DNA from: JAZDEY01 sp043808325 [NCBI: Candidatus Eiseniibacteriota bacterium] | GTDB taxonomy: Bacteria; Arandabacterota; Arandabacteria; Arandabacterales | Direction of reading: 5' to 3' | DNA: 64,000 nt | Assembly (NCBI GenBank): GCA_043808325.1 | Contig: JAZDEY010000056.1 | Span: 7,237-71,236 of the forward strand | In this document: positions 1-64,000 of the stretch, piece after piece | Position numbering within the stretch: position 1 is the stretch's first letter | Layout: each line of letters begins with the position of its first letter | Position numbers and translations under genes: made by a program | The notes under the pieces: model-generated | Told to the model about the DNA's origin: nothing | The model's database searches: none | Seen by the model: the letters and a program-made list of their open reading frames with translations, nothing else

Positions 1-1039
1 CCCAGGGACTCGAATTCACCGGATTAACCGACTGTATCAGGGTGCCCCTTATGTTCCACCTAAAGGTATCCGGCGGGGCCCCGTCCTTGTCAGTCCCGTG
101 GAACTTGAATCTCAAACGGCCGAAATGATACACCACGCGTATGGAATCGCTCGGGAAGATCAGTTTCTCAGGAATGCTCTTCAAGTTGGAAGGACGAAAA
201 GTCCACACGCTGTCGATATGGGTATCCGGATCGTAGTTTATGATGAATCTGGCGACGCTCTCGTCACTCTTGGCCCCGGCATCATCTATCGCAACCAGCC
301 TGAACTCGTGAAAACCTATACCCAGATCGCTGGCTCCGAGGTCATTGGGATCGTATACCAGATCCCGAATCGCGATCTCGGGCGGCACCCGAGTCTCGGT
401 GCTGGAATCCAGCTTATACCGCCATTCGGTGATGATGCCGTCGGGGTCGCTTCCACCCCAACTCAGCCTGATTCTAACGGGCTCCGTAGGGTTGATAAGA
501 TTATAGGCAGGCAGCGTGTCACCCCTGGCCAGGGGCACATGCGGGACAGGATCGATGTTGCTCGACAGCAGAATCTGAATATTGGGTATGTTGTAGTCGA
601 TCGCCATGAAATTGGTGGCAGCGGGGGTCGGATCCACCTTGCCTTCATTGTCAATGGCGGCAACGTAAAGGCTGTGAGCCCTCGAATTCGGCCTGTCGGC
701 CCTGAACACAAAGAGGCTCTCGGTAGCATCCGTCACGGTCCAGTTGAGCGAAAGGAAGTACTGGACCAGATCTTCGGGGCTGGTCCTGCCGCCATACAAC
801 TCATCCTCGATCAGGCTGGCCACCCTGTAAGCCACAACCACCCCATCCCGGTCATACCCGGTCCAGCTGACAGGATACTTATGGAACTGTGCGCTGCCAA
901 GCGCAGGCGCAACCGAGAGCACGGTCTCGGGAGGACGATTGGTATCGTATCTGACGACATCTTCCTGTTGACAACCCTGGAGAACCACCATGCTCAGAAC
1001 CGCAGCCAGGAATATGAACAGGATCCTTCTTGTCACCAT
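1..1039 (-). CDS. Secreted lipoprotein with repeated Ig/Fn-like segments (partial, runs off left edge)
   Basis: The frame is open from the ATG at 1039 to the window edge, giving 346 codons with no stop, so the C-terminus is missing. The start has a good Shine-Dalgarno site (AGGAG, 7 nt upstream). The first 23 residues are a lipoprotein signal: basic MVTRR, a hydrophobic stretch, then the lipobox LQGC with the acylated Cys at residue 23. The exported part carries a recurring motif, SWTGYDRDG (residues 58-66), SWGGSDPDG (193-201) and a diverged HGTDKDG near 320. This fits tandem beta-sandwich domains of the kind common in large surface proteins of uncultured bacteria. No catalytic motif is visible. 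It probably sits on an outer membrane or periplasmic face. It has its own promoter and lies downstream of a terminator, so it is likely monocistronic at its 5' end. The specific function is unknown. Confidence 0.8.
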   Translation of the reverse strand, partial: MVTRRILFIFLAAVLSMVVLQGCQQEDVVRYDTNRPPETVLSVAPALGSAQFHKYPVSWTGYDRDGVVVAYRVASLIEDELYGGRTSPEDLVQYFLSLNWTVTDATESLFVFRADRPNSRAHSLYVAAIDNEGKVDPTPAATNFMAIDYNIPNIQILLSSNIDPVPHVPLARGDTLPAYNLINPTEPVRIRLSWGGSDPDGIITEWRYKLDSSTETRVPPEIAIRDLVYDPNDLGASDLGIGFHEFRLVAIDDAGAKSDESVARFIINYDPDTHIDSVWTFRPSNLKSIPEKLIFPSDSIRVVYHFGRLRFKFHGTDKDGAPPDTFRWNIRGTLIQSVNPVNSSPW

Positions 1040-1141
1040 AAGCACACTCCTAAGTCCTGCAATGGATGAGATCCTTCCAATCGAAGTTATGTCACCTTCG
1101 TTATGGTGTCTTTCGGCCTTCCGATAAGGCACAGCCGAGAA

Positions 1142-1170
1142 ACTATAACAACACGATGCTAGGTTGTCAA
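1142..1170 (-). promoter_or_regulatory. Sigma-70-type promoter for the partial lipoprotein gene
   Basis: Reading the minus strand, TTGACA (1165-1170) and TATAGT (1142-1147) are separated by exactly 17 bp. Transcription would start near 1135, about 95 nt before the ATG at 1039. Confidence 0.75.
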
Positions 1171-1193
1171 CACAAAAACTTGGCCAATTCCGG

Positions 1194-1233
1194 CAACAAA
1201 AAACCGGGGCTTCCACATCTGTGAAAGCCCCGG
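1194..1233 (-). terminator. Intrinsic terminator of the 1,088-residue secreted protein gene
   Basis: A perfect 9-bp stem (CCGGGGCTT at 1204-1212 with AAGCCCCGG at 1225-1233) has a 12-nt loop. On the minus strand it is followed by TTTTTTGTTG. It begins about 25 bp after the stop codon at 1258. Confidence 0.85.
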
Positions 1234-1257
1234 CAAACTATCCAGCAGCGTCTACTT

Positions 1258-4200
1258 CTACTTCACAAGTAACATCTTCTTGGTCGCCGCGAACTTGCCG
1301 GCTTCCATCTTGTAGAAGTACACTCCGCTCGATACCCGCTCGCCTACCTGATTCCTGCCGTCCCATCCTATCGAGTACCGGCCAGGTTCCGTACGCCCAT
1401 CCTTCAACACCTTCACCAACTGCCCCATCGCGTTGTAGACCTTGATGGAGACGTCGCTGGCGCTCGCCACCTCAAACCTTATCTCGGTAGCTGCTACCAC
1501 CGGGTTGGGGCTGTTCTGGGCCAAACCCCAGACATAGGTCGTCGTCTTGGGCTGGACCACGCCTGCCCCGGAACCACCCGGCAGACCAAAGATGTTATAA
1601 AGAATAGCCTTCATGAACTCGACCTGACCCTCATACACACCGGCCTGGAATGAAGGCGCCGGTGACGCCGCGGTACCGTTGCAGTACCCCGTCGTATGGT
1701 TGATCATAGAGCACAGGTCGAAGTTCACTGACACGCACTGACCCTTACCCTGGTACTCAGTGTAGGTGGCCCCATCAGCGTGCGTAAAGCCGCCGCTGCC
1801 GCCCACATTCAGGACATCCAGGAACTGCTGCGCCGTGTAACCCAAAGGCGGCGTAGCATTGGTCAGGACGTAACTCATGTCCTTCAGATACGGGCACTCT
1901 CTGTAGATCAGGACGGAGTCCAACGGGATAGCGGTCGGTGTTCCGAACACGCTGACCGTCGCCGGCGGTTTCATGTAGACATAAGGCTTCGTGAAGCCGC
2001 TTTCCATCTCTTCCTGGTAGGTAGTGCCCATGATGCCGCTCAGGAATTCGCCACCAAGCGAATCCTCCCCAACCACCCCCATGTTGTAAGCTATCCGGTC
2101 GCCCATGAGCACCACCTTACCATAGTTGTTAAGGTAGGTCCTCAAAGCAACCTGAGCTTCCTTGTCGAACAGGTAGTTGGAGAAGTAGGGCCCGGTGAAC
2201 CACACAACAGCAGCATAATCCGAGAACCAAATCGGATGTATGTGCATGTTCGAGCCCGCGCCGCTGATGTCGAACTTGTCGAAGCAGTACCCGGCATCCT
2301 GAAGCGTCTGCTCGTAATAGTCCTCGAGCGGATGGAGATTATCCAGATCGCTCATGCACGGCGACCAGTCATAGAGGTTCCTATTATGGCCGTCAACAAG
2401 CAGAATCTTAGGACCCGTGTAGCTGGGTGACAAGAACGGCAGAATCCCGAAGTGGAAGTAATCGTGCTCGGTCCCATCACGATCCGGATTGGTCGGATTA
2501 GCCCTCACCGGGAAGTACCCGATGTTGGCCAAAGCGTCGGTCGCCTTGATGTAATACCAAATCATGGTGCCGACTGGCCAAGAGGTGGCGCCAGGGAAGA
2601 AGTCGCTGGCCTTGAGAGTACCGTAGAACTCGCCACCCAGAAGCGGATTGCCCGGCTCGGCGGGCGTATGAAGCGTCATGGGCCGGGATACCCAGGTCGC
2701 TCCCTTGTCCTTGCTGCCTACGATCTGGACCGACGACAGGTTGTTCTTGTCCGTTACATTCAGGTACATCTGCGTGCCGTGCGGAAGTGGCGCCGGCGTC
2801 GGACCTGAATACCTGTTTATCGTGTCGGGGCTATAGGCATCAAAGAACGAGTTATAGGCCTGAGCGACTTCCTCGAGGAAGCTGTCCTGGAGGATGTCGA
2901 TCCCACGAGCACTGAACATGGACGCCTGGCCGTCAAAGAAGCCAACAGACACGTTATCAACTATGTTGTCCGTGTCCTTGTGCTTACCGCGGCACACGTC
3001 ACCCAGCACCGAGTTGTCCATCTGGTCCCAGCAGAACTGCATCGAGTCTGCCGATGGGCCGTAGAACGCGGTCACATTCTCGTTGCGGTCGAAGTTCCAG
3101 AAGAAGCAACCGCCGTAGAGAATGTACTTGTCGATGTTGTTCCACGGACACCACGTGTCGTTCACACCGTCGTAGAACCTGACCTGGGTGTCGGTGTAGT
3201 CGCAGGTGTAATCCCAAGCGCACATGAAGTTGTCGTACTGCCATACAGCGCCGGTATTCATAACGGGAATCTTCGGCGACAGCAGCCTGTAGTACCAGCC
3301 GTTTCTCCAGGCAACGCCCGAAGGATAGCCCTTCTCTGGGCGGCTGCGCCATACCCACGAGGAGTCCAGCGTGCACGTGGTACGGGCACCCCCGTCTCCA
3401 CCCTCATACGGCGGATCCGGATCCCGCTTGATGTGCCAGGCCTGGGCAACCTTCGGGGCGTCCTCGAGCGTCCAGTACTGTGGCAGCGCCCCGAAAACAG
3501 CGCTGGTCTCAAAGTCCTGAGCGTAGAAGCTTCCGGGATTGCCGTAAAGCTTTACGTTGTCAAGGAAGGCCGCGCCGTCGGTGTCGCCCTTACCGTCCAT
3601 GTCGCTCCATGCTCCGTCAGATGTGAATCTCCATCTCAACTTCGGAGCATTGACCGTTGGGGTCAACATCGCCGTGGTGATGATCCCCTTGAATGCGGGC
3701 ACACCAATAGGGACTCTGGGCTGCCAGTTGCACAGGTTGAGCCTGTTGAGGTCCGTGTTCGCCCAGAAATCGGGGTTAGGAACCGGGGTCCCACCGCAAG
3801 GGCCACCCGGGTCGTTACTGGTGGAATTGAACAGGGCAAGGTTCTTCCAGGTAGTGCCAGCCAAGTAGTCGACAAAGTAGTAGTCGTACTTGCACTCCAT
3901 GTCATACCTGGGATCGAAGTACAGCGTACAGCCGTTCGCCACATTGAATGACGAAGGCAGCGCGAGCTGCACTACGCAGTGCCACTGGTTGCCGTAACCG
4001 GGCGGGTTGAGCCAGGTGCCGCACTCAGTAGGCTTGCCGTTCCACATCGAAGAAGCGCCGCACCACAGGGCGCGGCTACCAACATACAGCGGCGTACCAC
4101 CAAGTGATAGATTGGTGCCGAGGTAGCTGTCGATGTGCCAGTAATTGACACCGGTCTGTGAAGCCTGTGATCTTACATCTTTGTACAAGAAGCAGCTGGT

Positions 4201-4524
4201 GTCCCAAGGCGGATTGGTTCCGCACGAGTCACCGACTCCCCCCTCAACGCACCAGGTGTTCTGGCCGACAGGACCACCGGTCCCCTCACCACCACGCCCA
4301 ACATTACCGCCACCGTTACATCTGGTGGTTCCGGTGTACACCTGAACCCAGGTGGTGTCTCCTGCCTGGAACATTAAGAACGGCCCGGAAGTAGGTATCC
4401 CGCCAACCGCCTGCTCAGGCGGCTGAAGCGGTCTTGCCTGCTCCCTCATACCCAGTGCAACGGAGGCAAGTCCTAAGATTAGGACCCCCACTGCCACGAT
4501 ACTTACTGCTCTAAATCTCATCAT
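1258..4524 (-). CDS. Large secreted protein with C-terminal FlgD/Por-type sorting domain
   Basis: 1,088 residues. The N-terminus is a signal peptide (MMRFRAVSIVAVGVLILG..., cleavage near ALG-MR). The last ~85 residues form a FlgD-like Ig/secretion-sorting domain: the entry motif NSPNPVV, then IKVYNAMGQLV, WDGRNQVGERVSSGVYFYKM and a basic MLLVK end. In the FCB group and related candidate phyla such domains direct proteins through a Por-like route or anchor them at the surface. The middle holds aromatic- and Cys-rich beta segments. Near residues 700-830 there is an alpha/beta stretch (KILLVDGHNRN..., VVLMGDRIAYN) that resembles a Rossmann or GATase-like fold found in peptidase-like surface proteins, but no catalytic dyad is assignable. 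The start ATG has GGAGG 9-10 nt upstream, and the gene has its own promoter and terminator. The substrate is unknown. Confidence 0.85.
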   Translation of the reverse strand: MMRFRAVSIVAVGVLILGLASVALGMREQARPLQPPEQAVGGIPTSGPFLMFQAGDTTWVQVYTGTTRCNGGGNVGRGGEGTGGPVGQNTWCVEGGVGDSCGTNPPWDTSCFLYKDVRSQASQTGVNYWHIDSYLGTNLSLGGTPLYVGSRALWCGASSMWNGKPTECGTWLNPPGYGNQWHCVVQLALPSSFNVANGCTLYFDPRYDMECKYDYYFVDYLAGTTWKNLALFNSTSNDPGGPCGGTPVPNPDFWANTDLNRLNLCNWQPRVPIGVPAFKGIITTAMLTPTVNAPKLRWRFTSDGAWSDMDGKGDTDGAAFLDNVKLYGNPGSFYAQDFETSAVFGALPQYWTLEDAPKVAQAWHIKRDPDPPYEGGDGGARTTCTLDSSWVWRSRPEKGYPSGVAWRNGWYYRLLSPKIPVMNTGAVWQYDNFMCAWDYTCDYTDTQVRFYDGVNDTWCPWNNIDKYILYGGCFFWNFDRNENVTAFYGPSADSMQFCWDQMDNSVLGDVCRGKHKDTDNIVDNVSVGFFDGQASMFSARGIDILQDSFLEEVAQAYNSFFDAYSPDTINRYSGPTPAPLPHGTQMYLNVTDKNNLSSVQIVGSKDKGATWVSRPMTLHTPAEPGNPLLGGEFYGTLKASDFFPGATSWPVGTMIWYYIKATDALANIGYFPVRANPTNPDRDGTEHDYFHFGILPFLSPSYTGPKILLVDGHNRNLYDWSPCMSDLDNLHPLEDYYEQTLQDAGYCFDKFDISGAGSNMHIHPIWFSDYAAVVWFTGPYFSNYLFDKEAQVALRTYLNNYGKVVLMGDRIAYNMGVVGEDSLGGEFLSGIMGTTYQEEMESGFTKPYVYMKPPATVSVFGTPTAIPLDSVLIYRECPYLKDMSYVLTNATPPLGYTAQQFLDVLNVGGSGGFTHADGATYTEYQGKGQCVSVNFDLCSMINHTTGYCNGTAASPAPSFQAGVYEGQVEFMKAILYNIFGLPGGSGAGVVQPKTTTYVWGLAQNSPNPVVAATEIRFEVASASDVSIKVYNAMGQLVKVLKDGRTEPGRYSIGWDGRNQVGERVSSGVYFYKMEAGKFAATKKMLLVK

Positions 4525-4889
4525 GGTCCAAACCCTCCGATGCGAAACTCATTGCGAGCCAGTCTGCCGACTGGCCGTTACCAAAGGGAAATCACTTGTT
4601 GTCGGACAGGTCATTTCCCCACACGGCAAACGGAAAATCGGAGGTACTACATACGGATTGCGTCTCACCCCCCTCCTCCAGCGAAGAGCGCTGCAAACTC
4701 AAAAGCCACAATTAGCACAATCACCCTACTACCCGCTGTATTATACCAAATAAATGGGGCAGGTGTCAAGATGCTTTGTTTCGAAGGGCTACCGGCTGCT
4801 GCGTGGGTTTGTGCACCCGGAGCGCGCCCGGAGAAGCAAGGAAGTGAAAGTCGCTTAGGAAGTGGTGTAAGTGATAACCGGGCCGAGCC
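4525..4889. other. Intergenic region with long 5' leader and promoter
   Basis: This 365-bp gap carries the promoter of the downstream minus-strand gene (see the 4740-4769 entry). The predicted leader is about 208 nt. It contains a perfect hairpin (GCCAGTC/GACTGGC, 4558-4575) and a possible 21-codon ORF on the minus strand ending just before the main ribosome binding site. No other gene is visible. The hairpin and leader could regulate translation, but no known riboswitch family is recognisable. Confidence 0.4.
4740..4769 (-). promoter_or_regulatory. Consensus sigma-70 promoter for the 1,088-residue secreted protein
   Basis: On the minus strand, TTGACA (4764-4769) and TATAAT (4740-4745) are both perfect consensus hexamers 18 bp apart. 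The start point is predicted near 4733, well upstream of the ATG at 4524. Confidence 0.8.
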
Positions 4890-6569
4890 TTAATCTAGAA
4901 ACCGGGACAAATCCGCGATCCAGATCTCATAGTCTCCCGGCACGGCTCCACCCCGGCAGACCGACAAGGAGGCCACCAGCTTACGCTCGGAGGCGACCGA
5001 GGACCAGGCCAGACGCTCGGGAATTCGCCAGCACTCGACGTCCTCTGACGAACCCGGCAAGCCAATCACTACGGCCTCCGCAGGCCCGCTGCCCGCCAGT
5101 AGCCCGGATAGGTCGCTGACCACGAGCTCGCGCGATCTCTCCTCGCCTCTGATGTAGGCAACGTACTTGCCGTCAGGGCTAAGGGCAGGTTCGCAGATGG
5201 AAGAAGCGCTGGCCTCCACCCGATACAAACGGTCATCGTCCGTCGAAGCACCGGTCTTCAGGTCCAAGAGCCACACACCGTTTGGCTCGACCACGGCAAG
5301 GCTGCGGCTGGTCACGGGCGGGGCCGCCAGGGCTCCGCTGTGGGGAGACGGCGCCAGTACTCGATTATGCAGGGCTCCCGTGCAGTCAAAGGTCACAAGG
5401 GTGGTCTCCCCAGCTACCACTTCAAAGTTCTCCGTCGGACTGCAGGCCTGCTCGTCGGTGACATTGGCTGCATACGCGGAATGGGCACCGGCAGCCACAC
5501 AGGTCACATAGACAAAGCTGGTGGGTGCCGGCCGGGTATACAGGTTTTCAAGCTTGCTTCCGTCCAAGTAGACAAGTTTTGTGCCGGGATCGGAACTGAA
5601 GCCCACTGTGCCGTGATAATAGACAAAATCTAGAAGAACGGTCGTAGTAACGTCAGGCGGGGCCGCAATGCTGTCAAAGGGTTCAGTACAGTACCCAGCG
5701 AGGTTCCCCCTGACCTCGACTTTCACCCCGGACGGTCTATATCGAAAGATGTGGGGTGTGCTCTTGCCGGAGTCTTTTCCGCCGATTATGATCTTGGCGA
5801 CCGCAGAGGTATCAGGATGCTCCGCGGAGCGCGCGACCACTCTGATGTCACAAACCTTCACCCTGTCAGGCGAAGCGAAAGCCAAGAGGCTGCTGCCGTT
5901 GCCGCAGACCTGCTGGTCCTTGAAAGTGGCCGCCAGTATCCCGTTCTCGTTCCTCGCAAAGTCCGACGGATCGAGCGTGATCATTGTAAGGCTGTCGCCC
6001 TCGGGATACCGATACATTCCCAGATCGTAATCGTTTCCACCGCCCGATAAGTTGGAGAACGCCAGCCACGTGTGCCCGCCGAGAACCACCCAGGCGGGGC
6101 TGAAATTCGCCTGGGGCAATTTGACACGATCGGTGAACTGCACGGGCGCGCCCGGAGACTCGAGACTGCTTGCGTCAACCGTGTAAATGTCCGACCGGCT
6201 GCCGCCAAAGTTCCTCTCGAACGCAATCGTCTGCCCATCAGGCGACCAGGCCGGCTTGAAATCGTGGAAATCATCCGACGTGATCTGATAGAAATGGGTG
6301 GTGTCTCCTTCCTCGTTACCAAGCTTCGCAACCCAGATGTGATTATATATGCCGTTGCCTGTATCAGTTCTTGTCGAGACGAACGCCACAGCACGCGAGT
6401 CTGTGGGAGAGACGGCTGGAAACCGGCCTACTCCGCCGAACGCCTTCTGCCAGTAATCGCAATTGTGGCATATGGGCCCGGTACCCTTATCTTCTCCGCA
6501 GGAAGTCAGAAGTAAAACCGAAAGCCCAACTACAAGGAGAAGAAATGCAATCGCATGGGTGCTCCTCAA
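4890..6569 (-). CDS. Lipoprotein with WD40-like (PD40/TolB-type) propeller and PEGA-like domain
   Basis: The frame is open upstream to 6725, but the real start is most likely the TTG at 6569 (559 residues). The sigma-70 promoter lies at 6646-6674, inside the longer reading frame, and GGAGG sits 8 nt before this TTG. From here the protein begins with a clean lipoprotein signal (RSTHAIAFLLLVVGLSVLL, then LLTSC). The mature part shows PD40/TolB-like beta-propeller repeats: 'SPTDSRAVAFVS', 'PAWSPDGQTIAFER', and later 'ALSPDGKYVAYIRG'. A PEGA-like segment lies between them (VKVEVRGNLAGY, KLVYLDGSKL). Such proteins are periplasmic or surface binding scaffolds. The partner is unknown. The gene is monocistronic and divergent from the GT-C gene that follows. 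Confidence 0.82.
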   Translation of the reverse strand: MRSTHAIAFLLLVVGLSVLLLTSCGEDKGTGPICHNCDYWQKAFGGVGRFPAVSPTDSRAVAFVSTRTDTGNGIYNHIWVAKLGNEEGDTTHFYQITSDDFHDFKPAWSPDGQTIAFERNFGGSRSDIYTVDASSLESPGAPVQFTDRVKLPQANFSPAWVVLGGHTWLAFSNLSGGGNDYDLGMYRYPEGDSLTMITLDPSDFARNENGILAATFKDQQVCGNGSSLLAFASPDRVKVCDIRVVARSAEHPDTSAVAKIIIGGKDSGKSTPHIFRYRPSGVKVEVRGNLAGYCTEPFDSIAAPPDVTTTVLLDFVYYHGTVGFSSDPGTKLVYLDGSKLENLYTRPAPTSFVYVTCVAAGAHSAYAANVTDEQACSPTENFEVVAGETTLVTFDCTGALHNRVLAPSPHSGALAAPPVTSRSLAVVEPNGVWLLDLKTGASTDDDRLYRVEASASSICEPALSPDGKYVAYIRGEERSRELVVSDLSGLLAGSGPAEAVVIGLPGSSEDVECWRIPERLAWSSVASERKLVASLSVCRGGAVPGDYEIWIADLSRFLD

Positions 6570-6645
6570 GCTACAGACCTCCAGCGCTACGAACCCCGAC
6601 GGAAAACTCCTAGAAACCCCTAAGTCGATAACCTGAAACCCATTC

Positions 6646-6674
6646 ACTATAAGCAAGCCCCGATAGCCTGTCAA
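6646..6674 (-). promoter_or_regulatory. Sigma-70 promoter for the propeller lipoprotein
   Basis: On the minus strand, TTGACA (6669-6674) and TATAGT (6646-6651) have a 17-bp spacer. Transcription starts near 6639. That excludes the ATG at 6725 and supports the TTG start at 6569. Confidence 0.8.
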
Positions 6675-6687
6675 GCCATTTTTGGCC

Positions 6688-6717
6688 TTGCAACTCGAGC
6701 TCGAAGAGGCGTAAGAT
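6688..6717 (+). promoter_or_regulatory. Candidate promoter for the GT-C gene
   Basis: TTGCAA (6688-6693) and TAAGAT (6712-6717) are 18 bp apart, with a start near 6724. It is divergent from the promoter at 6646-6674. The match to consensus is moderate. Confidence 0.45.
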
Positions 6718-6749
6718 GTCGTCAATCTTCTGTGCCGGAAAAGGACAAA

Positions 6750-8702
6750 ATGAAGCCCGGTCTTGTTTCTATTGTGGTCTTGGTATGGCTCGGGATCGTC
6801 ACCGTGGCCTTCGGCTTCTATCAGTTTGCAGGCTTCACCAAGGCCAATCCCTTGGGAGATTACCTCTCATCCGCGGCCGCGGTTATCGCCATAACGGCAG
6901 TTGCAACCGCCCTGGGCCTCCGCCTCGCGCCTGATGCCAGGCCCAACCTGGGGACTGTTGTGACCCGAACCGCCCTGGGGTTGGCCCTGCTGGGTGTCTT
7001 GACCCTGTTTCTCGCCGCCCTTGGAATGCTGAGACCCTATGTAGTCTGGCCGGCGGTAGCGGCGCTTGCCGCAGTGTGCTGGCGGCAGATCACACAGGTC
7101 ACAACGTGGTTTCGCCGGGCAAGGCCTCAGTTGCTCGGCGGCTTTGAGTTCGTGGTGGTTGGGCTCGCGGGTTTCGCGTCGCTGGTCCTCTTGGTCAACT
7201 GCCTGGCCCCCTTGACTGCAAACGACGCTCTGGTCTATCATCTCAACCTTCCCAAGATCTACACGGCTGCCTCGGGGCTCACGAGGTTGCCCTACAATGT
7301 GTACGCCAACATGCCGCATTACGGCGAAATGCTCTACACCCTATTCTATTCGGCCGCGGGTGAGACCGCCTGCCGGATGTTCTACTTTCTGATGGTGATG
7401 GGCGCGACTGCCTCCGTCTATGCCCTGGCGCGCAGATTCATCTCGCGGAAGATGGCCCTTGCCGCCGCGGGAGCCTTCCTGGTCGAGCCCCTGGTGCTCG
7501 ATCACCGAACGGTCTGCAACGTTGACGTGCTGCTTGCCTATTTCTTTGTTTCAGCCCTGATATTCCTTTTCGATCTTACCGGAACCAGGCCGGGCGCAAG
7601 GTCGGTTCTTGGTGCCTCGGTGCTTGCAGGCTTCATGCTCGGAACCAAATACACGGCGATCGCCCCTGCGTCGGCGCTCCTCGCCGTCCCGCTCATCAGC
7701 TCTCCCAAGCGGCCGAGCACCAGGGTCTTTGTGATTGCGGTCCTGGTGGCTGCGGCCATCTTTGCGCCCTGGGTGATAAAGAACGAAGCCTACGTCGGCA
7801 GTCCCTTCTATCCCCTCTTCGAAGGCAGGTTTGACGGAGCGAACTGGGACAGCGCCCAGGAGCGGGAGTTGGTGGCGTGGCAGCGAAGCATGGGCATGGG
7901 GAGGAGCCTGGCCGACTATCTTCTGCTGCCGCTTAACGCCAGCGTCCGAGGCAAGCCGGAAATGGGGTACTCCCGGTTTGATGGGACGATGACTCCGCTG
8001 CTGCTCATCCTGCTGCCCCTCGCCCTGCTCAAGCGTACCAGAGAGGTGATCACGCTTGTCGTCATGATGGTGGGAACTTTCGTTTTCTGGGCTTTGGTCT
8101 CTCAGCAGCTGAGGTTTCTCTTGCCCACGATTGCTCTCGCAGCCGTCCTTGCAGGCATGGGTCTCGCGAATCTCCAGGAGCGCATCGGCAGGAGGCAGAT
8201 GAGCGTCGCCCTGGCGGCTACCGCGGCCATCATGGCCTTTTCCATTATCGTTCCCGACCAGTACGGAAAGCCCTTCGTAGTCGCGGGGGCAGGTGACAAG
8301 CTGGGAGTGGTGCTTGGGCTCGAGCCGCGGGAGCAGTACCTGGAGAGAAACATCCAGTCGGTCGCGATGTCGAGCCACGTCCGCAAGAGCCTCCCCCGAC
8401 GGGAACCGATCTTCATGGTTTGGGAGAACCGAGGCTACTATTTTGACAATCCTTACTTCGCCGACAGTTTCTTTGAGGTATCAACCCTAATGCGGATGGT
8501 GTCCCGGGCGCGCGATGGGGATGAGCTCGCGCGGGCAATCACGGGGATGGGTTTCAGGTACGTCGTGGTCAATGATTGGCTGGGTGACTACTTCTTAAGG
8601 TACTATCCGCCCGCGGACGCGGCGAAACTCAAGGAATTCATCATGACCAGGCTTCAGCCGGTCCATTCTGCAAACCGGATGACGCTCTACAGCATCCGCT
8701 GA
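6750..8702 (+). CDS. GT-C membrane glycosyltransferase (PMT/ArnT-like, GT39/GT83 type)
   Basis: About 650 residues of a polytopic inner-membrane protein with many hydrophobic helices. Near residue 150 it carries the first-loop signature of GT-C enzymes, ANDALVYHLNLPKIY, where the acidic residue is the expected catalytic base. Around residue 190 follows PHYGEMLYTLFY. Family members use a polyprenyl-phosphate-linked sugar and transfer it to lipid, glycan or protein outside the membrane. I chose the ATG at 6750 because AAGGA lies 5 nt upstream; the in-frame GTG at 6732 has no ribosome binding site. The C-terminal ~130 residues are soluble and periplasmic. The gene stands alone on the plus strand and converges on the AP phosphoesterase at 8758. 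It probably belongs functionally with the glycan genes that follow. Donor and acceptor are unknown. Confidence 0.82.
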   Translation: MKPGLVSIVVLVWLGIVTVAFGFYQFAGFTKANPLGDYLSSAAAVIAITAVATALGLRLAPDARPNLGTVVTRTALGLALLGVLTLFLAALGMLRPYVVWPAVAALAAVCWRQITQVTTWFRRARPQLLGGFEFVVVGLAGFASLVLLVNCLAPLTANDALVYHLNLPKIYTAASGLTRLPYNVYANMPHYGEMLYTLFYSAAGETACRMFYFLMVMGATASVYALARRFISRKMALAAAGAFLVEPLVLDHRTVCNVDVLLAYFFVSALIFLFDLTGTRPGARSVLGASVLAGFMLGTKYTAIAPASALLAVPLISSPKRPSTRVFVIAVLVAAAIFAPWVIKNEAYVGSPFYPLFEGRFDGANWDSAQERELVAWQRSMGMGRSLADYLLLPLNASVRGKPEMGYSRFDGTMTPLLLILLPLALLKRTREVITLVVMMVGTFVFWALVSQQLRFLLPTIALAAVLAGMGLANLQERIGRRQMSVALAATAAIMAFSIIVPDQYGKPFVVAGAGDKLGVVLGLEPREQYLERNIQSVAMSSHVRKSLPRREPIFMVWENRGYYFDNPYFADSFFEVSTLMRMVSRARDGDELARAITGMGFRYVVVNDWLGDYFLRYYPPADAAKLKEFIMTRLQPVHSANRMTLYSIR

Positions 8703-8757
8703 TCCCCTCCCGGGGCGCCGGATCGTACCCCACTCGCCCTGCCCCACTCGGCCTACC

Positions 8758-10035
8758 CTACTGGATGTAACCCAGGGCCTTGAGCTTCTGCTTCACTTTG
8801 TCATCCACGGGAGACTCAATCGGCTTGCCGGCCCGCCTCCCGCCGGTCTCGTATGTGGGGATGGAGGCAACGGGATTTGACTTGAGGACCCTCGCGTCAA
8901 AGGCATCCGTAATGACGCTCCCGTCCATGTCTCTGCCCACAGGAAATCCGAGGGCATAGAGTATCGTGGGTGTGATGTCGAGAACATCGGCATCGGGTAT
9001 GTGCGCACCCTCGCGCACGCCCCCCCCCAAGAGGCCGATGAAGCCATAGTCACTGTGCATATAGACGCCAAGCATCAATCCGCCGTCATCGGTATGCCAC
9101 GGGCCCCGGAAGCCGTGATCGGACGCCACCACCAGCAAGGTTTCTCGATCGACCAATTCCATGAATTCGCCGAGCACCCCGTCGATCCAAACATAGTAAT
9201 TGTCGATCACCTTGCTCAAAGGATGCCCGGGCTCGCTCCGGAAGCCCCACATATTATGACACAGGGCATCCACCCCGTTGAAGTAGACCGCGAGGAATTG
9301 CACGCCCTTCTTCTGGATGTCGAACGCGATCCGTCTCATGGTCTCATCGACGGCATAGACCATCTTGACGTAATCCTTGCGCCACGCTTCACCGCCGATG
9401 CTCTCCGCAGGCGCCGTGACGGGATATATCCCGGCAATGGCGGCGTCGCTAACGGCGGCAGCCGTGAGCCTCAGCGCATCGATCTCCTCAAATAGATCGT
9501 CGGGATAGGTTTGTTTTTCGAGCTTTATGCCCCGCTCGGTCTCATACTGGACGTAGTCGCTCACCAGGAAACCGTTGACCGGTTCGGCCGGCCAGGTGAC
9601 CATCCATCCCACCACCCCAACCTTCATACCTTTCTCCCCAAGGACGTCCCAGATCGCCTTGACTCTTCTGGTATTGAGCGTATAGGGCACCGAATCGCCA
9701 CGCGCTGTGGGGGCCAGGAAGCCCCCAATCCCGTGCTTGTCGGGAACCATCCCGGTGGCAATCGAAGTCCAGATGATCGGCGACTTCTGAAGCGGCTGCA
9801 AAGTCGCCAGCCGGCCGGTTGCGCCCTTGGACACCAGCCTGGCAAAATTGGGGAGCTTGCCCTGGTCCAGCAAGGGCGCGATCAGTGCCCAATCGGCTGC
9901 ATCGATCCCCACAAAGATCACCTTGGTCGGATGCCGGAGCTTGGGCGCACACGAGACGGCAGTAAGTGCAAGAACGGCGACGAGGAAGGCGCAAGCCGCC
10001 TTCCGAGCGGAGCCTCCGAGGGCGTATGCGGTCAT
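8758..10035 (-). CDS. AP-superfamily phosphodiesterase/phosphatase lipoprotein
   Basis: 425 residues of the alkaline phosphatase superfamily (type I phosphodiesterase/nucleotide pyrophosphatase, Pfam PF01663 type). A lipoprotein signal with lipobox AVSC places it outside the cytoplasmic membrane. Visible active-site elements are the first metal-binding Asp in VGIDAADW, the nucleophile region KSPIIWTSIATG (a Ser where paralogs have Thr), a DALCHNMW segment, SDHGF near residue 300 and the late AHIPDADVLDITPT. The C-terminus is VKQKLKALGYIQ, a tail shared with two other proteins in this window. It is the last gene of the 21-kb minus-strand run, 8 bp after the TPR-fused glycosyltransferase. It could remove or transfer phosphate, phospho-alcohol or sulfate groups on the glycan or lipid made by its neighbours; the substrate is not predictable. 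Confidence 0.85.
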   Translation of the reverse strand: MTAYALGGSARKAACAFLVAVLALTAVSCAPKLRHPTKVIFVGIDAADWALIAPLLDQGKLPNFARLVSKGATGRLATLQPLQKSPIIWTSIATGMVPDKHGIGGFLAPTARGDSVPYTLNTRRVKAIWDVLGEKGMKVGVVGWMVTWPAEPVNGFLVSDYVQYETERGIKLEKQTYPDDLFEEIDALRLTAAAVSDAAIAGIYPVTAPAESIGGEAWRKDYVKMVYAVDETMRRIAFDIQKKGVQFLAVYFNGVDALCHNMWGFRSEPGHPLSKVIDNYYVWIDGVLGEFMELVDRETLLVVASDHGFRGPWHTDDGGLMLGVYMHSDYGFIGLLGGGVREGAHIPDADVLDITPTILYALGFPVGRDMDGSVITDAFDARVLKSNPVASIPTYETGGRRAGKPIESPVDDKVKQKLKALGYIQ

Positions 10036-10043
10036 TTTTCGGC

Positions 10044-12434
10044 CTACCTTACGGAACCCGAGATCTTGGTCTCCAGGTTCTTTAGATGATTGCGGAGCTC
10101 CGGGGTTCCCCCGGTCAGCTCGATGTAATGCCTCAAGTGATATGCTGCGAGATCAAGGTTCTTGAGACGTTCTTCATAGCACATGGCAAGATTGATGTGG
10201 GCCGAGCCGGACCCGGGGTCGACCTTGATTTCCGCTTCGAACTCCCGGCATGCGAGCCCGACGTCCCCCTTGCGATAGGCCACAACGCCTCTCGCAAAGT
10301 GAGCGCCACTATAAGATGGGGATACTGCGAGCACCCGATCGAATTCCCTCGTCGCCCCGTCAAGATCTCCGCGATCGAAGTAGATTGTGCCGGCCTGAAA
10401 ATGTGCCGGAGCAGAGAGGCTGTCGATCTCGGCCGCACGCAGGTAAGCCTCAAGGGCTCTCGCAGAGAGCCCCAGCGACGCCAGGTTGTCCCCTCTAAGC
10501 AGATAACGATCGGACACCTTCTCGCGGTCGAGCGGCCGAGCGGCGACCCAGGGACGTCTCTCAGGAAGAAGCTTGAGCAGGAATGCGACTTGAGCCTTCG
10601 ACTGACTGGCGAGCGTGGGATCGTTCCTTAAGGCGACCAGCAGGGACTCGGCATTCGCCAGATCTGCCCTTTCGTAGTATGCGCCGGCCTTGGCAAGTTT
10701 GGCAAGGCTGTAGCCGGGGTTGAGCTCGAGAGCCCGGTCAAGGTGGATCATTGCCGAGTCACTCTGCCCGGCCTCCGCGTAGACCAGCCCTAGATTGTAA
10801 AGGGCTTTGTCATACTTGGGGTCGAGCCTGGCGGCTTCGCCGAGCTCGCGTTTGGCATCCTCATAGTCGCCCTGGCGTGAAAGCATGATCCCAAGATTGA
10901 CGTGGGCCGCCACAATCGACGGGTCAAGCTCGAGGGCTTTCCTGTAGTTTGCGAGGGCGCGCGACGGATCGCTCTTGCCCTCATAGATGATGCCCAACCG
11001 GTAGTAGGATTGAGCAAAACCGTTCAAGGGGTGAATCCTGTAGAAATTGATGTGAACTATGATGAACAGAACAAGGAAACCCACGAGCGAAGAGGCGACC
11101 GATCGCCAACGGCCTTCCGCACCCTGGGAGATCAGCCAGAAAAGGAAGTAGGACGCAAAGACCATCAGGGCGGGAACCATGGGAAGGCGGTAGCGCGCGA
11201 CCACGAAGAAGGTGACGATGCTCGCCGAATAGGCCAGGATGAACAAGAAGAGCAACCACGCATCCTTGCGCCGGCGAAGGGCCAGAATGATCCCCACGAT
11301 ACCGAGGGGTGCGACCGCGCCGAAGGACGGGGTGGGAAGCCGTAGAATCCACGAGTACTGCCGCTCGAACGGCAGGTGTTCGATCTGGGGTATCTCATAT
11401 ACCGACCAGAAGAAGAAAAACTTCCTCAGCATGTTGGAGACAAAGGCGCCGGGGCGAGCGCGGATATAGGCAAGGCCGCGGTCACGCCAGTAAGTCGACA
11501 CCTGTGACGGCTTGAGCGGCCGCCCCAGGGAGCGTTCGGCAATCGCCTGCCCCGAGGGATCGGTGTAGATGTCGAGTCCCTCGGGCTTAACGTAGGCGCC
11601 CGTCGAGGCGGCGTTGTTGCCGATATAGAAGTTGAGCCCCGCATTTGAGGTGAGCGGCACCAGGTCTTTGCCCACGGCGTAATTCCTGATGAGGACCGGA
11701 GCGACCACGACCGCAATGCCTGCCGCGACCAGCAGGGCTCTGCGGATACGGACTTCCAGGGGCAGCTTGCCGTAGACGAGGACAAAGCCCAGCGCCAACG
11801 GGGCAAAGGCGAGAACGCTGGCATTGCCGACCGCCGAGAGCCCGGCAAAGACGCCTGCAACCAGGAAGGCGCGCATGCTGCTCCGCCTTATGCCTCGATA
11901 GAGAAAGTACAGCATCAGCGTGTTCAGGAGCGTAGCGAGAACCGGCAGCAGAATCATGTTGTCATAGAATATGAAGGGTACGTAGAGCGCGGCAAGGAGT
12001 CCGGCAATGATGCCCACACCGACCCCGAAGGCCTCTCTCGCCAGAAGATAGATGAACCCTACCGTGAATGCACCGACCAGGCTCTGGAGGGCCTTTGCGG
12101 CAAGCAGGCTGGGACCGAAGATCTTGTAGACCACGGCAAGGAAGTAGGGATACAGCGGCCCCATGAAGAAGACCTCCCTGCCTATCCAGTTACCCGCTGC
12201 GATCTGCTTGGCCCAGGAGTCGTAGAACTTGGTATCCAGATCGAGGTGGTCGAAGAAGGGGCTGTGACGCGAACCGAAGGTATAAGCCAGGCGCAGAGCC
12301 GCTGCAAGCGCGACCAGAAGAACAAAGTAGAAGGTCTCAGTGCGGATGCCTCCGCGGGCCGGCCGCGCTGCCCCGGCCTCGGAGGACGCCTCAGAGGGTT
12401 TAGACTTTGGCCCTGAACTTTGCTTTGGCTGCAT
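10044..12434 (-). CDS. GT-C glycosyltransferase fused to C-terminal TPR repeats
   Basis: About 796 residues. The first ~450 form a polytopic PMT_2/GT-C module with the acidic motif DHLDLDTKFYDSWAKQI just after the first membrane helix and FFMGPLYPYFLAVVYKIFG soon after. From about residue 470 to the end there are tandem tetratricopeptide repeats (AQSYYRLGIIYEGKSDPSRA, ALYNLGLVYAEAGQ, AHFQAGTIYFDRGDLDGA), predicted to lie outside the membrane as a protein-interaction platform. I prefer the ATG at 12434, which overlaps the end of the YfhO-like gene by 35 bp; a TTG at 12458 is also possible. The TPR module suggests the enzyme works in a complex or has protein acceptors. It sits between the YfhO-like and AP phosphoesterase genes in the same operon. 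Confidence 0.82.
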   Translation of the reverse strand: MQPKQSSGPKSKPSEASSEAGAARPARGGIRTETFYFVLLVALAAALRLAYTFGSRHSPFFDHLDLDTKFYDSWAKQIAAGNWIGREVFFMGPLYPYFLAVVYKIFGPSLLAAKALQSLVGAFTVGFIYLLAREAFGVGVGIIAGLLAALYVPFIFYDNMILLPVLATLLNTLMLYFLYRGIRRSSMRAFLVAGVFAGLSAVGNASVLAFAPLALGFVLVYGKLPLEVRIRRALLVAAGIAVVVAPVLIRNYAVGKDLVPLTSNAGLNFYIGNNAASTGAYVKPEGLDIYTDPSGQAIAERSLGRPLKPSQVSTYWRDRGLAYIRARPGAFVSNMLRKFFFFWSVYEIPQIEHLPFERQYSWILRLPTPSFGAVAPLGIVGIILALRRRKDAWLLFLFILAYSASIVTFFVVARYRLPMVPALMVFASYFLFWLISQGAEGRWRSVASSLVGFLVLFIIVHINFYRIHPLNGFAQSYYRLGIIYEGKSDPSRALANYRKALELDPSIVAAHVNLGIMLSRQGDYEDAKRELGEAARLDPKYDKALYNLGLVYAEAGQSDSAMIHLDRALELNPGYSLAKLAKAGAYYERADLANAESLLVALRNDPTLASQSKAQVAFLLKLLPERRPWVAARPLDREKVSDRYLLRGDNLASLGLSARALEAYLRAAEIDSLSAPAHFQAGTIYFDRGDLDGATREFDRVLAVSPSYSGAHFARGVVAYRKGDVGLACREFEAEIKVDPGSGSAHINLAMCYEERLKNLDLAAYHLRHYIELTGGTPELRNHLKNLETKISGSVR

Positions 12435-15400
12435 ACAGGATACCGACCAATAACCCAAGACAGGTCAAGCCAAGCCCGAAGAAAAGGGAGCGCGGCTTGA
12501 ACGTCATCGTGACCTTGTGGGCGCCGCGAGGAATCTCTATTGCCCGGGTGCCCACGTCGGTCTCGAGCAGGGACACGGCCTTGCCGTCCACATAGGCCTT
12601 CCAGCCCGGATAGTAGGCATCCTCGAAGAGCAGAAGCCCATCCTGCTCGGCCGAGACCTCCAGCTGCACCTTCTCGGGCTCGTATGAGGTGATGCGGCTG
12701 GCGCCGCAAAGCATGTCGGGGATATCCCCTAGCCTCCCCGCAATCTCAATAACACGCGAAGCCGCCGCGCCTCGAATACCGATCCGCGACCGTTCGACCA
12801 AGAGCGCCTTGCTTAACGCCGCCGTATTCTCATAGATACGCATGTCACCGTCAAAGATAAGTTCAAACTCGAGCCGGCGAGGCTGCGGAAGGTAGATCAT
12901 CCTGCCGGCCGCAGCGGTGAAGCTTGAATCGGACGTCACGGTGACTCTCCCCGGAGGCTCGCCCCCAAGATCGATCAGCACTCGCCTCATCCTTAGATAA
13001 GATGGGAAGCTCACTCGGCGCAATGACTTTCGGGAGCCATCTGCTATCTCAAGCGGCAGGTCCCTCGCCTTGCTGGTCACGCTGAGACTAAGCACACCTC
13101 CCACCGCACCGTCGGCTCCCGCACCTATCTCACCTCCGGTGTCGCCCCCACTACCCTCTCCAGTGCGCGGGTCGATGGCGTAGCCTGCCTCGATCTGGCT
13201 CGGGACGCAGTCACTCACCACAAATTCGAATCCTCCCCACGCTGCAAGGGTCGGACCTGGACGCGACCCGCTCGACTCCGGGCTCGTCGCTGCCAGCGTG
13301 AGCCTTCCGGAGCCGGCGCCGAGCGCTCGAAGATCAAGGCTTGCCTCATACCACCGGCCGGGCTTACACCACTTCGTGAACTGAGCCTTGCCAGATACAC
13401 TCTCAAACGTAAGCGCGAATCCAAGCGAATCCGGCGAGCTCGCGCCGCCTTTTGAAGCGGCGCTCTCAAAGCCGATGAAAAAATCACACCGCTCGGCCTG
13501 CGGAATATACAGGTTCGCCGTCACGGTCTGGCCGGCACCGAGGCAGAAGGCCGGCCTGGCGTCATCACCCAGATTGACCATCCTGAAGGCCGCGAGCGTG
13601 CTGCTCCCTTCGGCGATCGCCTCGAAAACGGGAGACGCCGCCAGGTCAGGGTTGAAATGGGAGTCGAGCAGGTAGGCCCCGCTCATGAAACCGGCAAGGC
13701 CGAGCGTGCCGGCGGGGTCGCTGCGAGCCGCGAGAAACTTCCCATAGGCCCTGGGCATAATGGTCGATCGTCCCTCGAGGGACTGTATCCCGAAAAGCTG
13801 ATTGGTGTTGGCCGGAAGAACCCAGGTGCCCGATTCCTGACTGAGGGTCCTCCACTCGCCGTGGGTGCCCGCTACCTGCCTCAAGACCTTGATTCCATCG
13901 GTCTCAAAGACGCTCGCGGCCGGCTGGCTCACGTAATACTGCTTCGCAGCCAACCCGACATCGAGCGCCACGCATATCACAAAGAGCAAACGGGCCGCAG
14001 CCACCAAGCGCCGCCGGCGCTCCGATCGAAGAGACACAACGAGGAGCAAGCCGAGACCGGCCAGGCCGAAGGCAAGCCCCTGGACAAGCTGCCGGTTTTC
14101 GTAGGCAAGCCACGGTGCGCCTCCGCCGGCGAGCCACTCCCGGATTCTCTCCGCCCCTATGGCGGGCCAGGTGGGCCCGGTGGAGGCGCGCGCGCGCTCC
14201 ACGAGGCTCGATACAATCGTGTCGCCCCGGATAGCAAAGACAACCCACGCGGCCACAACTGATCCGAAGACCGCGCCCGCAACGGCGAGAAAAACACGCC
14301 TGGCTGCCCGGTCACTCGATCCAGTCCACAGGGAGAAGCCCTTGCCGCCCAGCGCGGCAACCGCGAAACACGCTATCACCGATATCCGATCTATCTGGGA
14401 ATACCGGAAGAGCGGCACCGCGGCGTACACCGCCTTCAGGAGGACTGCGCTGGTTCCGATCCCGACACTCAATACAAGCAGGGCGAAGAGAGCTCTCAGG
14501 TGCTCCGATTGCCGGATGAAAGCCACCGCTGCCAGGGCCACTGCCAGCGTACCGATACCGCAGTAGACGATGAAACCCAAGTTATAAGGATGGACGCCGT
14601 GCTGGATAAGAGGCACCCAGTTGGTGCCTTCAATGGGATTGCCGAAGAAGCCGGGGAAGAGGCATCGCAGGAGCATGATGGGTTTGGAGACATAGAGCTC
14701 GCGCATATCATCGAGCCCGATCCCCAGACCGATCGAGTTCCGAAGATACTCCCAGAAGGGAACCAGATGGACGCCCACGACCAGGATGGAGATGAGTCCG
14801 GCAAGGCCGACGGCTCTGGCGTCGGCGAGGCCCTCCGCCCGAGCACCAGGGATGCCCCGCACCGTGCGGTCGATTCCCAACCACACCGCGTAAACAACCA
14901 GGGACATCACCCCGAACACCAGTATCTGCGGAAATCCCGCGAGATACCCCGCGACCAGGAACGCCGCGAGCATGATGGTGCCCGAGCGTTCGCTCCGGCG
15001 GGCCCGCTCAAGGCCATAGAAGAAGAACGGTATCCAGGCCGCGGAAGCGACGAATGTCGGGTGACCCATCCGAGTGAAAAAGAAGGATGAGAAGCCGTAG
15101 GCAAATGCGCCCAGGATCGAACCCAGAGTGGAAGTGGAGATGATCCTCAAGAAAAGATACATGCCCGCCAGGGCCAGAAAAAAATGCAGTGCGATATCGT
15201 ACCCCATCGCCTTCTCGGCGCCCACGGGAACCAGCGCCAAGGTAACCGGGTAGAGCACCCGCGATTGGGGGTCCGCAAAGAAGGGCGCTCCGCCAAGGAT
15301 GTAAGGGTTCCACAGGGGAATACGCCCGGCGCCGATCGCGCGCGAGAGCTCTGTCTGCCTGGGCAAGTAAGTCAGGATCGAATCGGTCCGGTAGGTCTTG

Positions 15401-15549
15401 CCGTGAAGAGCGTCGGCGGCCGCGTAGGCTCGCCACGGCTGGTAAAGCGCCGGGTTGGCCGTGAGGAGAATCCTGGGACCCAGGATCACGTCTGAGAAGA
15501 AAACCAGAACTGCAATTGCGAAGATGGCGACGATCGCGATTGTTTTCAT
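12400..15549 (-). CDS. YfhO-family large membrane protein
   Basis: 1,049 residues, longer than many YfhO proteins (PF09586). The N-terminal half is polytopic and has the family hallmarks SILTYLPRQTELSRAI..., PLWNPYILGGAPFFADPQS and TRMGHPTFVASAAW. The periplasmic C-terminal region ends in the characteristic YYPGWKAYVDGKAV block followed by a last hydrophobic helix and a basic tail. In Firmicutes, YfhO is linked to glycosylation of lipoteichoic acid, so a role in decorating a surface polymer using a lipid-linked sugar is reasonable. The long insertion between the two halves (about residues 640-880) looks like beta-sandwich domains. Its start overlaps the upstream LPG-synthase-like gene by 4 bp, which suggests coupled translation. 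A paralog lies at 18241. Confidence 0.85.
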   Translation of the reverse strand: MKTIAIVAIFAIAVLVFFSDVILGPRILLTANPALYQPWRAYAAADALHGKTYRTDSILTYLPRQTELSRAIGAGRIPLWNPYILGGAPFFADPQSRVLYPVTLALVPVGAEKAMGYDIALHFFLALAGMYLFLRIISTSTLGSILGAFAYGFSSFFFTRMGHPTFVASAAWIPFFFYGLERARRSERSGTIMLAAFLVAGYLAGFPQILVFGVMSLVVYAVWLGIDRTVRGIPGARAEGLADARAVGLAGLISILVVGVHLVPFWEYLRNSIGLGIGLDDMRELYVSKPIMLLRCLFPGFFGNPIEGTNWVPLIQHGVHPYNLGFIVYCGIGTLAVALAAVAFIRQSEHLRALFALLVLSVGIGTSAVLLKAVYAAVPLFRYSQIDRISVIACFAVAALGGKGFSLWTGSSDRAARRVFLAVAGAVFGSVVAAWVVFAIRGDTIVSSLVERARASTGPTWPAIGAERIREWLAGGGAPWLAYENRQLVQGLAFGLAGLGLLLVVSLRSERRRRLVAAARLLFVICVALDVGLAAKQYYVSQPAASVFETDGIKVLRQVAGTHGEWRTLSQESGTWVLPANTNQLFGIQSLEGRSTIMPRAYGKFLAARSDPAGTLGLAGFMSGAYLLDSHFNPDLAASPVFEAIAEGSSTLAAFRMVNLGDDARPAFCLGAGQTVTANLYIPQAERCDFFIGFESAASKGGASSPDSLGFALTFESVSGKAQFTKWCKPGRWYEASLDLRALGAGSGRLTLAATSPESSGSRPGPTLAAWGGFEFVVSDCVPSQIEAGYAIDPRTGEGSGGDTGGEIGAGADGAVGGVLSLSVTSKARDLPLEIADGSRKSLRRVSFPSYLRMRRVLIDLGGEPPGRVTVTSDSSFTAAAGRMIYLPQPRRLEFELIFDGDMRIYENTAALSKALLVERSRIGIRGAAASRVIEIAGRLGDIPDMLCGASRITSYEPEKVQLEVSAEQDGLLLFEDAYYPGWKAYVDGKAVSLLETDVGTRAIEIPRGAHKVTMTFKPRSLFFGLGLTCLGLLVGILYAAKAKFRAKV

Positions 15550-16610
15550 GATTCGGGATTGCCCGGGAGCGGCCTGGCGGCTCGCCCCAGAGTGCGAATG
15601 CCATACAGGATTCCACCAAGCAGTGCGAACACAAAGAACACGACATAGACAACGAAACCGAACGAGAAGCCAAGGCTCTTCTCGACCCCGAATTGCTGGA
15701 GCATGGCGACGAAAGCGCCCTCTCTTACACCGATCCCGCTTATCGAGAAGGGCAACATCCGCGCCAACTCAACGATAGGGACGACCAGCGTGAGGACCGC
15801 AATGCTCAGATCGAGCGAGAACGCCATCGCTACGAAGTAAGCGGCCCCGATCCAGAGCAGCCGGGATACCACCGACAGGGCGATTCCGCTGGCCAGGGCT
15901 CGCCTTGAGCCACGGTAGATGATGATCGATCCGTACAGGCGCTCGAGCCTGCCCCGCACCCTGAATCTCTTGAGAAGGTTAAAGAGCGGATTGAGGATAT
16001 GCGAGAAGGTCCTGGCCACAGGTCGAATGAGCAGGATAAGAAAGCCCACTATCAGCACCACTCCGATTGCCTCGGCGCTGAGCACGAGCTTCCATTCCTT
16101 CAGCTCGCCGGCCACAAAGGGCAGGGCAATCAGACTGACGGGCAAGAGCACGAAGAAACCCATGATGCGCTCGACCACGATTGAGGCCACGGCATCAGCC
16201 CGCTTATCGGTAGCGGTCGAGACCGCGGCTATTCTCGCGAAGTCCCCGCCAACGCTTGTGGGAAGGAAGGCGCTGAAGAAGATGCTCACCAGGTAGTAAT
16301 ACACCAACTTGGCCATCCGGATGCTTATTCCTCTGGCCTTGAGCAGGATGTTCCATCTCCAGGCCTGGACCAGGATCATCAGGAAATCCATGCCGACGGC
16401 AACGAGAAGCGGCCCGAGGGCAAGACCCTTGAGATGGGCAGCAATGTCCCTCCTATCGAGCCTTTCTACAAGAAACACGATGAGGCCCACGCTGACGCCG
16501 ATTCTCAGGATCTTAAAGGCGATGGAAAGCAGCGTCGCTCTCCGGCGCCGCACCTGCGGCGGGAGTCCAGCGATCACGCCCACGCTCTTTCCCTTACCTG
16601 GAGTCTTCAT
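15546..16610 (-). CDS. LPG-synthase-type TM / AglD2-like flippase-family protein
   Basis: 354 residues of an integral membrane protein matching the lysylphosphatidylglycerol synthetase TM region (PF03706, formerly UPF0104). Seen in the sequence: a short basic N-terminus, many hydrophobic helices, the conserved stretch FFSAFLPTSVGGDFARI near residue 115, and EGAFVAMLQQFGVEKSLGFSF near the end. No C-terminal aminoacyl-transferase domain is attached, so this is not a true MprF. Stand-alone members often lie in glycan operons and are suspected lipid or glycolipid flippases. It overlaps both neighbours by 4 bp, which places it firmly in the glycan operon; moving a lipid-linked sugar across the membrane is a reasonable guess. 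Confidence 0.85.
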   Translation of the reverse strand: MKTPGKGKSVGVIAGLPPQVRRRRATLLSIAFKILRIGVSVGLIVFLVERLDRRDIAAHLKGLALGPLLVAVGMDFLMILVQAWRWNILLKARGISIRMAKLVYYYLVSIFFSAFLPTSVGGDFARIAAVSTATDKRADAVASIVVERIMGFFVLLPVSLIALPFVAGELKEWKLVLSAEAIGVVLIVGFLILLIRPVARTFSHILNPLFNLLKRFRVRGRLERLYGSIIIYRGSRRALASGIALSVVSRLLWIGAAYFVAMAFSLDLSIAVLTLVVPIVELARMLPFSISGIGVREGAFVAMLQQFGVEKSLGFSFGFVVYVVFFVFALLGGILYGIRTLGRAARPLPGNPES

Positions 16611-18244
16611 GGCTTCTTGCGCAACACCTTTACCCAGCCGATATGGCTGATCGAGTCGTAATTCTCAAGGATCCACTCGCGCACGGGCCCGGCGTACTCG
16701 CCGAAACTCTCTGAGGTCTGGCCGATCTTGGCGCCCTCGAAGGGCTCGGTGAGGAGAATGTACCCGGTGCCGTGCGATCTTATGTCATCGATGTAACGCA
16801 GCTCCTCATCGGGGGCGAGCCTCCGCCGGTAGTGAGCATAACGGGTCGGGTTCCGTCGGTCGAAGAGAAAGTAGAGCGTCTGGAGTTGGGGCACCGCCAG
16901 TACGTATTCGCCTTCGGAAGTGTTGGCATCCAGAAACCTCTTGATCTCCGAGAAGAAGCGGGCCTCTCCAGGCGTGACATAGAGCGGCGCCCGCTTAAGC
17001 CCGAGCGGAGTATTGTTTCCGACACGCACCAGAGCGGATCCCAGGTACTCGGTATCGCCGATGCTTACTCCCTCCTGTTGGAATCTGGCAGCGGCCCGGG
17101 CATCGGTGGCAGCGCTCAGGCAGGCGATTGTCGCCCAGAGAAGGGCTACCGGTACCAGGGTCAAAATCCCGTACTCGAGCCCTGAGGCTCTCCGCCCAGC
17201 GAGGCCGGACTTTCGAACCAGAAAGAAGTGGCCGGATGCGACAAGAATGGGAACCAGCAGAAACACATACTGCATGGTCTGAAGCAAATGACCCAGATCG
17301 GCCCGCCACGCGCTCTGATTGAATGCCAGGGCCGCTGTAACAAGAATCACCAGCCAGGCGGTATGTTCCTGGGTCCAGGTCCGGCGAACAAAGGCCCTCA
17401 AGAGAGCTGCAGCCGAAACGGCATAGGCGGCAAACGGCAGATAGAAGAGGGCCTTCACCGGCAGGACGTCCGCGAAATAGAGCCGATCGAGGCCGCCCCT
17501 GGCGCCGAGCCCCGGAAAGGGTATGCGATTGGTCATGTTATCCAGCATGCCGTCCACCGTCAGTTTGTGAACCATGGCGCCCAGGGCATGTTCCCGAGAG
17601 AAATAGATCACGACCGGAGCGACAGCAAGAGCGATGCCCGCAAACAGGTACCCCACCTTCTTAAGCTGCAGTACCGGGCCCTGCCTCTGGCGGAGACTTT
17701 CGACCGCGAGGGCGACCAGGCAACCTGCGGCAGCGAAGCCGGCGACGTCCTGCCTGAAGACAGCGGCAAGCCCGATCGCGGCACCCGCTGCGAGGTACCA
17801 CCGGGGAAGCCTCGCCATTACGGCGAGCACTGCATACAGCGCGAAGAAACCGAAGCTCGGAATGAAGACCTTGTGCCACGGCCCGGGTGCGATCACGATC
17901 AGGACCGGCGCAAGATAGGCAAAGCGGGACTTGGTCACCGTGCGCACCACAAGGAAGGCCAGCGCGCACCTCAGAGCCTCGAGCAAGGCAAACACCAATC
18001 GCTCGATGAGAATATTGTGCCCGAAGATCCTGAACAGAGCCGCAAGGAGGTAGAAGCCGCCCGGCGCGTAGGTGTGATGAAAGTCCCGGTAAATCACCTG
18101 GCCGTCCAGAATTCGTTCTACGCTGTCGAGGAGATAGCCCTCATCATAGGCCAGACCGTACCTCATGTATGACAGGAAGTAGGCCAGGCTTACCAGGAAT
18201 ATCAAGAGCGCAGTCTTCGAGGGAGTCAGCTTTGGCGAAGTCAA
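16607..18244 (-). CDS. GT-C-type membrane glycosyltransferase
   Basis: 545 residues, polytopic. After the first helix comes LAYDEGYLLDSVERILDGQVIYRDFHH, a classic first periplasmic loop of PMT/GT39-like enzymes whose Asp-Glu pair is the likely catalytic and metal site. It continues TYAPGGFYLLAALFRIFG. The C-terminal ~130 residues are soluble (ARFFSEIKRFLDANTSEGEY, LFDRRNPTRYAHYRRRLAP). Start and stop both overlap neighbours by 4 bp. This is the second GT-C gene of the minus-strand glycan operon. The sugar donor is probably a polyprenyl-phosphate sugar made by the neighbouring GT2 enzyme (inference). Confidence 0.8.
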   Translation of the reverse strand: MTSPKLTPSKTALLIFLVSLAYFLSYMRYGLAYDEGYLLDSVERILDGQVIYRDFHHTYAPGGFYLLAALFRIFGHNILIERLVFALLEALRCALAFLVVRTVTKSRFAYLAPVLIVIAPGPWHKVFIPSFGFFALYAVLAVMARLPRWYLAAGAAIGLAAVFRQDVAGFAAAGCLVALAVESLRQRQGPVLQLKKVGYLFAGIALAVAPVVIYFSREHALGAMVHKLTVDGMLDNMTNRIPFPGLGARGGLDRLYFADVLPVKALFYLPFAAYAVSAAALLRAFVRRTWTQEHTAWLVILVTAALAFNQSAWRADLGHLLQTMQYVFLLVPILVASGHFFLVRKSGLAGRRASGLEYGILTLVPVALLWATIACLSAATDARAAARFQQEGVSIGDTEYLGSALVRVGNNTPLGLKRAPLYVTPGEARFFSEIKRFLDANTSEGEYVLAVPQLQTLYFLFDRRNPTRYAHYRRRLAPDEELRYIDDIRSHGTGYILLTEPFEGAKIGQTSESFGEYAGPVREWILENYDSISHIGWVKVLRKKP

Positions 18245-20685
18245 ACTTGGCCTCCGCTTGCGCCGCTCGCGGCATGCTTTGACCCAATCATCACGGCAAG
18301 CAGCGCAAGGCCCGCCGCCGAGAAGAGCAGGCCCAGAGTGAAATAGGGAGGCCTGTAAGTCATTCGCACGGTATGGGAGCCGGGCTCTATCGCAACCGCC
18401 CTGAATGCATAGTCGGCGCGGAGAATGCCGGTCTCCTTGCCGTCAACATAGCTTCGCCAGCCGGGATAGAACACATCCGAGAGAAAGAGATACCCTCTCC
18501 TCGGAGCTTCCACCCGTATGGTGATCCGATTGGGATCGTTTTCCGCAATCTCGGCGCGCCCGAACATCATGCCGCCGAGGCTGTCCGCGGGAGACCCCGG
18601 CATATCACCTGAACCTTCGCCACCGCTCGCGCCGCGGAGCTCCTCGCCGTCCTCGGCCTTAAGCAATACCTCCCGGCGCGGATCGAACCGGCCGGTCTTC
18701 ATGTAGGCCAGTACGTCGTCGTAGGTTGCGAAGAGATGGGGCCTCTCGACAAGATAGGCCCTTGGAAGAAAATCACTGTTAAGGAGAGCTCGAGCTTCGG
18801 GTCGGGCCGCTTCGCCCTTGACCACGCTCAGCACGTACTTGACGTTCAGGAGATCCAGAACACGCGATTCGAGAGCCTCACGCGAACCGATCGGCCCCAC
18901 TCTCCTCCTTAAGGCGGCATTACTGACGGAAACCATGGAACTGTCGATCGCTCCAAGGGCCTCAATGTAGTACCTGACATTCAGAGCATCATAGCCGTGC
19001 ATATCGTCAATCCCGATAATCGTCGCGGTGTTGGAGGGCAGGATATCGCCGCCGAACTTGGCCACCCTCCAGATTCCCTCGTCGCGCACGAGATCGTCCA
19101 CGAATGAGCTCTTCGGCAGGACCCGGTCCTCAGGCTGGGACACTTTGAACTTGTGGCTGTTGGGCAAAACGTCGGCCAGTAGGATCGCGAGGGCGGCCAC
19201 GAAGAACGTCCTGGGAGAGAGCCACTTGAGTCCCATCAGGACCAACAGAGTCCCGCTCAGGGCGGCCATCACCAGGAACGCCAGTATCTTGCCCGATGCG
19301 TAAGCCAGGTAGTCATCGAGCGCGAGATTGGTCCCGGCCTCTTTGAGGACCAGACCAAGGCCCGTCTGCCTAAGCCACAGGGCCAGCACCGCTGCAAAAA
19401 CCATGAAACCCGCCCCGCACATGATCATACGGCCGCGAGCGCGCATCGATCGCGCCAAATCAAAACCATATCCCGCAAGCACCGAGAAGCTGAACATGAA
19501 AACAACCACGACGCGGTCGATCCTCGAGAAATTGAATCCCGGTAGCGTGTGATAGAAGATCCGCAAGAGCGGAGAGCCGAACACCGCAAGCAACGCCACG
19601 AGAGCAAGCACCCCGAATGGCGCAAGCCTGCGGTTAGGCTTGGTGAGAGCCAGAATCCCCAGCAGAAGCGGCAGGATCCCGATGTAACCGGTGGTGCTCA
19701 CGTAGTTCTGAGCGAACCGGGGCCCATGCTCCACCGTGGTCAGAGCCTTGCTGATCACGCCCATCTCCAGAGGGTCGCCGAGGATATCGGGTATGAAATA
19801 CTTCAAGGCTACGAACTTATGGTGGGCGCTCGAGAGGATCATGTTATAGGGCAGCACCTTGCGGTAGGAGAAAGTGCTGAGCTCGTAGGTGGGGAGCAGC
19901 TGGAAGGCGCACACCAAGGCGGCCGTCACAATCGAGCCCAGAACCAGGAACAGGGTTGCGGCCCGCAGCCGTTTCGAGGTCGGCCCCACCAGGAGGACCC
20001 TGAGCACTATGTAAGTGAAGACCGCGTAGAAGACGAAGAAGACCAGCTGAGGAAAGCCGGCGAGAATGCACAGTGAGAGCACCAGCCCGAAAAGCCCTGC
20101 CCTTCTCAAGCTCGGGGCTTCGGCCAGATGCTCCCCGAAATAGACCACCGCCGGAAGCCAGCTGGCCGTGGAGATAAGAGTCGGCTGCCCGAATCGCGTG
20201 ACCATGAAACTGGAGAAGGTGAAACTCAGGGCCGACACCAGGGCTGCCCCGACGGAGAGTTTGAGTTTCCTCCCAAGCAGAAAACCGAAGATCGCAGCAA
20301 TCATGAAATGAACATAGAGGAAGACATCCATCTGGTCGGTCGGCTTCATCCAGTAGATCGCAAGGTTGACCGGATAGAGGACCGCCGACTGGAAGTTCGC
20401 AAAGAAGGGCGTCCCGCAGAATTGGTGCGGATTCCAGAAGGGCATCTTGCCTTGCCTGATCATCTCAGTAGCAAAGACCCGTCTGGGGTAGTAGGAGAGT
20501 GTGCAGTCTGAGGTGACCGAGGGCTCGGCCAGTTCCTCACGCGTCGCTTCGCCAAGCCACGGAAAGACGTTGGCGAGCCTGTAGGTCACCAGCGTCGCAT
20601 CGGTGAAGAGCTCCTTCGCAAAGAAGACGGTCACCAGGACCGCAAGGAAGGCAACAGCAATCAGGACGTTTCTGGGTCTGGTCAT
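18241..20685 (-). CDS. YfhO-family membrane protein (second paralog)
   Basis: About 814 residues from the ATG at 20685 (MTRPRNVLIAVAFLAVL). The longer reading frame to 20724 would overlap the GT2 gene and lacks a signal-like start. Family hallmarks match the 12400 paralog: CTLSYYPRRVFATEMIRQGK, PFWNPHQFCGTPFFANFQS, TRFGQPTLISTASW, and a C-terminal FYPGWRSYVDGKETG block before the final helix. It lacks the long beta-rich insertion of the paralog. Two YfhO-type proteins in one operon suggest two successive or alternative decorations of a surface polymer. The gene starts 7 bp after the GT2 stop and overlaps the next GT-C gene by 4 bp. Confidence 0.85.
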   Translation of the reverse strand: MTRPRNVLIAVAFLAVLVTVFFAKELFTDATLVTYRLANVFPWLGEATREELAEPSVTSDCTLSYYPRRVFATEMIRQGKMPFWNPHQFCGTPFFANFQSAVLYPVNLAIYWMKPTDQMDVFLYVHFMIAAIFGFLLGRKLKLSVGAALVSALSFTFSSFMVTRFGQPTLISTASWLPAVVYFGEHLAEAPSLRRAGLFGLVLSLCILAGFPQLVFFVFYAVFTYIVLRVLLVGPTSKRLRAATLFLVLGSIVTAALVCAFQLLPTYELSTFSYRKVLPYNMILSSAHHKFVALKYFIPDILGDPLEMGVISKALTTVEHGPRFAQNYVSTTGYIGILPLLLGILALTKPNRRLAPFGVLALVALLAVFGSPLLRIFYHTLPGFNFSRIDRVVVVFMFSFSVLAGYGFDLARSMRARGRMIMCGAGFMVFAAVLALWLRQTGLGLVLKEAGTNLALDDYLAYASGKILAFLVMAALSGTLLVLMGLKWLSPRTFFVAALAILLADVLPNSHKFKVSQPEDRVLPKSSFVDDLVRDEGIWRVAKFGGDILPSNTATIIGIDDMHGYDALNVRYYIEALGAIDSSMVSVSNAALRRRVGPIGSREALESRVLDLLNVKYVLSVVKGEAARPEARALLNSDFLPRAYLVERPHLFATYDDVLAYMKTGRFDPRREVLLKAEDGEELRGASGGEGSGDMPGSPADSLGGMMFGRAEIAENDPNRITIRVEAPRRGYLFLSDVFYPGWRSYVDGKETGILRADYAFRAVAIEPGSHTVRMTYRPPYFTLGLLFSAAGLALLAVMIGSKHAASGASGGQV

Positions 20686-20692
20686 AGCGGGA

Positions 20693-21415
20693 CTATTTTC
20701 TGCCCACTCCCATGTAGATCTCAAGCCACATCTTGATGAGTTCCCTCAGGGTGCTCACAACATGGCTCGCTCGCACGGTGCTCCTGCCGCCCGCCCTGGG
20801 ATAGTGCCTGACCCCGATCTCGGTCATCCTGAAACCATGGTGGCGCGCCTTGGCGAGAATCTCGGTATCCACGAAGAACTTCTTCGATCTTATCTGGATC
20901 ACGTCGAAGACCTCACGCCTGAAAAGCTTGAAGGCACAATCGATGTCTCTCACACGGAGTCTGAAGACGGTTCGGGCAACCAGGTTATAGCCCCAGGCCA
21001 GGAAGAGCCGCGTAAGGGGATCGTATCGGTAGATGCGGAAGCCGCAGACAATGTCATAGTCTTCGATCGCGGGAAGCAGGTTCTTGACCTCCTTGACATC
21101 GAACTGGAGATCCGAATCCGTATAGAAGACCAGGGGCAACTTCGCGCTGGTGAAGCCGGTCCGAAGCGCATCCGCATATCCGAGATTCTTGGGATGATGG
21201 ATCGGCCTGATGTGCGGATTCTCCACGCGCAGGCGCTCGAGGATCTCGGCGGTCCGGTCGGCGCTGCCGTCGTTGACGACGACAACCTCGTAGTCCTCGA
21301 TGTCGATCGTCTCCGCTGCCTGAACAACCGCCCTTACCGCTTTCTCGATGTTGTCCTCTTCGTTGTACGCTGGAAGCACGAACGATATCGATTTTGGTTT
21401 CACGGCCCGCCTCAT
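20693..21415 (-). CDS. GT2 glycosyltransferase, polyprenyl-phosphate sugar synthase type
   Basis: 240 residues of a GT-A fold family 2 enzyme. Seen: SFVLPAYNEEDNI (nucleotide-sugar binding start), VVVVNDGSADRT near residue 45, the metal-binding segment FYTDSDLQFD near 100, and the acceptor-side block DIDCAFKLFRREVF. Length and motif spacing match dolichyl/undecaprenyl-phosphate mannose or glucose synthases without C-terminal membrane helices. It would charge polyprenyl phosphate with a sugar on the cytoplasmic side, giving the donor for the GT-C and YfhO-type proteins in the same operon. It overlaps the AP phosphoesterase gene by 4 bp (ATGA). The sugar identity cannot be determined. Confidence 0.88.
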   Translation of the reverse strand: MRRAVKPKSISFVLPAYNEEDNIEKAVRAVVQAAETIDIEDYEVVVVNDGSADRTAEILERLRVENPHIRPIHHPKNLGYADALRTGFTSAKLPLVFYTDSDLQFDVKEVKNLLPAIEDYDIVCGFRIYRYDPLTRLFLAWGYNLVARTVFRLRVRDIDCAFKLFRREVFDVIQIRSKKFFVDTEILAKARHHGFRMTEIGVRHYPRAGGRSTVRASHVVSTLRELIKMWLEIYMGVGRK

Positions 21416-23121
21416 CCGATGTAGCCGATGCCCTCAAGTCGTCTCTTTATGTCTTCGCTCTCCTGGCTGGTAAGGGAACTGCCGCCTGCCCGCCCCAGGA
21501 GATCGACGTCCACGTATTCAACCGGATACTCGATCAGGCGTTCCTCCTTGAGGGCATCCACAAGCACCTTGCCGTCCATCTGGCGCGGAACCGGGAGCCC
21601 TAGAAGATAAAGCACCGTGGGAGCCAGATCCATTATGGAAAGCCCCGCGATGCTTACCCCTTGACGAAAGCCGCTGCCCAAGCCGAGGAAGATGCCGTTC
21701 ATTCGATGGTCGCCTGAGTTGCCGTAAACCGGGAAACTGAAACTGTTGCTGGTGAAGTCAAGTGTCCCGAGCGCCTTGTACCTCATGTCCCTGGGTAGGA
21801 ATACCAGGTCAGGCGCCTCATCGACGTAGGGACCCTGATACAACTCCTCCCTGAAGTAGACCCTGTCGAACATCTTCTCACCGGTCGTGGGGCTATCAAG
21901 CGCCAGCAGATCCCGCTTGATCGAATCTCTCACGGTTTGGTATTCCTGGCCGGGGTTGACCGATCCCCAAGGCTCCCGGCCCTTGAGATTCACGTAGATC
22001 TGGCCGTAATTGCCCTTGGAATAAGCCTTGCTCCTGGCCCAGTCAACGTTATCAAGCGAGAGAAAGAACCGGTTGAGGAGCATCTGCATCCTCTGCCTCG
22101 AGTGGAATCCGCCCGAGAGCCTCAAGCGCGCAAGTCCCAGTGCCATAGAAAGCCTATAGAAGAACACCGGCGTGAGCCCCACCGCGTAGGCCAGCCGTTT
22201 AAGCCCCGTCGCAGGGTCGCCCCTGAGCCTGAGGTAGCCGCGTGTGAGGAGCCAGCTGTTGAAGGCAAGATAGGTATGGATAGGGCCGAAGCCGTGATCG
22301 GAGGCCAGGATCACCTCACAATCGCCGGCGTCTTCGAGTATCTCACCTAGGCTCCGATCGAGCAGAGCATAGAAGGCCTTGAGCCGCGGACCGTGCTTCT
22401 TGGCCTCCTTACGGTCGTGGCGCGGATGGTGCTCGTCAAGCAGGTGCCACAGTTCGTGCTGAGCCCGGTCGGTTCCCCAGAAATGGGAGATGAAGAGGTC
22501 CCAGTCGGTCGCCTTGAGGAGATGGCGGGTGACCTTGACGTTGAAGGTGAGAACATCAAAGAGCTCATCGATCACACGGCCGACCCCGCGTTTGGAATAC
22601 ACTTCTCGGTGGTAGAGCTTATAGGGCCCAAATCTCGACTCCAGATCATCGAGGAGCGAGGGCGGCCAGGTGAAGTCCCGCTTGCCGTAGGGAGTAAGGA
22701 AATCGCTTATCATGCAGCCGTTGATCTGCCGAGGGGGATAGGTTATGGGGACGCCTATCACCACCGATTTGAGCCCCGCACGTGAGGCAAACTCCCACAC
22801 AGGCACCCCGTCCAAGAGGGTGGAATTGACCGGTATCTCGCCGAAGGGATTCCCTTTGGAGGCGGCCGCTTGGGCCAGGCCTTTCCTCCGCAGGAGAAAC
22901 TCAAAGACACCATGTTTGCCGGGGTTGAGGCCCGTGACGAAGCTGGTCCAGGAGGTTGCAGTCACCGGCGGGATAAGGCTCTCAAGAGGGGATGATACGC
23001 CGCGGGCGACTAGCGCCGCAAGATTGGGCATCGTGCCGTCTTTCATTAGGGGTGCGAGTATGTCCCAGGTCGCTCCGTCAAGCCCAAGAACGAGGACCTT
23101 GCGCTTCCCGGAAGGGGTCAT
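21412..23121 (-). CDS. AP-superfamily phosphodiesterase (cytoplasmic-looking)
   Basis: 569 residues of the alkaline phosphatase superfamily without a signal peptide. Motifs: VLGLDGATWDIL with the first metal-binding Asp, the nucleophile Thr in IPPVTATSWTSFVTG followed by NPGKHGVFEFLLRRKG, FISHFWGTDRAQHELWHLLDE near residue 215, ASDHGFGPIHTYLAFN near 275, and SGDHRMNGIFLGLGSGF near 470. The C-terminus is IKRRLEGIGYIG, matching the tails of the 8758 protein and the APS kinase. It overlaps glyS and the GT2 gene by 4 bp each, so it marks the junction from housekeeping to glycan genes. Family members hydrolyse phosphodiesters or transfer phospho-groups. With no export signal, a cytoplasmic nucleotide-sugar or lipid-linked substrate is possible. 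Confidence 0.85.
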   Translation of the reverse strand: MTPSGKRKVLVLGLDGATWDILAPLMKDGTMPNLAALVARGVSSPLESLIPPVTATSWTSFVTGLNPGKHGVFEFLLRRKGLAQAAASKGNPFGEIPVNSTLLDGVPVWEFASRAGLKSVVIGVPITYPPRQINGCMISDFLTPYGKRDFTWPPSLLDDLESRFGPYKLYHREVYSKRGVGRVIDELFDVLTFNVKVTRHLLKATDWDLFISHFWGTDRAQHELWHLLDEHHPRHDRKEAKKHGPRLKAFYALLDRSLGEILEDAGDCEVILASDHGFGPIHTYLAFNSWLLTRGYLRLRGDPATGLKRLAYAVGLTPVFFYRLSMALGLARLRLSGGFHSRQRMQMLLNRFFLSLDNVDWARSKAYSKGNYGQIYVNLKGREPWGSVNPGQEYQTVRDSIKRDLLALDSPTTGEKMFDRVYFREELYQGPYVDEAPDLVFLPRDMRYKALGTLDFTSNSFSFPVYGNSGDHRMNGIFLGLGSGFRQGVSIAGLSIMDLAPTVLYLLGLPVPRQMDGKVLVDALKEERLIEYPVEYVDVDLLGRAGGSSLTSQESEDIKRRLEGIGYIG

Positions 23122-25208
23122 GAGGATGATTCCATTCTGGAGAAGTTGGCGATCTCGAGGAAGCGGCGCGTTATCGTGCCGAGCAAATTCAGGCGGTTGC
23201 GCTTCAGGCTCTGGTCTTCGACCATCACCATCACCTTGCCGAAGAAGGTGTCGATCGGGAGGGCAAGCTCCAGAAGGAGATGCATCGCATCCCGGAACCG
23301 TCTGTTGGAGATCATGGAATTGAACTGCGGAAGGACCTCCTGGTAGGCCTTGAAGAGATCGGTCTCGGCTTGGTCCTCGAAGAGATAGACCGCCACCTCT
23401 CCGGTCACTTCACCCTTGGTAATGTTGTAGGCTCGCTTGAAGGCCGTCACCAGGATCTTGAAGCGCTCGTCCGCCTCGAACTCCTTCACTGCCTCAAGCC
23501 TCGATGCCGCCAAGGCCGGGTCGTCTATGCCGGCATCCAGGACGCTCTCGACCATATCGGCGCGGCTGCCGGCTTCCACAAGCAGGGTCGCCAGCCGCTG
23601 CCTGACAAACGAGGACACGCTCTCCTTAAGCTCCGTCTCGCTGGCGGAGAGCTTGTCACCATAGAGTCTCGTACAGTCTCGGACCAGATCGCCCACCGAG
23701 AGATGGATGCCTTTCTCGATGAGGATTCGTGCAAAGCCGGTCGCCTGTCTCCTGAGGCCATAGGGATCCTCCGAACCGGTCGGCACCAGCCCGACCCCAA
23801 AGCAGCCCACAAGGCTGTCGATCTTGTCGGCAAGCGCCAGCACGGTGCCGGCAGCGGTCTCGGGCAAGCTCTCACCCGCGAATCTCGGAAGGTAGTGTTC
23901 GAAGATCGCCCGGGCGACTTCGTGGTCCTCGCCCGATGCTTTTGCGTACTCCTCGCCCATCAGGCCCTGAAGGCTTGAGAATTCCTTCTCGCGCACCATC
24001 AAGGACGTGAGGTCTGCCTTCGAGAGATGCGCGGCACGTTTGATTTTGACGGGGTCGCCCAGGCCCGTGGTCTTCGCAATCGAAGGGGCCAGCTCGGCGA
24101 GCCGCGCGGTCTTATCCCGGAGCGTTCCCAGCTGCTCCTGCCAGACCACGTGGGAGAGTCGCTCGGCCATGGCTTCGAGGCCGTCCTTGAGGTCCTGCTC
24201 CCAGTAAAAGTGCGCATCGTCCAGCCTGGCCTTGAGCACGCGCTGGTTTCCTTCTCTTATTTTCCCGACTCGATCCTGATCCATGTTCGCAACAGCCACG
24301 AAGTGCGGTACGAGGCGGCCCCGGTCGTCGCACACCGAGAAGAACTCCTGATGTTCTTTGAGATCGGTCACCACGACTTCCTTGGGCATGTCAAGGAACT
24401 TGGGATCGAAAGAGCCCGCTATGGCGAGAGGATACTCAACCGTGAAGGTAACCCGTTCGAGGAGGTCCTCATCATCTACGATCCGCCCGCCTACCGAGGC
24501 CGCAGCCGCAGTGATTTGCTCCCGGACCAGCCGCTTACGCTCCTCATGATCGACTATTACGAAGTTGCGCCTAAGGTCCTCGATGTACTGACGGATAGAC
24601 GTGACGGCGATCTCCCGGCTCCCCAGGAAACGGTGGCCGCGCGTCACGGCCCCGACCTCAAGACCGGCCCAGGAAGAGCGGTCGCCTTTGCTGTCGGCGC
24701 CCGGCTTGCCGTCGACGACCAGGGTCAGCCACCTCACCGGACGCGCGAAGCGCTTGTTGCCGCTCTCCCACTTCATCGTCTTGGGGAAGATAATCTCCTG
24801 AAACGCACGACTCAGCATCATCGGCACATAATCCACGGTGAGGCCGCCCTTGGTCACTTTCTCCAGGCACAGATACTCACCCTTGCCTTTGGTACCGCGT
24901 GATAGGTCGGCTACGTCAGCGCCCTGAGACTTGGCAAAGCCCAGCGCAGCCTGGGTGGGTTTTCCCGATTTGTCGAAGGCAGCCGCTACCGACGGGCCAA
25001 AGACCAGCTGTTTGGAGTCCCGCGCCTTCTCAGCGAGTCCTTCGACAAGCAGCACAAGACGCCTCGGCGTCCCGAGGGTTTTCAGCGATGAGAAGTCGAT
25101 GCCTGCGCTCTCGAGGACGACGCGCGCGCTGGCTTCCAGATTACCGAGAGCCGGCCGTATGTAGGACGGCGGTATCTCTTCGGTGCCTATCTCGAATAGG
25201 AGTTCCAA
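23118..25208 (-). CDS. glyS: Glycyl-tRNA synthetase beta subunit
   Basis: 696 residues, full length for the beta subunit of the tetrameric (alpha2beta2) bacterial enzyme. It begins with the diagnostic [17 protein letters not shown]. Inside are [39 protein letters not shown] and the [19 protein letters not shown] block. The C-terminal third is a helical anticodon-binding region. The start is most likely the TTG at 25208, which has AAGGAG five bases upstream; a GTG at 25223 is in frame but unsupported. It overlaps glyQ by 22 bp, as expected for subunits needed in equal amounts, and overlaps the downstream AP phosphoesterase gene by 4 bp. Confidence 0.96.
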
Positions 25209-26110
25209 ACCTTCTCCTTGCACAGCGGAAAGCCCAGGGCTTCGCGTTTCTCAACGTATTTCTGGGCGACCTTCCTGGCCAACTTCCTCACGCGCAGGAT
25301 ATATGACGCCCGCTCGGTCACACTGATCGCCCCGCGAGCATCGAGCACGTTGAAGATGTGCGAACACTTCAGGACGAAATCGTATGCAGGCATCACAAGG
25401 TCCAGGTCGGCGAGTCGATTGGCTTCACGCTCGAAAAGCTGGAAGAGCTCGAAATGGGCGGGCACGTCGGCTTCCTCGAAGTTATACTTCGAGAACTCGA
25501 CCTCCGCCATTCCGCAGATGTCCTTCCACACCAGCGAATCGTTCCACCGGATATCGTTTATGTCGTTTATCTCTTGAAGGCACATCGCGATTCGTTCGAG
25601 CCCGTAGGTTATCTCGCAGGTTATGGGATCGAGCTCGATGCCGCCTGCCTGCTGGAAATAGGTGAACTGGGTTATCTCCATCCCGTCGAGCCAGACTTGC
25701 CAGCCGAGCCCGGCCGCCCCAAGCGTCGGAGATTCCCAGTCGTCCTCGGCGAATCTGATGTCGTGCTCCTTCGGATCTATCCCGATCTCGACCAGGGTTT
25801 GGAGGTAGACATCCTGAATGTCGGCAGGGGACGGTTTGATCACGACCTGATACTGAAAGAACTGCTGAACCCTCATCGGATTCTCGCCGTAACGGCCGTC
25901 GCGGGGCCGCCGCGAGGGCTCAACGTGGGCGGCCTTCCAGGGCTCGGGTCCAAGCGCGCGGATGAAGCTCGCCGGATTAAAGGTGCCCGCCCCGACCTCG
26001 GTATTATAAGGCTGGTGAATCGCGCAGCCGTAGCGGGCCCAAAAACGCTCAAGGGCCATAATGAGCTCCTGAAGGGTCAGGCCCTGAAGCCGCTTTCCCC
26101 GTTCACGCAT
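25187..26110 (-). CDS. glyQ: Glycyl-tRNA synthetase alpha subunit
   Basis: 307 residues, typical of the class II catalytic alpha subunit. Seen: [66 protein letters not shown], and [28 protein letters not shown], which together form the aminoacyl-adenylate site. It joins Gly to tRNA-Gly with the beta subunit encoded next. It overlaps recO by 8 bp and glyS by 22 bp. Confidence 0.97.
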
Positions 26111-26876
26111 TGCCCGCGTCCCTTATCCTCTCCAGAAACTCAAGCGATTTCACGGCCGCCCCCTCACCCATCTGGATGCGCACAAATGAGTTTATGATAT
26201 CTGCGGCCTCCCGGCTTACCTTGTCCGCCAAGTAGGTCTGCCTCAGCTTGGCAAGCGGCTCACTTTCGTAATCTCTCAGAACCCGGAGCGCCAGATCGCT
26301 CATCGCAAGCGCATGCAGATCCCTGTCCTTGCACATCGGGCAAAGGACCCCACCCGAGAGGAGCCCAAACCAAACCCTCTCCTCCACCGACTTCCCACAG
26401 CGGACACATCGAGCCAATTCGGGCCCATATCCTACCAGATGTAACATTTTCAGCTGGTAGGAGGAAAGAACTATTTCCAGCTGGTGGCGTTCGGCCGCAC
26501 CTATCTCGCCGAGAACCGACACCAGGAGTGCGAACAATGCCTTGTTCGGCTCCTCCTGGGGAACCAGCCTCTCCACGATCTCGGCGGCGACGCTGGCATA
26601 AGCCAGCTTGATGATGTCCTTCTTTACATTGTCAAAGGCGTTCACGATCTCACTGTGGCTGAGGGTATGGAGGTCCCGATTCTCTTTACGGTAAAACATG
26701 ATCGATGAATGAGTCAGAATCTCGAGGCTCGAGCCGAACTTGCTCTTGGGCTTGAGGCTGCCCTTGGCGATCGTGGATATCTTGCCGTAGCTCTGGGAGA
26801 AGAGTATCACCACCTTGCTGGATTCCCTGATCTTTCGTGACCTCAGGACAACAGCTTGGGTGCGGTGGATACTCAT
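26103..26876 (-). CDS. recO: DNA recombination/repair protein RecO
   Basis: 257 residues. The N-terminal OB-fold ([23 protein letters not shown]..., [19 protein letters not shown]) and helical C-terminal part match RecO. Two CXXC pairs near residues 150-175 (CVRCGK...LCPMCK) form the zinc site found in many RecO proteins. RecO acts with RecR to load RecA onto SSB-coated single-stranded DNA. It sits between corC (89 bp upstream) and glyQ (8-bp overlap), a neighbourhood seen in several phyla. The 89-bp gap before it is the largest in the run and could hold a secondary promoter. Confidence 0.95.
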
Positions 26877-26965
26877 CGATCAATGATCCTCAGGTGCTCC
26901 TGGCCCGGCTTACTCCCTCCTCGGCTCGAGGGAGAGCCCAGAATCGATGGCTCTCGCCGGCCCAC

Positions 26966-28249
26966 TCACTCCGGCAGCGCCTTCGCCGCCCTACCCAACC
27001 CTTCGGCCTTTATCACCACGCGTTCGATTCGCTGACCGGTGACCTTCTCGATCGTGAACCGGAGTCCGTCGGCTTCATATTCGTCACCCTCCGACGGCAC
27101 CCTGCCGACCAGGTTGTACACGAACCCGGCGATTGTATCATAGTCTTCCTCTTTCTTGATGTGGGTCTTGAAGGCTTCGTTCAGATCCTCGATCCGCGCC
27201 TTGCCGTCCACCCTCACGCTGTCGTCGCTTAAGACCTGGAAGAGCTTGGGCTCGACATCGTGCTCGTCGTAGATCTCCCCGACAATCTGTTCAATCACGT
27301 CCTCCAGGGTCACCAGCCCGACCACCCCACCGAATTCATCGACAACAATCGCCATGTGGGTCTTGCGGGCCATCAGCTCCTTCATCAGATCCTTGACCCG
27401 CTTGGTCTCGGGAATGAAGTAGGCTTCCCGGGTGATGCCGCCGATCGGGGAGTCAAGTCCTCCCTCAGCTACGAACTTGAAGAGGTCCCGAGCGTGAAGC
27501 ACCCCGGTCACGTTGTCCACCGTCTTGCTGTACACGGGGATCCTGGAGTGCCCGCCCTGGGCGATTATCCCGATCGCCTCGGCGACGGTGGTGGAACTCT
27601 CAGCGGAGATCATGTCGATTCTCGGAACCATCACTTCTCGCGCAATCGTATCCCTCATCTCGAAGATCGCGTCGATCATCTCCCGCTCATCTTTGCCGCT
27701 TGACTCGCTGTCGGCTTCGGCCCGCGCTATGGCGCGGAGCTCGCCCGCCCTAAAGAGAATCTCTCGAGCTTGGACGCCTGCCAGGAAGAGGCCCTGTGTG
27801 AGAAGAAGGATCCCCTTCACCAGGGGATAGATGGGAAGCAGGAGGGCAAAGACCGGCTGGGCCAGATTGAGCGCCGCTGTCTCGGGATTGTTAGCCACAT
27901 AGATCTTCGGCAAGAGCCTCGCGAAGATGGCAACCAGCAAGGATACCAGGATCAGCACTACCACGGAGGCAATTGTCCTGGCGGATCCCTGGGGAAAAGC
28001 GCGCCACGCTATCCGCAGGGCAAAGAGCACGGCCATCACGTTACAGATCGAGGTCCCGACCAGCAGGTTTATCAGTAGCTCCTGGGGCTTCCCGAGCATC
28101 CGCAAGAGAAACCGCGAGCGCTTGTCCTCGGTCCTGGCGAGCACGTCTCTCGATGCCGAGAAGAAAGCGAACTCCCCCGTGGCAAGAACCGCCGAGATAC
28201 ACAGGAGAGCGAGCAAGACCAGAACGTCAATCAGGGTCGGCGAATCCAA
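26966..28249 (-). CDS. CNNM/CorC-family transporter (DUF21, CBS pair, CorC_HlyC)
   Basis: 427 residues in the order DUF21/CNNM membrane domain (about 1-190, with ISAVLATGEFAFFSASRDVL), a CBS pair (about 200-325, including MVPRIDMISAESSTTVAEAI and FGGVVGLVTLEDVIEQIVGE) and a C-terminal CorC_HlyC domain (about 340-415, VRVDGKARIEDLNEAF). The family is implicated in magnesium or divalent-ion efflux and is often misnamed hemolysin. In many genomes it follows ybeY, as here (13-bp gap), forming a phoH-ybeY-corC module. The protein is full length. Confidence 0.93.
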   Translation of the reverse strand: MDSPTLIDVLVLLALLCISAVLATGEFAFFSASRDVLARTEDKRSRFLLRMLGKPQELLINLLVGTSICNVMAVLFALRIAWRAFPQGSARTIASVVVLILVSLLVAIFARLLPKIYVANNPETAALNLAQPVFALLLPIYPLVKGILLLTQGLFLAGVQAREILFRAGELRAIARAEADSESSGKDEREMIDAIFEMRDTIAREVMVPRIDMISAESSTTVAEAIGIIAQGGHSRIPVYSKTVDNVTGVLHARDLFKFVAEGGLDSPIGGITREAYFIPETKRVKDLMKELMARKTHMAIVVDEFGGVVGLVTLEDVIEQIVGEIYDEHDVEPKLFQVLSDDSVRVDGKARIEDLNEAFKTHIKKEEDYDTIAGFVYNLVGRVPSEGDEYEADGLRFTIEKVTGQRIERVVIKAEGLGRAAKALPE

Positions 28250-28262
28250 CTCGGTTACACTC

Positions 28263-28712
28263 CTACTTGTTCAGGAGCTTCTTCACCGTCCGCTCCTGGC
28301 GCGCTTCCATCCTTCGCTTCCGGGATGGGGTATCGTCCCGGTATCCGATTACGTGGAGAACACCGTGAACCACAAGCCGTATGATCTCTTCCCTCCGCCC
28401 GATCTTGAACCTGGCCGCTTGCTCCCGGGCCCGGTCGAGCGATATGTAGATGTCGCCGACCTTGCAGTAGGCAAGTCCTGCCTCCGACAGGTCAAAGGCA
28501 ATCACGTCGGTCGTGCCGCGCCTGCCCAGGGACGCGCGGTTGATTCTGGTCATTTCACCGTCCCCGACGAAGGTTATACTGAGGGCATGGGGCCCGACAT
28601 CGTGCTCCCTGAGGGTCTCGGTTGCGGCCTTCTCCACCAGGCGCTTGAGATGCTTCATCCCGGGCGGCAGGCCCTTGATGTCCAGACAAGAAATCTGTTC
28701 GGTCTCTTCCAT
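28263..28712 (-). CDS. ybeY: Endoribonuclease/rRNA maturation factor YbeY
   Basis: 149 residues. YbeY takes part in 16S rRNA 3' processing and ribosome quality control. The N-terminal half has ISITFVGDGEMTRINRASLGRRGTTDVIAFDL. The metal site near residue 116 reads HGVLHVIGYRDD. The first two His ligands (H116, H120) are present, but the third position of the E. coli-type motif (HGxLHLxGYDH) is Asp (D126). From general knowledge, a GYxD variant also occurs in Bacteroidetes YbeY, which would agree with an FCB-side affiliation. It lies 16 bp after phoH and 13 bp before corC, its usual partners. Confidence 0.94.
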   Translation of the reverse strand: MEETEQISCLDIKGLPPGMKHLKRLVEKAATETLREHDVGPHALSITFVGDGEMTRINRASLGRRGTTDVIAFDLSEAGLAYCKVGDIYISLDRAREQAARFKIGRREEIIRLVVHGVLHVIGYRDDTPSRKRRMEARQERTVKKLLNK

Positions 28713-28728
28713 GTCCCGCCTGGCACGC

Positions 28729-29727
28729 CTACCGGCCCACCCGCTTGTCGGACCCTCGGCCGCCCGATTCGTGTCTTTCGTATCTATCGAAGGCCCTTAT
28801 TATCTCCTGGACCAGCCGGTGTCTAACCACATCTCTCTCGCTAAGGTAGATGAACTTTATGCCTTCGATGGTCTTCAGGATGGACTGAATCAGCACCAGG
28901 CCCGAATCCTCCTTGTGCAGAAGATCGATCTGGGTGATGTCACCCGTAATCAAGGCCTTGGAATTGAAACCAAGCCTGGTGAGAAGCATCTTCATCTGAG
29001 CGAGCGTCGTATTCTGCGCCTCGTCAAGAATGACGAAGGAATTGTTGAGGGTACGGCCTCTCATATAGGCCAGCGGGGCCACCTCTATCACGCCGATCTC
29101 GAGGCACTTTTTTATCTTCTCCGCCGGCATCATCTCGTAAAGCGCATCGTAGAGAGGCCTCAGGTACGGCCCCACTTTCTCCTCGAAATCCCCGGGAAGA
29201 AAACCAAGGCTCTCGCCGGCCTCCACAGCGGGCCGCACCAGGAGGATCCGATCCACTTCGTGCCGCTTGAGGCTCGAGACCGCATGCGCCATTGCAAGAA
29301 ACGTCTTCCCGGTGCCTGCCGGGCCAATCGAGAAAACGATGTCATAGGCGTGCATGGCGACGACGTAGTCGTGCTGCCCCACCGTCTTTGCACGCACAAC
29401 TTTCTTGAGATCGGGATACTCGGCCCGATCACCCTGAAGCGTGCTGAGCCGTTCGCAGTCGTTCTCGCGAACCATCGAGGTCACGTAACGCAGATCCCCC
29501 TCGCTGACCGGAATGCCCTTCTTAACGCCGGCGATCAGATCATCCAGGACGCGGCCTATCGCCTCGACCTCGCTCTCCGTGCCCTCGATAATCAGATCTT
29601 CACCGCGCGCCACCAGCTTTACGTTGAACCTGTCGCGAAGCACCCTCAGGTTGGCGTCGTTCTTGCCGAAAAGATCCAACTGATCGATGCCGCAAAGACT
29701 GATGCGTCTGGTGACAGTGTCAGCCAA
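28729..29727 (-). CDS. PhoH-like ATPase (YbeZ)
   Basis: 332 residues. An N-terminal KH-like region is followed by a P-loop ATPase core: Walker A GPAGTGKT at residues 135-142, RPAVEAGESLGFLPGD, PLAYMRGRTLNNSFVILDEAQN (Walker B near 235), and LITGDITQIDL. PhoH/YbeZ proteins are predicted RNA-associated ATPases that partner YbeY. The TTG start has GGGAGG 7 nt upstream. It is the first gene of a 14-gene co-directional run and lies downstream of the strong terminator at 29803-29848, so a promoter is expected in 29728-29802. I could not pick a convincing one. Confidence 0.95.
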   Translation of the reverse strand: MADTVTRRISLCGIDQLDLFGKNDANLRVLRDRFNVKLVARGEDLIIEGTESEVEAIGRVLDDLIAGVKKGIPVSEGDLRYVTSMVRENDCERLSTLQGDRAEYPDLKKVVRAKTVGQHDYVVAMHAYDIVFSIGPAGTGKTFLAMAHAVSSLKRHEVDRILLVRPAVEAGESLGFLPGDFEEKVGPYLRPLYDALYEMMPAEKIKKCLEIGVIEVAPLAYMRGRTLNNSFVILDEAQNTTLAQMKMLLTRLGFNSKALITGDITQIDLLHKEDSGLVLIQSILKTIEGIKFIYLSERDVVRHRLVQEIIRAFDRYERHESGGRGSDKRVGR

Positions 29728-29802
29728 GTGATGCCCTCCCAGAAATCAATCCTGCCTGGACCGGACGGCGCCGGGCCGATCCCACCCGAGTAATGTCATC
29801 AC

Positions 29803-29848
29803 ACTAATAAAAGCTCTTGGCTTCTCTAGCAGGGAAGCCAAGAGCTCT
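29803..29848 (-). terminator. Intrinsic terminator after the LysM protein gene
   Basis: A 13-bp perfect stem (AGCTCTTGGCTTC with GAAGCCAAGAGCT) encloses a 9-nt loop and is followed on the minus strand by TTTTATTAG. It separates the LysM/lipoprotein unit from the phoH operon. Confidence 0.9.
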
Positions 29849-29923
29849 TGTCGCAACCCACTTCTGTCGGATTCTTCGAGACCGTCCCCCGTCACCTATC
29901 GAAATCGCCACCGCCCTTTGGTG

Positions 29924-30607
29924 CTATCTCGGAATCGAAAGCTCCCAACCCGGCATAATCAAGTCGGAGTCTTTTATCTTGTCCTTGTTTGCCTCATATA
30001 TCTTGGTCCACTGGCGCCAATCGTTGTAAATCTCCCAGTAGCCGGCAATCTTGCCCAGCCACTCTCCCGAGACCACGGTATGGGACATAGGCAGTCCCCT
30101 CGGGATGTTGAGCACCCAGCCGACATATATGAGGTTGGGGTCGTGAATCTTGTCCCGGTTCGCCCGGTAGATCCTGGTCCACTTCTTGGGGTCGCTGTAA
30201 ATTTCGGTATACGCCGAAATCTTGGACAGACACTCACCCTGCTTCACCGTCCACTCGGTGGGGAGAGCCTCAAGGTCCTTGATCTCCTTCTCCAGCCTGG
30301 AAACCTCGGCCTGGAGGGGATCGATCTCGCCGTTGACGTTCTTCAGCTGAGCCTTCATCTCGTCGACGCGGGCCTTCTCCTTCTCGAGGTTGGACTGGGC
30401 CGATGCCACGAGCTGCTTCTGTCTTTCGGCTTCATTGGCCAGAGCCTCACAATAGGCCAGCCTGTCCTTCTTCTTCAGCTTCTGGTATTCCTCTTCGGTG
30501 TAGAACTGCCCCTTGGTCACATCTGCCGCATAGACGCTCGTTACCCAGAGCGAAACGATAGCGAGCGATATCGCGGCAAGTACCAGCATACCCATAGATT
30601 TCTTCAT
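29924..30607 (-). CDS. Exported coiled-coil protein with two LysM domains
   Basis: 227 residues from the ATG at 30607, chosen because AAGGAG lies 9 nt upstream and the signal peptide (MKKSMGMLVLAAISLAIVSL..., cleavage near VYA-AD) begins there. Residues about 30-100 form a charged coiled coil (RQKQLVASAQSNLEKEKARVDEM). Two LysM modules follow: WTVKQGECLSKISAYTEIYS... and HTVVSGEWLGKIAGYWEIYN..., each ending in a conserved GW-LSIP/GWVLNIP strand. LysM binds peptidoglycan or other GlcNAc polymers, so this is likely a periplasmic wall-binding protein. It lies 46 bp downstream of the small coiled-coil lipoprotein and probably shares its transcript. Confidence 0.88.
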   Translation of the reverse strand: MKKSMGMLVLAAISLAIVSLWVTSVYAADVTKGQFYTEEEYQKLKKKDRLAYCEALANEAERQKQLVASAQSNLEKEKARVDEMKAQLKNVNGEIDPLQAEVSRLEKEIKDLEALPTEWTVKQGECLSKISAYTEIYSDPKKWTRIYRANRDKIHDPNLIYVGWVLNIPRGLPMSHTVVSGEWLGKIAGYWEIYNDWRQWTKIYEANKDKIKDSDLIMPGWELSIPR

Positions 30608-30653
30608 CTTAACCAACTCCTTTCGAAATCCATAAGGCACTTACCTTTGGAAA

Positions 30654-30944
30654 TCACCGCCCACTACCTTTCTTCAGATTATCCAGCTCCTTCTCAAGCT
30701 CGGCGGGCTTCCCCTTGAGGCTATTCAGCTTTGCCTGCTTATCGGCCAGATCCTTCTCAAGGGTCGCCTTCTCTGCTTGTGACTGGGTAAGCGACGTTTC
30801 GACCGCAGCAGTCTTGCTCTGCGCGTCTTTTACTTCAGAAGGCGGGACAGGGCAAGGCGGCTTGGGCCCGCAGCCCACAGCGAGGAGCATACCCAGCACC
30901 CCGATCGCCACGAGAACCGCCAGACCACGCCTGGTTGACATCAT
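30654..30944 (-). CDS. Small coiled-coil lipoprotein (Lpp-like)
   Basis: 96 residues. The signal peptide ends in lipobox AVGC (Cys at about residue 25), followed by a Pro-rich linker (GPKPPCPVPPS) and a heptad-rich helix to the end (VETSLTQSQAEKATLEKDLA). The architecture resembles Braun-type or spacer lipoproteins, but no C-terminal Lys for peptidoglycan attachment is seen. It ends KKGSGR. A GGGGGTGG ribosome binding site precedes the ATG. Together with the LysM protein it may tie the outer membrane to the wall. Confidence 0.8.
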   Translation of the reverse strand: MMSTRRGLAVLVAIGVLGMLLAVGCGPKPPCPVPPSEVKDAQSKTAAVETSLTQSQAEKATLEKDLADKQAKLNSLKGKPAELEKELDNLKKGSGR

Positions 30945-30970
30945 TTACCACCCCCTTCTCTGTTTACAGT

Positions 30971-31015
30971 ATTATAGACGTATGCCGACACGCGAATCTT
31001 ACGCTTCCGGCATAC
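30971..31015 (-). promoter_or_regulatory. Promoter -10 and upstream inverted repeat for the lipoprotein/LysM unit
   Basis: On the minus strand a perfect TATAAT (30971-30976) lies about 27 bp before the ATG; the -35 is weak. Just upstream an inverted repeat (GTATGCCG at 30980-30987 and CGGCATAC at 31008-31015) with a 20-nt spacer brackets the -35 region and could bind a regulator. Confidence 0.5.
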
Positions 31016-31082
31016 CCGTTTTCCACCTGTAACCTGAGGGACATTATCAAGAGCCCGCAGGGATTGTCAAGACAAATCAGGC

Positions 31083-32882
31083 TCAGTGTCCCGGCTCAGG
31101 CCCCCTGCCACCTATATCGAGCTTCAGGTGAAGGTCCTTTAGGTCTGTCTGGTCGATTTCGCTGGGGCAATCATCCATAAGAGAGGCCCCGCTGGTGGTC
31201 TTGGGGAAAGCTATGACGTCCCTTATGGACTGTTTGCCGGCAAGTAGGGTAACAATACGGTCAAACCCAAGGGCTATTCCCCCATGGGGAGGGGCTCCGA
31301 ACTCAAAGGCCTCGAGCAGGAAGCCGAACCTTCGGCGGGCCTCGGAGGAATCGATACCCACCACCTGCATGACCTTCTCCTGCAGGCTCCTCATATGGTT
31401 TCGGATGCTACCCGAGCCAAGCTCCACCCCATTCAGGACCAGGTCATAGATCCGTCCCCGCACCTTATAGGGGTCGGTGTCGAGCATCGGACGATCAGCC
31501 TCAAGGGGCATGCTGAACACATGGTGGGCAGGGGCCCAGCGGCCTTCCTCCTCATTCCATTCAAACATGGGGAACTCAGTTATCCAGATCAGGTTGTATA
31601 CGCCGGCGGGAATGAGTTTCAAGAGGGCGGCAACCTCAAGCCGGACCTGACCCAGGGCACGAAGCGAGGTCGGCCGTTCGCCGGCCACAATGAAGACGAT
31701 GCCCTCATCCCGGATACTCAGGGTCTGCTTGAGCTTGCCGAGGGCGCTCTCATCAAAATACCGGAGGATTCCTCCGGGGGGGGCATCGGCGGCAAACCTG
31801 CCCCAGGCAAGCCCGGCGGCGCCGGCCTTCTTGGCCACGGCCTCAAGACCCTCGATGTGCTTGCGCGACAACGCGGTCCCGGGGCTCAAGCCGATGGCAA
31901 AGGCACCGCCCTTTGCGGCGGCGCCCTTAAGCATATCCGAGGTGCTCGCGGCGGCAAGCTCGCCTATTTCCCTGATCTCTAGACCGAACCGCAGGTCGGG
32001 TTTATCGCTGCCGTATTTCGCGAAAGCTTCCGAGTAGGTCATCCGGGGGAAAGGCGCCTTGACCTTAATTCCCTTGGCCTTCTCAAAGACGGCCTGGATC
32101 AGGCCCTCGATAAGGGCGAAGACGTCCTCCTCGTCGACAAAGCTCATCTCGAGATCGATCTGGGTGAATTCCGGCTGGCGATCGGCCCTCAAGTCCTCAT
32201 CTCTCAGACACTTGGCAATCTGATAATACTTATCGAAACCTGCGATCATCAGGATCTGCTTGTAGAGCTGCGGCGACTGCGGCAACGCATAAAACTTACC
32301 GGGATTGAGCCGGCTCGGAACAAGGAAGTCCCTGGCGCCTTCAGGCGTACGTTTCACCAGAAGCGGGGTTTCGATCTCCAGAAGCCCCTTCGAGCCGAGG
32401 TATTCCCTGGCGGCCCGGGTGCATCTGTCGCGGAGCACTATGTTCTCTTTCAAGGTCAGGCACCGGAGATCGAGATATCGGTACTTGAGCCGCAAGTCCT
32501 CATTGGCGCCGGCTTCCTCTTCGATCACAAAGGGGGGCGTCGCCGCCTCGTTGAGAATCCTTAAGGTGCCGGCGCGGACTTCGATCTCACCGGTCGGGAG
32601 ATCCTTGTTGACCATCTCGGCGGGCCTAAGGTCCACGGTGCCCACGACCGCAACCACATATTCCTGTTTGAGCTCTCTGGCTCGGTCCATCAGCCGAGCA
32701 TCATCGGGCTTGAAGACCACCTGGGTCACCCCGTAGCGGTCCCGAAGGTCCACGAATATCACGCCGCCGTGGTCACGCCGACGATGAACCCAGCCCATCA
32801 GCGTGACTTCTTTGGCCTCGCTTTGCCGATTGAGTTCGCCGCAGGTGTGGGTGCGCTTAAGCCCGGTCATGCTCTCACTCAA
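31083..32882 (-). CDS. aspS: Aspartyl-tRNA synthetase
   Basis: About 599 residues, the usual bacterial AspRS length including the GAD insertion. Seen: an N-terminal OB-fold with MGWVHRRRDHGGVIFVDLRDRYG, motif 2 region YQIAKCLRDEDLRADRQPEFTQ, the ALPQSPQLYKQ segment, and motif 3 GGIALGFDRIVTLL. I favour the TTG at 32882, which has GGAGG 8 nt upstream and overlaps hisS by 8 bp; the ATG at 32870 is the alternative. The longer frame to 33020 lies inside hisS and is not supported. Whether it also charges tRNA-Asn is undecidable from sequence alone here. Confidence 0.96.
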   Translation of the reverse strand: MSESMTGLKRTHTCGELNRQSEAKEVTLMGWVHRRRDHGGVIFVDLRDRYGVTQVVFKPDDARLMDRARELKQEYVVAVVGTVDLRPAEMVNKDLPTGEIEVRAGTLRILNEAATPPFVIEEEAGANEDLRLKYRYLDLRCLTLKENIVLRDRCTRAAREYLGSKGLLEIETPLLVKRTPEGARDFLVPSRLNPGKFYALPQSPQLYKQILMIAGFDKYYQIAKCLRDEDLRADRQPEFTQIDLEMSFVDEEDVFALIEGLIQAVFEKAKGIKVKAPFPRMTYSEAFAKYGSDKPDLRFGLEIREIGELAAASTSDMLKGAAAKGGAFAIGLSPGTALSRKHIEGLEAVAKKAGAAGLAWGRFAADAPPGGILRYFDESALGKLKQTLSIRDEGIVFIVAGERPTSLRALGQVRLEVAALLKLIPAGVYNLIWITEFPMFEWNEEEGRWAPAHHVFSMPLEADRPMLDTDPYKVRGRIYDLVLNGVELGSGSIRNHMRSLQEKVMQVVGIDSSEARRRFGFLLEAFEFGAPPHGGIALGFDRIVTLLAGKQSIRDVIAFPKTTSGASLMDDCPSEIDQTDLKDLHLKLDIGGRGPEPGH

Positions 32883-34179
32883 CAGATTCACCTCCGCTCT
32901 TTCCACTGAGCCGGTCACTAAGCCGATTCTCAAGCCAGACGACCACTTCTTCGGCCTTGACCTCAATCTGGTCTCCGGACGCCATCTCCTTGACTCTGAC
33001 GACTCCCCGAGCGATTTCATCGTCCCCGATGATCAGGGTGAACCTGACCCCGAGCTTGGCCGCCGTCGCGAGCTGGCGGTCGAGCTTGCGCCGGTCGAAC
33101 TCCAACCACAGTCTGTGGCGCTTCCTGAGCGCGGCGGCAAGCCTGAAGGCCGAAAGAAAAGCTCGCTCACCCAGGCAGGCCAGGAATATCTCGATTGCAT
33201 CGTCCCCTGTCTTCATGGCATCCTCGGCCTCAAGAGCCAGCACAACTCTCTCAAGCCCCGATGAGAAACCTACGGCAGGGGTCTCGGGACCACCGAGCTC
33301 CTTCACCAGGTGGTCGTATCTGCCTCCTCCACCGAGCGAGTTTTCTACACCGAGGGCTTCATGGAAAACTTCGAAAACGGTTCTGGTGTAGTAGTCAAGG
33401 CCTCTCACAAGTTTCGGATCGACCCGGAAATCTATTCCCGCCTCCTTGAGGTAGGTCTGAACTTTTTCGAAGTGCGCCACGCACTCCTCACATAGAATCG
33501 TCCCTACCTCGGGGGCCTCTCCGATCATCGCCTTGCAGGCCGCATTCTTGCAGTCCAGCACCCTCAGGGGATTCCTGGCGTAGCGCTCCTTGCAGTCCCC
33601 ACACAGATCGACCAGCTTGTCCTTGAGGAAATCCTTGAGGATCTCGGAGTACTTGATCCGGCAAGGTCTGCAGCCGAGCGTGTTGAGTCTCGTGCCCAAC
33701 CTGCTGAGCCCGATCTCCTTGAGGAACTCCCAGAAGAACACGATCACTTCGGCATCCGCGCCTGGGCTGGGCGTGCCCACGACCTCAACGCCCACCTGAT
33801 GAAACTGCCGGTAGCGGCCGGCGCCCGGCCTGTCGTACCTGAACATCGGTCCCATGTAGAAGAACTTGGATACACCGGCACGCCGGGCGAGATTGTGCTC
33901 AAGGTAGGCTCTTATAACCGATGGCGTCGCCTCCGGCCTCAAGCTCAGCCTGCGTTCTTTCTTGTCCAGGAAGGTATACATCTCCTTCTGAACCACGTCG
34001 GTTGAGAAACCCGTGCCGCGCTCGAAGAGCTCAGTTGCCTCGAAGATCGGGACCCGGATCTCTTCGTATCCGTAGCGTCGCGATATGTCCGCGAACGCGC
34101 CTTCCACGCGGCGCCAGATGCAGGCCTCTTCGGGCAGGATATCGTGGGTGCCACGCATTGCCTTGAATTTCTCTGCCAT
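32875..34179 (-). CDS. hisS: Histidyl-tRNA synthetase
   Basis: 434 residues, full length. Class II motifs are clear: RGTHDILPEEACIW at the start, LRPEATPSVIRAYLEH, motif 2 FFYMGPMFRYDRPGAGRYRQFHQ, the histidine motif VRGLDYYTRTVFEVF, and GGGGRYDHLVKELGG. A normal Cys-containing insertion lies between (CRPCRIKY...LCGDCKERY). The C-terminal anticodon-binding domain ends the protein. The gene follows the VanZ-like gene by 20 bp and overlaps aspS, a common hisS-aspS pair. Confidence 0.97.
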   Translation of the reverse strand: MAEKFKAMRGTHDILPEEACIWRRVEGAFADISRRYGYEEIRVPIFEATELFERGTGFSTDVVQKEMYTFLDKKERRLSLRPEATPSVIRAYLEHNLARRAGVSKFFYMGPMFRYDRPGAGRYRQFHQVGVEVVGTPSPGADAEVIVFFWEFLKEIGLSRLGTRLNTLGCRPCRIKYSEILKDFLKDKLVDLCGDCKERYARNPLRVLDCKNAACKAMIGEAPEVGTILCEECVAHFEKVQTYLKEAGIDFRVDPKLVRGLDYYTRTVFEVFHEALGVENSLGGGGRYDHLVKELGGPETPAVGFSSGLERVVLALEAEDAMKTGDDAIEIFLACLGERAFLSAFRLAAALRKRHRLWLEFDRRKLDRQLATAAKLGVRFTLIIGDDEIARGVVRVKEMASGDQIEVKAEEVVVWLENRLSDRLSGKSGGESVE

Positions 34180-34199
34180 CTTGTGCTCCCGTTCCTATC

Positions 34200-34679
34200 T
34201 CACTGCCGCTTCACAGCCCCGGCCTCGCCTCGCGAAATCCACCCCGCCAGCATCGGCCAAGCGACAAAGAACCCCACCAGTAGGCCGCATGCGTTGGCCG
34301 CGAAATCCCAGACGCTCACGGTCCGCCCGGGTATGAACCGCTGGTGTGCCTCGTCGAGAGCTGCAAGGGCCAGCCCACCCGCGAGAAGCCATGCGGCGAT
34401 GCCGTGCCCCCCCTTGGGGCGCGCCGCCGCACGGGCTTCACGCGCCGCCTCACAGGCTCCAGAAGAAAGGAGGTCACCTGCGGTCCGCCTGCGCAGGGCG
34501 ATTCCAAGTATCGAGTATTCTATGAAATGCGCGATCTTATCGCAACCTGGAAAGAGGGGCGGGCCGATCGTGGGACTGGGTATCGATGAGACCGCCATGA
34601 TCGCAGCGGCCCAGACCAGGACCGGTAGCCACGTCCGGCTGGGGAACATCCCGAGGAGCCGAAGCACCAAGCGTCTCAT
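34200..34679 (-). CDS. VanZ-like family membrane protein
   Basis: About 159 residues from the ATG at 34679 (GAGG 8 nt upstream, 11 bp after ccsA). The longer frame runs into ccsA and is discarded. Seen: a hydrophobic first helix, then IPSPTIGPPLFPGCDKIAHFIEY, and in the second half LAALDEAHQRFIPGRTVSVWDFAANACG. The DEAHQ...PGR...D motif is the VanZ signature (PF04892). Members are small polytopic proteins of unclear activity linked to envelope and glycopeptide resistance. Confidence 0.88.
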   Translation of the reverse strand: MRRLVLRLLGMFPSRTWLPVLVWAAAIMAVSSIPSPTIGPPLFPGCDKIAHFIEYSILGIALRRRTAGDLLSSGACEAAREARAAARPKGGHGIAAWLLAGGLALAALDEAHQRFIPGRTVSVWDFAANACGLLVGFFVAWPMLAGWISRGEAGAVKRQ

Positions 34680-34690
34680 CGCAGCAGCCT

Positions 34691-35491
34691 CTATCCGTAT
34701 GCGTGCAGCCCGCCGAAGATGAGCGTGCTGAATATGGTGAAGAGCGTCAAGAGGAAGCCGGCGATTGAGATCGCCGCCGCAACCCGGCCCCTCAGGTTTC
34801 GGACCAGGCGAGCATGGAGATACGCGGCATAGACCAGCCACACCACCAGCGAGAGCACTTCCTTGGGATCCCACGACCAATAAGCGCCCCAGGCCTGCTT
34901 GGCCCAGATCGCACCTGCCACCAGGGCCCCGGCCGTGAAGAGCGGGAAACCCATGCTTACTGCCTTGTAGGCCAGGTCGTCAAGAGTCGCGAGGGATGCT
35001 GTGTCTCCGCCGGTGCGCCGCGCCAGGTAAATGATACTTGCCACAAAAGCGATTGCGAAGAAGGTCTCGCCCAGGGCCGCAAGCGAGACGTGAATATAGA
35101 GCCAGTAGCTCCTCAGGGCCGGCATCATGCCGCCGCCCGGAGGGCTATAGTAGAAAAACGAGGCCCCCAGCATCAGGAAGACCACCGCAAGCACCACGAC
35201 CGAACCCGCCCGCGGCAGATGCTTGCGGAAGAAGAGAAGATAGGCCAGCACGATCGCCCAACTCATGAAAAGCGTGTATTCAAAGAGATCGGTCCAGGGC
35301 ACGGCCCTGGCGAAGATGCTGCGGCTGGCAAGCGCCGCCGTGTGAACTGCGAAGCCTATGCAGATAAGAATCAACCACAGCCTCTTCCAACTGGTCCGCG
35401 AGAAAATCGTATCCAGTCCCAAGAGCAGGATCGAGACCACATAGCAGCTCGCGGATGCAACCGCCAGGTAAAGATCAGGAAAGCTCTTCAA
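34691..35491 (-). CDS. ccsA: Cytochrome c biogenesis protein CcsA (ResC-like, system II)
   Basis: 266 residues, polytopic. It contains the tryptophan-rich heme-handling motif WGAYWSWDPKE (residues 201-211) and flanking His-bearing helices (GFAVHTAALA, YWLYIHVSLAALGETFF, LHARLV) that ligate heme in CcsA/ResC. With ResB it forms the system II synthase that carries heme across the membrane and attaches it to apocytochrome c CXXCH motifs. It overlaps resB by 17 bp. Confidence 0.94.
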   Translation of the reverse strand: MKSFPDLYLAVASASCYVVSILLLGLDTIFSRTSWKRLWLILICIGFAVHTAALASRSIFARAVPWTDLFEYTLFMSWAIVLAYLLFFRKHLPRAGSVVVLAVVFLMLGASFFYYSPPGGGMMPALRSYWLYIHVSLAALGETFFAIAFVASIIYLARRTGGDTASLATLDDLAYKAVSMGFPLFTAGALVAGAIWAKQAWGAYWSWDPKEVLSLVVWLVYAAYLHARLVRNLRGRVAAAISIAGFLLTLFTIFSTLIFGGLHAYG

Positions 35492-36779
35492 GCGTCCTCC
35501 TCAGCGTCTCAAACTCGCCGGCGAACCCATCCCGGTTGCGGTTGGCCCGCCCACCCATCACGACCTCGGTTCGCTCTCCGGGGAGAGGCTTCACCATAAA
35601 CATTACCGCCCGATGCGACAAGTAAAGCGAGGCAAAAACCCCCAGTGAGAGCAGCGCAAACCCAACCAGGATCAGCCATTGGCCCGGTTCCTCAACCACC
35701 TCCAGGGTCACAAACACCGAAGGCACAGGATACATCATGACGAATTGGTAGCCGGCCGCGGCGCGCCTCTCACTTGCAGGAGTCTGTTGTATGAAGTCGA
35801 ACTCCATATGACCGTCATCGAAACGCACCGTGACCCTTGGGGCGTTGCCGCCCGCAGCCTGAACGGTCCCCCCGATCTCATCAACATAGCTCGGAGCCGT
35901 TATTCCAATATAGAGATGCGGGACTACCAAAGTCCCCGCTGAGTCGTAGAGCGACGTGAAAAACCCTTCGGGCGTTTCCTCGTCCTGTTCATAGGACATG
36001 AGATAGATTTCCTTGCCCCCGTACTTAAGCGGATGATTGGGTCGTATCGTCGCGCGGGCCAGAACACCTTGCTCCCCGCGCAGGGCGACATCGCAAATGA
36101 AATCCGAGATATTGTTGCGCTGGTCGAACTCGACATCAAAATTCTCGATTGCAACCTTGAGGTTCTCGCCCCCACGGACCGCGAGGTCGAACTCCTCCCC
36201 CACCCTGGCGGTCTCGTAGGCTCGGGTTCCAAGCCGTGTGAGCACGATCCCGCCGACGAGCAGGAAAATGAAACTCAGGTGGAGAAGGGAACTGCCGTAC
36301 CTTGAGAAGCCCGCCTTCGATGCCACCAGCGAAAGCACGCCGTCCTTGGTCCGGGACCGGACACCATAGAACCGCTTCCTTGCGATGTCCGCGATATGGA
36401 GGCGTGCCTCCTCACGATCAACGGCCAGTGTCAGCTTTGCCGAGCATGTCATCGAGAGCAGGGCGTCCGCATCATAGGTGAATTTGGGAGGCCTCGATGC
36501 TCGTATCTTGTTGGGAAGGCCTTTGAGCGAGCAGGCGACCACCATCACACAGAGCACCACCAGAAGTGCCGTGTAGTAATCCGTGCGGAAGATGTGATCG
36601 AGGCTGAACGCGCGAACCAGTCCCGCGAAAGGCACGCCGTAGGCTCGCACGTAGAAGCCGTGATCCTGCCCCTGAGGAATGGTCGCCCCCAGGAGCGACA
36701 CCAGTGCCAGGACGATCATCAGCCCCACGGCCACCTTGGTGGAAGTAAGCAGGTTCGTACGGCGATCGATAAACTTCAA
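35475..36779 (-). CDS. resB: Cytochrome c biogenesis protein ResB (Ccs1-like, system II)
   Basis: 434 residues: three N-terminal membrane helices (STKVAVGLMIVLALVSLLG..., YYTALLVVLCVMVVACSL, SSLLHLSFIFLLVGGIVL), a large periplasmic domain, then a last helix (LILVGFALLSLGVFASLYL) and a cytoplasmic tail. This is the ResB layout. The TTG start has GGGAGG 8 nt upstream. No cytochrome c or thiol-disulfide partner (ResA/CcdA) lies nearby, so the substrates are elsewhere. Confidence 0.92.
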   Translation of the reverse strand: MKFIDRRTNLLTSTKVAVGLMIVLALVSLLGATIPQGQDHGFYVRAYGVPFAGLVRAFSLDHIFRTDYYTALLVVLCVMVVACSLKGLPNKIRASRPPKFTYDADALLSMTCSAKLTLAVDREEARLHIADIARKRFYGVRSRTKDGVLSLVASKAGFSRYGSSLLHLSFIFLLVGGIVLTRLGTRAYETARVGEEFDLAVRGGENLKVAIENFDVEFDQRNNISDFICDVALRGEQGVLARATIRPNHPLKYGGKEIYLMSYEQDEETPEGFFTSLYDSAGTLVVPHLYIGITAPSYVDEIGGTVQAAGGNAPRVTVRFDDGHMEFDFIQQTPASERRAAAGYQFVMMYPVPSVFVTLEVVEEPGQWLILVGFALLSLGVFASLYLSHRAVMFMVKPLPGERTEVVMGGRANRNRDGFAGEFETLRRTLEELS

Positions 36780-36827
36780 GGAATCGGCCTCCCGCGCGCT
36801 ATCCCGAGCGCCATCCTAAGAGAAGCT

Positions 36828-37022
36828 CTACTTCACCGAGCGTCTGAACCCGGCAGCCGATCTGTCGTAAGTTGCCTCGGCGTCCTTGGAGAAAACGCAG
36901 CCAGGCAGCTCGCCGGCCCTCCGATGATAGGCGATGCATTCGCAGCACTTGCCCTTCCTCGAACAGGACTCATAGGTGCAAGTGCAGGCGGCGATGTTCT
37001 GTTTATAGTTGGGACACTCCAT
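36828..37022 (-). CDS. Small Cys-rich DUF6485-type protein
   Basis: 64 residues beginning [21 protein letters not shown] lies 8 nt before this ATG; a GTG 9 bp earlier is less likely. Eight cysteines are spaced C-x9-C-x-C-x4-C-x5-CC-x-C and a last C within the first 45 residues, followed by a basic tail. The pattern matches DUF6485, a family of unknown function with a probable zinc or iron-sulfur site. Its start overlaps the end of the MFS gene by 20 bp, so the two are probably translated together. Confidence 0.82.
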
Positions 37023-38214
37023 CCTCGGCACTCCTTATTCTAAGATACCGCGCGACGCCGACAAGCACAATCTCGACCAGGCAAAACCCGAGCATAACAA
37101 GAAAGATCGATCTCATGCCGAATCTCTCACCCACAATCCCTCCGATGCCCGCCCCCAGCGCACCTATGCCGAACGAGACCGCGTAGTTTATGCCGAAGAC
37201 CCTGCCACGCTCGGTGTGATGCGACGATATGGCAACGAGCACATTCTGCAAGGGTTGGAAGCAATATAGGAGAAGCACGGTCGGGATGGCAACCAGAATC
37301 AGCGCGGCCTCTCGCGCGAAATAAAACGCTGCGGCCAGGAGCGCCAAGAGCGAGAAGAGCACCATCAGGTTTCGCTCAATCGCTCGCCTCGTGGAAGCAA
37401 GATAGCCGCCCAAGAGCGGGCCCGCCAGCGAAATCACCAGGATCCCCGAGGTCACCCATCCCAGGCGGCTCACGTTGTCGCCGATTGAGGTAACCCGGTC
37501 CGAGAGATAGGACGGCAAAAAAGTGACGAGCACCCGGTAGGTGAGACCGTAGAAGGTCCCGATGGCATAGAGTATCAGGAGCTCGCCGCCAAGACCTTTT
37601 GTAGCGCGGCCGCTCGCGGCGCCCGGATGCAGCGCGTGCCCTTTCGCATGAAGCTCCGGAATGTGCTCGCGCTTCAGGGTTCTCATCACGAAGATGAGGG
37701 CCGCAACGCCCAGGACCCCGAGTGCAAGATAGGAGTATGACCAACCCAATCTCGCTGTGACGATCCCGGCCAGAAGAGGCGCACACGCATCCCCGATCGT
37801 CCCGGCCATGCCGTGAATGCCCAGGGCCTTGCCCAATTCCTTGATCGAGTTGCTCAAGAGTGAGAGACCCGCCGGATGATAGAGACTTCCAAAGAGCCCC
37901 AGGAGTACTAGCGCAACGACCACGCCAGTCTCGTTTGTGGCGAAGACAGCCACCACCGAGGAGAGGATCATCCCCGAGATGCAGACCATGAGCAGCACCC
38001 GGGCTCCCAGCTTGTCCGAGAGGAACCCCGTCGGCAAGGCTCCAAATCCGAAAGCGAGATAGGACGCCATCCCGACAAAACCCACTCCGGCAAACTTCAG
38101 GTTGAGCGCGGTGCCGAGGGACTTGTAGACGAGCGGAAAGACCAGCATGTAGCAGTGGACCAGGCCATGGCAAACCGAGACTGCGGCGAGGATCGATTTC
38201 TCTCTTGAGGTCAT
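37003..38214 (-). CDS. MFS transporter
   Basis: About 403 residues from the ATG at 38214 ([20 protein letters not shown]), 16 bp after the PTS-IIA gene. The twelve-helix major facilitator pattern is evident, with the loop 2-3 signature [13 protein letters not shown] and an equivalent basic loop mid-protein ([16 protein letters not shown]). Residue features such as [31 protein letters not shown] resemble the fosmidomycin-resistance/AraJ-like branch, but the substrate is unknown. Confidence 0.88.
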
Positions 38215-38230
38215 TCCATCACCAGAGCCC

Positions 38231-38695
38231 TCAGAGGCCGGTTCCACCGGCCTCCGCCAGGACGGACATGACCTCTGCGGGGGAGCCGGCGGCTGTGATT
38301 CTGGCTATTGTGCCGGCGTCCCTGCCGATCACGGCGACGGCCGACAGGGCCTTGAGATACTTAGTCGATTCGTGAGGAGGGGCGGCGATCAGGAAAATCA
38401 AGTGACAGGGCCGCCCATCGTTGGAGTCGAAATCTATGCCCGTCTTGGAGATGCCGAGCGCGGCTACGACCTCGGCGACTCCGGTCGTTCTCGCGTGCGG
38501 AACGGCGATCCCATCGCCGATGCCAGTACTGCCCTTGGACTCCCGGTCGCGGACAGCTGCCAAGATCGCCTCCCTATCGAAACCTTTGCCGGTCTCGACC
38601 AGGAGATCGACCAGATTTTCGATTGCGGTCCACTTATCAATCCCCGCAAGCCCGAGCTTGATCGTGTCCCGCGCCACTACCTTGGCGAGCACCAC
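38231..38695 (-). CDS. PTS EIIA (fructose/nitrogen type, PtsN-like)
   Basis: 154 residues of the PTS_EIIA_2 fold. The phosphorylatable His is H67 in GDGIAVPHART. LIFLIAAPPHESTKYLKALSAVA is the second conserved block. The GTG start has GGAGG 9 nt upstream. No EIIB/EIIC or sugar-catabolic genes lie nearby, so a regulatory PtsN-like role is more likely than sugar uptake. It is the first gene of an eight-gene minus-strand run ending with aspS. Confidence 0.9.
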   Translation of the reverse strand: MVLAKVVARDTIKLGLAGIDKWTAIENLVDLLVETGKGFDREAILAAVRDRESKGSTGIGDGIAVPHARTTGVAEVVAALGISKTGIDFDSNDGRPCHLIFLIAAPPHESTKYLKALSAVAVIGRDAGTIARITAAGSPAEVMSVLAEAGGTGL

Positions 38696-38829
38696 TGCGC
38701 ACTACCTCCGAAATCTTATGACCAGAGCGTCTCAGGTCAAATATATCGAGCCCGCGCCCGGCAGTAGGGGCCTGCTGCCGACAGACACTCTACTATATCG
38801 CCACCCCGTGGAGCAAGTGCACGCAAACC

Positions 38830-40602
38830 CTACTTGAGTTCCAGCACGCCGTAGGTGACGGGATCGTAGCCCACCGGCACCTGCCAATCGGCCGAAGTGC
38901 CGAGCCGCTTCTGCTTGCGGCGGAAGTTTAGTTTCCAGTGCTTCCCCGGCTTGGCGGTCGTTGCAAGGGCCTTCAAGGGTATGCGCGCCTCGATCGACCA
39001 CGAGTCGGCGCCCTTCGAGGTTTTCACTTCATATCTGCCATTCCACTTGGCGTCCGCCTCGACCGACCAGCCGTTCTTCACGGTTATCTTCTGGTCGAAG
39101 GCCGTTCCGAGGGGATTGAAGTAGATCTGGTACACGGGCCCGTCGGCGGTTTCGGGTTCTAAGAAATAGCCGACACAATCCTCGATGTAGACTGCGGAGT
39201 CCTGCACCTTGCAGTCGGCCACGATCGAACCCATTTCCTTCTCCGTACACTTGGCGGCCACATAGAGATTGCTGCGGTCCCAGGCAAAGTAGAACCTGAC
39301 GGGATCGGTAGCCACGGGCGCGCCATCTGGGGCGAAGAAAGCTGTGACTGGAGCTCTCCAGACATCCTCATCTATTACGCCGTCGATCTTGGGAGGCCTG
39401 CCGGCTTTGCAGGCATAGACGGTACGAGCTATAGGCAGAGATCGCTCGAGTTCCCGAGTCAGGCCGTCGGCTATCGTGTAGTCAATCGACACGATCGGCA
39501 CGGGATATAGGCTCGCCGTGGATGCCACCGTAAACTCGGCGGTGCCGCTTCCCAAGGGCGCGATCTCAAGGGCCCTCTCCCCAGGCGTGACCGTCCAGCC
39601 GTCCGGGGTCTGCCATTTCACGCTGACGCTGAGGGGACGGTCGCTGTGGATGTTCTTCACGGTGACCTTAATCGGTGTCTCGGGACAGGTGAGAGCCTCC
39701 CCCACCGGCACCTGGCTCACCTCGATAGCTTCGCTTTGGATCTTGTAGACTAGGATAATGTCCTTGGCGGTGACCTCCTCCCAGGGACGGACCGATCCGA
39801 TCTTTATCGGGGCGATCGCGATCCCGGCTGCTCCGACCGTGACCCACACAAAGTGATGCTCCAGCCCCGTGAGGCCCGGCGTGGCCTCAGCGCCCGAGGC
39901 GCCTACCCCCGTGTACATAATGCCGTCATAGCGTCCGCTGAAGTAGTCGTGATTATGGCCGGTGAAGACGCCATCCACACCGTACCGGACAAAGATATCG
40001 TGCAGCGGATCGGACGCTCCCTTGGCTACCGTGTCCAGCCAGTAAGGGATATGGAAGAATACGAAGGTGTAGGCCGCATCCTGGTGCCGCGCGAGATCAT
40101 CGGTGAGCCAGGCCAGCTGTTCCTCTGGGAAATCCCGCACGGTCGGGTAACGCCCGTTGTCCAGGACCCCGAAGTGGACGCCCCGGACATCGAATGAATG
40201 ATGGGGCTCTCCCATCATGCGCCGGTATTGATCCATCACCTCGGGCTGGGTAATATCGTGGTTTCCCGGTGTGAAGTAGAGTGGCATCGTCAAGGGTCTT
40301 ACGATCTCACGGTACTCCTGCCACTGGCGCTTGATTTCGGTGGTATCCCCGGTATAGCCCTCGATCATGTCACCGACCGTTATCGCGAGTTCCGGCTGGA
40401 GCCGCTCGACCTCCAAGAGGATCTCCTCGTACTTGCCGGCGATCGCCGTCCCCGTGCGGTCGCCGATCACCGCAAACCGCAAGGGGCAATCGCCGAGCGA
40501 AGGCGCTGGCTCAGCACCACTCGCTCCCCAAAGAGCAAGCACCGCTGCGGCATACAAGGCGGAAAGCAAGCACAGGTTTCGTGATCTCCGATTTCTCTCT
40601 GA
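38830..40602 (-). CDS. Exported calcineurin-like phosphoesterase with C-terminal CBM9-like domain
   Basis: 590 residues from the ATG at 40602, which has an AAAGGAGG ribosome binding site. A signal peptide (residues ~8-32, ending GASGA-EP) is followed by a metallophosphoesterase core with all metal motifs: FAVIGDRTG, ITVGDMIEG, TPGNHD, FFHIPYW, FTGHNHDYF. Then come a beta-sandwich segment (VTVKNIHSDRPLSVSVKWQ) and a CBM9-like/DOMON-type domain (KIDGVIDEDVWRAPV, VRFYFAWDRSNLYVAAK, SWSIEARIPLKAL). The fusion suggests hydrolysis of a phosphate ester while bound to a carbohydrate surface. The gene stands alone, with a candidate promoter at 40638-40666. Confidence 0.87.
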   Translation of the reverse strand, partial: SERNRRSRNLCLLSALYAAAVLALWGASGAEPAPSLGDCPLRFAVIGDRTGTAIAGKYEEILLEVERLQPELAITVGDMIEGYTGDTTEIKRQWQEYREIVRPLTMPLYFTPGNHDITQPEVMDQYRRMMGEPHHSFDVRGVHFGVLDNGRYPTVRDFPEEQLAWLTDDLARHQDAAYTFVFFHIPYWLDTVAKGASDPLHDIFVRYGVDGVFTGHNHDYFSGRYDGIMYTGVGASGAEATPGLTGLEHHFVWVTVGAAGIAIAPIKIGSVRPWEEVTAKDIILVYKIQSEAIEVSQVPVGEALTCPETPIKVTVKNIHSDRPLSVSVKWQTPDGWTVTPGERALEIAPLGSGTAEFTVASTASLYPVPIVSIDYTIADGLTRELERSLPIARTVYACKAGRPPKIDGVIDEDVWRAPVTAFFAPDGAPVATDPVRFYFAWDRSNLYVAAKCTEKEMGSIVADCKVQDSAVYIEDCVGYFLEPETADGPVYQIYFNPLGTAFDQKITVKNGWSVEADAKWNGRYEVKTSKGADSWSIEARIPLKALATTAKPGKHWKLNFRRKQKRLGTSADWQVPVGYDPVTYGVLELK

Positions 40603-40637
40603 CATTGCAGCCCTCCTTTCAGGGTCGGTCATGCATC

Positions 40638-40666
40638 GTTCTATCACACGGCGAAGCCCTCAACAA
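40638..40666 (-). promoter_or_regulatory. Candidate promoter for the calcineurin-CBM9 gene
   Basis: On the minus strand, TTGTTG (40661-40666) and TAGAAC (40638-40643) are 17 bp apart, giving a start near 40631. The consensus match is only moderate. Confidence 0.4.
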
Positions 40667-40746
40667 CACCTAATTCCCACCGACCCACCCCGCCCTGCGT
40701 GAGCCTGTTTCGACCTTCTTCATACCGCGGCAAACTACGGTTTGGC

Positions 40747-40775
40747 TTGACCCCCGGGCGCGTTGCAAATACAAT
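40747..40775 (+). promoter_or_regulatory. Sigma-70 promoter for the GT / kinase-like / AP operon
   Basis: TTGACC (40747-40752) and TACAAT (40770-40775) have a 17-bp spacer. The predicted start is near 40782, about 27 nt before the TTG start codon at 40809. Confidence 0.7.
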
Positions 40776-40808
40776 GTTGGGCGCGATCGCACGCGGTCGG
40801 GGGTAGAC

Positions 40809-41876
40809 TTGAAGTCGATTGCCATAGTAAGCGAGGACTTGGCCCAGCCTTGGGACGAAGGGTTCAAGAAGGCATCGGCGGCTCTTGCCCTTTCAATGGC
40901 AACCCTTGGGATAGAGGTTTCGGTCTTCGCGCGAAGGGCGCACGGCCTCCCGCTGCCGGCCCGAGCGCTGCCTCACAACAAGCTGCTCCTAGGTTCTGGC
41001 TTTGCGCGGGAGCTCAAGCAGGCCGACCCTGAGGTTATTCTCTATATCCCCGAAGCTGCGGCGACTCCGATGAGCCTCGTGAGGGCCCGCCTCATTAAGC
41101 GGCAATCAGGCGGAAAGCCTGTCGCAGTGCTATCGCTGCAGCGACGTGAATATGGCAGTGCGACGCCGCTGGTCAGGTTGCTCGCGCCCGATCTCATGCT
41201 TGTCCTCTCGGAGCATAGCCTCGCGACTGCGCTTGCGGCAGGCCTGCGGGCGGAGATCGTCCCACTTGGGGTAGATGTTTCGGCATTCCGGCCAGCCCGG
41301 CCGGATGAGCGCAAAGCGCTCCGGGCAAAGTACGGTGTCGGTGACGCAAAGGTGATCCTTCATGTGGGCCACATCTCCCGGAGCAGGAATCTCGGCCTTC
41401 TCAAGCAGATTCTCGCGCCCGGAAGGCAGATGGTCATCGTCTCAAGCACCAGCACACGCCAGTCCCCCGAGGTAAGGCGGGCCTTCGAAGGCTCCACCGT
41501 TGTTTTCATCGATAAGTTCGTCGACGCGATCGATGAGATCTACCGGCTTGCCGACTGTTATGTCTTTCCCACATTCAGCGCTGCGGGCGCAATCGAGATC
41601 CCGCTCTCGGTGCTCGAGGCGATGGCGACCAATCTGCCTGTTGTGACCACCGCCTTCGGAGGGTTACCCTGGCTCTTCAAGGATGTTCAAGATCTGGAAC
41701 GCGAGGGCCTTTTCTTTGCGCGATCGGAGCTCGAGTTTCTCGAGAAACTCGAGCCCGCCCTTGCACGCGCCGATGTGACTACGAGACGCCTGGTCGAGGC
41801 TTACTCGTGGCAACGGGCCGCCAAGTGGATTGTGGAGACAATCGATCGAAACTTGAGGGCACAACCGACGGCATGA
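40809..41876 (+). CDS. GT4-like glycosyltransferase (GT-B fold)
   Basis: 355 residues. The C-terminal half carries the GT4 pattern: KVILHVGHISRSRNL, the conserved ADCYVFPTFSAAGAIEIPLSVLEAMATNLPVVTT stretch with its acidic pair, and a final SWQRAAKWIVETI helix. The N-terminal Rossmann half starts KSIAIVSEDLAQPWDEGFKKA. The start is TTG with a GGGGGT ribosome binding site. It overlaps the kinase-like gene by 4 bp (ATGA) and heads a three-gene operon. It would transfer a nucleotide-activated sugar in the cytoplasm; donor and acceptor are unknown. Confidence 0.85.
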   Translation: MKSIAIVSEDLAQPWDEGFKKASAALALSMATLGIEVSVFARRAHGLPLPARALPHNKLLLGSGFARELKQADPEVILYIPEAAATPMSLVRARLIKRQSGGKPVAVLSLQRREYGSATPLVRLLAPDLMLVLSEHSLATALAAGLRAEIVPLGVDVSAFRPARPDERKALRAKYGVGDAKVILHVGHISRSRNLGLLKQILAPGRQMVIVSSTSTRQSPEVRRAFEGSTVVFIDKFVDAIDEIYRLADCYVFPTFSAAGAIEIPLSVLEAMATNLPVVTTAFGGLPWLFKDVQDLEREGLFFARSELEFLEKLEPALARADVTTRRLVEAYSWQRAAKWIVETIDRNLRAQPTA

Positions 41877-42622
41877 AACGCAAGCTGATCGTACTTATGG
41901 GCCTTGATGGAAGCGGCAAGAGCACTCAGGCCCAGATCCTCGCCAACTGGCTGAGGGAGCAGAGCATAGTGACGGAAGTGGTCTGGATGCGCGGCGAATC
42001 GTATCTCACTTTGCCTCTTCTTAAGATTGCGAAGGCTCTGCTGCGGGCGCCGAAGGGCACTAAGCGGGGAGGGGCCGTGGGTGAGGCGGCACCGGCCGGC
42101 GGGGTTGCCGGCGCCGAGGCGGCTGGTGGCCGGGCCGGCGATGACGCGGTTCGCGACCACTATACTAAGTATGTTCGAAGCAAGCGATCGCTCTTTAAGA
42201 ACAGGCTGGTGCGAGCGATCTGGCGGAACCTTGTGCTTTTCGACTTCTTCATCACCTTCAAGGTGGCCTTTGCGAAGCTGCCCAAGGATGCCCGGGTGGT
42301 GATCCTCGATCGGTATGTATACGACAGCCTGATCGATATCGATTCGGGCTTTGGCAGCGGCGGCGCGGAGGTCAGGCGGCTCCTCAGGTCACGGCTGATC
42401 CGGTTCTTCCCGAGACCCGATAAGGTTGTGCTGATTGAGATCGCACCCGACATTGCCATGCGGAGAAAGGATGACATCCCGTCGATGGAATACCTTGAGG
42501 AGCGCCACGGGCTCTATCGCATGATCGCCGGCGAGGTCAAGGGTACGATCGTCGACGGCTCAAGATCGATTGATGAAGTCAGGGCATCCATCATAGATGC
42601 AGCGAAGGGAGCGATCCGGTGA
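41873..42622 (+). CDS. Thymidylate-kinase-like P-loop kinase (non-canonical)
   Basis: 249 residues from the ATG that overlaps the GT stop by 4 bp. The Walker A GLDGSGKST is at residues 11-19 and an Asp-Arg-Tyr motif (ILDRYVYDSLIDID) lies in the middle, as in Tmk. The Tmk TREPGGT region is absent. There is a low-complexity Ala/Gly insertion (about residues 65-90) and a long basic region (SKRSLFKNRLVRAIWRNLV). So it is probably not a housekeeping dTMP kinase. It may phosphorylate a sugar nucleotide, lipid or other small molecule used by the adjacent GT and AP phosphoesterase. It overlaps the latter by 4 bp (GTGA). Confidence 0.72.
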   Translation: MKRKLIVLMGLDGSGKSTQAQILANWLREQSIVTEVVWMRGESYLTLPLLKIAKALLRAPKGTKRGGAVGEAAPAGGVAGAEAAGGRAGDDAVRDHYTKYVRSKRSLFKNRLVRAIWRNLVLFDFFITFKVAFAKLPKDARVVILDRYVYDSLIDIDSGFGSGGAEVRRLLRSRLIRFFPRPDKVVLIEIAPDIAMRRKDDIPSMEYLEERHGLYRMIAGEVKGTIVDGSRSIDEVRASIIDAAKGAIR

Positions 42623-44082
42623 GCAAGCTTGTAGTCATCGGAATTGATGCCCTCGATGCGGCGCTCCTCGAGCGTTGGAAGGATGATCTTCCCAATTTGA
42701 GAAGGATCATGGACAAGGGTTACTATGCCCCGCTCGAATCTACCCAACCACCCGACTCCATACCCGCTTGGGTCACAATCTATACTGGAATGCAGCCCTG
42801 GGAACACGGCATAGTCGACTCGATGGATTACTTCGACATCAAGGGCGGCAGGCCGGCCCTCGACACCCGGATTCTGGTCGGCAGGACCTTCTGGGACAAG
42901 GCAAGTCAGGCGGGCAAGCGGGTCTGCATCATCAATCCTCTCCTGGCGTATCCCGTGTGGCAGGTCAATGGAATAATGGTCAATGGGCCGGTCTTTATAT
43001 CAGGTGAAGTCCAGGCATATCCCGAGGACATTCTAACACGCTTTAAGTTGCCCGAGCTCGGCGGCATGACGGATTTCCCGGACCGAAAGGACCTCGCCGG
43101 TTTCCTCGAGCGGACCGAGCAGGTAACACGGGATCTTGCGAGGTTCGGGCTCGAGCTCTTCGCGCTGGAAGAGTGGGACGTCTTCTTCATCTGTTTCCTA
43201 ACCCTGGACCGGGTGATGCATTTCCTTTGGCGCTACACCGACCCCTCAGACCCCACTTACCCAGGTAAGAACCCCCTTGAGGATTCGATCAAGAGGTTCT
43301 TCGTCGTGTTCGATTCGATTGTCGGTGACTTTATGAGCCGGCTCGCCCGAGACCAAGCCTTACTCGTCGTGAGCGATCACGGCCACGGCATGAGACCGCC
43401 AAGGGCGCTCTTCGTTAACGAGGTCTTAAGAAGAGAGGGCCTGCTCAAGACCAGGCAAGGCCAGGTTCCGGGACTCAATCCGGTGGCGATCGTGGAGCGG
43501 GCCAAGAACTCTTTCCTGCGCGTGATGCAGCGGCTCGACCTCGAAGACCTGGTCTATCGGATCGCCGCTCTCATTCCCAAAGAGACAAGGAAGAGCCTCA
43601 AGACGTCGGCTTACGCAGTAGTGCGGGATGGCAGCACGGCCTGGGTATCGGACATCGGTGGGGGCACGTCTTTCAGTGGAATCGAAATCAACCGATCCGC
43701 CCTCGACCCGGCGCAGACCGGCAAAGCGTATGAGGAGCTCAGGGACCGTATCATCCGGCTGCTGCTCTCACTGAAAGATCAGACCAAAGACCAGACCGGC
43801 GCAAGCCTCGTCGGATGGGCCAAGCGCCGAGAAGATGTCTTCGCCGGCCGTAATGTCGACAAGTACCCGGATGTGGTCTTCGAACTTGCCGAGGGCTACA
43901 GCGTCGACCGCACTCTCTTCTGCGGTCTTACCGGAATGACCTCGACCCACAAGAAAGTCTCGGGCGGCCACACCCAATATGGCTCCCTCCTGCTCTGCGG
44001 CACCCGTCAAGTACCGTCAAAGAGGGATTTCCACATCACCTCGGTCTATGGCCTGATCAATGAGATCCTGGGCCAGAAGTGA
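42619..44082 (+). CDS. AP-superfamily phosphodiesterase
   Basis: 487 residues, GTG start, no signal peptide. Motifs: VVIGIDALDAALLERW (metal Asp), the nucleophile segment PPDSIPAWVTIYTGMQPWEHGIVD (Ser), FICFLTLDRVMHFLWRY near residue 195, VVSDHGHGMRPPRALFVN near 255, and TGMTSTHKKVSGGHTQYGSLLL near 450. This is the alkaline-phosphatase-superfamily phosphodiesterase pattern, diverged from the 46599 and 50804 pair. It ends the GT/kinase-like/AP operon. The operon layout suggests that the three enzymes build and trim a phosphorylated or nucleotide-linked sugar; this is inference. Confidence 0.84.
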   Translation: MSKLVVIGIDALDAALLERWKDDLPNLRRIMDKGYYAPLESTQPPDSIPAWVTIYTGMQPWEHGIVDSMDYFDIKGGRPALDTRILVGRTFWDKASQAGKRVCIINPLLAYPVWQVNGIMVNGPVFISGEVQAYPEDILTRFKLPELGGMTDFPDRKDLAGFLERTEQVTRDLARFGLELFALEEWDVFFICFLTLDRVMHFLWRYTDPSDPTYPGKNPLEDSIKRFFVVFDSIVGDFMSRLARDQALLVVSDHGHGMRPPRALFVNEVLRREGLLKTRQGQVPGLNPVAIVERAKNSFLRVMQRLDLEDLVYRIAALIPKETRKSLKTSAYAVVRDGSTAWVSDIGGGTSFSGIEINRSALDPAQTGKAYEELRDRIIRLLLSLKDQTKDQTGASLVGWAKRREDVFAGRNVDKYPDVVFELAEGYSVDRTLFCGLTGMTSTHKKVSGGHTQYGSLLLCGTRQVPSKRDFHITSVYGLINEILGQK

Positions 44083-44130
44083 GCAGTGGAATCACGTCAC
44101 CCAGAGCGAGGACGGAAAGCAGCGCGTAGA

Positions 44131-44232
44131 AAGATGGGGTGTGTCCCTATCTACAGAACGGCACGCGAGAAAATGGGGTGTGTCCCTATTTTCAATGGAG
44201 TGAGTGTGGAAAGGGGTGTGTCCCGATTCACC
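44131..44232. repeat. Three tandem REP-like repeats, core GGGGTGTGTCCC
   Basis: Copies lie at 44131-44152, 44167-44192 and 44209-44232. The core GGGGTGTGTCCC is flanked by AAAT on the left and TATTT on the right in the best copies, so each can fold into a short hairpin (AAATxGGG with CCCxATTT). The third copy is diverged (CCCGATTC). They sit in the 570-bp gap 44083-44652, where I see no gene. Similar short repeats in other genomes are dispersed intergenic elements mobilised by REP-associated transposases; none is encoded here. Confidence 0.7.
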
Positions 44233-44633
44233 AGAAGGGGCCGGGAGACCGGCGGGGTTGAGCTCCGAACGGCGGCGAGGGTGACTTTAGAGTAGTTTCT
44301 GCTACTCGTACACTGCATACGCTGTGCCACTCTTCAGGACTGAGCTCGGAATTGCTGGAGACTAATGACCTGATATCTAATGAGTTAGGACTTCGGATCC
44401 GTGGGTTACTTTTCGGGGGCGCCTCGCTCCTCCCCCGGCTGCGCAAATTCTCCGAGCTCGTGAGCAAGGTTACCCAAGTAGAGTCCGTCTAGAATCCAGG
44501 GTGAGTCTGTGAGACAGATGTATGTCTTGCTGAGCTATCCATCGAACCAGATAGCCCTGGGCCTTGCCGAAGCGCGAGATGGCGACAGGCGAGTCACTTG
44601 GCCGGCGGATTATTCTCGCTCGGTGTCGGCGCC

Positions 44634-44661
44634 TAGAAAATGGGGTGTGTCCCTATTTAAC
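44634..44661. repeat. Fourth REP-like repeat, overlapping the DUF2892 stop codon
   Basis: This copy has the same core and flanks as those at 44131-44232 (AGAAAATGGGGTGTGTCCC, then TATTTAAC). The TAG stop and the last two codons (Val-Lys) of the minus-strand DUF2892 gene lie inside the repeat, so insertion may have reset the 3' end of that gene. Confidence 0.65.
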
Positions 44662-44892
44662 GGGCTCGTCCTTGCTCGGGGCGCAACACGCGCCGCCCTT
44701 GCGCGTCGACATCTTGAGGGGCACATAGAGCGCGCAGAAACCGGTAAGGCTTGTCAGCAACAGCAACACGCCGATAATGCCCACTATGATCGCCATCACG
44801 CCGGTTACTGCTTTGGTCGCCAGCAGGATCACGGCCACGACTACCAGCACCAGCCTGGCGACGCGGTCGACCGTTCCCATGTTCTTCTTCAT
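44653..44892 (-). CDS. Small DUF2892 (YgaP-TM-like) membrane protein
   Basis: 79 residues from the ATG at 44892, supported by GGGAGG 7 nt upstream; longer in-frame starts lack a site. The sequence begins MKKNMGTVDRVARLVLVVVAV, has two hydrophobic helices, then TGFCALYVPLKMST, which is the DUF2892 pattern. A short Cys-containing tail (GGACCAPSKDE) follows. The family is a two-helix inner-membrane module of unclear function, sometimes fused to rhodanese. The end of the gene lies in a REP-like repeat. Confidence 0.82.
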   Translation of the reverse strand: MKKNMGTVDRVARLVLVVVAVILLATKAVTGVMAIIVGIIGVLLLLTSLTGFCALYVPLKMSTRKGGACCAPSKDEPVK

Positions 44893-44994
44893 ACTGCACC
44901 TCCCTGTGTGAGTTGTGTCTCTCTCGACAACCCGAGCCGCGAGGAGCCTAACCCATCTCCTTCGGGAACGACAAGCATTTCTTTGCGGCAACTG

Positions 44995-45153
44995 TCACCG
45001 GTTGGGGTGTAACTCATAATCCACGATACGACTGAGGAGGACTCCGTCCACACCCTTCTTGATCTCGTCTTTCATCTTTCCGACGACCTGCCAGCCACAC
45101 GCTTTGAAGAACGATAGAGCCCCACGGTCGGCGTCAGACGGCAGTCTCGTCAT
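44995..45153 (-). pseudogene. Remnant of a GNAT-like acetyltransferase C-terminus
   Basis: A 52-codon minus-strand frame encodes DADRGALSFFKACGWQVVGK followed by MKDEIKKGVDGVLLSRIVD, which resembles the last strand-helix-strand of GNAT proteins. An in-frame TAG lies directly upstream of its ATG, so the N-terminal three quarters are missing. A promoter-like pair (TTGCGG 45203-45208, TACAAT 45180-45185, 17-bp spacer) still precedes it on the same strand. The rest of the gap 44893-45429 holds only the sat promoter and leader. Confidence 0.4.
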
Positions 45154-45308
45154 GCGCTACTTTGCTTCGCATAAGCCAAATTGTAGGATAGCATCGGCAA
45201 TCCCGCAACGGGTATTCACTTGGCGGCACTTGCCGGAGCACCATATGAGGCGTCTGCGGTTCGGGCAGGGTCCGGACGCGCCGCTGCCACACAGCGGGCC
45301 TCTTTGTA

Positions 45309-45337
45309 TTGCCCAAAGGCGGCGAACCGTGTATAAT
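45309..45337 (+). promoter_or_regulatory. Sigma-70 promoter for the sat operon
   Basis: TTGCCC (45309-45314) and a perfect TATAAT (45332-45337) are separated by 17 bp. The start is near 45343, leaving an ~87-nt leader before the sat start codon. Confidence 0.7.
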
Positions 45338-45429
45338 GATTAGGATATTCATGCCGATTGCCGTCTACAACTGGCATCGCCATAGATCACAAACGGGGGA
45401 TTATCCTATCTGAGGAGGTACTGCGAATA

Positions 45430-46581
45430 ATGGTAAGACCGCATGGTGGGAAGCTGATCGACCGGGCCCTGAGGGGCAAAGAAGCGGAAGCCGCCGCCAA
45501 GAACCTGGCCATGATGAAGAGCATCGCGCTCGACCGCATGAGCGTGGTCGACCTGCGCAATATCGCTGTTGGCAGGTATAGCCCGCTCGAGGGCTTTATC
45601 GGCAAGCACGACCTCGAATCGATCGTCCAGAATACGCGCTTGAAGAACGGCGTGGTGTGGTCGATTCCCATTCTGCTCGATGTTTCCGAGGATGAGGCGC
45701 GAGGCCTCAAAGAGGGCGAGGACGTGTGCCTGAAGGACGACGCCGGCAAGGCCATCGCTATCCTTCATCTCACCGAGAAGTACTCCTATCCCAAGGAAGC
45801 TATCGCCCAGAGCGTGTTCGGTACCAATGACTCGAAGCACCCCGGTGTCAAATCCACCATGGAAATGAAGGACGTTTTCCTGGGCGGCCAGATTGACCTC
45901 GTGGATACCTCGCGGGAGCCCTTCCCCAAGTACAATTTGACTCCAATTGAGACCCGGCAGATCTTCGAGGAGCGCGGCTGGAAGACAGTCGCGGGCTTCC
46001 AGACCCGGAACGCCCCCCATAACGGCCACGAGTACATGCAGAAGGTGGTGCTCTCGATGGTCGATGGCCTCTTTATCAACCCCGTGATCGGCAAGAAGAA
46101 GAAGGGCGATTTCACCGACGAGGCGATCCTGCGTGCCTACGATGTCCTCCTCGAAGATTACTTCCCCAAGGACCGGGTCTTCATGAGCATTCTCCCGATG
46201 GAGATGCGCTACGCGGGCCCCAAGGAAGCGATCCATCACGCGATCATCCGCAAGAACTTCGGCTGCACCAACCTGATCGTGGGCCGGGACCACGCCGGCG
46301 TGGGGAACTACTATGAGCCCGAGGCCGCGATCGAGATCTTCAAGAACTTCACCGACCTTGAGATAACCCCGATCACAATCAGGGGCGATTTCTTCCACTG
46401 CAAGAAGTGTGCTCAGCTCGAGAGCGAGCGCACCTGCCCGCACGGTGACGACCAGAAGATCAAGTTCTCGGGGACCGTGATACGGAAGATGCTGGTCGAG
46501 GGAGGCTCGCCGCCGCCCGAGATCTTCAGACCCGAGGTCTTCGAGGCCCTGAGACAGCTCAAGAACCCCTTTGTAGAATAA
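45430..46581 (+). CDS. sat: Sulfate adenylyltransferase (ATP sulfurylase)
   Basis: 383 residues from the ATG at 45430, preceded by GAGGAGG. This is the homomeric Sat-type ATP sulfurylase, not CysDN. Catalytic motifs are visible: QTRNAPHNGHE (residues 191-201, HXGH-like) and NLIVGRDHAGVGNYY. A C-terminal C-x2-C-x8-C-x-H set (CKKCAQLESERTCPH) matches the zinc site of some Sat enzymes. It makes adenosine 5'-phosphosulfate (APS) from sulfate and ATP. It heads an operon with an AP-superfamily protein (17-bp gap) and APS kinase, so the output is PAPS. No APS or PAPS reductase is present, which points to sulfation rather than assimilation. Confidence 0.95.
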   Translation: MVRPHGGKLIDRALRGKEAEAAAKNLAMMKSIALDRMSVVDLRNIAVGRYSPLEGFIGKHDLESIVQNTRLKNGVVWSIPILLDVSEDEARGLKEGEDVCLKDDAGKAIAILHLTEKYSYPKEAIAQSVFGTNDSKHPGVKSTMEMKDVFLGGQIDLVDTSREPFPKYNLTPIETRQIFEERGWKTVAGFQTRNAPHNGHEYMQKVVLSMVDGLFINPVIGKKKKGDFTDEAILRAYDVLLEDYFPKDRVFMSILPMEMRYAGPKEAIHHAIIRKNFGCTNLIVGRDHAGVGNYYEPEAAIEIFKNFTDLEITPITIRGDFFHCKKCAQLESERTCPHGDDQKIKFSGTVIRKMLVEGGSPPPEIFRPEVFEALRQLKNPFVE

Positions 46582-46598
46582 GCAAGAAGGAGATTTCG

Positions 46599-47987
46599 AT
46601 GGAGCCGAAGCGGAAAGTCCTTGTGATCGGGCTGGATTGCGCAGCCCCGAAGCTTGTCTTCGATGACTGGCTAAACGAACTGCCCAACACCAAGCGTTTG
46701 GTGAGCGAGGGCGTCTGGGGAAGGATGTTCAGCACCATCCCTCCGATCACCTGCCCGGCGTGGATGTGCATGATGACCAGCAAGAACCCGGGCAAGCTCG
46801 GCATCTTCGGCTTCAGGAACCGCAGCAACTTCGCCTACGAAGAGGTCTGGATCGCCAACTCGACCGCGATCAAGGAGCCCACGCTCTGGGACATTATCTC
46901 CCGCGAAGGCTACACCGTGGGCATGATCGGCGTGCCGCAGACCTATCCGCCAAGAGCTGTCAACGGCTTCATGGTGACCGACTTCCTTGCGCCCGATACC
47001 AGCGCCGACTACACCTATCCCTCCTATCTCAAGGATGAGATCAAGGCGGCGGTCGGCGATTACATCCTCGACTGCGATGAGTTCCGGACCGAGGACAAGG
47101 ACGCCCTCTTGAAGGAAATCTACGATATGACCAAGAAGCGCTTCGACTTGGTGGAGGCCTTCCTCGCCAAGGGTCCGCAATTCTATATGTTTGTGGAGAT
47201 GGGCATCGACCGCATCTATCACGGCTTTTGGAAATTCATGGACAAGACCCACCGCAAGTATGTCCCCAGAAACAAGTACGAGAACGCGATCAAGGAGTAC
47301 CACAAGTACATCGACCAGCGGATCGGCGAGCTCCTTAAGCGCCTGGATGACGACACCGTGGTGCTTGTGGTCTCCGATCACGGCGCCAAGAAGATGGAAG
47401 GCGCGATCAACATCAACGACTGGCTGATCCGGGAAGGCTATATGACCCTGAAGCAGAAGCCCGAGAAGCTGGTGAGGCTCGAGAAGGCCGGGGTCGACTG
47501 GGAAAAGACCAGGGCCTGGGGGCTCGGCGGCTACTACGGGCGCCTCTTCCTTAATGTCAAGGGCCGCGAGGCCAAGGGGATCGTCGATCCCAAAGACTAT
47601 GAGAAGGTGCGCGACGAGATCGCAGCCAAACTCAGGGCCATAACCGATGAGAAGGGCCGAAACATCCGGACGCGCGTGATCAAGCCCCAGGAAGTCTACA
47701 CCGGCTCCAACGTCGAGCAGTCACCTGATCTCATCATCTATTTTGGCGACCTCTACTGGCGTTCCACCGGCAGCATCGGCCACGATTCGATCCACTCCTT
47801 CGAGACCGAGGTCGGACCCGACGATGCCGTCCACGACGAGTACGGCATCTTCATAATGTGGGACCCCAGGGTCAAGCGCGGCAAGGAACTCAAGAATCTC
47901 AAGATTTATGATGTGGCGCCGACAATACTCACAACGATGGGGATTAAGGTGCCTGACGATATGGAAGGCAAGGCTGTTCAACTTTAG
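46599..47987 (+). CDS. AP-superfamily phosphodiesterase between sat and cysC
   Basis: 462 residues, no signal peptide, with an AAGGAG ribosome binding site. Motifs: VIGLDCAAPKLVFDD (metal Asp), the nucleophile Thr in PPITCPAWMCMMTSKNPGKLG, FVEMGIDRIYHGFWKF near residue 205, VVSDHGAKKMEGAININDW near 260, and the late DSIHSFETEVGPDDAVHDEYG. It is most similar in the window to the 50804 protein (shared IFGF/IYGF and TYPPRAVNGF segments). Its place between the two sulfate-activation enzymes is striking. The AP superfamily includes sulfatases and phosphodiesterases, so it could act on APS/PAPS, PAP or a sulfated product. The actual reaction is not predictable. Confidence 0.84.
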   Translation: MEPKRKVLVIGLDCAAPKLVFDDWLNELPNTKRLVSEGVWGRMFSTIPPITCPAWMCMMTSKNPGKLGIFGFRNRSNFAYEEVWIANSTAIKEPTLWDIISREGYTVGMIGVPQTYPPRAVNGFMVTDFLAPDTSADYTYPSYLKDEIKAAVGDYILDCDEFRTEDKDALLKEIYDMTKKRFDLVEAFLAKGPQFYMFVEMGIDRIYHGFWKFMDKTHRKYVPRNKYENAIKEYHKYIDQRIGELLKRLDDDTVVLVVSDHGAKKMEGAININDWLIREGYMTLKQKPEKLVRLEKAGVDWEKTRAWGLGGYYGRLFLNVKGREAKGIVDPKDYEKVRDEIAAKLRAITDEKGRNIRTRVIKPQEVYTGSNVEQSPDLIIYFGDLYWRSTGSIGHDSIHSFETEVGPDDAVHDEYGIFIMWDPRVKRGKELKNLKIYDVAPTILTTMGIKVPDDMEGKAVQL

Positions 47988-48024
47988 AGATTGTAGGGGA
48001 GAAGCCATAGGAAGGGGGATTTAG

Positions 48025-48642
48025 ATGGAAAAGGGTGTGTTGGTATGGTTCACCGGTGTTGCCGCATCAGGCAAGACCACGGTTGCGAGGGCCCTCGAGA
48101 AGGTTATGAGGGACCGAGGCTTGAAAGTCGAGAATCTCGATGCCGACGAGGTCAGGGCCAACTTGAGCCCCGACCTGGGCTACACGCCGCGCGACCGGGA
48201 TTTCAATACCAAGCGACTTGCCTACATGGGCAAGGTGCTCGCGCGAAACGGTGTCTCCGCTATCGTGGCGGCCGTCTCGCCTTTGAGGCAGTACCGCGAC
48301 CGCGCCCGCGGCATGGTGGATCAGTTCGTAGAGGTCTACGTAAAGTGCCCGATCGAGGTCTGCCGTGAGCGCGACCCCAAGGGGCTCTACAAGCGTGCCG
48401 ATCGTGGCGAAATCAATGACATTGCCGGCCTGCACCAGCCCTATGAAGAGCCGGACAAGCCCGAAGTGGTGCTCAATACCGACAAGGAAGACGTCGAGGC
48501 CTGTGTGAAGAAGCTCCTGCTCACTATGGAGACCCTGGGTTACATCCCCAAGGCCGAGACGAAGGGTAGTAGCAAGCCCTATACCGACGAAGAAGAAGAG
48601 AAGGTCAAGGAGCGCCTGAGAGGACTCGGCTATATAGAATAG
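48025..48642 (+). CDS. cysC: Adenylylsulfate kinase with C-terminal extension
   Basis: 205 residues. Walker A is GVAASGKTT. APS-kinase signatures are NLDADEVRANLSPDLGYT, RDFNTKRLAYMGKVLARNGV, DPKGLYKRADRGEI and LHQPYEEPDKPEVVLNTD. It phosphorylates APS to PAPS, the universal sulfate donor. The kinase fold ends at LLLTMETLGYI; a ~30-residue charged extension then repeats the ending (EEEEKVKERLRGLGYIE). The same K-x-x-L-x-x-[LI]GYI tail closes two AP-superfamily proteins in the window. It is the last gene of the sat operon, followed by a terminator. Confidence 0.94.
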   Translation: MEKGVLVWFTGVAASGKTTVARALEKVMRDRGLKVENLDADEVRANLSPDLGYTPRDRDFNTKRLAYMGKVLARNGVSAIVAAVSPLRQYRDRARGMVDQFVEVYVKCPIEVCRERDPKGLYKRADRGEINDIAGLHQPYEEPDKPEVVLNTDKEDVEACVKKLLLTMETLGYIPKAETKGSSKPYTDEEEEKVKERLRGLGYIE

Positions 48643-48666
48643 GTTAGGTGCGCCGAGTAATCGGGC

Positions 48667-48739
48667 GCCAAGAGATCGCCCCGGGAGATCCTTTTCCCGG
48701 GGCTTCCTTTATCTCTCTCCCAAAGGAGAGGGGATCGGC
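48667..48739 (+). repeat. 73-bp direct repeat, left copy
   Basis: Identical to 50668-50740 except for one base (A versus G near position 56), with a spacing of exactly 2,001 bp. The unit contains a terminator hairpin and a CTCTCTCCC...GGAGAGGGG pair. The two copies bracket the toxin-antitoxin genes and a decayed gene. They may mark the ends of an inserted segment. Confidence 0.85.
48678..48715 (+). terminator. Intrinsic terminator of the sat operon
   Basis: A 9-bp GC-rich perfect stem (GCCCCGGGA at 48678-48686 with TCCCGGGGC at 48695-48703) has an 8-nt loop and is followed by TTCCTTTATCTC. It lies 36 bp after the cysC stop, inside the left 73-bp repeat. Confidence 0.8.
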
Positions 48740-48911
48740 GCACCTGCGCAGCACTGCTGGAACGAGGGCTTGGGGGCACCGCGTTGCTATGGGGGCGCGC
48801 TTCCGGCCACCCTGCTCCAGCGGGAGTATCGAAGGAACGCGAGATGGTCCCGCAGCTTCAGTCCTGCACCACAAGTGCCGATGAATCTAAGTAAGATATA
48901 CTAACAATGAC

Positions 48912-48946
48912 TTGACAATAATTCTTACCTATTCTATATTCTAGGT
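48912..48946 (+). promoter_or_regulatory. Promoter and candidate operator of the toxin-antitoxin operon
   Basis: A perfect TTGACA (48912-48917) and TATATT (48935-48940) are 17 bp apart. A dyad with arms ACCTA (48927-48931) and TAGGT (48942-48946), ten bases between, covers the -10 and is a plausible site for autoregulation by the XRE domain of the antitoxin. The rest of 48740-48911 holds nothing recognisable. Confidence 0.7.
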
Positions 48947-48957
48947 GTAGGCTGATA

Positions 48958-49022
<65 letters not shown>

Positions 49023-49024
49023 TC

Positions 49025-49840
49025 ATGCCTAGCTTCGGAGCGAGAGTGAGGGCATTGAGAGAGTCCATAGGTATGAGTCAGCAGAGACTTGCGACGCTCA
49101 TGGGAGTTGCGAGACCAACTGTGAGCCAGATTGAGAACGATTCTAGAGATCTGTGTGCCGATGACCTGGTAAAGCTCTCAGGTATCTTCGGGGTTTCCAT
49201 AGATAGTCTGCTCGACATAGAGAAATCCCCCCAGATTCTCATCGGCGAGCGTCAGAAAGTCAGTGCCAGGAAACAGGACATGAGAATCAACGTGCCCCAA
49301 AAGAACGTGAGGAAATTCAGAGAAGTCCTCCTTTACCTCCTCGGCAAGGTTGGATCCAAGCCCAACATTGGAGAAACGGTCCTCTACAAGCTCCTTTACT
49401 TCATTGACTTCAATTACTATGAGAGGTATGAGGAGCAGCTGATCGGCGCCACCTATATTAAGAATCGCTACGGCCCGACCCCTATTGAATTCAGAGCAGT
49501 CGTCGAGAGAATGATTAGAGACGGGGAGATGGTCAAGGTCAGGGATAGCTATTTCGAATATCCCCAGACGAAGTACCTTCCACTGCGGAGACCCAACTTG
49601 TCGGAACTCACTGCTCGTGAGGCGGGCGTGATTGATGATGTGCTCAACAGACTTTCCGATATGACTGCAGCTCAGATAAGCGAGTACTCGCATGCCGATG
49701 TACCCTGGCTGACGGCCCAAAAGGGAAAACCAATAGAGTATGAATCCGTGTTCTACCGGACTGCTGGGTATTCAGTAAGAGAGTGTGATGAAAGGATTCA
49801 AGAAGATCAAACTTCGCCCAGAGTTCCTGCGCGACATTAG
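49025..49840 (+). CDS. XRE-HTH + Panacea (DUF4065/SocA-like) antitoxin
   Basis: 271 residues. An N-terminal Cro/C1-type helix-turn-helix (about 5-62: VRALRESIGMSQQRLATLMG, ARPTVSQIENDSRDL) is followed by a Panacea/DUF4065 domain (about 115-235: SKPNIGETVLYKLLYFIDF, YIKNRYGPTPIEFRAVVER). Panacea is a promiscuous antitoxin domain that pairs with many toxin folds; HTH-fused versions also repress their own operon. The gene overlaps the toxin gene by about 53 bp. Promoter, operator-like dyad and GA leader are listed separately. The segment lies between 73-bp direct repeats, which suggests horizontal gain. The purine-rich codon usage at its start differs from its neighbours. Confidence 0.88.
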   Translation: MPSFGARVRALRESIGMSQQRLATLMGVARPTVSQIENDSRDLCADDLVKLSGIFGVSIDSLLDIEKSPQILIGERQKVSARKQDMRINVPQKNVRKFREVLLYLLGKVGSKPNIGETVLYKLLYFIDFNYYERYEEQLIGATYIKNRYGPTPIEFRAVVERMIRDGEMVKVRDSYFEYPQTKYLPLRRPNLSELTAREAGVIDDVLNRLSDMTAAQISEYSHADVPWLTAQKGKPIEYESVFYRTAGYSVRECDERIQEDQTSPRVPARH

Positions 49841-50171
49841 GAGACTGACGAAGAAGTTCAGAACGATTGAAGAAGATCTAAGGATCTTCATAGAGACCCA
49901 GCTCGTCTACTTCCACAAGTTGAAGTTGGACAATAGGGGCGTATTCAGAATTCCTGATCTGGAAGCAGCAAGTCCTCCCATATACAAGGCGAAGAAGTTC
50001 GCTTGTCGATCCCTGAGGGGAACTGGGAGTAGATCGGGAATCCGGGTGATATACGCCTATTTTGAAGTGGCGGACCGGATAGAGTTAATAGAAATCTACT
50101 ACAAGGATGATCAAGACAATGCGGACCGTGACAGAATATCCAGGTTCTTTCAGAGCATCCGGGATGAATAA
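49788..50171 (+). CDS. RelE/ParE-like toxin partner of the Panacea antitoxin
   Basis: 127 residues (ATG at 49788; a GTG three bases earlier is equally possible). It is a small basic protein with the RelE/ParE-like order: helical start (FKKIKLRPEFLRDIRRLTKKF), then KKFACRSLRGTGSRSGIRVIYAYFEVADRIELIEIYYK, in which strands alternate with basic residues, and a final helix (NADRDRISRFFQSIRDE). The gene overlaps the antitoxin gene, so the pair is translationally coupled. The likely action is mRNA cleavage on the ribosome, as in RelE, but catalytic residues are not certain. Confidence 0.72.
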   Translation: MKGFKKIKLRPEFLRDIRRLTKKFRTIEEDLRIFIETQLVYFHKLKLDNRGVFRIPDLEAASPPIYKAKKFACRSLRGTGSRSGIRVIYAYFEVADRIELIEIYYKDDQDNADRDRISRFFQSIRDE

Positions 50172-50198
50172 CTCGTTCGCCCGCCCGCACCATCGCGG

Positions 50199-50667
50199 GT
50201 GCCAATCGATGGTGGCGAAGAGCGACTGCCGCGAATCTCATTTCTTTGGATTACTAGCTGCCTCCTGTCATGCATTGACTATCTTGAGAGCTGGTCCGGC
50301 GGCGTCGGCCCACTCTTTCCCATGCTTAACTTTCAGAATCTCGCCCTGTTCGATCACGCAATAGTGAAATCAAGAGCCGCGAGCTATAAGCGGGAGAGAT
50401 TCACCAGAGAGTCGCCGGAGAGCCGGCGTTCTCCCTAGGCTACTTGCCGGACAGGATCAGTCCCCTCGAGAGATACCCCCTGGTGGAACTGGATGGAGCG
50501 CGTTTTACGGTACCGAACTTCCGATACCTTGAATGTATGTTGACTGCATCATGGACCTGGACACATTTGAACTCGCTGTAGAGATAGCAGCCAACGGCAA
50601 GGCGAGCCTATCCGATCTGCTCCGAGGGTACTACCAGAAAGGAACAGAGATGTCTCAGCTCATGTGT
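50199..50667 (+). pseudogene. Decayed gene with at least two frameshifts, cut by the right 73-bp repeat
   Basis: Protein-like sequence continues through three frames: first DYLESWSGGVGPLFPMLNFQ and NLALFDHAIVKSRAASYKRE (to about 50436), then GYLPDRISPLERYPLVELDG and ARFTVPNFRYLE (about 50440-50530), then FELAVEIAANGKASLSDLLR and GYYQKGTEMSQL (about 50565-50660). No single frame is open across it, and it stops where the right repeat starts. I do not recognise the family. The remaining sequence up to 50803 is the repeat and a short purine/pyrimidine tract. Confidence 0.5.
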
Positions 50668-50740
50668 GCCAAGAGATCGCCCCGGGAGATCCTTTTCCCG
50701 GGGCTTCCTTTATCTCTCTCCCGAAGGAGAGGGGATCGGC
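50668..50740 (+). repeat. 73-bp direct repeat, right copy
   Basis: Second copy of the repeat at 48667-48739, same orientation, one mismatch. It carries the same hairpin (50679-50704), so it also works as a plus-strand terminator. It lies between the decayed gene and the convergent AP phosphoesterase gene. Confidence 0.85.
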
Positions 50741-50803
50741 CCTCGCCCTGTCCCTCTCCCACAGGAAGAGGAGAATCAAGGGCGACGGCGTAAGTAATGC
50801 GAT

Positions 50804-52153
50804 TTATGCGATTCGTGCGGCTTCAGCTATCAACGACTTGCCGTCAAAATCCGACGGCGGCTCGATATCCATGATCTGAAGAATCGTCGGCGCGACGTCC
50901 ATCACGCTTGCGCCCTCCGCCTTGAGCCCGTGCCCCTTAACAAAGAGCATGGCATCATCGTAAGTGTGCATCCCCACGATCGGCCCCTTGCCGGACAGGG
51001 CCTTCTTGCCGAAAGCTCCCTTGGGATCGTAGCCGTTCACCGGGTCCACGATGAGATCGGCGGCAGCCTCGAAGTTCGGTCCGCTATAGATCTGATCCTT
51101 CGTGTACACGTCCTTGACGACCTTGTTACCCTGTTCATCGGTGAGGGCGAGCAACGCCGCCCGAAGTTCATCTCGCAAGGCCGGATATGCCGCCCGGCTC
51201 ACGCATCCTTCGGCTTCTCTCCCCTTGAGATTGATGAAGATCCTGCCCGGATCGAGCGTGTAAGCCCTTGTCCTCGCCGGATCGGTATCCGCCAGCGACT
51301 TGGCGTCCCCCGGCTTATAGGCAAGGTAGCCCCGGTCTTCGAGGAATTTGTTGAGATAGATCTCCCGCTTGAGGGTGCAGAAGCCGTGATCCGACATCAC
51401 CATCAGGGTGACATCATCTTCCAACTCGCCCTCCAGCTTGGCGAAGAATTTATCAATCTCACCGAAGAACTCCATGAACTCCTTGGCGTACTTGGGATGG
51501 CCCTGTTCCATGTACTCCCACATGAAATGATACAACCGGTCGGTCTCCATTATGTGCAGGATGGCGAAGTCCCACTTCTTTTCCTTATAAAGGTTAAAGA
51601 AGGCGCCGACCCGTGCCTCGAACACGCGCACCAGGTCGGGATAGAGATTGTCGAGATTCTCCCGCGCCCGCCAGGGATCGATGTCGATCTCGTACCCCTG
51701 GGTCTTAAGCCGGGGCGCAAGCGTATCCGGATAGGTCGCGCCACCGATGCGCGGCGCGTCGAAACCTGAGACCAGATACCCGTTGACGGCTCGCGGCGGA
51801 TAGGTGACCGGCACGTTCATCACGATCACGCTCCTGCCTTTTTCACTGAGCATTTCCCAAAGCGTAGTACTGGTCATCGTTGCCGAGTTCGGGAGATAGA
51901 TCTGGTAAGTGCCCGGCTTCCGATCAATGAAGCCGTAGATATTATGCTTCCCCGGGTTCTTGCCGGTCATCATGCTCGACCAGGCAACGCAAGAGACGCA
52001 CGGGTGGACCGAATTTAGCTCAATGAGCGAACCTTTATCGAAGATCTTCTTGAGGGCCGGCAGCGATCCCTCAGCCAGCTTCCGTTTCAAGAAACTCAAG
52101 GGGGTGCCGTCGAGGCCGATCACTACGACTCGAGGCTTCTTCTTGAACCACAT
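50804..52153 (-). CDS. AP-superfamily phosphodiesterase (paralog of the sat-operon protein)
   Basis: About 449 residues from the ATG at 52153 (AGGTG 5 nt upstream); a GTG 6 bp earlier is possible. No signal peptide. Motifs: VVVIGLDGTPLSFLKRKL (metal Asp), HPCVSCVAWSSMMTGKNPGKHNIYGF (Ser at the nucleophile position), LHIMETDRLYHFMWEY near 200, VMSDHGFCTLKREIYLNKF near 260, and a late IVGMHTYDDAMLFVKG segment. The overall arrangement and the VTYPPRAVNGYLVSGF block match the 46599 protein. The gene is single, convergent with the decayed gene and its repeat. Upstream, a TTGACC/TAACTT pair is only a weak promoter candidate. Confidence 0.84.
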   Translation of the reverse strand: MWFKKKPRVVVIGLDGTPLSFLKRKLAEGSLPALKKIFDKGSLIELNSVHPCVSCVAWSSMMTGKNPGKHNIYGFIDRKPGTYQIYLPNSATMTSTTLWEMLSEKGRSVIVMNVPVTYPPRAVNGYLVSGFDAPRIGGATYPDTLAPRLKTQGYEIDIDPWRARENLDNLYPDLVRVFEARVGAFFNLYKEKKWDFAILHIMETDRLYHFMWEYMEQGHPKYAKEFMEFFGEIDKFFAKLEGELEDDVTLMVMSDHGFCTLKREIYLNKFLEDRGYLAYKPGDAKSLADTDPARTRAYTLDPGRIFINLKGREAEGCVSRAAYPALRDELRAALLALTDEQGNKVVKDVYTKDQIYSGPNFEAAADLIVDPVNGYDPKGAFGKKALSGKGPIVGMHTYDDAMLFVKGHGLKAEGASVMDVAPTILQIMDIEPPSDFDGKSLIAEAARIA

Positions 52154-52297
52154 GCTCACACCTGGCCTTCATCAAGGGCTATGGTTGCTGTCCGGCCGCC
52201 GAACCTCGCGACGCACGGACAGGAAAGCGATCACACGAATCAAAACAGATTCAGGTGCAAAGTTACGCCCAAGGGCGTGGGCGGTCAAGCCTAAAAT

Positions 52298-52326
52298 GGG
52301 ATGAGGGCCGATGGAACATCGCCCTC
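52298..52326 (-). terminator. Intrinsic terminator after the DUF362 gene
   Basis: A hairpin with two stacked stems (GAGGGC/GCCCTC and GATG/CATC, one bulged base, loop GAA) at 52303-52326 is followed on the minus strand by CCCATTTTAGG. It starts about 27 bp after the stop at 52353. Confidence 0.6.
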
Positions 52327-52352
52327 TGCGCCAATGCCTCATGCCGAGCCGG

Positions 52353-53252
52353 TCAGACCTCGACCACGTCCATCTTCGCCAGGTCCATCACACCAAGGCC
52401 GTGCTCGGCGGCATAGACGATGTATTTCACATCCTGAGGCTTGGTGGGCTTGTCCTGCCATTCGACCAGGGTGGTGGCGTAGGCGTCGAGTGCAACCGGA
52501 TCGGTCGAAGCGACAAGCAGTCCCTTCTGGACTACCGTGCCCGGCCCGCCTGGTCCGCCCGTCTTAAGGCATCGCGTGGCATCGAGAATCGTAAGCTGCG
52601 GCCGCGCAACGGTCGCCAGGTCGGCGATTCCCTGGTGGATATCAAACTTCCAGTGAAAGGACGTCCTGTCCTGGATAAGGCCCATCTGATTTTTGAGTCC
52701 GAAACTTACGTGCGTCGAACCGTGGCTCTTGGCGACCGGCATATTGATGTAGACGTCGGTCGAGAAGAGATCGTTGGCAAGCTTGACCTTGGTCAGTGCC
52801 TTGCCCTTGGGAATCGCGACTTCTCTAAAGTCCGGAGACTTCTGAGGCACAGCGATCTTGACCTCGTCCAGACCCTTCAGGGCGGCCTCTATTCCCGTGC
52901 GCTCAAGGCACACCTTGGAGGCCTTAATGGTATTATCGAGTACGATCACGTTGGCGGCGCCTGCCTCACGGCACATCAGAGCGAAAGTTCTTACCAGCTC
53001 AGGATCGGTCGATGTCCCGGCCTCAGGCGGCATCGAAAACGAGAAATTCGCTTTGACCAGCACCCGGCTACCTTTCTTGATGAAGTTACCCAGCCCACCG
53101 AGGGGTGCGAGCAGCCTGGCGATCGCCTCTTTGGTGCTTCCCTTTGTAACGCAAACCTTAACCTTTTCCTCAGCGGAAAACGGAGCGCTTGGATTTACGG
53201 CCGCAAGGGCCGCAACCGCCAGTGAAGCTTTAAGAAAGTCGCGTCGTTCCAT
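52353..53252 (-). CDS. Exported DUF362 protein with Tat-type signal
   Basis: 299 residues from the ATG at 53252 (GGGAGG 5 nt upstream). The N-terminus MERRDFLKASLAVAALAAV is a twin-arginine signal, implying a folded, possibly cofactor-bearing protein on the outer side. The DUF362 core is seen in SRVLVKANFSFSMPPEAGTS, TNPELV-like STDPELVRTFALMCREAGA, INMPVAKSHGSTHVSFGLKN and LVASTDPVALDAYAT. No ferredoxin-like 4Cys cluster is attached, unlike many DUF362 proteins. The function is unknown. It lies 30 bp after the DUF92 gene and ends at a terminator. Confidence 0.86.
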   Translation of the reverse strand: MERRDFLKASLAVAALAAVNPSAPFSAEEKVKVCVTKGSTKEAIARLLAPLGGLGNFIKKGSRVLVKANFSFSMPPEAGTSTDPELVRTFALMCREAGAANVIVLDNTIKASKVCLERTGIEAALKGLDEVKIAVPQKSPDFREVAIPKGKALTKVKLANDLFSTDVYINMPVAKSHGSTHVSFGLKNQMGLIQDRTSFHWKFDIHQGIADLATVARPQLTILDATRCLKTGGPGGPGTVVQKGLLVASTDPVALDAYATTLVEWQDKPTKPQDVKYIVYAAEHGLGVMDLAKMDVVEV

Positions 53253-53282
53253 CTCGTCCTCCCGATTGATGAATACCAAGCC

Positions 53283-54002
53283 TTACGCGCCGTGCATGCC
53301 GGTCAGGAAGAGGGCAGCGAGCAAGCCGCCCAGAAGAGTGTTGACCAGGTTGGCGACCTGCGTCGCCCGTAGTCCGGCTGCGGACTTGAACAGGCTTTCG
53401 GCCGCGGTAGCGAGCGCGCCGGCAAGAACGATGTAGCCGATCATGCCCGCACTTACTAGATGGAAGCCAAAGGCAATAAGTGCGAGCGCCGTGGCAGCGA
53501 TGGCACCCGAAATGGTCCCCACCACCGAGATTCCGCCGGGCGCACCAGCCTCTCTCACCTTGAGATCGTGAAGGGTGAGACTCTTCCGTGAAAGAGCCTT
53601 TCCCACCTCCGAAGCGACCGTGTCAAAGGCTGCGGTGGCAAGGGCCGCCGTGAAGAAGACGGCGAGAACCGGCATGGGTCTTAGGATCGCCACTAGGGCG
53701 CCGAACGCAGGAACTGCGAGATTGCCCAGGGCATTCCTCCAGGTCCTTCTGCCACCGGCGGGTTCGCTTATGCCTTCGCTGTCCTTCTGGCGAAACTTGA
53801 TCCGGGTGGTCGCACTCCCCAGGATCACGAAGCCGAGGAGCACGAGGAAACCTCCGGGGCCGAAGGCGTAGGTCATGACCGAACCGAGAATGACGCCCAC
53901 GAGCAGGCCCGAACGATCAAAGGCCCGGGCATAGAACCCCACGAGCCCAAGCCCAAGGTTGGGTAGGATGCTTAATCCGATTCTGGCTAGTGGCTGTAGC
54001 AG
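53283..54002 (-). CDS. DUF92 (TMEM19-like) integral membrane protein
   Basis: About 219 residues from the GTG at 53942, or 239 from a CTG at 54002. I prefer the latter. The 20 extra in-frame codons (LARIGLSILPNLGLGL) supply the first DUF92 helix, and AGGTGAGG lies 5 nt before the CTG, whereas the GTG has no ribosome binding site. An in-frame TAG lies just beyond. Family features: AFDRSGLLVGVILGSVMTYAFG, FVILGSATTRIKF, ATAAFDTVASEVGKALSRKS, GGISVVGTISGAIAA. DUF92 proteins have been linked to phytyl-phosphate kinase-type activity (VTE6) in phototrophs, so an isoprenoid- or lipid-phosphate role is possible here. It shares a promoter with the DUF362 gene. Confidence 0.8.
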   Translation of the reverse strand: MLQPLARIGLSILPNLGLGLVGFYARAFDRSGLLVGVILGSVMTYAFGPGGFLVLLGFVILGSATTRIKFRQKDSEGISEPAGGRRTWRNALGNLAVPAFGALVAILRPMPVLAVFFTAALATAAFDTVASEVGKALSRKSLTLHDLKVREAGAPGGISVVGTISGAIAATALALIAFGFHLVSAGMIGYIVLAGALATAAESLFKSAAGLRATQVANLVNTLLGGLLAALFLTGMHGA

Positions 54003-54098
54003 GCTCGCCTCACCTGTTCTCTATCGGTGTTGGGTGCGGAATCCCTATCTCCAACAGGCCCGTATCCTCGCCCGACACCGCAACCGGAAACAATTGCG

Positions 54099-54127
54099 AG
54101 TGTACCATGCGCCACGGCCGACGTCAA
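54099..54127 (-). promoter_or_regulatory. Sigma-70 promoter for the DUF92-DUF362 operon
   Basis: On the minus strand, TTGACG (54122-54127) and TACACT (54099-54104) have a 17-bp spacer. The start is near 54092. It is divergent from the plus-strand promoter at 54198-54227. Confidence 0.7.
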
Positions 54128-54197
54128 CCAACCGAGTTGAGATTATGGCGCTCCCGGACAAGGCAAGGGCTTACGCAAAAACAGGTGATGAATCCCA

Positions 54198-54227
54198 TTG
54201 ACAAGACCGGTCCGGTCGTGGTATAAG
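54198..54227 (+). promoter_or_regulatory. Promoter with internal dyad for the peptide-modification cluster
   Basis: A perfect TTGACA (54198-54203) and TATAAG (54222-54227) are 18 bp apart. The spacer contains the palindrome GACCGGTCCGGTC (54205-54217), a likely repressor or activator site. The ~115-nt leader that follows holds a hairpin (GATGAGC/GCTCATC, 54300-54319) just before the ribosome binding site. Nothing else is seen in 54003-54348. Confidence 0.75.
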
Positions 54228-54348
54228 TCATGTGGTGATAACTTAGGTGATTGCAGCCAAAAGTGGATACTTCCGGCTCCAAGTCCGAGCCTACAGGGTG
54301 ATGAGCTTTGGTGCTCATCTAAAATCTCTGTGAAGGGAGGTGAAACAT

Positions 54349-54450
54349 ATGGCAATTTTCTGCGGCAAGGGTGCTACAATGCAGAACGACGCGAGGCCGA
54401 AGCCGCCTCTTCCTCCACCGCCTCCTCCTCCCGAGGATCCGATTCTATAG
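54349..54450 (+). CDS. Candidate RiPP precursor peptide, 33 residues, poly-Pro
   Basis: A 33-codon gene too short for most gene callers. The ATG has a very strong ribosome binding site (GGGAGG, 8 nt upstream), its own promoter, and a terminator hairpin 30 bp after the TAG. The N-terminal part is MAIFCGKGATMQ with the only Cys at residue 5; after NDAR comes PKPPL, seven prolines (22-28), and EDPIL at the end. Codons for the seven prolines vary (CCT, CCA, CCG, CCC), so this is not simple repeat expansion. It directly precedes two radical SAM/SPASM enzymes with PqqD-like domains, two ATP-grasps and an exporter, the setting of a modified-peptide precursor. Alternatively it is a leader peptide: seven prolines would stall ribosomes without EF-P, and the hairpin could be an attenuator. 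Confidence 0.7.
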   Translation: MAIFCGKGATMQNDARPKPPLPPPPPPPEDPIL

Positions 54451-54479
54451 TCCGAATTAGGCGGCTGATTATGTAGGCT

Positions 54480-54512
54480 AGGGACGAGTCTAATCGCTCG
54501 TCCCTTGCTTGT
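54480..54512 (+). terminator. Terminator/attenuator between the short peptide gene and the enzyme genes
   Basis: A perfect 9-bp stem (AGGGACGAG 54480-54488, CTCGTCCCT 54497-54505) with an 8-nt loop is followed by TTGCTTGTTG. Partial read-through would give much more short-peptide mRNA than enzyme mRNA, as in many RiPP operons. Confidence 0.72.
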
Positions 54513-54532
54513 TGCAGAAGTGGCTGTGAGAG

Positions 54533-55282
54533 ATGGAAGCACAGAGAGAATTGCTCGTACGCCAAGCTCGGACGATCACTCAGCGCGAGGCCGAGCGGCA
54601 AGAACCCATCTTCGCGTTGCTGACCGGTTCCGCCGCCTGGGGTGCGGTCTCGTCGCGAAGCGACATCGACATCATATTCATTTCCCGGCAGAGTGACTTC
54701 GTATCCTACAGATACTACATGCCCGGGCTTACGGACGTCACCATTCGGACCGAAGTCGGAAGGATTCCTCTCGCCTACTTGGAGAAGATTCTTGCCTCGG
54801 GTTACGCAGACGACATTTCTACGGGAGTCCGCGAGCAGATAAGAAACGCGCGCGTGCTTCTCGGCGACCAGCAGAGAGCCCAGGAGATGATTGCCGGATT
54901 CGCCGCCCTCAAGCCCAGAAAGAAGCTCCTTGGGGAGTATCTCTTTCTGGCAGGAGAGGCTCTGGCCAAGACAAGACAGGCCCTGGCCGAGCCAAGTGCC
55001 ACTAAGGCCGTGTTATGGATGGATGCCCTGTCCAAGAATATCTGGCGACTTGTGCTCGTGGCCGACCACCAGATCGGTGTTCAGAAGGACAAGCACGAAA
55101 TCAGAGCGGCGCGTGCGGAACTGGACGAGCGCAAGTTCGCTGACTACCAGGTCTCAAGAAGGGTCGCGGGCATTGACAAGCAATCCGCCCTGACCATGTT
55201 GCGCGCAGCGCAGGCAGTGATATCGAAGGTATTGAATCTCGCAGGCATAAGCTCAAGCATTGTCGGTGAGATCGAGGAGTGA
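54533..55282 (+). CDS. Nucleotidyltransferase-fold protein with intact catalytic motif
   Basis: 249 residues. The Pol-beta/MNT-type motif is complete: LLTGSAAWGAVSSRSDIDII, with GS at 32-33 and the metal-binding Asp pair at 44 and 46. A later strand (DVTIRTEVGRIPL) could supply a third acidic or polar residue. The C-terminal ~130 residues are helical (KKLLGEYLFLAGEALAKTRQ, KNIWRLVLVADHQ). Such enzymes transfer NMP to a hydroxyl, phosphate or protein group. In this cluster the target could be the short peptide, a small molecule, or a carrier. The weak ribosome binding site (GAGAG) and the attenuator before it suggest low expression. It is followed at once by a degenerate paralog, which argues for a heterodimer. 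Confidence 0.8.
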   Translation: MEAQRELLVRQARTITQREAERQEPIFALLTGSAAWGAVSSRSDIDIIFISRQSDFVSYRYYMPGLTDVTIRTEVGRIPLAYLEKILASGYADDISTGVREQIRNARVLLGDQQRAQEMIAGFAALKPRKKLLGEYLFLAGEALAKTRQALAEPSATKAVLWMDALSKNIWRLVLVADHQIGVQKDKHEIRAARAELDERKFADYQVSRRVAGIDKQSALTMLRAAQAVISKVLNLAGISSSIVGEIEE

Positions 55283-55286
55283 CAGA

Positions 55287-56024
55287 TTGGAGAATCTCAA
55301 GGGGCTTTCGGACGGCACCCGGCAATTGATCGCTCAGGCGGCCGAGACGCTCCAGAAGGAGACCGGCGCCACGGCGGTCCTGCTGACCGGCCCTCACGCG
55401 CTAGGGCTTGATAGGGCCGAAGACAAGTTCTACTTTGTCTCGATAACCGAGGATCCCGAGGGCGTGATCGAGCATCGCTTCGCGGAACGCTATGCCGGTA
55501 TCGAACGGCAGATGGAGATCGGCATCTTCCCGCGCAAGTTCATCGAGAAGCTCGTGAAGGATGGCTACTGGGACATGGTCTCTCTGCGGGCAGCTGAGGT
55601 CCTGAGGATCGCAGTTCCGCTTTTCGATCCGACCGGATACGGCAGGGCCGCAGCCGAGGCCATGACGAAGTACCTGCCCGGAAAGCAGTTCATCTCGGGA
55701 AAAATCCACGGTATCAAGGCCACCTTCGATGATGCGGTCTCGTTGTACTCCAAGGGTGATTATGCGGGCGCGATACTGGTGGTACGCGAGGCCCTCCGGC
55801 TTGCGGTCGAACTCCTAGTGAAGCAATCCCCGGAGCCCGATCTGGCCGTAGAAGAGGTGGTCAAGGCCCGGCTTGGCGAACAGGGCTACACCTGGCTGCG
55901 CCAGGGCCTTGGCATTGACGGCGTCAGCGAAGCCGATCTAAGTCGTCAGCTGGACCGGCTGATCGATCTGAGCCGGCGAATCCTCAAAGATCTTGGCATC
56001 GCGGATGAGATTCTAGACTCGTAG
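55287..56024 (+). CDS. Degenerate nucleotidyltransferase-fold paralog with helical C-terminal domain
   Basis: 245 residues from the TTG at 55287, chosen because GAGGAG lies 7 nt upstream; an earlier TTG at 55260 would overlap the upstream gene. The catalytic loop aligns with the previous protein (LLTGPHALGLDRAEDKFYFV versus LLTGSAAWG...SDIDI), but GS has become GP and DxD has become DKF, so NMP transfer is unlikely. The C-terminal helices (YSKGDYAGAILVVREALRLAVELLV) resemble HEPN-type bundles. It may be a structural or substrate-binding partner of the intact enzyme 4 bp upstream. Confidence 0.7.
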   Translation: MENLKGLSDGTRQLIAQAAETLQKETGATAVLLTGPHALGLDRAEDKFYFVSITEDPEGVIEHRFAERYAGIERQMEIGIFPRKFIEKLVKDGYWDMVSLRAAEVLRIAVPLFDPTGYGRAAAEAMTKYLPGKQFISGKIHGIKATFDDAVSLYSKGDYAGAILVVREALRLAVELLVKQSPEPDLAVEEVVKARLGEQGYTWLRQGLGIDGVSEADLSRQLDRLIDLSRRILKDLGIADEILDS

Positions 56025-56100
56025 CTACGGGCGGTCCGACCTCGCGGCCGGCTGGAGCCCGTCCAAGAGTGGCTAGGCCAAACAGGAGTCCGCAAGCCTT

Positions 56101-57435
56101 ATGCCGATAATTGATGCCAGCCTCGTACACGTAGCCAGAGATCGGGCTCACGTTTTCTTCAATCCCATCACCGGGGGCTATGCGGTCACCGATGATCGCG
56201 GCGCCGCCCTTGTGGATCTCATGATGCGGACCGATGATGAAGATCAGGTCATAGACAGGGTAGCCGCCGACCTTCCACTCGATCCGGTGGCTGCGGCCGC
56301 CCGATATGTGGCATTCACCGAGAGACTCCGGAGCCGCGGCATCTTTGAGAGGATCGCCAGGTCCGCCGACGGAATCCCCACACCCTTCTTCGGATTCATC
56401 GAGGTCACTCGGAAGTGCCCCACCCTGTGCCGGATATGCGCGATCGATACCGGCAGAGGTTCCGAGGACGTACTCACCCTCGATGAGATCAAGGGCGTGA
56501 TCGATCAGTTTAAGGAGCTCGGCATCAAGTACGTGGCCCTCACCGGCGGCGACCCGCTTCTAAGGAGCGACCTCCTTGAGATTCTCAACCACGCGGCGAA
56601 ACGGGAGATGCCATCCGGGTTCTCGAGCAGCCTCGTGACCCTGACAGAAGACGTCGCGCGCGCGATCGGGGAAAGGGGTGTCCAGGTCCAGGTCAGCCTC
56701 GACGGAAGCTCGCCCGAGGTCAACGACTATAACCGCGGACCGGGCTCCTTCGAGAAAGCGATGAGGGGGATCGAGCTTCTCAACAAGCACAAAGTGGAGT
56801 TTCGGATCGCGTTCTGCATCATGAAGCACAACATAGGCGACATCGCGGCGATGATCAAACTCGGCGAAAGGCTTGGCGCCAAGGAGGTGGCCTTCAGGAA
56901 AATCAAGCTGCTCGGCAGGGCCCTCGATCTCAAAGAGCAGGTCTACCCGACTCCGCAGGAGATGGCCGGGGCCTATTCCCTGCTCTATCGGGAAACCTTC
57001 GGGCGCGACCCCGAGGCGATGAGGATCAATTCCAAGTTCACCGAGGTGCTCTTCGGCGGCCGCGGGGCGATCTTCGATCGTCTGCCCTGTGGCGCAGGCA
57101 GGAACGTCATCCACATCACCTACAAGGGGGACGTGGTGCCCTGCTCGCTCTTCACCGAGGACAAGTTCGTCCAGGGCAATATTCGCAGGGACCCCATCGC
57201 CAAGATCTGGAGGACCTCCGAAATGCTGGCCTTTTTCAGAGACACCCGGGTCGACGACATTCCCAAGTGCCGCGATTGCGCAGTCAAGTACGTATGCGGC
57301 GGCGGCTGTCGGGCCGAAGCCTATCTCCTGCACGGCGATCTCCTGGCAGAGTGCTGCGACTGCGAGGACCTCAAGGTCTTCTATAATCATGTGTTTGGCC
57401 ACACGGCCCAGAGTGAGAAGCCTCTGACAGTCTAG
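56101..57435 (+). CDS. Radical SAM/SPASM peptide-modifying enzyme with PqqD-like N-terminus
   Basis: 444 residues. Residues ~15-82 look like a PqqD/RRE-type peptide-recognition domain (FFNPITGGYAVTDDRGAALVDL ... RLRSRGIF). The radical SAM cluster is C106-x3-C110-x2-C113 (KCPTLCRIC), followed by LTGGDPLLRSDL and VQVSLDGSSPEVND. The SPASM region is complete: C-x12-G-x4-C (LPCGAGRN...GDVVPC), C-x2-C-x5-C-x3-C (CRDCAVKYVCGGGC) and Cys 418, 419 and 421 near the end, so two auxiliary 4Fe-4S clusters are expected. Such enzymes form thioether, C-C or C-O crosslinks, or epimerise residues, in precursor peptides. The 76-bp gap upstream contains no other gene. Confidence 0.86.
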   Translation: MPIIDASLVHVARDRAHVFFNPITGGYAVTDDRGAALVDLMMRTDDEDQVIDRVAADLPLDPVAAAARYVAFTERLRSRGIFERIARSADGIPTPFFGFIEVTRKCPTLCRICAIDTGRGSEDVLTLDEIKGVIDQFKELGIKYVALTGGDPLLRSDLLEILNHAAKREMPSGFSSSLVTLTEDVARAIGERGVQVQVSLDGSSPEVNDYNRGPGSFEKAMRGIELLNKHKVEFRIAFCIMKHNIGDIAAMIKLGERLGAKEVAFRKIKLLGRALDLKEQVYPTPQEMAGAYSLLYRETFGRDPEAMRINSKFTEVLFGGRGAIFDRLPCGAGRNVIHITYKGDVVPCSLFTEDKFVQGNIRRDPIAKIWRTSEMLAFFRDTRVDDIPKCRDCAVKYVCGGGCRAEAYLLHGDLLAECCDCEDLKVFYNHVFGHTAQSEKPLTV

Positions 57436-57522
57436 GGCCGGCATCCGGGAAGGACCGGCCACCGATGGCACAGTGACGATGCCTGGGGCAAGCAGTGCCT
57501 GAGAAGACGGGATGAGACGCAG

Positions 57523-58797
57523 ATGACGACGCCGCACCTGGTTCACTACTCGTTGCCCGAATGCGATCGCTACCTCCTTTTCAATCCGGCTTCCGGAGCC
57601 TGGCTCGTGACCGATTCGCGCGGCGACGGCATGATAACCGAGTACCTTGAGCGCAGGGGGCCCGCAGGTCCCTTCATTGAGAGACTGGCCAGGACTCCGA
57701 TCTTCAAGCAGATCGAGGAGGGCTCGGCCTACGGGCTCGTGCCCCAGAGACTTATCGTGGAGCTCACCACCGCCTGTAATCTCAGATGCAAGACCTGTTA
57801 CATGTCGGCTTCGCTTTCCCGCGACAACGAGATGAAGTTCGAGGAAGTGACAAGCCTCTTGCGGGACGCCGCTGCGGGCGGAACCGAGACCGTTGCCTTC
57901 ATAGGCGGCGAGCCCTTGATGAGGAGCGACCTTCCGGAGGTTCTGGATTTTGCCCTGGCCAACTTCGCGGATGTGATGCTCTCAACAAATGGGACTCTCG
58001 TGGATCAGAGCTTCCTTTCCCAATTCTCGAGAAGACGCAACCTCCTAATCCAGGTCAGTATCGATGGTCCCGATGAGACCTCGAACGACGCGATACGCGG
58101 CCGCGGCAGTTTCGTCAAGGCCACGAGGCTCTTGGATCTTGCCCGAGAGTGCGGCATTCGGACGGCTGTCTCCAGCGTCCTCAACCGGTGCAATTACGAT
58201 CTCGTGGGCAGGACCTGCGATCTCGCCGCCGCCAAGGGGGCCTCGCTGGCGATCTTCCACAAGGTCCACGTCTTCGGCCGCGCCCAGGACTTCCCCGAGA
58301 TCGTGCCCTCCAAGGAGCAGGTAATGCACGGCATGGGCGTGCTGCTCCAGAGATTCGATCAATACGAGCGGGCCGGAAAGATGATTGTCGATTTCCCTCA
58401 CAACAGGTGCTTCCGGGGAGATTCGGCCCTCGATACGGCTTTCCTGGGATGTCATTTCGGAAGGGCGTCGGCCTATGTCACCAGCGACGGCAATCTGGTG
58501 TGCTGCTCCCATCTGCGCGACGGCGAGTTCCGGTGCGGCGACCTGAGAGAGCGGGCTTTGCTCGAGATCTGGCAGAACTCACCGTGTCTTGATAGAATGC
58601 GAAAGATGACCGTGGAGGACATACCCTCCTGCCGGAAGTGTCAGTTCAAGTATATGTGCAGGGGAAGCTGCCGGGCGGACGCCCTCGGTCACAGCGGCGA
58701 TCTTTCCGGCGAACCGTACGATTGTGACGCCTTGAGAAGCTACTATGCCTACGTGCTCGACTACTATGCACGTCATTCTGAACCCGTGATCCCTTAA
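57523..58797 (+). CDS. Second radical SAM/SPASM peptide-modifying enzyme
   Basis: 424 residues. The N-terminus has a shorter PqqD-like segment (YLLFNPASGAWLVTDSRGDGMI). The cluster is C85-x3-C89-x2-C92 (ACNLRCKTCYM), then FIGGEPLMRSDL and QVSIDGPDETSND. The SPASM cysteines are complete: C-x12-G-x4-C (GCHFGRAS...DGNLVCC), C-x2-C-x5-C-x3-C (CRKCQFKYMCRGSC) and a last Cys in YDCDAL. It is paralogous to, but clearly diverged from, the preceding enzyme, so the two may act on different residues or in sequence. The 87-bp gap between them holds no convincing peptide gene. Confidence 0.86.
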   Translation: MTTPHLVHYSLPECDRYLLFNPASGAWLVTDSRGDGMITEYLERRGPAGPFIERLARTPIFKQIEEGSAYGLVPQRLIVELTTACNLRCKTCYMSASLSRDNEMKFEEVTSLLRDAAAGGTETVAFIGGEPLMRSDLPEVLDFALANFADVMLSTNGTLVDQSFLSQFSRRRNLLIQVSIDGPDETSNDAIRGRGSFVKATRLLDLARECGIRTAVSSVLNRCNYDLVGRTCDLAAAKGASLAIFHKVHVFGRAQDFPEIVPSKEQVMHGMGVLLQRFDQYERAGKMIVDFPHNRCFRGDSALDTAFLGCHFGRASAYVTSDGNLVCCSHLRDGEFRCGDLRERALLEIWQNSPCLDRMRKMTVEDIPSCRKCQFKYMCRGSCRADALGHSGDLSGEPYDCDALRSYYAYVLDYYARHSEPVIP

Positions 58798-58811
58798 GGA
58801 AGGATACAGCC

Positions 58812-59462
58812 ATGTTCATCGTGATCGACGGCATAGACGGTTGCGGCAAGTCCACCCAGGTCAAGATGCTCTCCGAGCTCTACGAAAAGCGAGGCACGAA
58901 GATGGTGACCTCAAAGTGGAAGGACTCGGAGTATGTCCAGAAGCTCTTCATCGGTGATCTTCTCAAGCGCTTCCAGGATGGCACAGTCAAGATTCCGCCC
59001 GAGGCACGGACTTTCCTGCTTGCCGCCGACATATCAAACCGGCTCGAGGGTTCCATTAAGCCCGCGCTAAAGCAGGGTCTGACGGTGCTCGGCGACAGGT
59101 ACATCTACAAGGTGGTCGCCCAGGGAATTGCGCGGGGCCTCGGCGCGCAATGGCTCGACAATCTCTTCTCGTTTGCGATCGAGCCTGAGATCAAACTGTT
59201 TCTGGACGTGGACCCTGGGCTGGCGGCCGAGCGGATCGTGGCCTATCGGGAGATCTCCTACTACGAAGCCGGAATGGACGTTCTTCCAGGCGCCGATCGT
59301 AAACACAACTTCATCGCCTTCCAGACCCGGGTGCGCCAGAACCTGCTCGCGATCGCGGATAAGGTCAAGGGGCTGGTGGTCGATGCTTCGACCACACCCG
59401 ACGAGCAGCGCGACCGGATCAGAGCCTATATCGACAGCCGCACCGGGGGAGCACCCAGATGA
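58812..59462 (+). CDS. Thymidylate-kinase-like P-loop kinase in the peptide cluster
   Basis: 216 residues with a good ribosome binding site (AAGGAAGG). Walker A is GIDGCGKST (residues 7-15), and the Tmk-type GDRYIYKVVAQGIARGL and FLDVDPGLAAERI segments follow. The DRY motif is present, but the TREPGGT loop that contacts dTMP in housekeeping Tmk is replaced by SKWKDSEYVQKL, and the Tyr-Gln of DRYxxSxxAYQG is lost. It could be a diverged dTMP kinase, or a kinase providing a phosphorylated intermediate for the nucleotidyltransferase and ATP-grasp enzymes around it. It overlaps the next gene by 4 bp, so it belongs to the operon. Confidence 0.75.
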   Translation: MFIVIDGIDGCGKSTQVKMLSELYEKRGTKMVTSKWKDSEYVQKLFIGDLLKRFQDGTVKIPPEARTFLLAADISNRLEGSIKPALKQGLTVLGDRYIYKVVAQGIARGLGAQWLDNLFSFAIEPEIKLFLDVDPGLAAERIVAYREISYYEAGMDVLPGADRKHNFIAFQTRVRQNLLAIADKVKGLVVDASTTPDEQRDRIRAYIDSRTGGAPR

Positions 59463-60361
59463 GGGTGGGTCTCGTCGGCAGCCAGGCCTCGCCCGACCTG
59501 CGCATCTTGAGGCGTGAGATCGAAGACCGGGGCCACAAGGCCGCTTTCATAAATCTCCGCAAGTTTCCCCAGTACGTGATGGCCGGCTTCGAGAGATCGT
59601 CCGCCCGCTCGGCCCTCGCCGTCGACCACGCCGACCTCCTGGACTTCGCGTGTTTCTACGTCCACGACCTGGAGGGCCGAGACGGGTTCTTTCGCGGCGA
59701 GTTCGGCCCCGAGATCTGGGCTCAGCTCAGAGATCGCTATCTCGAGTTTGCGAGATGTGAGGCCGATAACCTGGCGTTTACCATGGGGCTCGTCATGTGC
59801 TTGGGCGGCGCCAGGCCCATGGTCAACCGTCCTGAGGCACTTGTTCGAAGCCGCTTCAGACCGTCGATCCGCTTCAGACTTGCCCGGGCAGGGATTCCGC
59901 TCTGGCCTCTTCTGCCGGGCCCTCGGGCTTGGGATGCCGATCGCGGCGACGGTGCCGGCCCGCCCCTGGCGATGCGCATCAGGATCGTGGAGGAGTTCAC
60001 TTATGATGTGCCCTGCTTTCCGCGAAGATACGTAAACGCTCTCTCGCTCTTGGGCGGCCGACCCGAAGAGCGCTGGCGTAGTCTTGTGGTCAAAGAGGGC
60101 CTGACCCAATCGATGATACGCTACGAGGACGGCCGGGAAGAGCGGGCCGCTCTCCCGCGGGAGGCCGCCGAGCTCGCCGGCCGGGTCATCTCGGTGCTTG
60201 ATCTCGATGTGGCGGAGGTCCACCTCGTACCCCAGGGCGGCACCCTCAAGGTGCTCGACGTCCTTCCGTTTCCCTGGATCTCGGATTTCGAGGAAATAAC
60301 GGGCGAGGGATCGGCTGCTCCCATCGCCGAACGAATCTTATCGCTGGGGGGATCAAAGTGA
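59459..60361 (+). CDS. Degenerate ATP-grasp-like protein
   Basis: 300 residues, homologous in layout to the next gene: a Rossmann-like start (RVGLVGSQASPDLRILRREIEDRGHKAA), a mid-section GGARPMVNRPEALVRSRF, and an ATP-grasp-type end. The metal-site block reads VLDVLPFP (residues 265-272), where the partner has VLECNPAP: Glu became Asp and the Mg-binding Asn became Leu. The Lys-containing nucleotide-binding strand is also not recognisable. It is probably inactive as a ligase and may bind the peptide or form a heterodimer with the intact paralog. It overlaps both neighbours by 4 bp. Confidence 0.65.
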   Translation: MRVGLVGSQASPDLRILRREIEDRGHKAAFINLRKFPQYVMAGFERSSARSALAVDHADLLDFACFYVHDLEGRDGFFRGEFGPEIWAQLRDRYLEFARCEADNLAFTMGLVMCLGGARPMVNRPEALVRSRFRPSIRFRLARAGIPLWPLLPGPRAWDADRGDGAGPPLAMRIRIVEEFTYDVPCFPRRYVNALSLLGGRPEERWRSLVVKEGLTQSMIRYEDGREERAALPREAAELAGRVISVLDLDVAEVHLVPQGGTLKVLDVLPFPWISDFEEITGEGSAAPIAERILSLGGSK

Positions 60362-61302
60362 AAAACGGCAAGATCGGGATTTTCGGGCGGGACGATGATC
60401 CTGAGGTGGAACTCCTCAAACGCCGAGTCGAGGACCTGGGGGCGAAAGCGACCGTGATCGACCTATGCGGCTTCCCTAGGTTCACGCGTGCCTTGATCGA
60501 GGACGAGAGAATCATATTCGATGACCTCGACCTGACCTCGCTCGATGCCTTTTACCTGCGGCAAATGGGCTATTTCAGCCCGCTGCCCGAGAAGGAGCTC
60601 AACAAGGAGGAATGGGCGGACTACTTCGGCAAGTACAATGACTACCTGGCCAATGAAAGAGAAACCAGGTCGTTCACCGAATCGGTGATTCAGATACTCT
60701 GCGAGCTCCGGCCAGTCGTCAACCCATATCGCGCGGCTTTCTATCACAAGCTCAAAGCCTATCAATACTGGACCCTGGCGGCCAGCGGCCTTGCGGTACC
60801 GGATTTTGCCGCCGGCAACGACTTTTTCGAGATCAGGGATTTCCTGGGCCGTATCCCTTCTGTGGCGAAGCCCTTGACCGGCGGCTTTGTCTCGAAGTAC
60901 GCCCCTCAAGATCTCGACAAGGACAAGGAGAGTCTGCGCAGCCACCCGATGCTCGCTCAGCGGCAGATCTCCGGCAGGATGCTTCGCAGTTTCGTCGTCG
61001 CAGGCCGCTTGATCGGCACCTGTGAGATCGTCCACGCCGAGGGCGATGCTGACTCGCGCCACAACATTCTGGCCATGAAGGCTTACACGCTCAAGCCGGC
61101 GCACCAGCCGATTCCGGTCAAGGCCTGCGCGGTCCTGGGGATGGTGTTTGCCGGAGTCGATCTCATTTTGGATGAGAAGTCGGACACACTCTATGTGCTC
61201 GAGTGTAATCCGGCGCCTTTCTTCCGGAACTTCGAGGCTCAAACGGGACTACCCATAAGCCAGGAACTCGCCCATTACCTGGTTGAGAAGGCGGCGAAAT
61301 GA
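60358..61302 (+). CDS. RimK/microviridin-type ATP-grasp ligase
   Basis: 314 residues, GTG start. ATP-grasp features: KIGIFGRDDDPEVELLKRRVEDLG (pre-ATP-grasp domain), PSVAKPLTGGF (ATP-binding Lys), AQRQISGRMLRSFVVAGRLIG, then FAGVDLILDEK and VLECNPAPFF with Glu282 and Asn284 as Mg ligands. Layout and length are close to RimK and to the MvdC/MvdD-type ligases that form ester or amide bonds in microviridins. It would activate a carboxylate as acyl phosphate and join it to an amine or hydroxyl; the Glu-Asp near the C-terminus of the short peptide are conceivable acceptors (inference). It overlaps its neighbours by 4 bp. Confidence 0.8.
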   Translation: MKNGKIGIFGRDDDPEVELLKRRVEDLGAKATVIDLCGFPRFTRALIEDERIIFDDLDLTSLDAFYLRQMGYFSPLPEKELNKEEWADYFGKYNDYLANERETRSFTESVIQILCELRPVVNPYRAAFYHKLKAYQYWTLAASGLAVPDFAAGNDFFEIRDFLGRIPSVAKPLTGGFVSKYAPQDLDKDKESLRSHPMLAQRQISGRMLRSFVVAGRLIGTCEIVHAEGDADSRHNILAMKAYTLKPAHQPIPVKACAVLGMVFAGVDLILDEKSDTLYVLECNPAPFFRNFEAQTGLPISQELAHYLVEKAAK

Positions 61303-62084
61303 GACCCAGTCTTGACGAGATACGAGCGACCCTCGCGAGGAGGCTGGAGCTTGAGGCCCTTTATCTATGCGGACCCTTCGATGTCCAGGGTGAGCCTGCT
61401 TCGCCGGATATCCACGTACTCGCCGTCGTCCGCAGAGGGGACCTCAAGGACCTCCATCTGGTACCCGGCGTCTCGGATCTCACGCGGCGGGTCGAGGTGA
61501 GCGTGATTCCGTTATCCGGCCTCAAGGCGGCAATCGAGGGAGGCATTTCGACCTGGCTGATGTTCTATACGCTTGATAAGATGAGGCGGGGTAGGCTTAT
61601 TATGGAGACAGCAGATTTCGCCGCGCTCAGACAGAGAGCCGAGCAGGACTTGAGGTTAAGGCCGTCGTTCTATGCGTCGGCCCTGCGAGACCTGGTCGCG
61701 GCCCTCGGAGAGGCAGGGCCTGCAGGCCGGCCTGCAGGCGGCCGAACGGTGCCTGCCGCCCGAGCAGTACCCGCCCGACCAGTACTCGCTCGAGTGATGG
61801 CAGCCAACGCGGCGGTCCTCATCTCGCTTGCGCTTCGTACGATGGTGAAATTGCGGCGAGCGTTCTCAAAACATTCGGACCTCCTGAGCGAGATGAGTTC
61901 CGCACCCACCGAACCCCCGCTCCGGTTGGATAGACCCATGGCAGGCAGTACGTCCGCGGCGTCCGCGCAGGCCTTGATCGGCGCCGGCCGCTTCATCGAA
62001 TCGCTCTTTAAGACGCTCGGCATAGACTCCACCAGAATCCTCACTCCGATCGAGTGCAGACCCGCACGAGGGCAGATCTCGTGA
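61299..62084 (+). CDS. Third nucleotidyltransferase-like protein, degenerate
   Basis: 261 residues. The start mirrors the other two NTase-fold proteins: LYLCGPFDVQGEPASPDIHV aligns with the GSxxxG...DxD loop, but GS is GP and the second Asp is His (D37, H39). A second strand (LTRRVEVSVIPLSGL) and helical parts follow. The middle holds an Ala/Pro/Arg-rich low-complexity linker (about residues 140-160). The C-terminal helix bundle is short. It is probably non-catalytic. It is joined by 4-bp overlaps to the ATP-grasp gene and to the ABC exporter gene, so it is part of the operon. Confidence 0.6.
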   Translation: MRPSLDEIRATLARRLELEALYLCGPFDVQGEPASPDIHVLAVVRRGDLKDLHLVPGVSDLTRRVEVSVIPLSGLKAAIEGGISTWLMFYTLDKMRRGRLIMETADFAALRQRAEQDLRLRPSFYASALRDLVAALGEAGPAGRPAGGRTVPAARAVPARPVLARVMAANAAVLISLALRTMVKLRRAFSKHSDLLSEMSSAPTEPPLRLDRPMAGSTSAASAQALIGAGRFIESLFKTLGIDSTRILTPIECRPARGQIS

Positions 62085-63823
62085 CCACTCGCCAGAACCT
62101 CGGCCGGATCTTCGCTCTGCTCCGCCCGTACCGGGCCAAGCAGATCCAGACCTTGTTCTCGATGATCGCTGGGATCGCTCTGTCTTTGCTCTTGCCGCTG
62201 GTCTTGAAGTTCCTGGTCGACGATGTGATAACCAAGCGCAGGGCCGACCTGCTGGTGCCCCTGGTTCTTGTTACGCTGGTCATCTTCGCGGGCGGCGCCT
62301 TCTTCAATTTCCTCACCAGCTATCTCTTCAACGTGATGGGCCAGAGCATCGTGCGCGATGTCCGGAGAGGTCTCTTCGCCCATCTCACGCGGCTTCCCTT
62401 CAACTTCTTCACCGAGCAGGGCACCGGCAGGATCATGTCGCGGGTCCTCAACGACGTGAGTACGATCGGCGGGGTTGTCTCCTCGATTCTCGTCGATCTC
62501 CTGATCCAGTCATGCACGCTGGTCGCCATCTTCGCGATCATGTTCTACTTCAACTGGCGGCTCACCCTGATCTCTTTCGTTTCGATTCCGCTCTACATTC
62601 TGATCATAAGATTCTTCAACCGGCGCCTCAGGCAGACCTCCTACCTTACGATGGCCAAGCACGCCGAAGTCTCATCATCTCTTCAGGAGTGCCTGTCGGG
62701 CATCAAGGAGATCAGGTCCTTTAACCGGGAGGCCAGCGAAGTCGGCAAGTTCACGGCGAAGCTGACCGACTTCCTCGTGACGAGGGTCTGGCTCGGAATC
62801 ATAAGCAATGCGGCAATCCAGATCGGCTTCCTGGTGAGCTCAATAAGCACGCTCCTGATGCTTTGGTTCGGCGGCAACCTGGTGCTCTCTGGTGTGGTCT
62901 CGCTCGGGACCCTGATGGCCTTCTGGTCGTATCTGGGGCAGCTCTATACGCCCATAAACAAGCTGATGAACGTCAATGTGCAGTTGCAGGAGGCTGGCGC
63001 GGCCTTCATGCGGATAGACGAGATCTTGAGGGTCGAGCCCACGGTCACCGAGAAGCCCGGCGCCGCGAGCCTCCTTAAGGCGCGGGGCAAGATCGAATTC
63101 GACGGCGTGACCTTCTCCTACGATGGCGTGACGCCCATTCTCAGCCGGCTCACCTTCAGGATAGCGCCGGGCGAGAGAGTGGCGATTGTAGGCCGGAGCG
63201 GCTGCGGCAAGACCACCGTAGCCAGCTTGATCTCGCGGTTCTATGACCCGCGTGAAGGCCGCGTCAGCCTCGACGGCGTGGACTTGCGCGATCTCAAGAT
63301 CTCGGACTTGCGCCGCAGCGTCGCCCTGGTCTCCCAGGACACCTTCCTCTTCAATGCCTCCATAAAGGAGAACATCGAATTCGGCCGGAAGGGCGCGACC
63401 GAGGCTGAATTGGCGAGCGCCGCGCGAAGCGCGGGCGTCACCGACTTCGCGGATAGACTACCGCAGGGACTCAATACCGTGGTCGGTGAGCGCGGAGTCT
63501 GTCTGAGCGGCGGGGAACGTCAGCGCATTGCACTGGCGCGGGCCATCCTGCGCGATCCCGCGGTGCTTCTCCTGGATGAGGCCACGTCTCAGCTTGACAG
63601 TCAGGCGGAGAAGCAGTTGCGGGTGACCCTGGAGCAGGCAGTGAGCGGGAGAACCTCAATCATGATTGCCCACAGACTCTCCACGATCTCCGGGGCGGAG
63701 CGGATTCTGGTGCTCGAGAATGCCAGGATTGTTGAGGAAGGTACTCACCGAGCCTTGATGGACAAGCGAGGCATCTACTACTCGCTCTATGAAGAACAGG
63801 CTAGAGTCCAGGAACCGAGCTGA
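62081..63823 (+). CDS. ABC exporter (MsbA/ABCB-type half-transporter)
   Basis: 580 residues from the GTG at 62081, which overlaps the previous stop by 4 bp and has GAGG 9 nt upstream; an earlier GTG (62054) is less likely. The N-terminal six-helix exporter domain (LLRPYRAKQIQTLFSMIAG ... YLGQLYTPINKLMNVNVQL) is followed by a nucleotide-binding domain with Walker A GRSGCGKTT, signature LSGGERQRIALARAIL, Walker B VLLLDEATSQLD and the His in IAHRLSTIS. No C39 peptidase domain is fused, so any leader removal would need another protease. As the last complete gene of the peptide cluster it is the best candidate for exporting the mature product. Confidence 0.92.
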   Translation: MTTRQNLGRIFALLRPYRAKQIQTLFSMIAGIALSLLLPLVLKFLVDDVITKRRADLLVPLVLVTLVIFAGGAFFNFLTSYLFNVMGQSIVRDVRRGLFAHLTRLPFNFFTEQGTGRIMSRVLNDVSTIGGVVSSILVDLLIQSCTLVAIFAIMFYFNWRLTLISFVSIPLYILIIRFFNRRLRQTSYLTMAKHAEVSSSLQECLSGIKEIRSFNREASEVGKFTAKLTDFLVTRVWLGIISNAAIQIGFLVSSISTLLMLWFGGNLVLSGVVSLGTLMAFWSYLGQLYTPINKLMNVNVQLQEAGAAFMRIDEILRVEPTVTEKPGAASLLKARGKIEFDGVTFSYDGVTPILSRLTFRIAPGERVAIVGRSGCGKTTVASLISRFYDPREGRVSLDGVDLRDLKISDLRRSVALVSQDTFLFNASIKENIEFGRKGATEAELASAARSAGVTDFADRLPQGLNTVVGERGVCLSGGERQRIALARAILRDPAVLLLDEATSQLDSQAEKQLRVTLEQAVSGRTSIMIAHRLSTISGAERILVLENARIVEEGTHRALMDKRGIYYSLYEEQARVQEPS

Positions 63824-63878
63824 CCGATCTTCCCCGGCCGCCAAGCGCGGCGCAAAGCGCTACCGACTATTAGGCCAT

Positions 63879-64000
63879 ATGTCCGGTGAGTGGTTTTTGA
63901 TCGCTTTCTCATCCTCTGCTCTCGAGACCTCTTTGAGCGTTTTTCGACTCTTGGAAGCAGCCGGTCTTCGAATCGGCTTCACCAGAGTCTTTACGAGCGA
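63879..64000 (+). CDS. Start of a possible further gene, cut by the window edge
   Basis: From the ATG at 63879 the frame stays open for 40 codons to the window end (MSGEWFLIAFSSSALETSLS, then VFRLLEAAGLRIGFTRVFT). It lies 55 bp after the ABC exporter with only a weak AGG site. The beginning vaguely resembles DUF3343-type small proteins, but this is too short to judge. Confidence 0.35.
   Translation, partial: MSGEWFLIAFSSSALETSLSVFRLLEAAGLRIGFTRVFTS

What the first reader, a model, noticed from the sequence alone, without database searches (positions are those of the whole stretch)
54198..63823. Candidate new peptide-modification (RiPP-like) system
Seen in sequence: one promoter, a 33-codon gene, then NTase, degenerate NTase, two radical SAM/SPASM enzymes with PqqD-like N-termini, a Tmk-like kinase, two ATP-grasps, a third NTase-fold protein and an ABC exporter, most joined by 4-bp overlaps. 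Established: rSAM-SPASM, PqqD/RRE domains, ATP-grasp ligases and ABC exporters recur in RiPP pathways, and NTase genes occur beside some lasso-peptide clusters. I know of no described class combining all of these with a Tmk-like kinase. That this is one pathway is inference.
Basis: partly seen in the sequence, partly recalled or inferred. Interest (0 to 1): 0.92.

Follow-up and report, generated by a model that had tools for sequence, protein, structure and literature searches.

The report
Peptide-tailoring operon with nucleotide-handling enzymes
A bacterium of unknown kind carries a compact, intact set of genes that looks built to decorate a tiny proline-rich peptide with an unusual mix of radical, ligase, kinase and nucleotide-transferring enzymes and then export it, a combination not found described in the papers searched.

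Summary
The operon is real and intact: nine co-directional genes (54533-63823), five of them linked by 4-base start/stop overlaps. It encodes three paralogous pol-beta-type nucleotidyltransferases (only the first keeps the GS..SDxD motif), two radical SAM/SPASM proteins, a thymidylate-kinase-like protein, two paralogous ATP-grasp proteins (only the second keeps E-x-N) and an MsbA-like exporter. The likely precursor is a 33-residue proline-rich peptide (54349-54450) with the best Shine-Dalgarno match among the window's 1617 ATGs, behind an 11/12 promoter match at 54198 and before a terminator-like hairpin. The 92-codon frame starting at 54198 is probably not the precursor. One Rhizobium plasmid carries a related set (two radical SAM genes, nucleotidyltransferase, thymidylate-kinase-like gene, short ORF) without ATP-grasp. 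A distantly related plasmid nucleotidyltransferase found five loci (its own included), all with a PqqD gene. Best reading: a RiPP-type pathway that adds a PqqD-linked nucleotidyltransferase and a nucleotide kinase to radical SAM and ATP-grasp chemistry. Peptide modification is well supported; the substrate, the nucleotide or phosphate step and the product are inferred. No close relative of the operon was found, and no whole genome is held.

The parts
54198..54227 (+). Promoter-like site, TTGACA - 18 bases - TATAAG
   Evidence: 11 of 12 matches; 6 such sites in the window (both strands) against 0.2 expected. The tool's own scan did not list it because it demands T in the last -10 position.
54300..54319 (+). 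Hairpin in the predicted 5' leader of the transcript
   Evidence: Fold; whole leader z -1.8, so weak
54336..54343 (+). Shine-Dalgarno sequence of the short peptide ORF
   Evidence: 8-base match, 5-base spacing; best of 1617 ATGs in the window
54349..54450 (+). Candidate precursor peptide, 33 residues, 11 prolines with a run of seven, one Cys, one Thr, no Ser/Tyr/Trp; ends ...EDPIL
   Evidence: no NCBIfam match at E 10; third-position GC 0.56, lower than the genes, but only 34 codons
54480..54505 (+). Terminator-like hairpin after the precursor, expected to let only part of transcription through
   Evidence: z -3.2; pattern count alone is at chance level
54533..55282 (+). NTase1: pol-beta-type nucleotidyltransferase with helical C-terminal domain; keeps GSAAWG...SDID
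   Evidence: Pfam Polbeta E 4.5e-4, 20.8 bits against cut-off 26.9; motif; model pLDDT 65, best Foldseek matches LinB and ANT(4') chains at TM-scores 0.37-0.44
55287..56024 (+). NTase2: intact paralogue without the catalytic motif (TTG start, SD AGGAG)
   Evidence: Similar to NTase1, BLASTP E 3e-4 in a set of nine; motif absent; no family above cut-off
56101..57435 (+). rSAM1: radical SAM/SPASM protein with N-terminal PqqD-like region
   Evidence: Pfam radical SAM 1.2e-25, SPASM 2.3e-13, PqqD 22.5 bits against cut-off 23.4; CX3CX2C, CX12GX4C, CX2CX5CX3C
57523..58797 (+). rSAM2: second radical SAM/SPASM protein, 28% identical to rSAM1
   Evidence: its N-terminal 75 residues match no Pfam family at E 1
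58812..59462 (+). Thymidylate-kinase-like P-loop kinase
   Evidence: Pfam 2.4e-24, NCBIfam dTMP kinase 88.4 bits against cut-off 83.25; best solved relative 2plr, E 2.4e-30
59459..60361 (+). GRASP1: intact ATP-grasp paralogue lacking E-x-N; probable pseudoenzyme
   Evidence: BLASTP to GRASP2 E 2e-14 over the length, set of nine; E-x-N absent; no family
60358..61302 (+). GRASP2: RimK-type ATP-grasp with E-x-N at 282-284
   Evidence: Pfam RimK 36.4 bits, cut-off 21; best solved relative 7drm, E 3.5e-11, then RimK-type glutamate ligases
61299..62084 (+). NTase3: intact paralogue of NTase1 without the full catalytic motif
   Evidence: BLASTP E 1e-5 to NTase1, set of nine; motif absent
62081..63823 (+). 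MsbA-like ABC exporter without a peptidase domain; GTG at 62081 overlaps the NTase3 stop
   Evidence: NCBIfam MsbA 482.9 bits, below its cut-off 602; the 62054 GTG listed first has no SD

Best explanation
A RiPP-type operon. The 33-residue peptide is made in excess over the enzymes, because a hairpin follows its gene. Its N-terminal half is held by PqqD-like regions of the radical SAM/SPASM proteins, which alter the proline-rich half or the single Cys. GRASP2, with GRASP1 as non-catalytic partner, activates a carboxylate (Glu29, Asp30 or the C-terminus) with ATP and forms an amide or ester. The polyproline stretch between Lys18 and Glu29 is a stiff rod, so joining an outside amine seems likelier than a ring across it. 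NTase1, with NTase2 and NTase3 as non-catalytic partners, and the thymidylate-kinase-like enzyme add or supply a nucleotidyl or phosphate group. The ABC protein exports the product. Shown: intact genes, overlaps, families, motifs, paralogy, signals of the short ORF, recurrence of the NTase/kinase/radical SAM set on one Rhizobium plasmid. Inferred: substrate identity, order of steps, chemistry of each step, pseudoenzyme partnership, export.
For: Families and motifs. Coupling: four-base start/stop overlaps at 59459, 60358, 61299 and 62081. Precursor signals: SD, promoter; unique proline run; hairpin. Related set on Rhizobium sp. T1473 plasmid NZ_CP149876.1: two adjacent radical SAM genes, thymidylate-kinase-like gene (27.6% over 203 residues, E 1.6e-15 in a set of nine), nucleotidyltransferase with SDID, MazG-like gene, 45-residue ORF behind a good SD. 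Nucleotidyltransferase with PqqD: of 5 plasmid records found with the Corynebacterium protein (itself included) all 5 loci carry an annotated PqqD gene, adjacent in 4, 5.2 kb away in 1. A model of 7 plasmid nucleotidyltransferases, without window or Rhizobium sequences, searched over 12,816 frames of 109 sequences, ranked after its 7 members: a partial Streptomyces frame (4.5e-8), the Rhizobium protein (1.9e-4), window NTase1 (0.03), window NTase2 (0.78); profile-profile E 7e-5, probability 63%, 186 columns. 12 of the 25 NCBIfam models shown for rSAM1 are named peptide maturases. Precedent: in lasso peptide pseudomycoidin a kinase phosphorylates the peptide and a nucleotidyltransferase-family protein adds hexose to that phosphate (PMC8498205, passages).
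Against: The substrate link rests on position and expression signals; no homologue of the peptide was found. PqqD in rSAM1 is just under its cut-off, rSAM2's N-terminus matches nothing, and a model of 5 PqqD proteins found neither. Five of the 25 NCBIfam models shown for rSAM1 are heme-pathway proteins, and one solved relative acts on a nucleotide sugar. GRASP2's best NCBIfam matches are glutamate ligases, not peptide maturases (48.7 and 48.8 against 47.2 bits). The peptide has one Thr and no Ser, so an obvious phosphate acceptor is lacking. The kinase is not obligate: no match in 5 of 5 further NTase loci tested (L103-L107). It scores just above the dTMP kinase cut-off, so it could simply make dTDP. 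No leader peptidase is among the nine genes. NTase1 is only distantly related to the PqqD-linked proteins (E 0.03 and 0.78 are not significant alone), and NTase3 was not recovered. Scans with GRASP2, rSAM1 or the window's radical SAM pair found no relative.
Confidence: 0.6

Rival explanations
1. A non-peptide natural-product operon: the enzymes build a nucleotide-linked or aminoglycoside-like small molecule, and the short ORF is a regulatory leader peptide whose proline run stalls ribosomes and controls the hairpin (attenuation).
For: NTase1 model resembles LinB/ANT(4'); a kinase and a nucleotidyltransferase also sit in a Streptomyces cluster with P450 and ketosynthase genes and no radical SAM annotated in the 18.6 kb read; the hairpin starts about 30 bases after the short ORF's stop; radical SAM relatives include cytosylglucuronate decarboxylase and five heme-pathway models.
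Against: 12 of the 25 NCBIfam models shown for rSAM1 are named peptide maturases and its first solved match is 5wgg (recalled: a peptide maturase); a borderline PqqD region is present; the minimum-energy fold keeps the hairpin, though rival pairings were not searched for.
Confidence: 0.2
2. A graspetide pathway in the ordinary sense: GRASP2 forms Lys/Thr to Glu/Asp rings, and the other enzymes are tailoring extras.
For: GRASP2's best solved match is 7drm (recalled: a graspetide enzyme), with 9bou and 7m4s lower in the list; paired ATP-grasps occur in some microviridin-like loci (PMC8939145, passages); SPASM genes are common neighbours there.
Against: MvdC and MvdD models score 35.5 and 19.3 bits against cut-offs 425 and 475, and glutamate-ligase models score slightly higher than any peptide-maturase model; the peptide has Lys18 and Glu29 on either side of a stiff proline rod; the related Rhizobium set has no ATP-grasp.
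Confidence: 0.12
3. A defence or toxin-antitoxin system (MNT-HEPN or viperin-like).
For: Weak MntA match (19.6 bits); pVip and two kinase models in PADLOC; NTase1's helical part aligns with HEPN chains among many other helical bundles.
Against: MntA cut-off is 60 bits; no HEPN family among the nine genes; viperin matches cover only the radical SAM core, and both proteins carry SPASM cysteines; an exporter ends the operon.
Confidence: 0.05

Closest known systems
Rhizobium sp. T1473 plasmid cassette (NZ_CP149876.1, 153446-159693), no description found
   Same: Two adjacent radical SAM genes, thymidylate-kinase-like gene, nucleotidyltransferase with SDID, short ORF with SD before the radical SAM pair
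   Different: No ATP-grasp, no ABC gene annotated within the 13 kb read; TPR and MazG-like genes; its second radical SAM protein lacks part of the SPASM cysteines by eye, though Pfam SPASM just passes (22.3 against 21.5 bits)
Corynebacterium glyciniphilum pCgly1 cassette and its Streptomyces/Parageobacillus relatives, no description found
   Same: Pol-beta-type nucleotidyltransferase with PqqD; thymidylate-kinase-like gene in Corynebacterium
   Different: Radical SAM annotated in 1 of 5 loci; MFS transporter; in some, asparagine synthase or diiron oxygenase
Graspetides (microviridin/plesiocin type)
   Same: ATP-grasp of the same broad kind, SPASM neighbours known
   Different: Below the curated cut-offs; precursor lacks the usual Thr/Ser-rich core; the word nucleotidyltransferase is absent from the main text of the graspetide survey
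Pseudomycoidin-type lasso peptides
   Same: Kinase plus nucleotidyltransferase tailoring of a ribosomal peptide; PqqD in lasso systems
   Different: Kinase of another type (HPr kinase in related lasso clusters); lasso cyclase and protease absent here
Mycofactocin MftC / PqqE
   Same: MftC is the best NCBIfam match of both radical SAM proteins; PqqE also matches
   Different: 170.6 and 142.9 bits against cut-off 265; precursor unrelated in composition (recalled)

Membership tests
SPASM radical SAM RiPP maturation | CX3CX2C and SPASM cysteines | tested here: met
   Both proteins; Pfam above cut-off
SPASM radical SAM RiPP maturation | PqqD-like recognition domain | tested here: inconclusive
   rSAM1 22.5 bits, cut-off 23.4; rSAM2 N-terminus none; a model of 5 PqqD proteins did not list rSAM1 and gave rSAM2 E 2
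SPASM radical SAM RiPP maturation | Short precursor gene in the operon | tested here: inconclusive
   Strong start signals but no homologue and no experiment
Graspetide | RimK-like ATP-grasp with catalytic residues | tested here: met
   GRASP2
Graspetide | Match to MvdC/MvdD equivalog models | tested here: not met
   35.5/425 and 19.3/475 bits
Graspetide | Leader motif of type Phhx(1,2)h (about half of precursors, PMC8939145) and Thr/Ser + Glu/Asp core | tested here: not met
   Read by eye on the 33-residue peptide: no full motif (P31-I32-L33 ends the chain), one Thr, no Ser
Phosphoglycosylated lasso peptide | Lasso cyclase (asparagine-synthetase-like) and B2 protease | tested here: not met
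   No such family among the nine genes; genes beyond 64000 not seen
Mycofactocin | MftC above cut-off | tested here: not met
MNT-HEPN toxin-antitoxin | MntA above cut-off with adjacent HEPN toxin | tested here: not met
   19.6 against 60 bits; no HEPN family among the nine genes
dTMP kinase | Model match and P-loop/DRY motifs | tested here: met
   88.4 bits, cut-off 83.25; motifs. Substrate not testable here

The most novel reading that the evidence does not exclude
A new RiPP class: a proline-rich peptide altered by a radical SAM pair, extended by an ATP-grasp/pseudo-ATP-grasp pair, and carrying a nucleotidyl group placed by a PqqD-guided pol-beta nucleotidyltransferase with two pseudoenzyme partners and fed by a dedicated nucleotide kinase, so that the product is a peptide-nucleotide conjugate reached by a route unlike microcin C.
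Probability: 0.25. Interest if true: 0.82.

Novelty: new variant of a known kind. Interest (0 to 1): 0.62.

Why it matters
If right, it joins radical, ligase and nucleotide-transfer chemistry on one very short peptide, suggests that PqqD-type guidance extends to pol-beta nucleotidyltransferases in several phyla, and offers a set in which two catalytic activities (ligase, nucleotidyltransferase) each come with intact partners that have lost their active-site motif. That makes the role of pseudoenzymes in RiPP assembly directly testable.

Tried and rejected
Relatives: GRASP2 and the radical SAM pair gave none in genome contigs; rSAM1, GRASP2 and the pair gave none in viral contigs. NTase1, NTase3 and GRASP1 gave none in plasmids; NTase2 was not tried there. 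GRASP2 gave 8 plasmid records; I opened 3: the best, Halocatena (30%), has two neighbours without similarity to the window set, and Sinorhizobium americanum and Agrobacterium showed no other part. 105 plasmid records matched rSAM1 at 1e-20, 15 listed: 6 annotated mycofactocin, 7 Sinorhizobium, 1 unannotated Streptomyces, 1 Rhizobium. I opened 3 of the 15; the two Sinorhizobium loci had no other part, the Rhizobium one did; the other 102 records were not opened. rSAM2 against phages gave 36 records at low identity, not opened. In viral contigs an alignment of four radical SAM proteins gave 7 loci and the two kinases 80 kept loci (of 106); none held a nucleotidyltransferase relative, 1 kinase locus had a weak ATP-grasp match and 1 a weak radical SAM match. 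Of 86 plasmid kinase records (60 listed) I opened 7, chosen for odd annotation and not at random, plus the Rhizobium one already open; 3 of these 8 (L004, L096, L098) have the nucleotidyltransferase nearby; Pantoea L101 has a different type (NTP_transf_5). A Pfam NTP_transf_2 search of those 8 records gave 2 matches in all (one under the family cut-off), one in the gene next to the kinase (L096) and one in a gene separated from the kinase by PqqD and an unannotated frame (L098); it missed the Rhizobium protein. A PqqD search of the same 8 records matched only Corynebacterium and Paenibacillus, in the latter no nearer than 28 kb to the kinase. The S. durmitorensis nucleotidyltransferase found 3 records, itself included; S. 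virginiae has no PqqD annotated in the stretch read, and the third is a short partial match. The Rhizobium nucleotidyltransferase found only itself.

The model was trained on the four proteins it then found, so it proves nothing; one search is the independent test, and its pool was chosen by earlier searches. E-values are for very small sets and look too good. The C-termini of the S. durmitorensis and S. virginiae nucleotidyltransferases look PqqD-like by eye, but neither Pfam nor my 5-protein model supports it, so I do not count it. The GRASP1 structure failed (pLDDT 36). Foldseek matches for NTase1 have TM-scores under 0.5 (top eight), and VIA rows are dominated by helical bundles. Rfam and tRNA: none. 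No horizontal-transfer signal in third-position GC: 0.69-0.81 in the nine genes, 0.69-0.83 in 14 other genes. One search (at least 4 of 5 terms) returned five papers, of which two were read in passages.
Full report
What is there. Between 54198 and 63823 lies one operon on the + strand. It begins with a strong sigma-70-type promoter match (54198-54227, 11 of 12), a leader with a small hairpin, and a 33-codon ORF (54349-54450) behind an 8-base SD. A hairpin follows at 54480-54505. Then come nine genes without any interruption: NTase1, NTase2, rSAM1, rSAM2, a thymidylate-kinase-like gene, GRASP1, GRASP2, NTase3 and an ABC exporter. After the kinase gene each start overlaps the stop before it by four bases, and third-position GC of the nine genes is that of the rest of the window. 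Nothing looks decayed: the losses are of catalytic residues in whole frames, not of frames.

The precursor. That frame has a 6-base SD match, but its start would lie upstream of the transcript. The 33-codon frame has the best SD of all 1617 ATGs and the only run of six or more prolines among six-frame open segments of 20 or more residues in 64 kb. Of short frames (15-110 codons) in 53943-64000 that lie mostly outside the genes, only three have an SD of 5 bases or more, and this is the best. It matches no NCBIfam model. Its residues limit the chemistry: one Cys (5), one Thr (10), Lys 7 and 18, Asp 14, Glu 29, Asp 30, no Ser, Tyr or Trp.

The enzymes. rSAM1 and rSAM2 are paralogues (28%) with complete CX3CX2C and SPASM cysteines. 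Their best NCBIfam match is mycofactocin maturase, well below its cut-off; of the 25 models shown for rSAM1 (91 matched), 12 are named peptide maturases and 5 heme-pathway proteins. rSAM1 has a borderline PqqD region. GRASP2 is RimK-like with E-x-N; its best solved relative is 7drm, followed by RimK-type glutamate ligases (that 7drm is a plesiocin enzyme is recalled), and in NCBIfam glutamate ligases score slightly above peptide maturases. GRASP1 is its paralogue without E-x-N and without the lysine-glycine stretch that GRASP2 shares with the Halocatena protein. NTase1 keeps GS...SDID; NTase2 and NTase3 are paralogues without it. The NTase1 model (pLDDT 65) is a nucleotidyltransferase domain plus helical bundle; the three Foldseek matches at E 0.001 or better are LinB and ANT(4')-IIb chains, at TM-scores of 0.37-0.44. 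The kinase is a full-length thymidylate kinase relative, closest among solved chains to 2plr. The exporter is MsbA-like with no peptidase domain. So two activities come with intact partners that have lost the active-site motif.

Relatives. A Rhizobium plasmid has two adjacent radical SAM genes preceded by a 45-codon ORF with a good SD, and, divergently, a TPR gene, a nucleotidyltransferase with the SDID motif and a thymidylate-kinase-like gene; a MazG-like gene follows the radical SAM pair. Following the kinase in plasmids led to Corynebacterium pCgly1, where a nucleotidyltransferase, PqqD, a frame that looks oxygenase-like by eye, and the kinase stand in a row, and to S. durmitorensis, where nucleotidyltransferase and kinase overlap in a cluster without annotated radical SAM or PqqD. 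The Corynebacterium nucleotidyltransferase found five plasmid records (itself included); all five loci have PqqD, adjacent in four and 5.2 kb away in one, which also has a radical SAM gene. The kinase was not found in L103-L107, so it is optional. A model of seven such nucleotidyltransferases without window or Rhizobium members ranks the Rhizobium protein and window NTase1 and NTase2 directly after its own members and one partial frame among 12,816 frames, but with E 0.03 and 0.78 for the window, and NTase3 does not appear. Profile comparison gives E 7e-5 and probability 63% over both domains. The kinship is therefore likely but distant.

How it may work. Peptide modification is the simplest reading of the gene set. 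Lasso peptides give the precedent for kinase plus nucleotidyltransferase tailoring: in pseudomycoidin the kinase phosphorylates the C-terminal Ser and the nucleotidyltransferase-family protein adds hexoses to the phosphate (PMC8498205, passages). Ruminal lasso clusters also list PqqD and nucleotidyltransferases (PMC7533575, passages). Here the acceptor is unclear, so nucleotidyl transfer to a carboxylate, to an added group, or to the single Thr all remain open. The seven-proline rod argues against a ring between Lys18 and Glu29 (inference from polyproline geometry, recalled). A regulatory role of the short ORF (attenuation) is the strongest rival and was not excluded.

What is known. The graspetide survey (PMC8939145, passages) reports SPASM genes and pairs of ATP-grasps in some loci and a truncated inactive ATP-grasp in one branch; the word nucleotidyltransferase does not occur in its main text, and kinase occurs twice, for histidine-kinase-like proteins. 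Full-text searches for the combinations ATP-grasp + radical SAM + thymidylate kinase + RiPP, polyproline + radical SAM + RiPP + precursor peptide, graspetide + radical SAM + nucleotidyltransferase + precursor peptide, thymidylate kinase + nucleotidyltransferase + natural product + radical SAM, proline-rich + radical SAM + RiPP + core peptide + ATP-grasp, and nucleotidyltransferase + ribosomally synthesized + radical SAM + PqqD + kinase returned nothing. Graspetide + radical SAM + genome mining returned 17 papers (12 listed, one read in passages), and PqqD + nucleotidyltransferase + RiPP recognition element two lasso papers. The library holds open-licence papers only, so this is not proof of absence.

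Limits. The organism is unknown, no genome is held, and no close relative was found, so conservation of the precursor could not be tested. This is the main gap.

Noticed in passing
L104, L105, L106, L107, L098: Pol-beta-type nucleotidyltransferases lie with PqqD genes on plasmids of Streptomyces, Corynebacterium and Parageobacillus, with MFS transporters and, variously, asparagine synthase, diiron oxygenase, CPBP protease or inositol-phosphate genes; a family of its own worth study.
   Followed up: partly
L107:8274-9257: Parageobacillus HAD hydrolase beside PqqD and the nucleotidyltransferase has a C-terminal stretch matching a 5-protein PqqD model (18 bits, small database), although Pfam does not call it.
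   Followed up: no
window 41807-42622: A second thymidylate-kinase-family protein, between a glycosyltransferase gene and a gene at 42619-44082 whose start resembles the phosphodiesterase proteins (for the first two; the third by eye).
   Followed up: no
window 46599-47987 and 50804-52159 (similar starts at 8758-10035, 21412-23121, 42619-44082): Several type I phosphodiesterase/nucleotide pyrophosphatase proteins in one 64 kb window; two confirmed by Pfam, the others by eye only.
   Followed up: no
window 49025-50171: HTH + SocA/Panacea antitoxin-like gene overlapping a small gene that matches no Pfam family; looks like a toxin-antitoxin pair.
   Followed up: no
L001:9818-10732: Halocatena plasmid ATP-grasp, followed by genes with no match to the window set and preceded by a short frame seen by eye; possible archaeal graspetide locus.
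   Followed up: no
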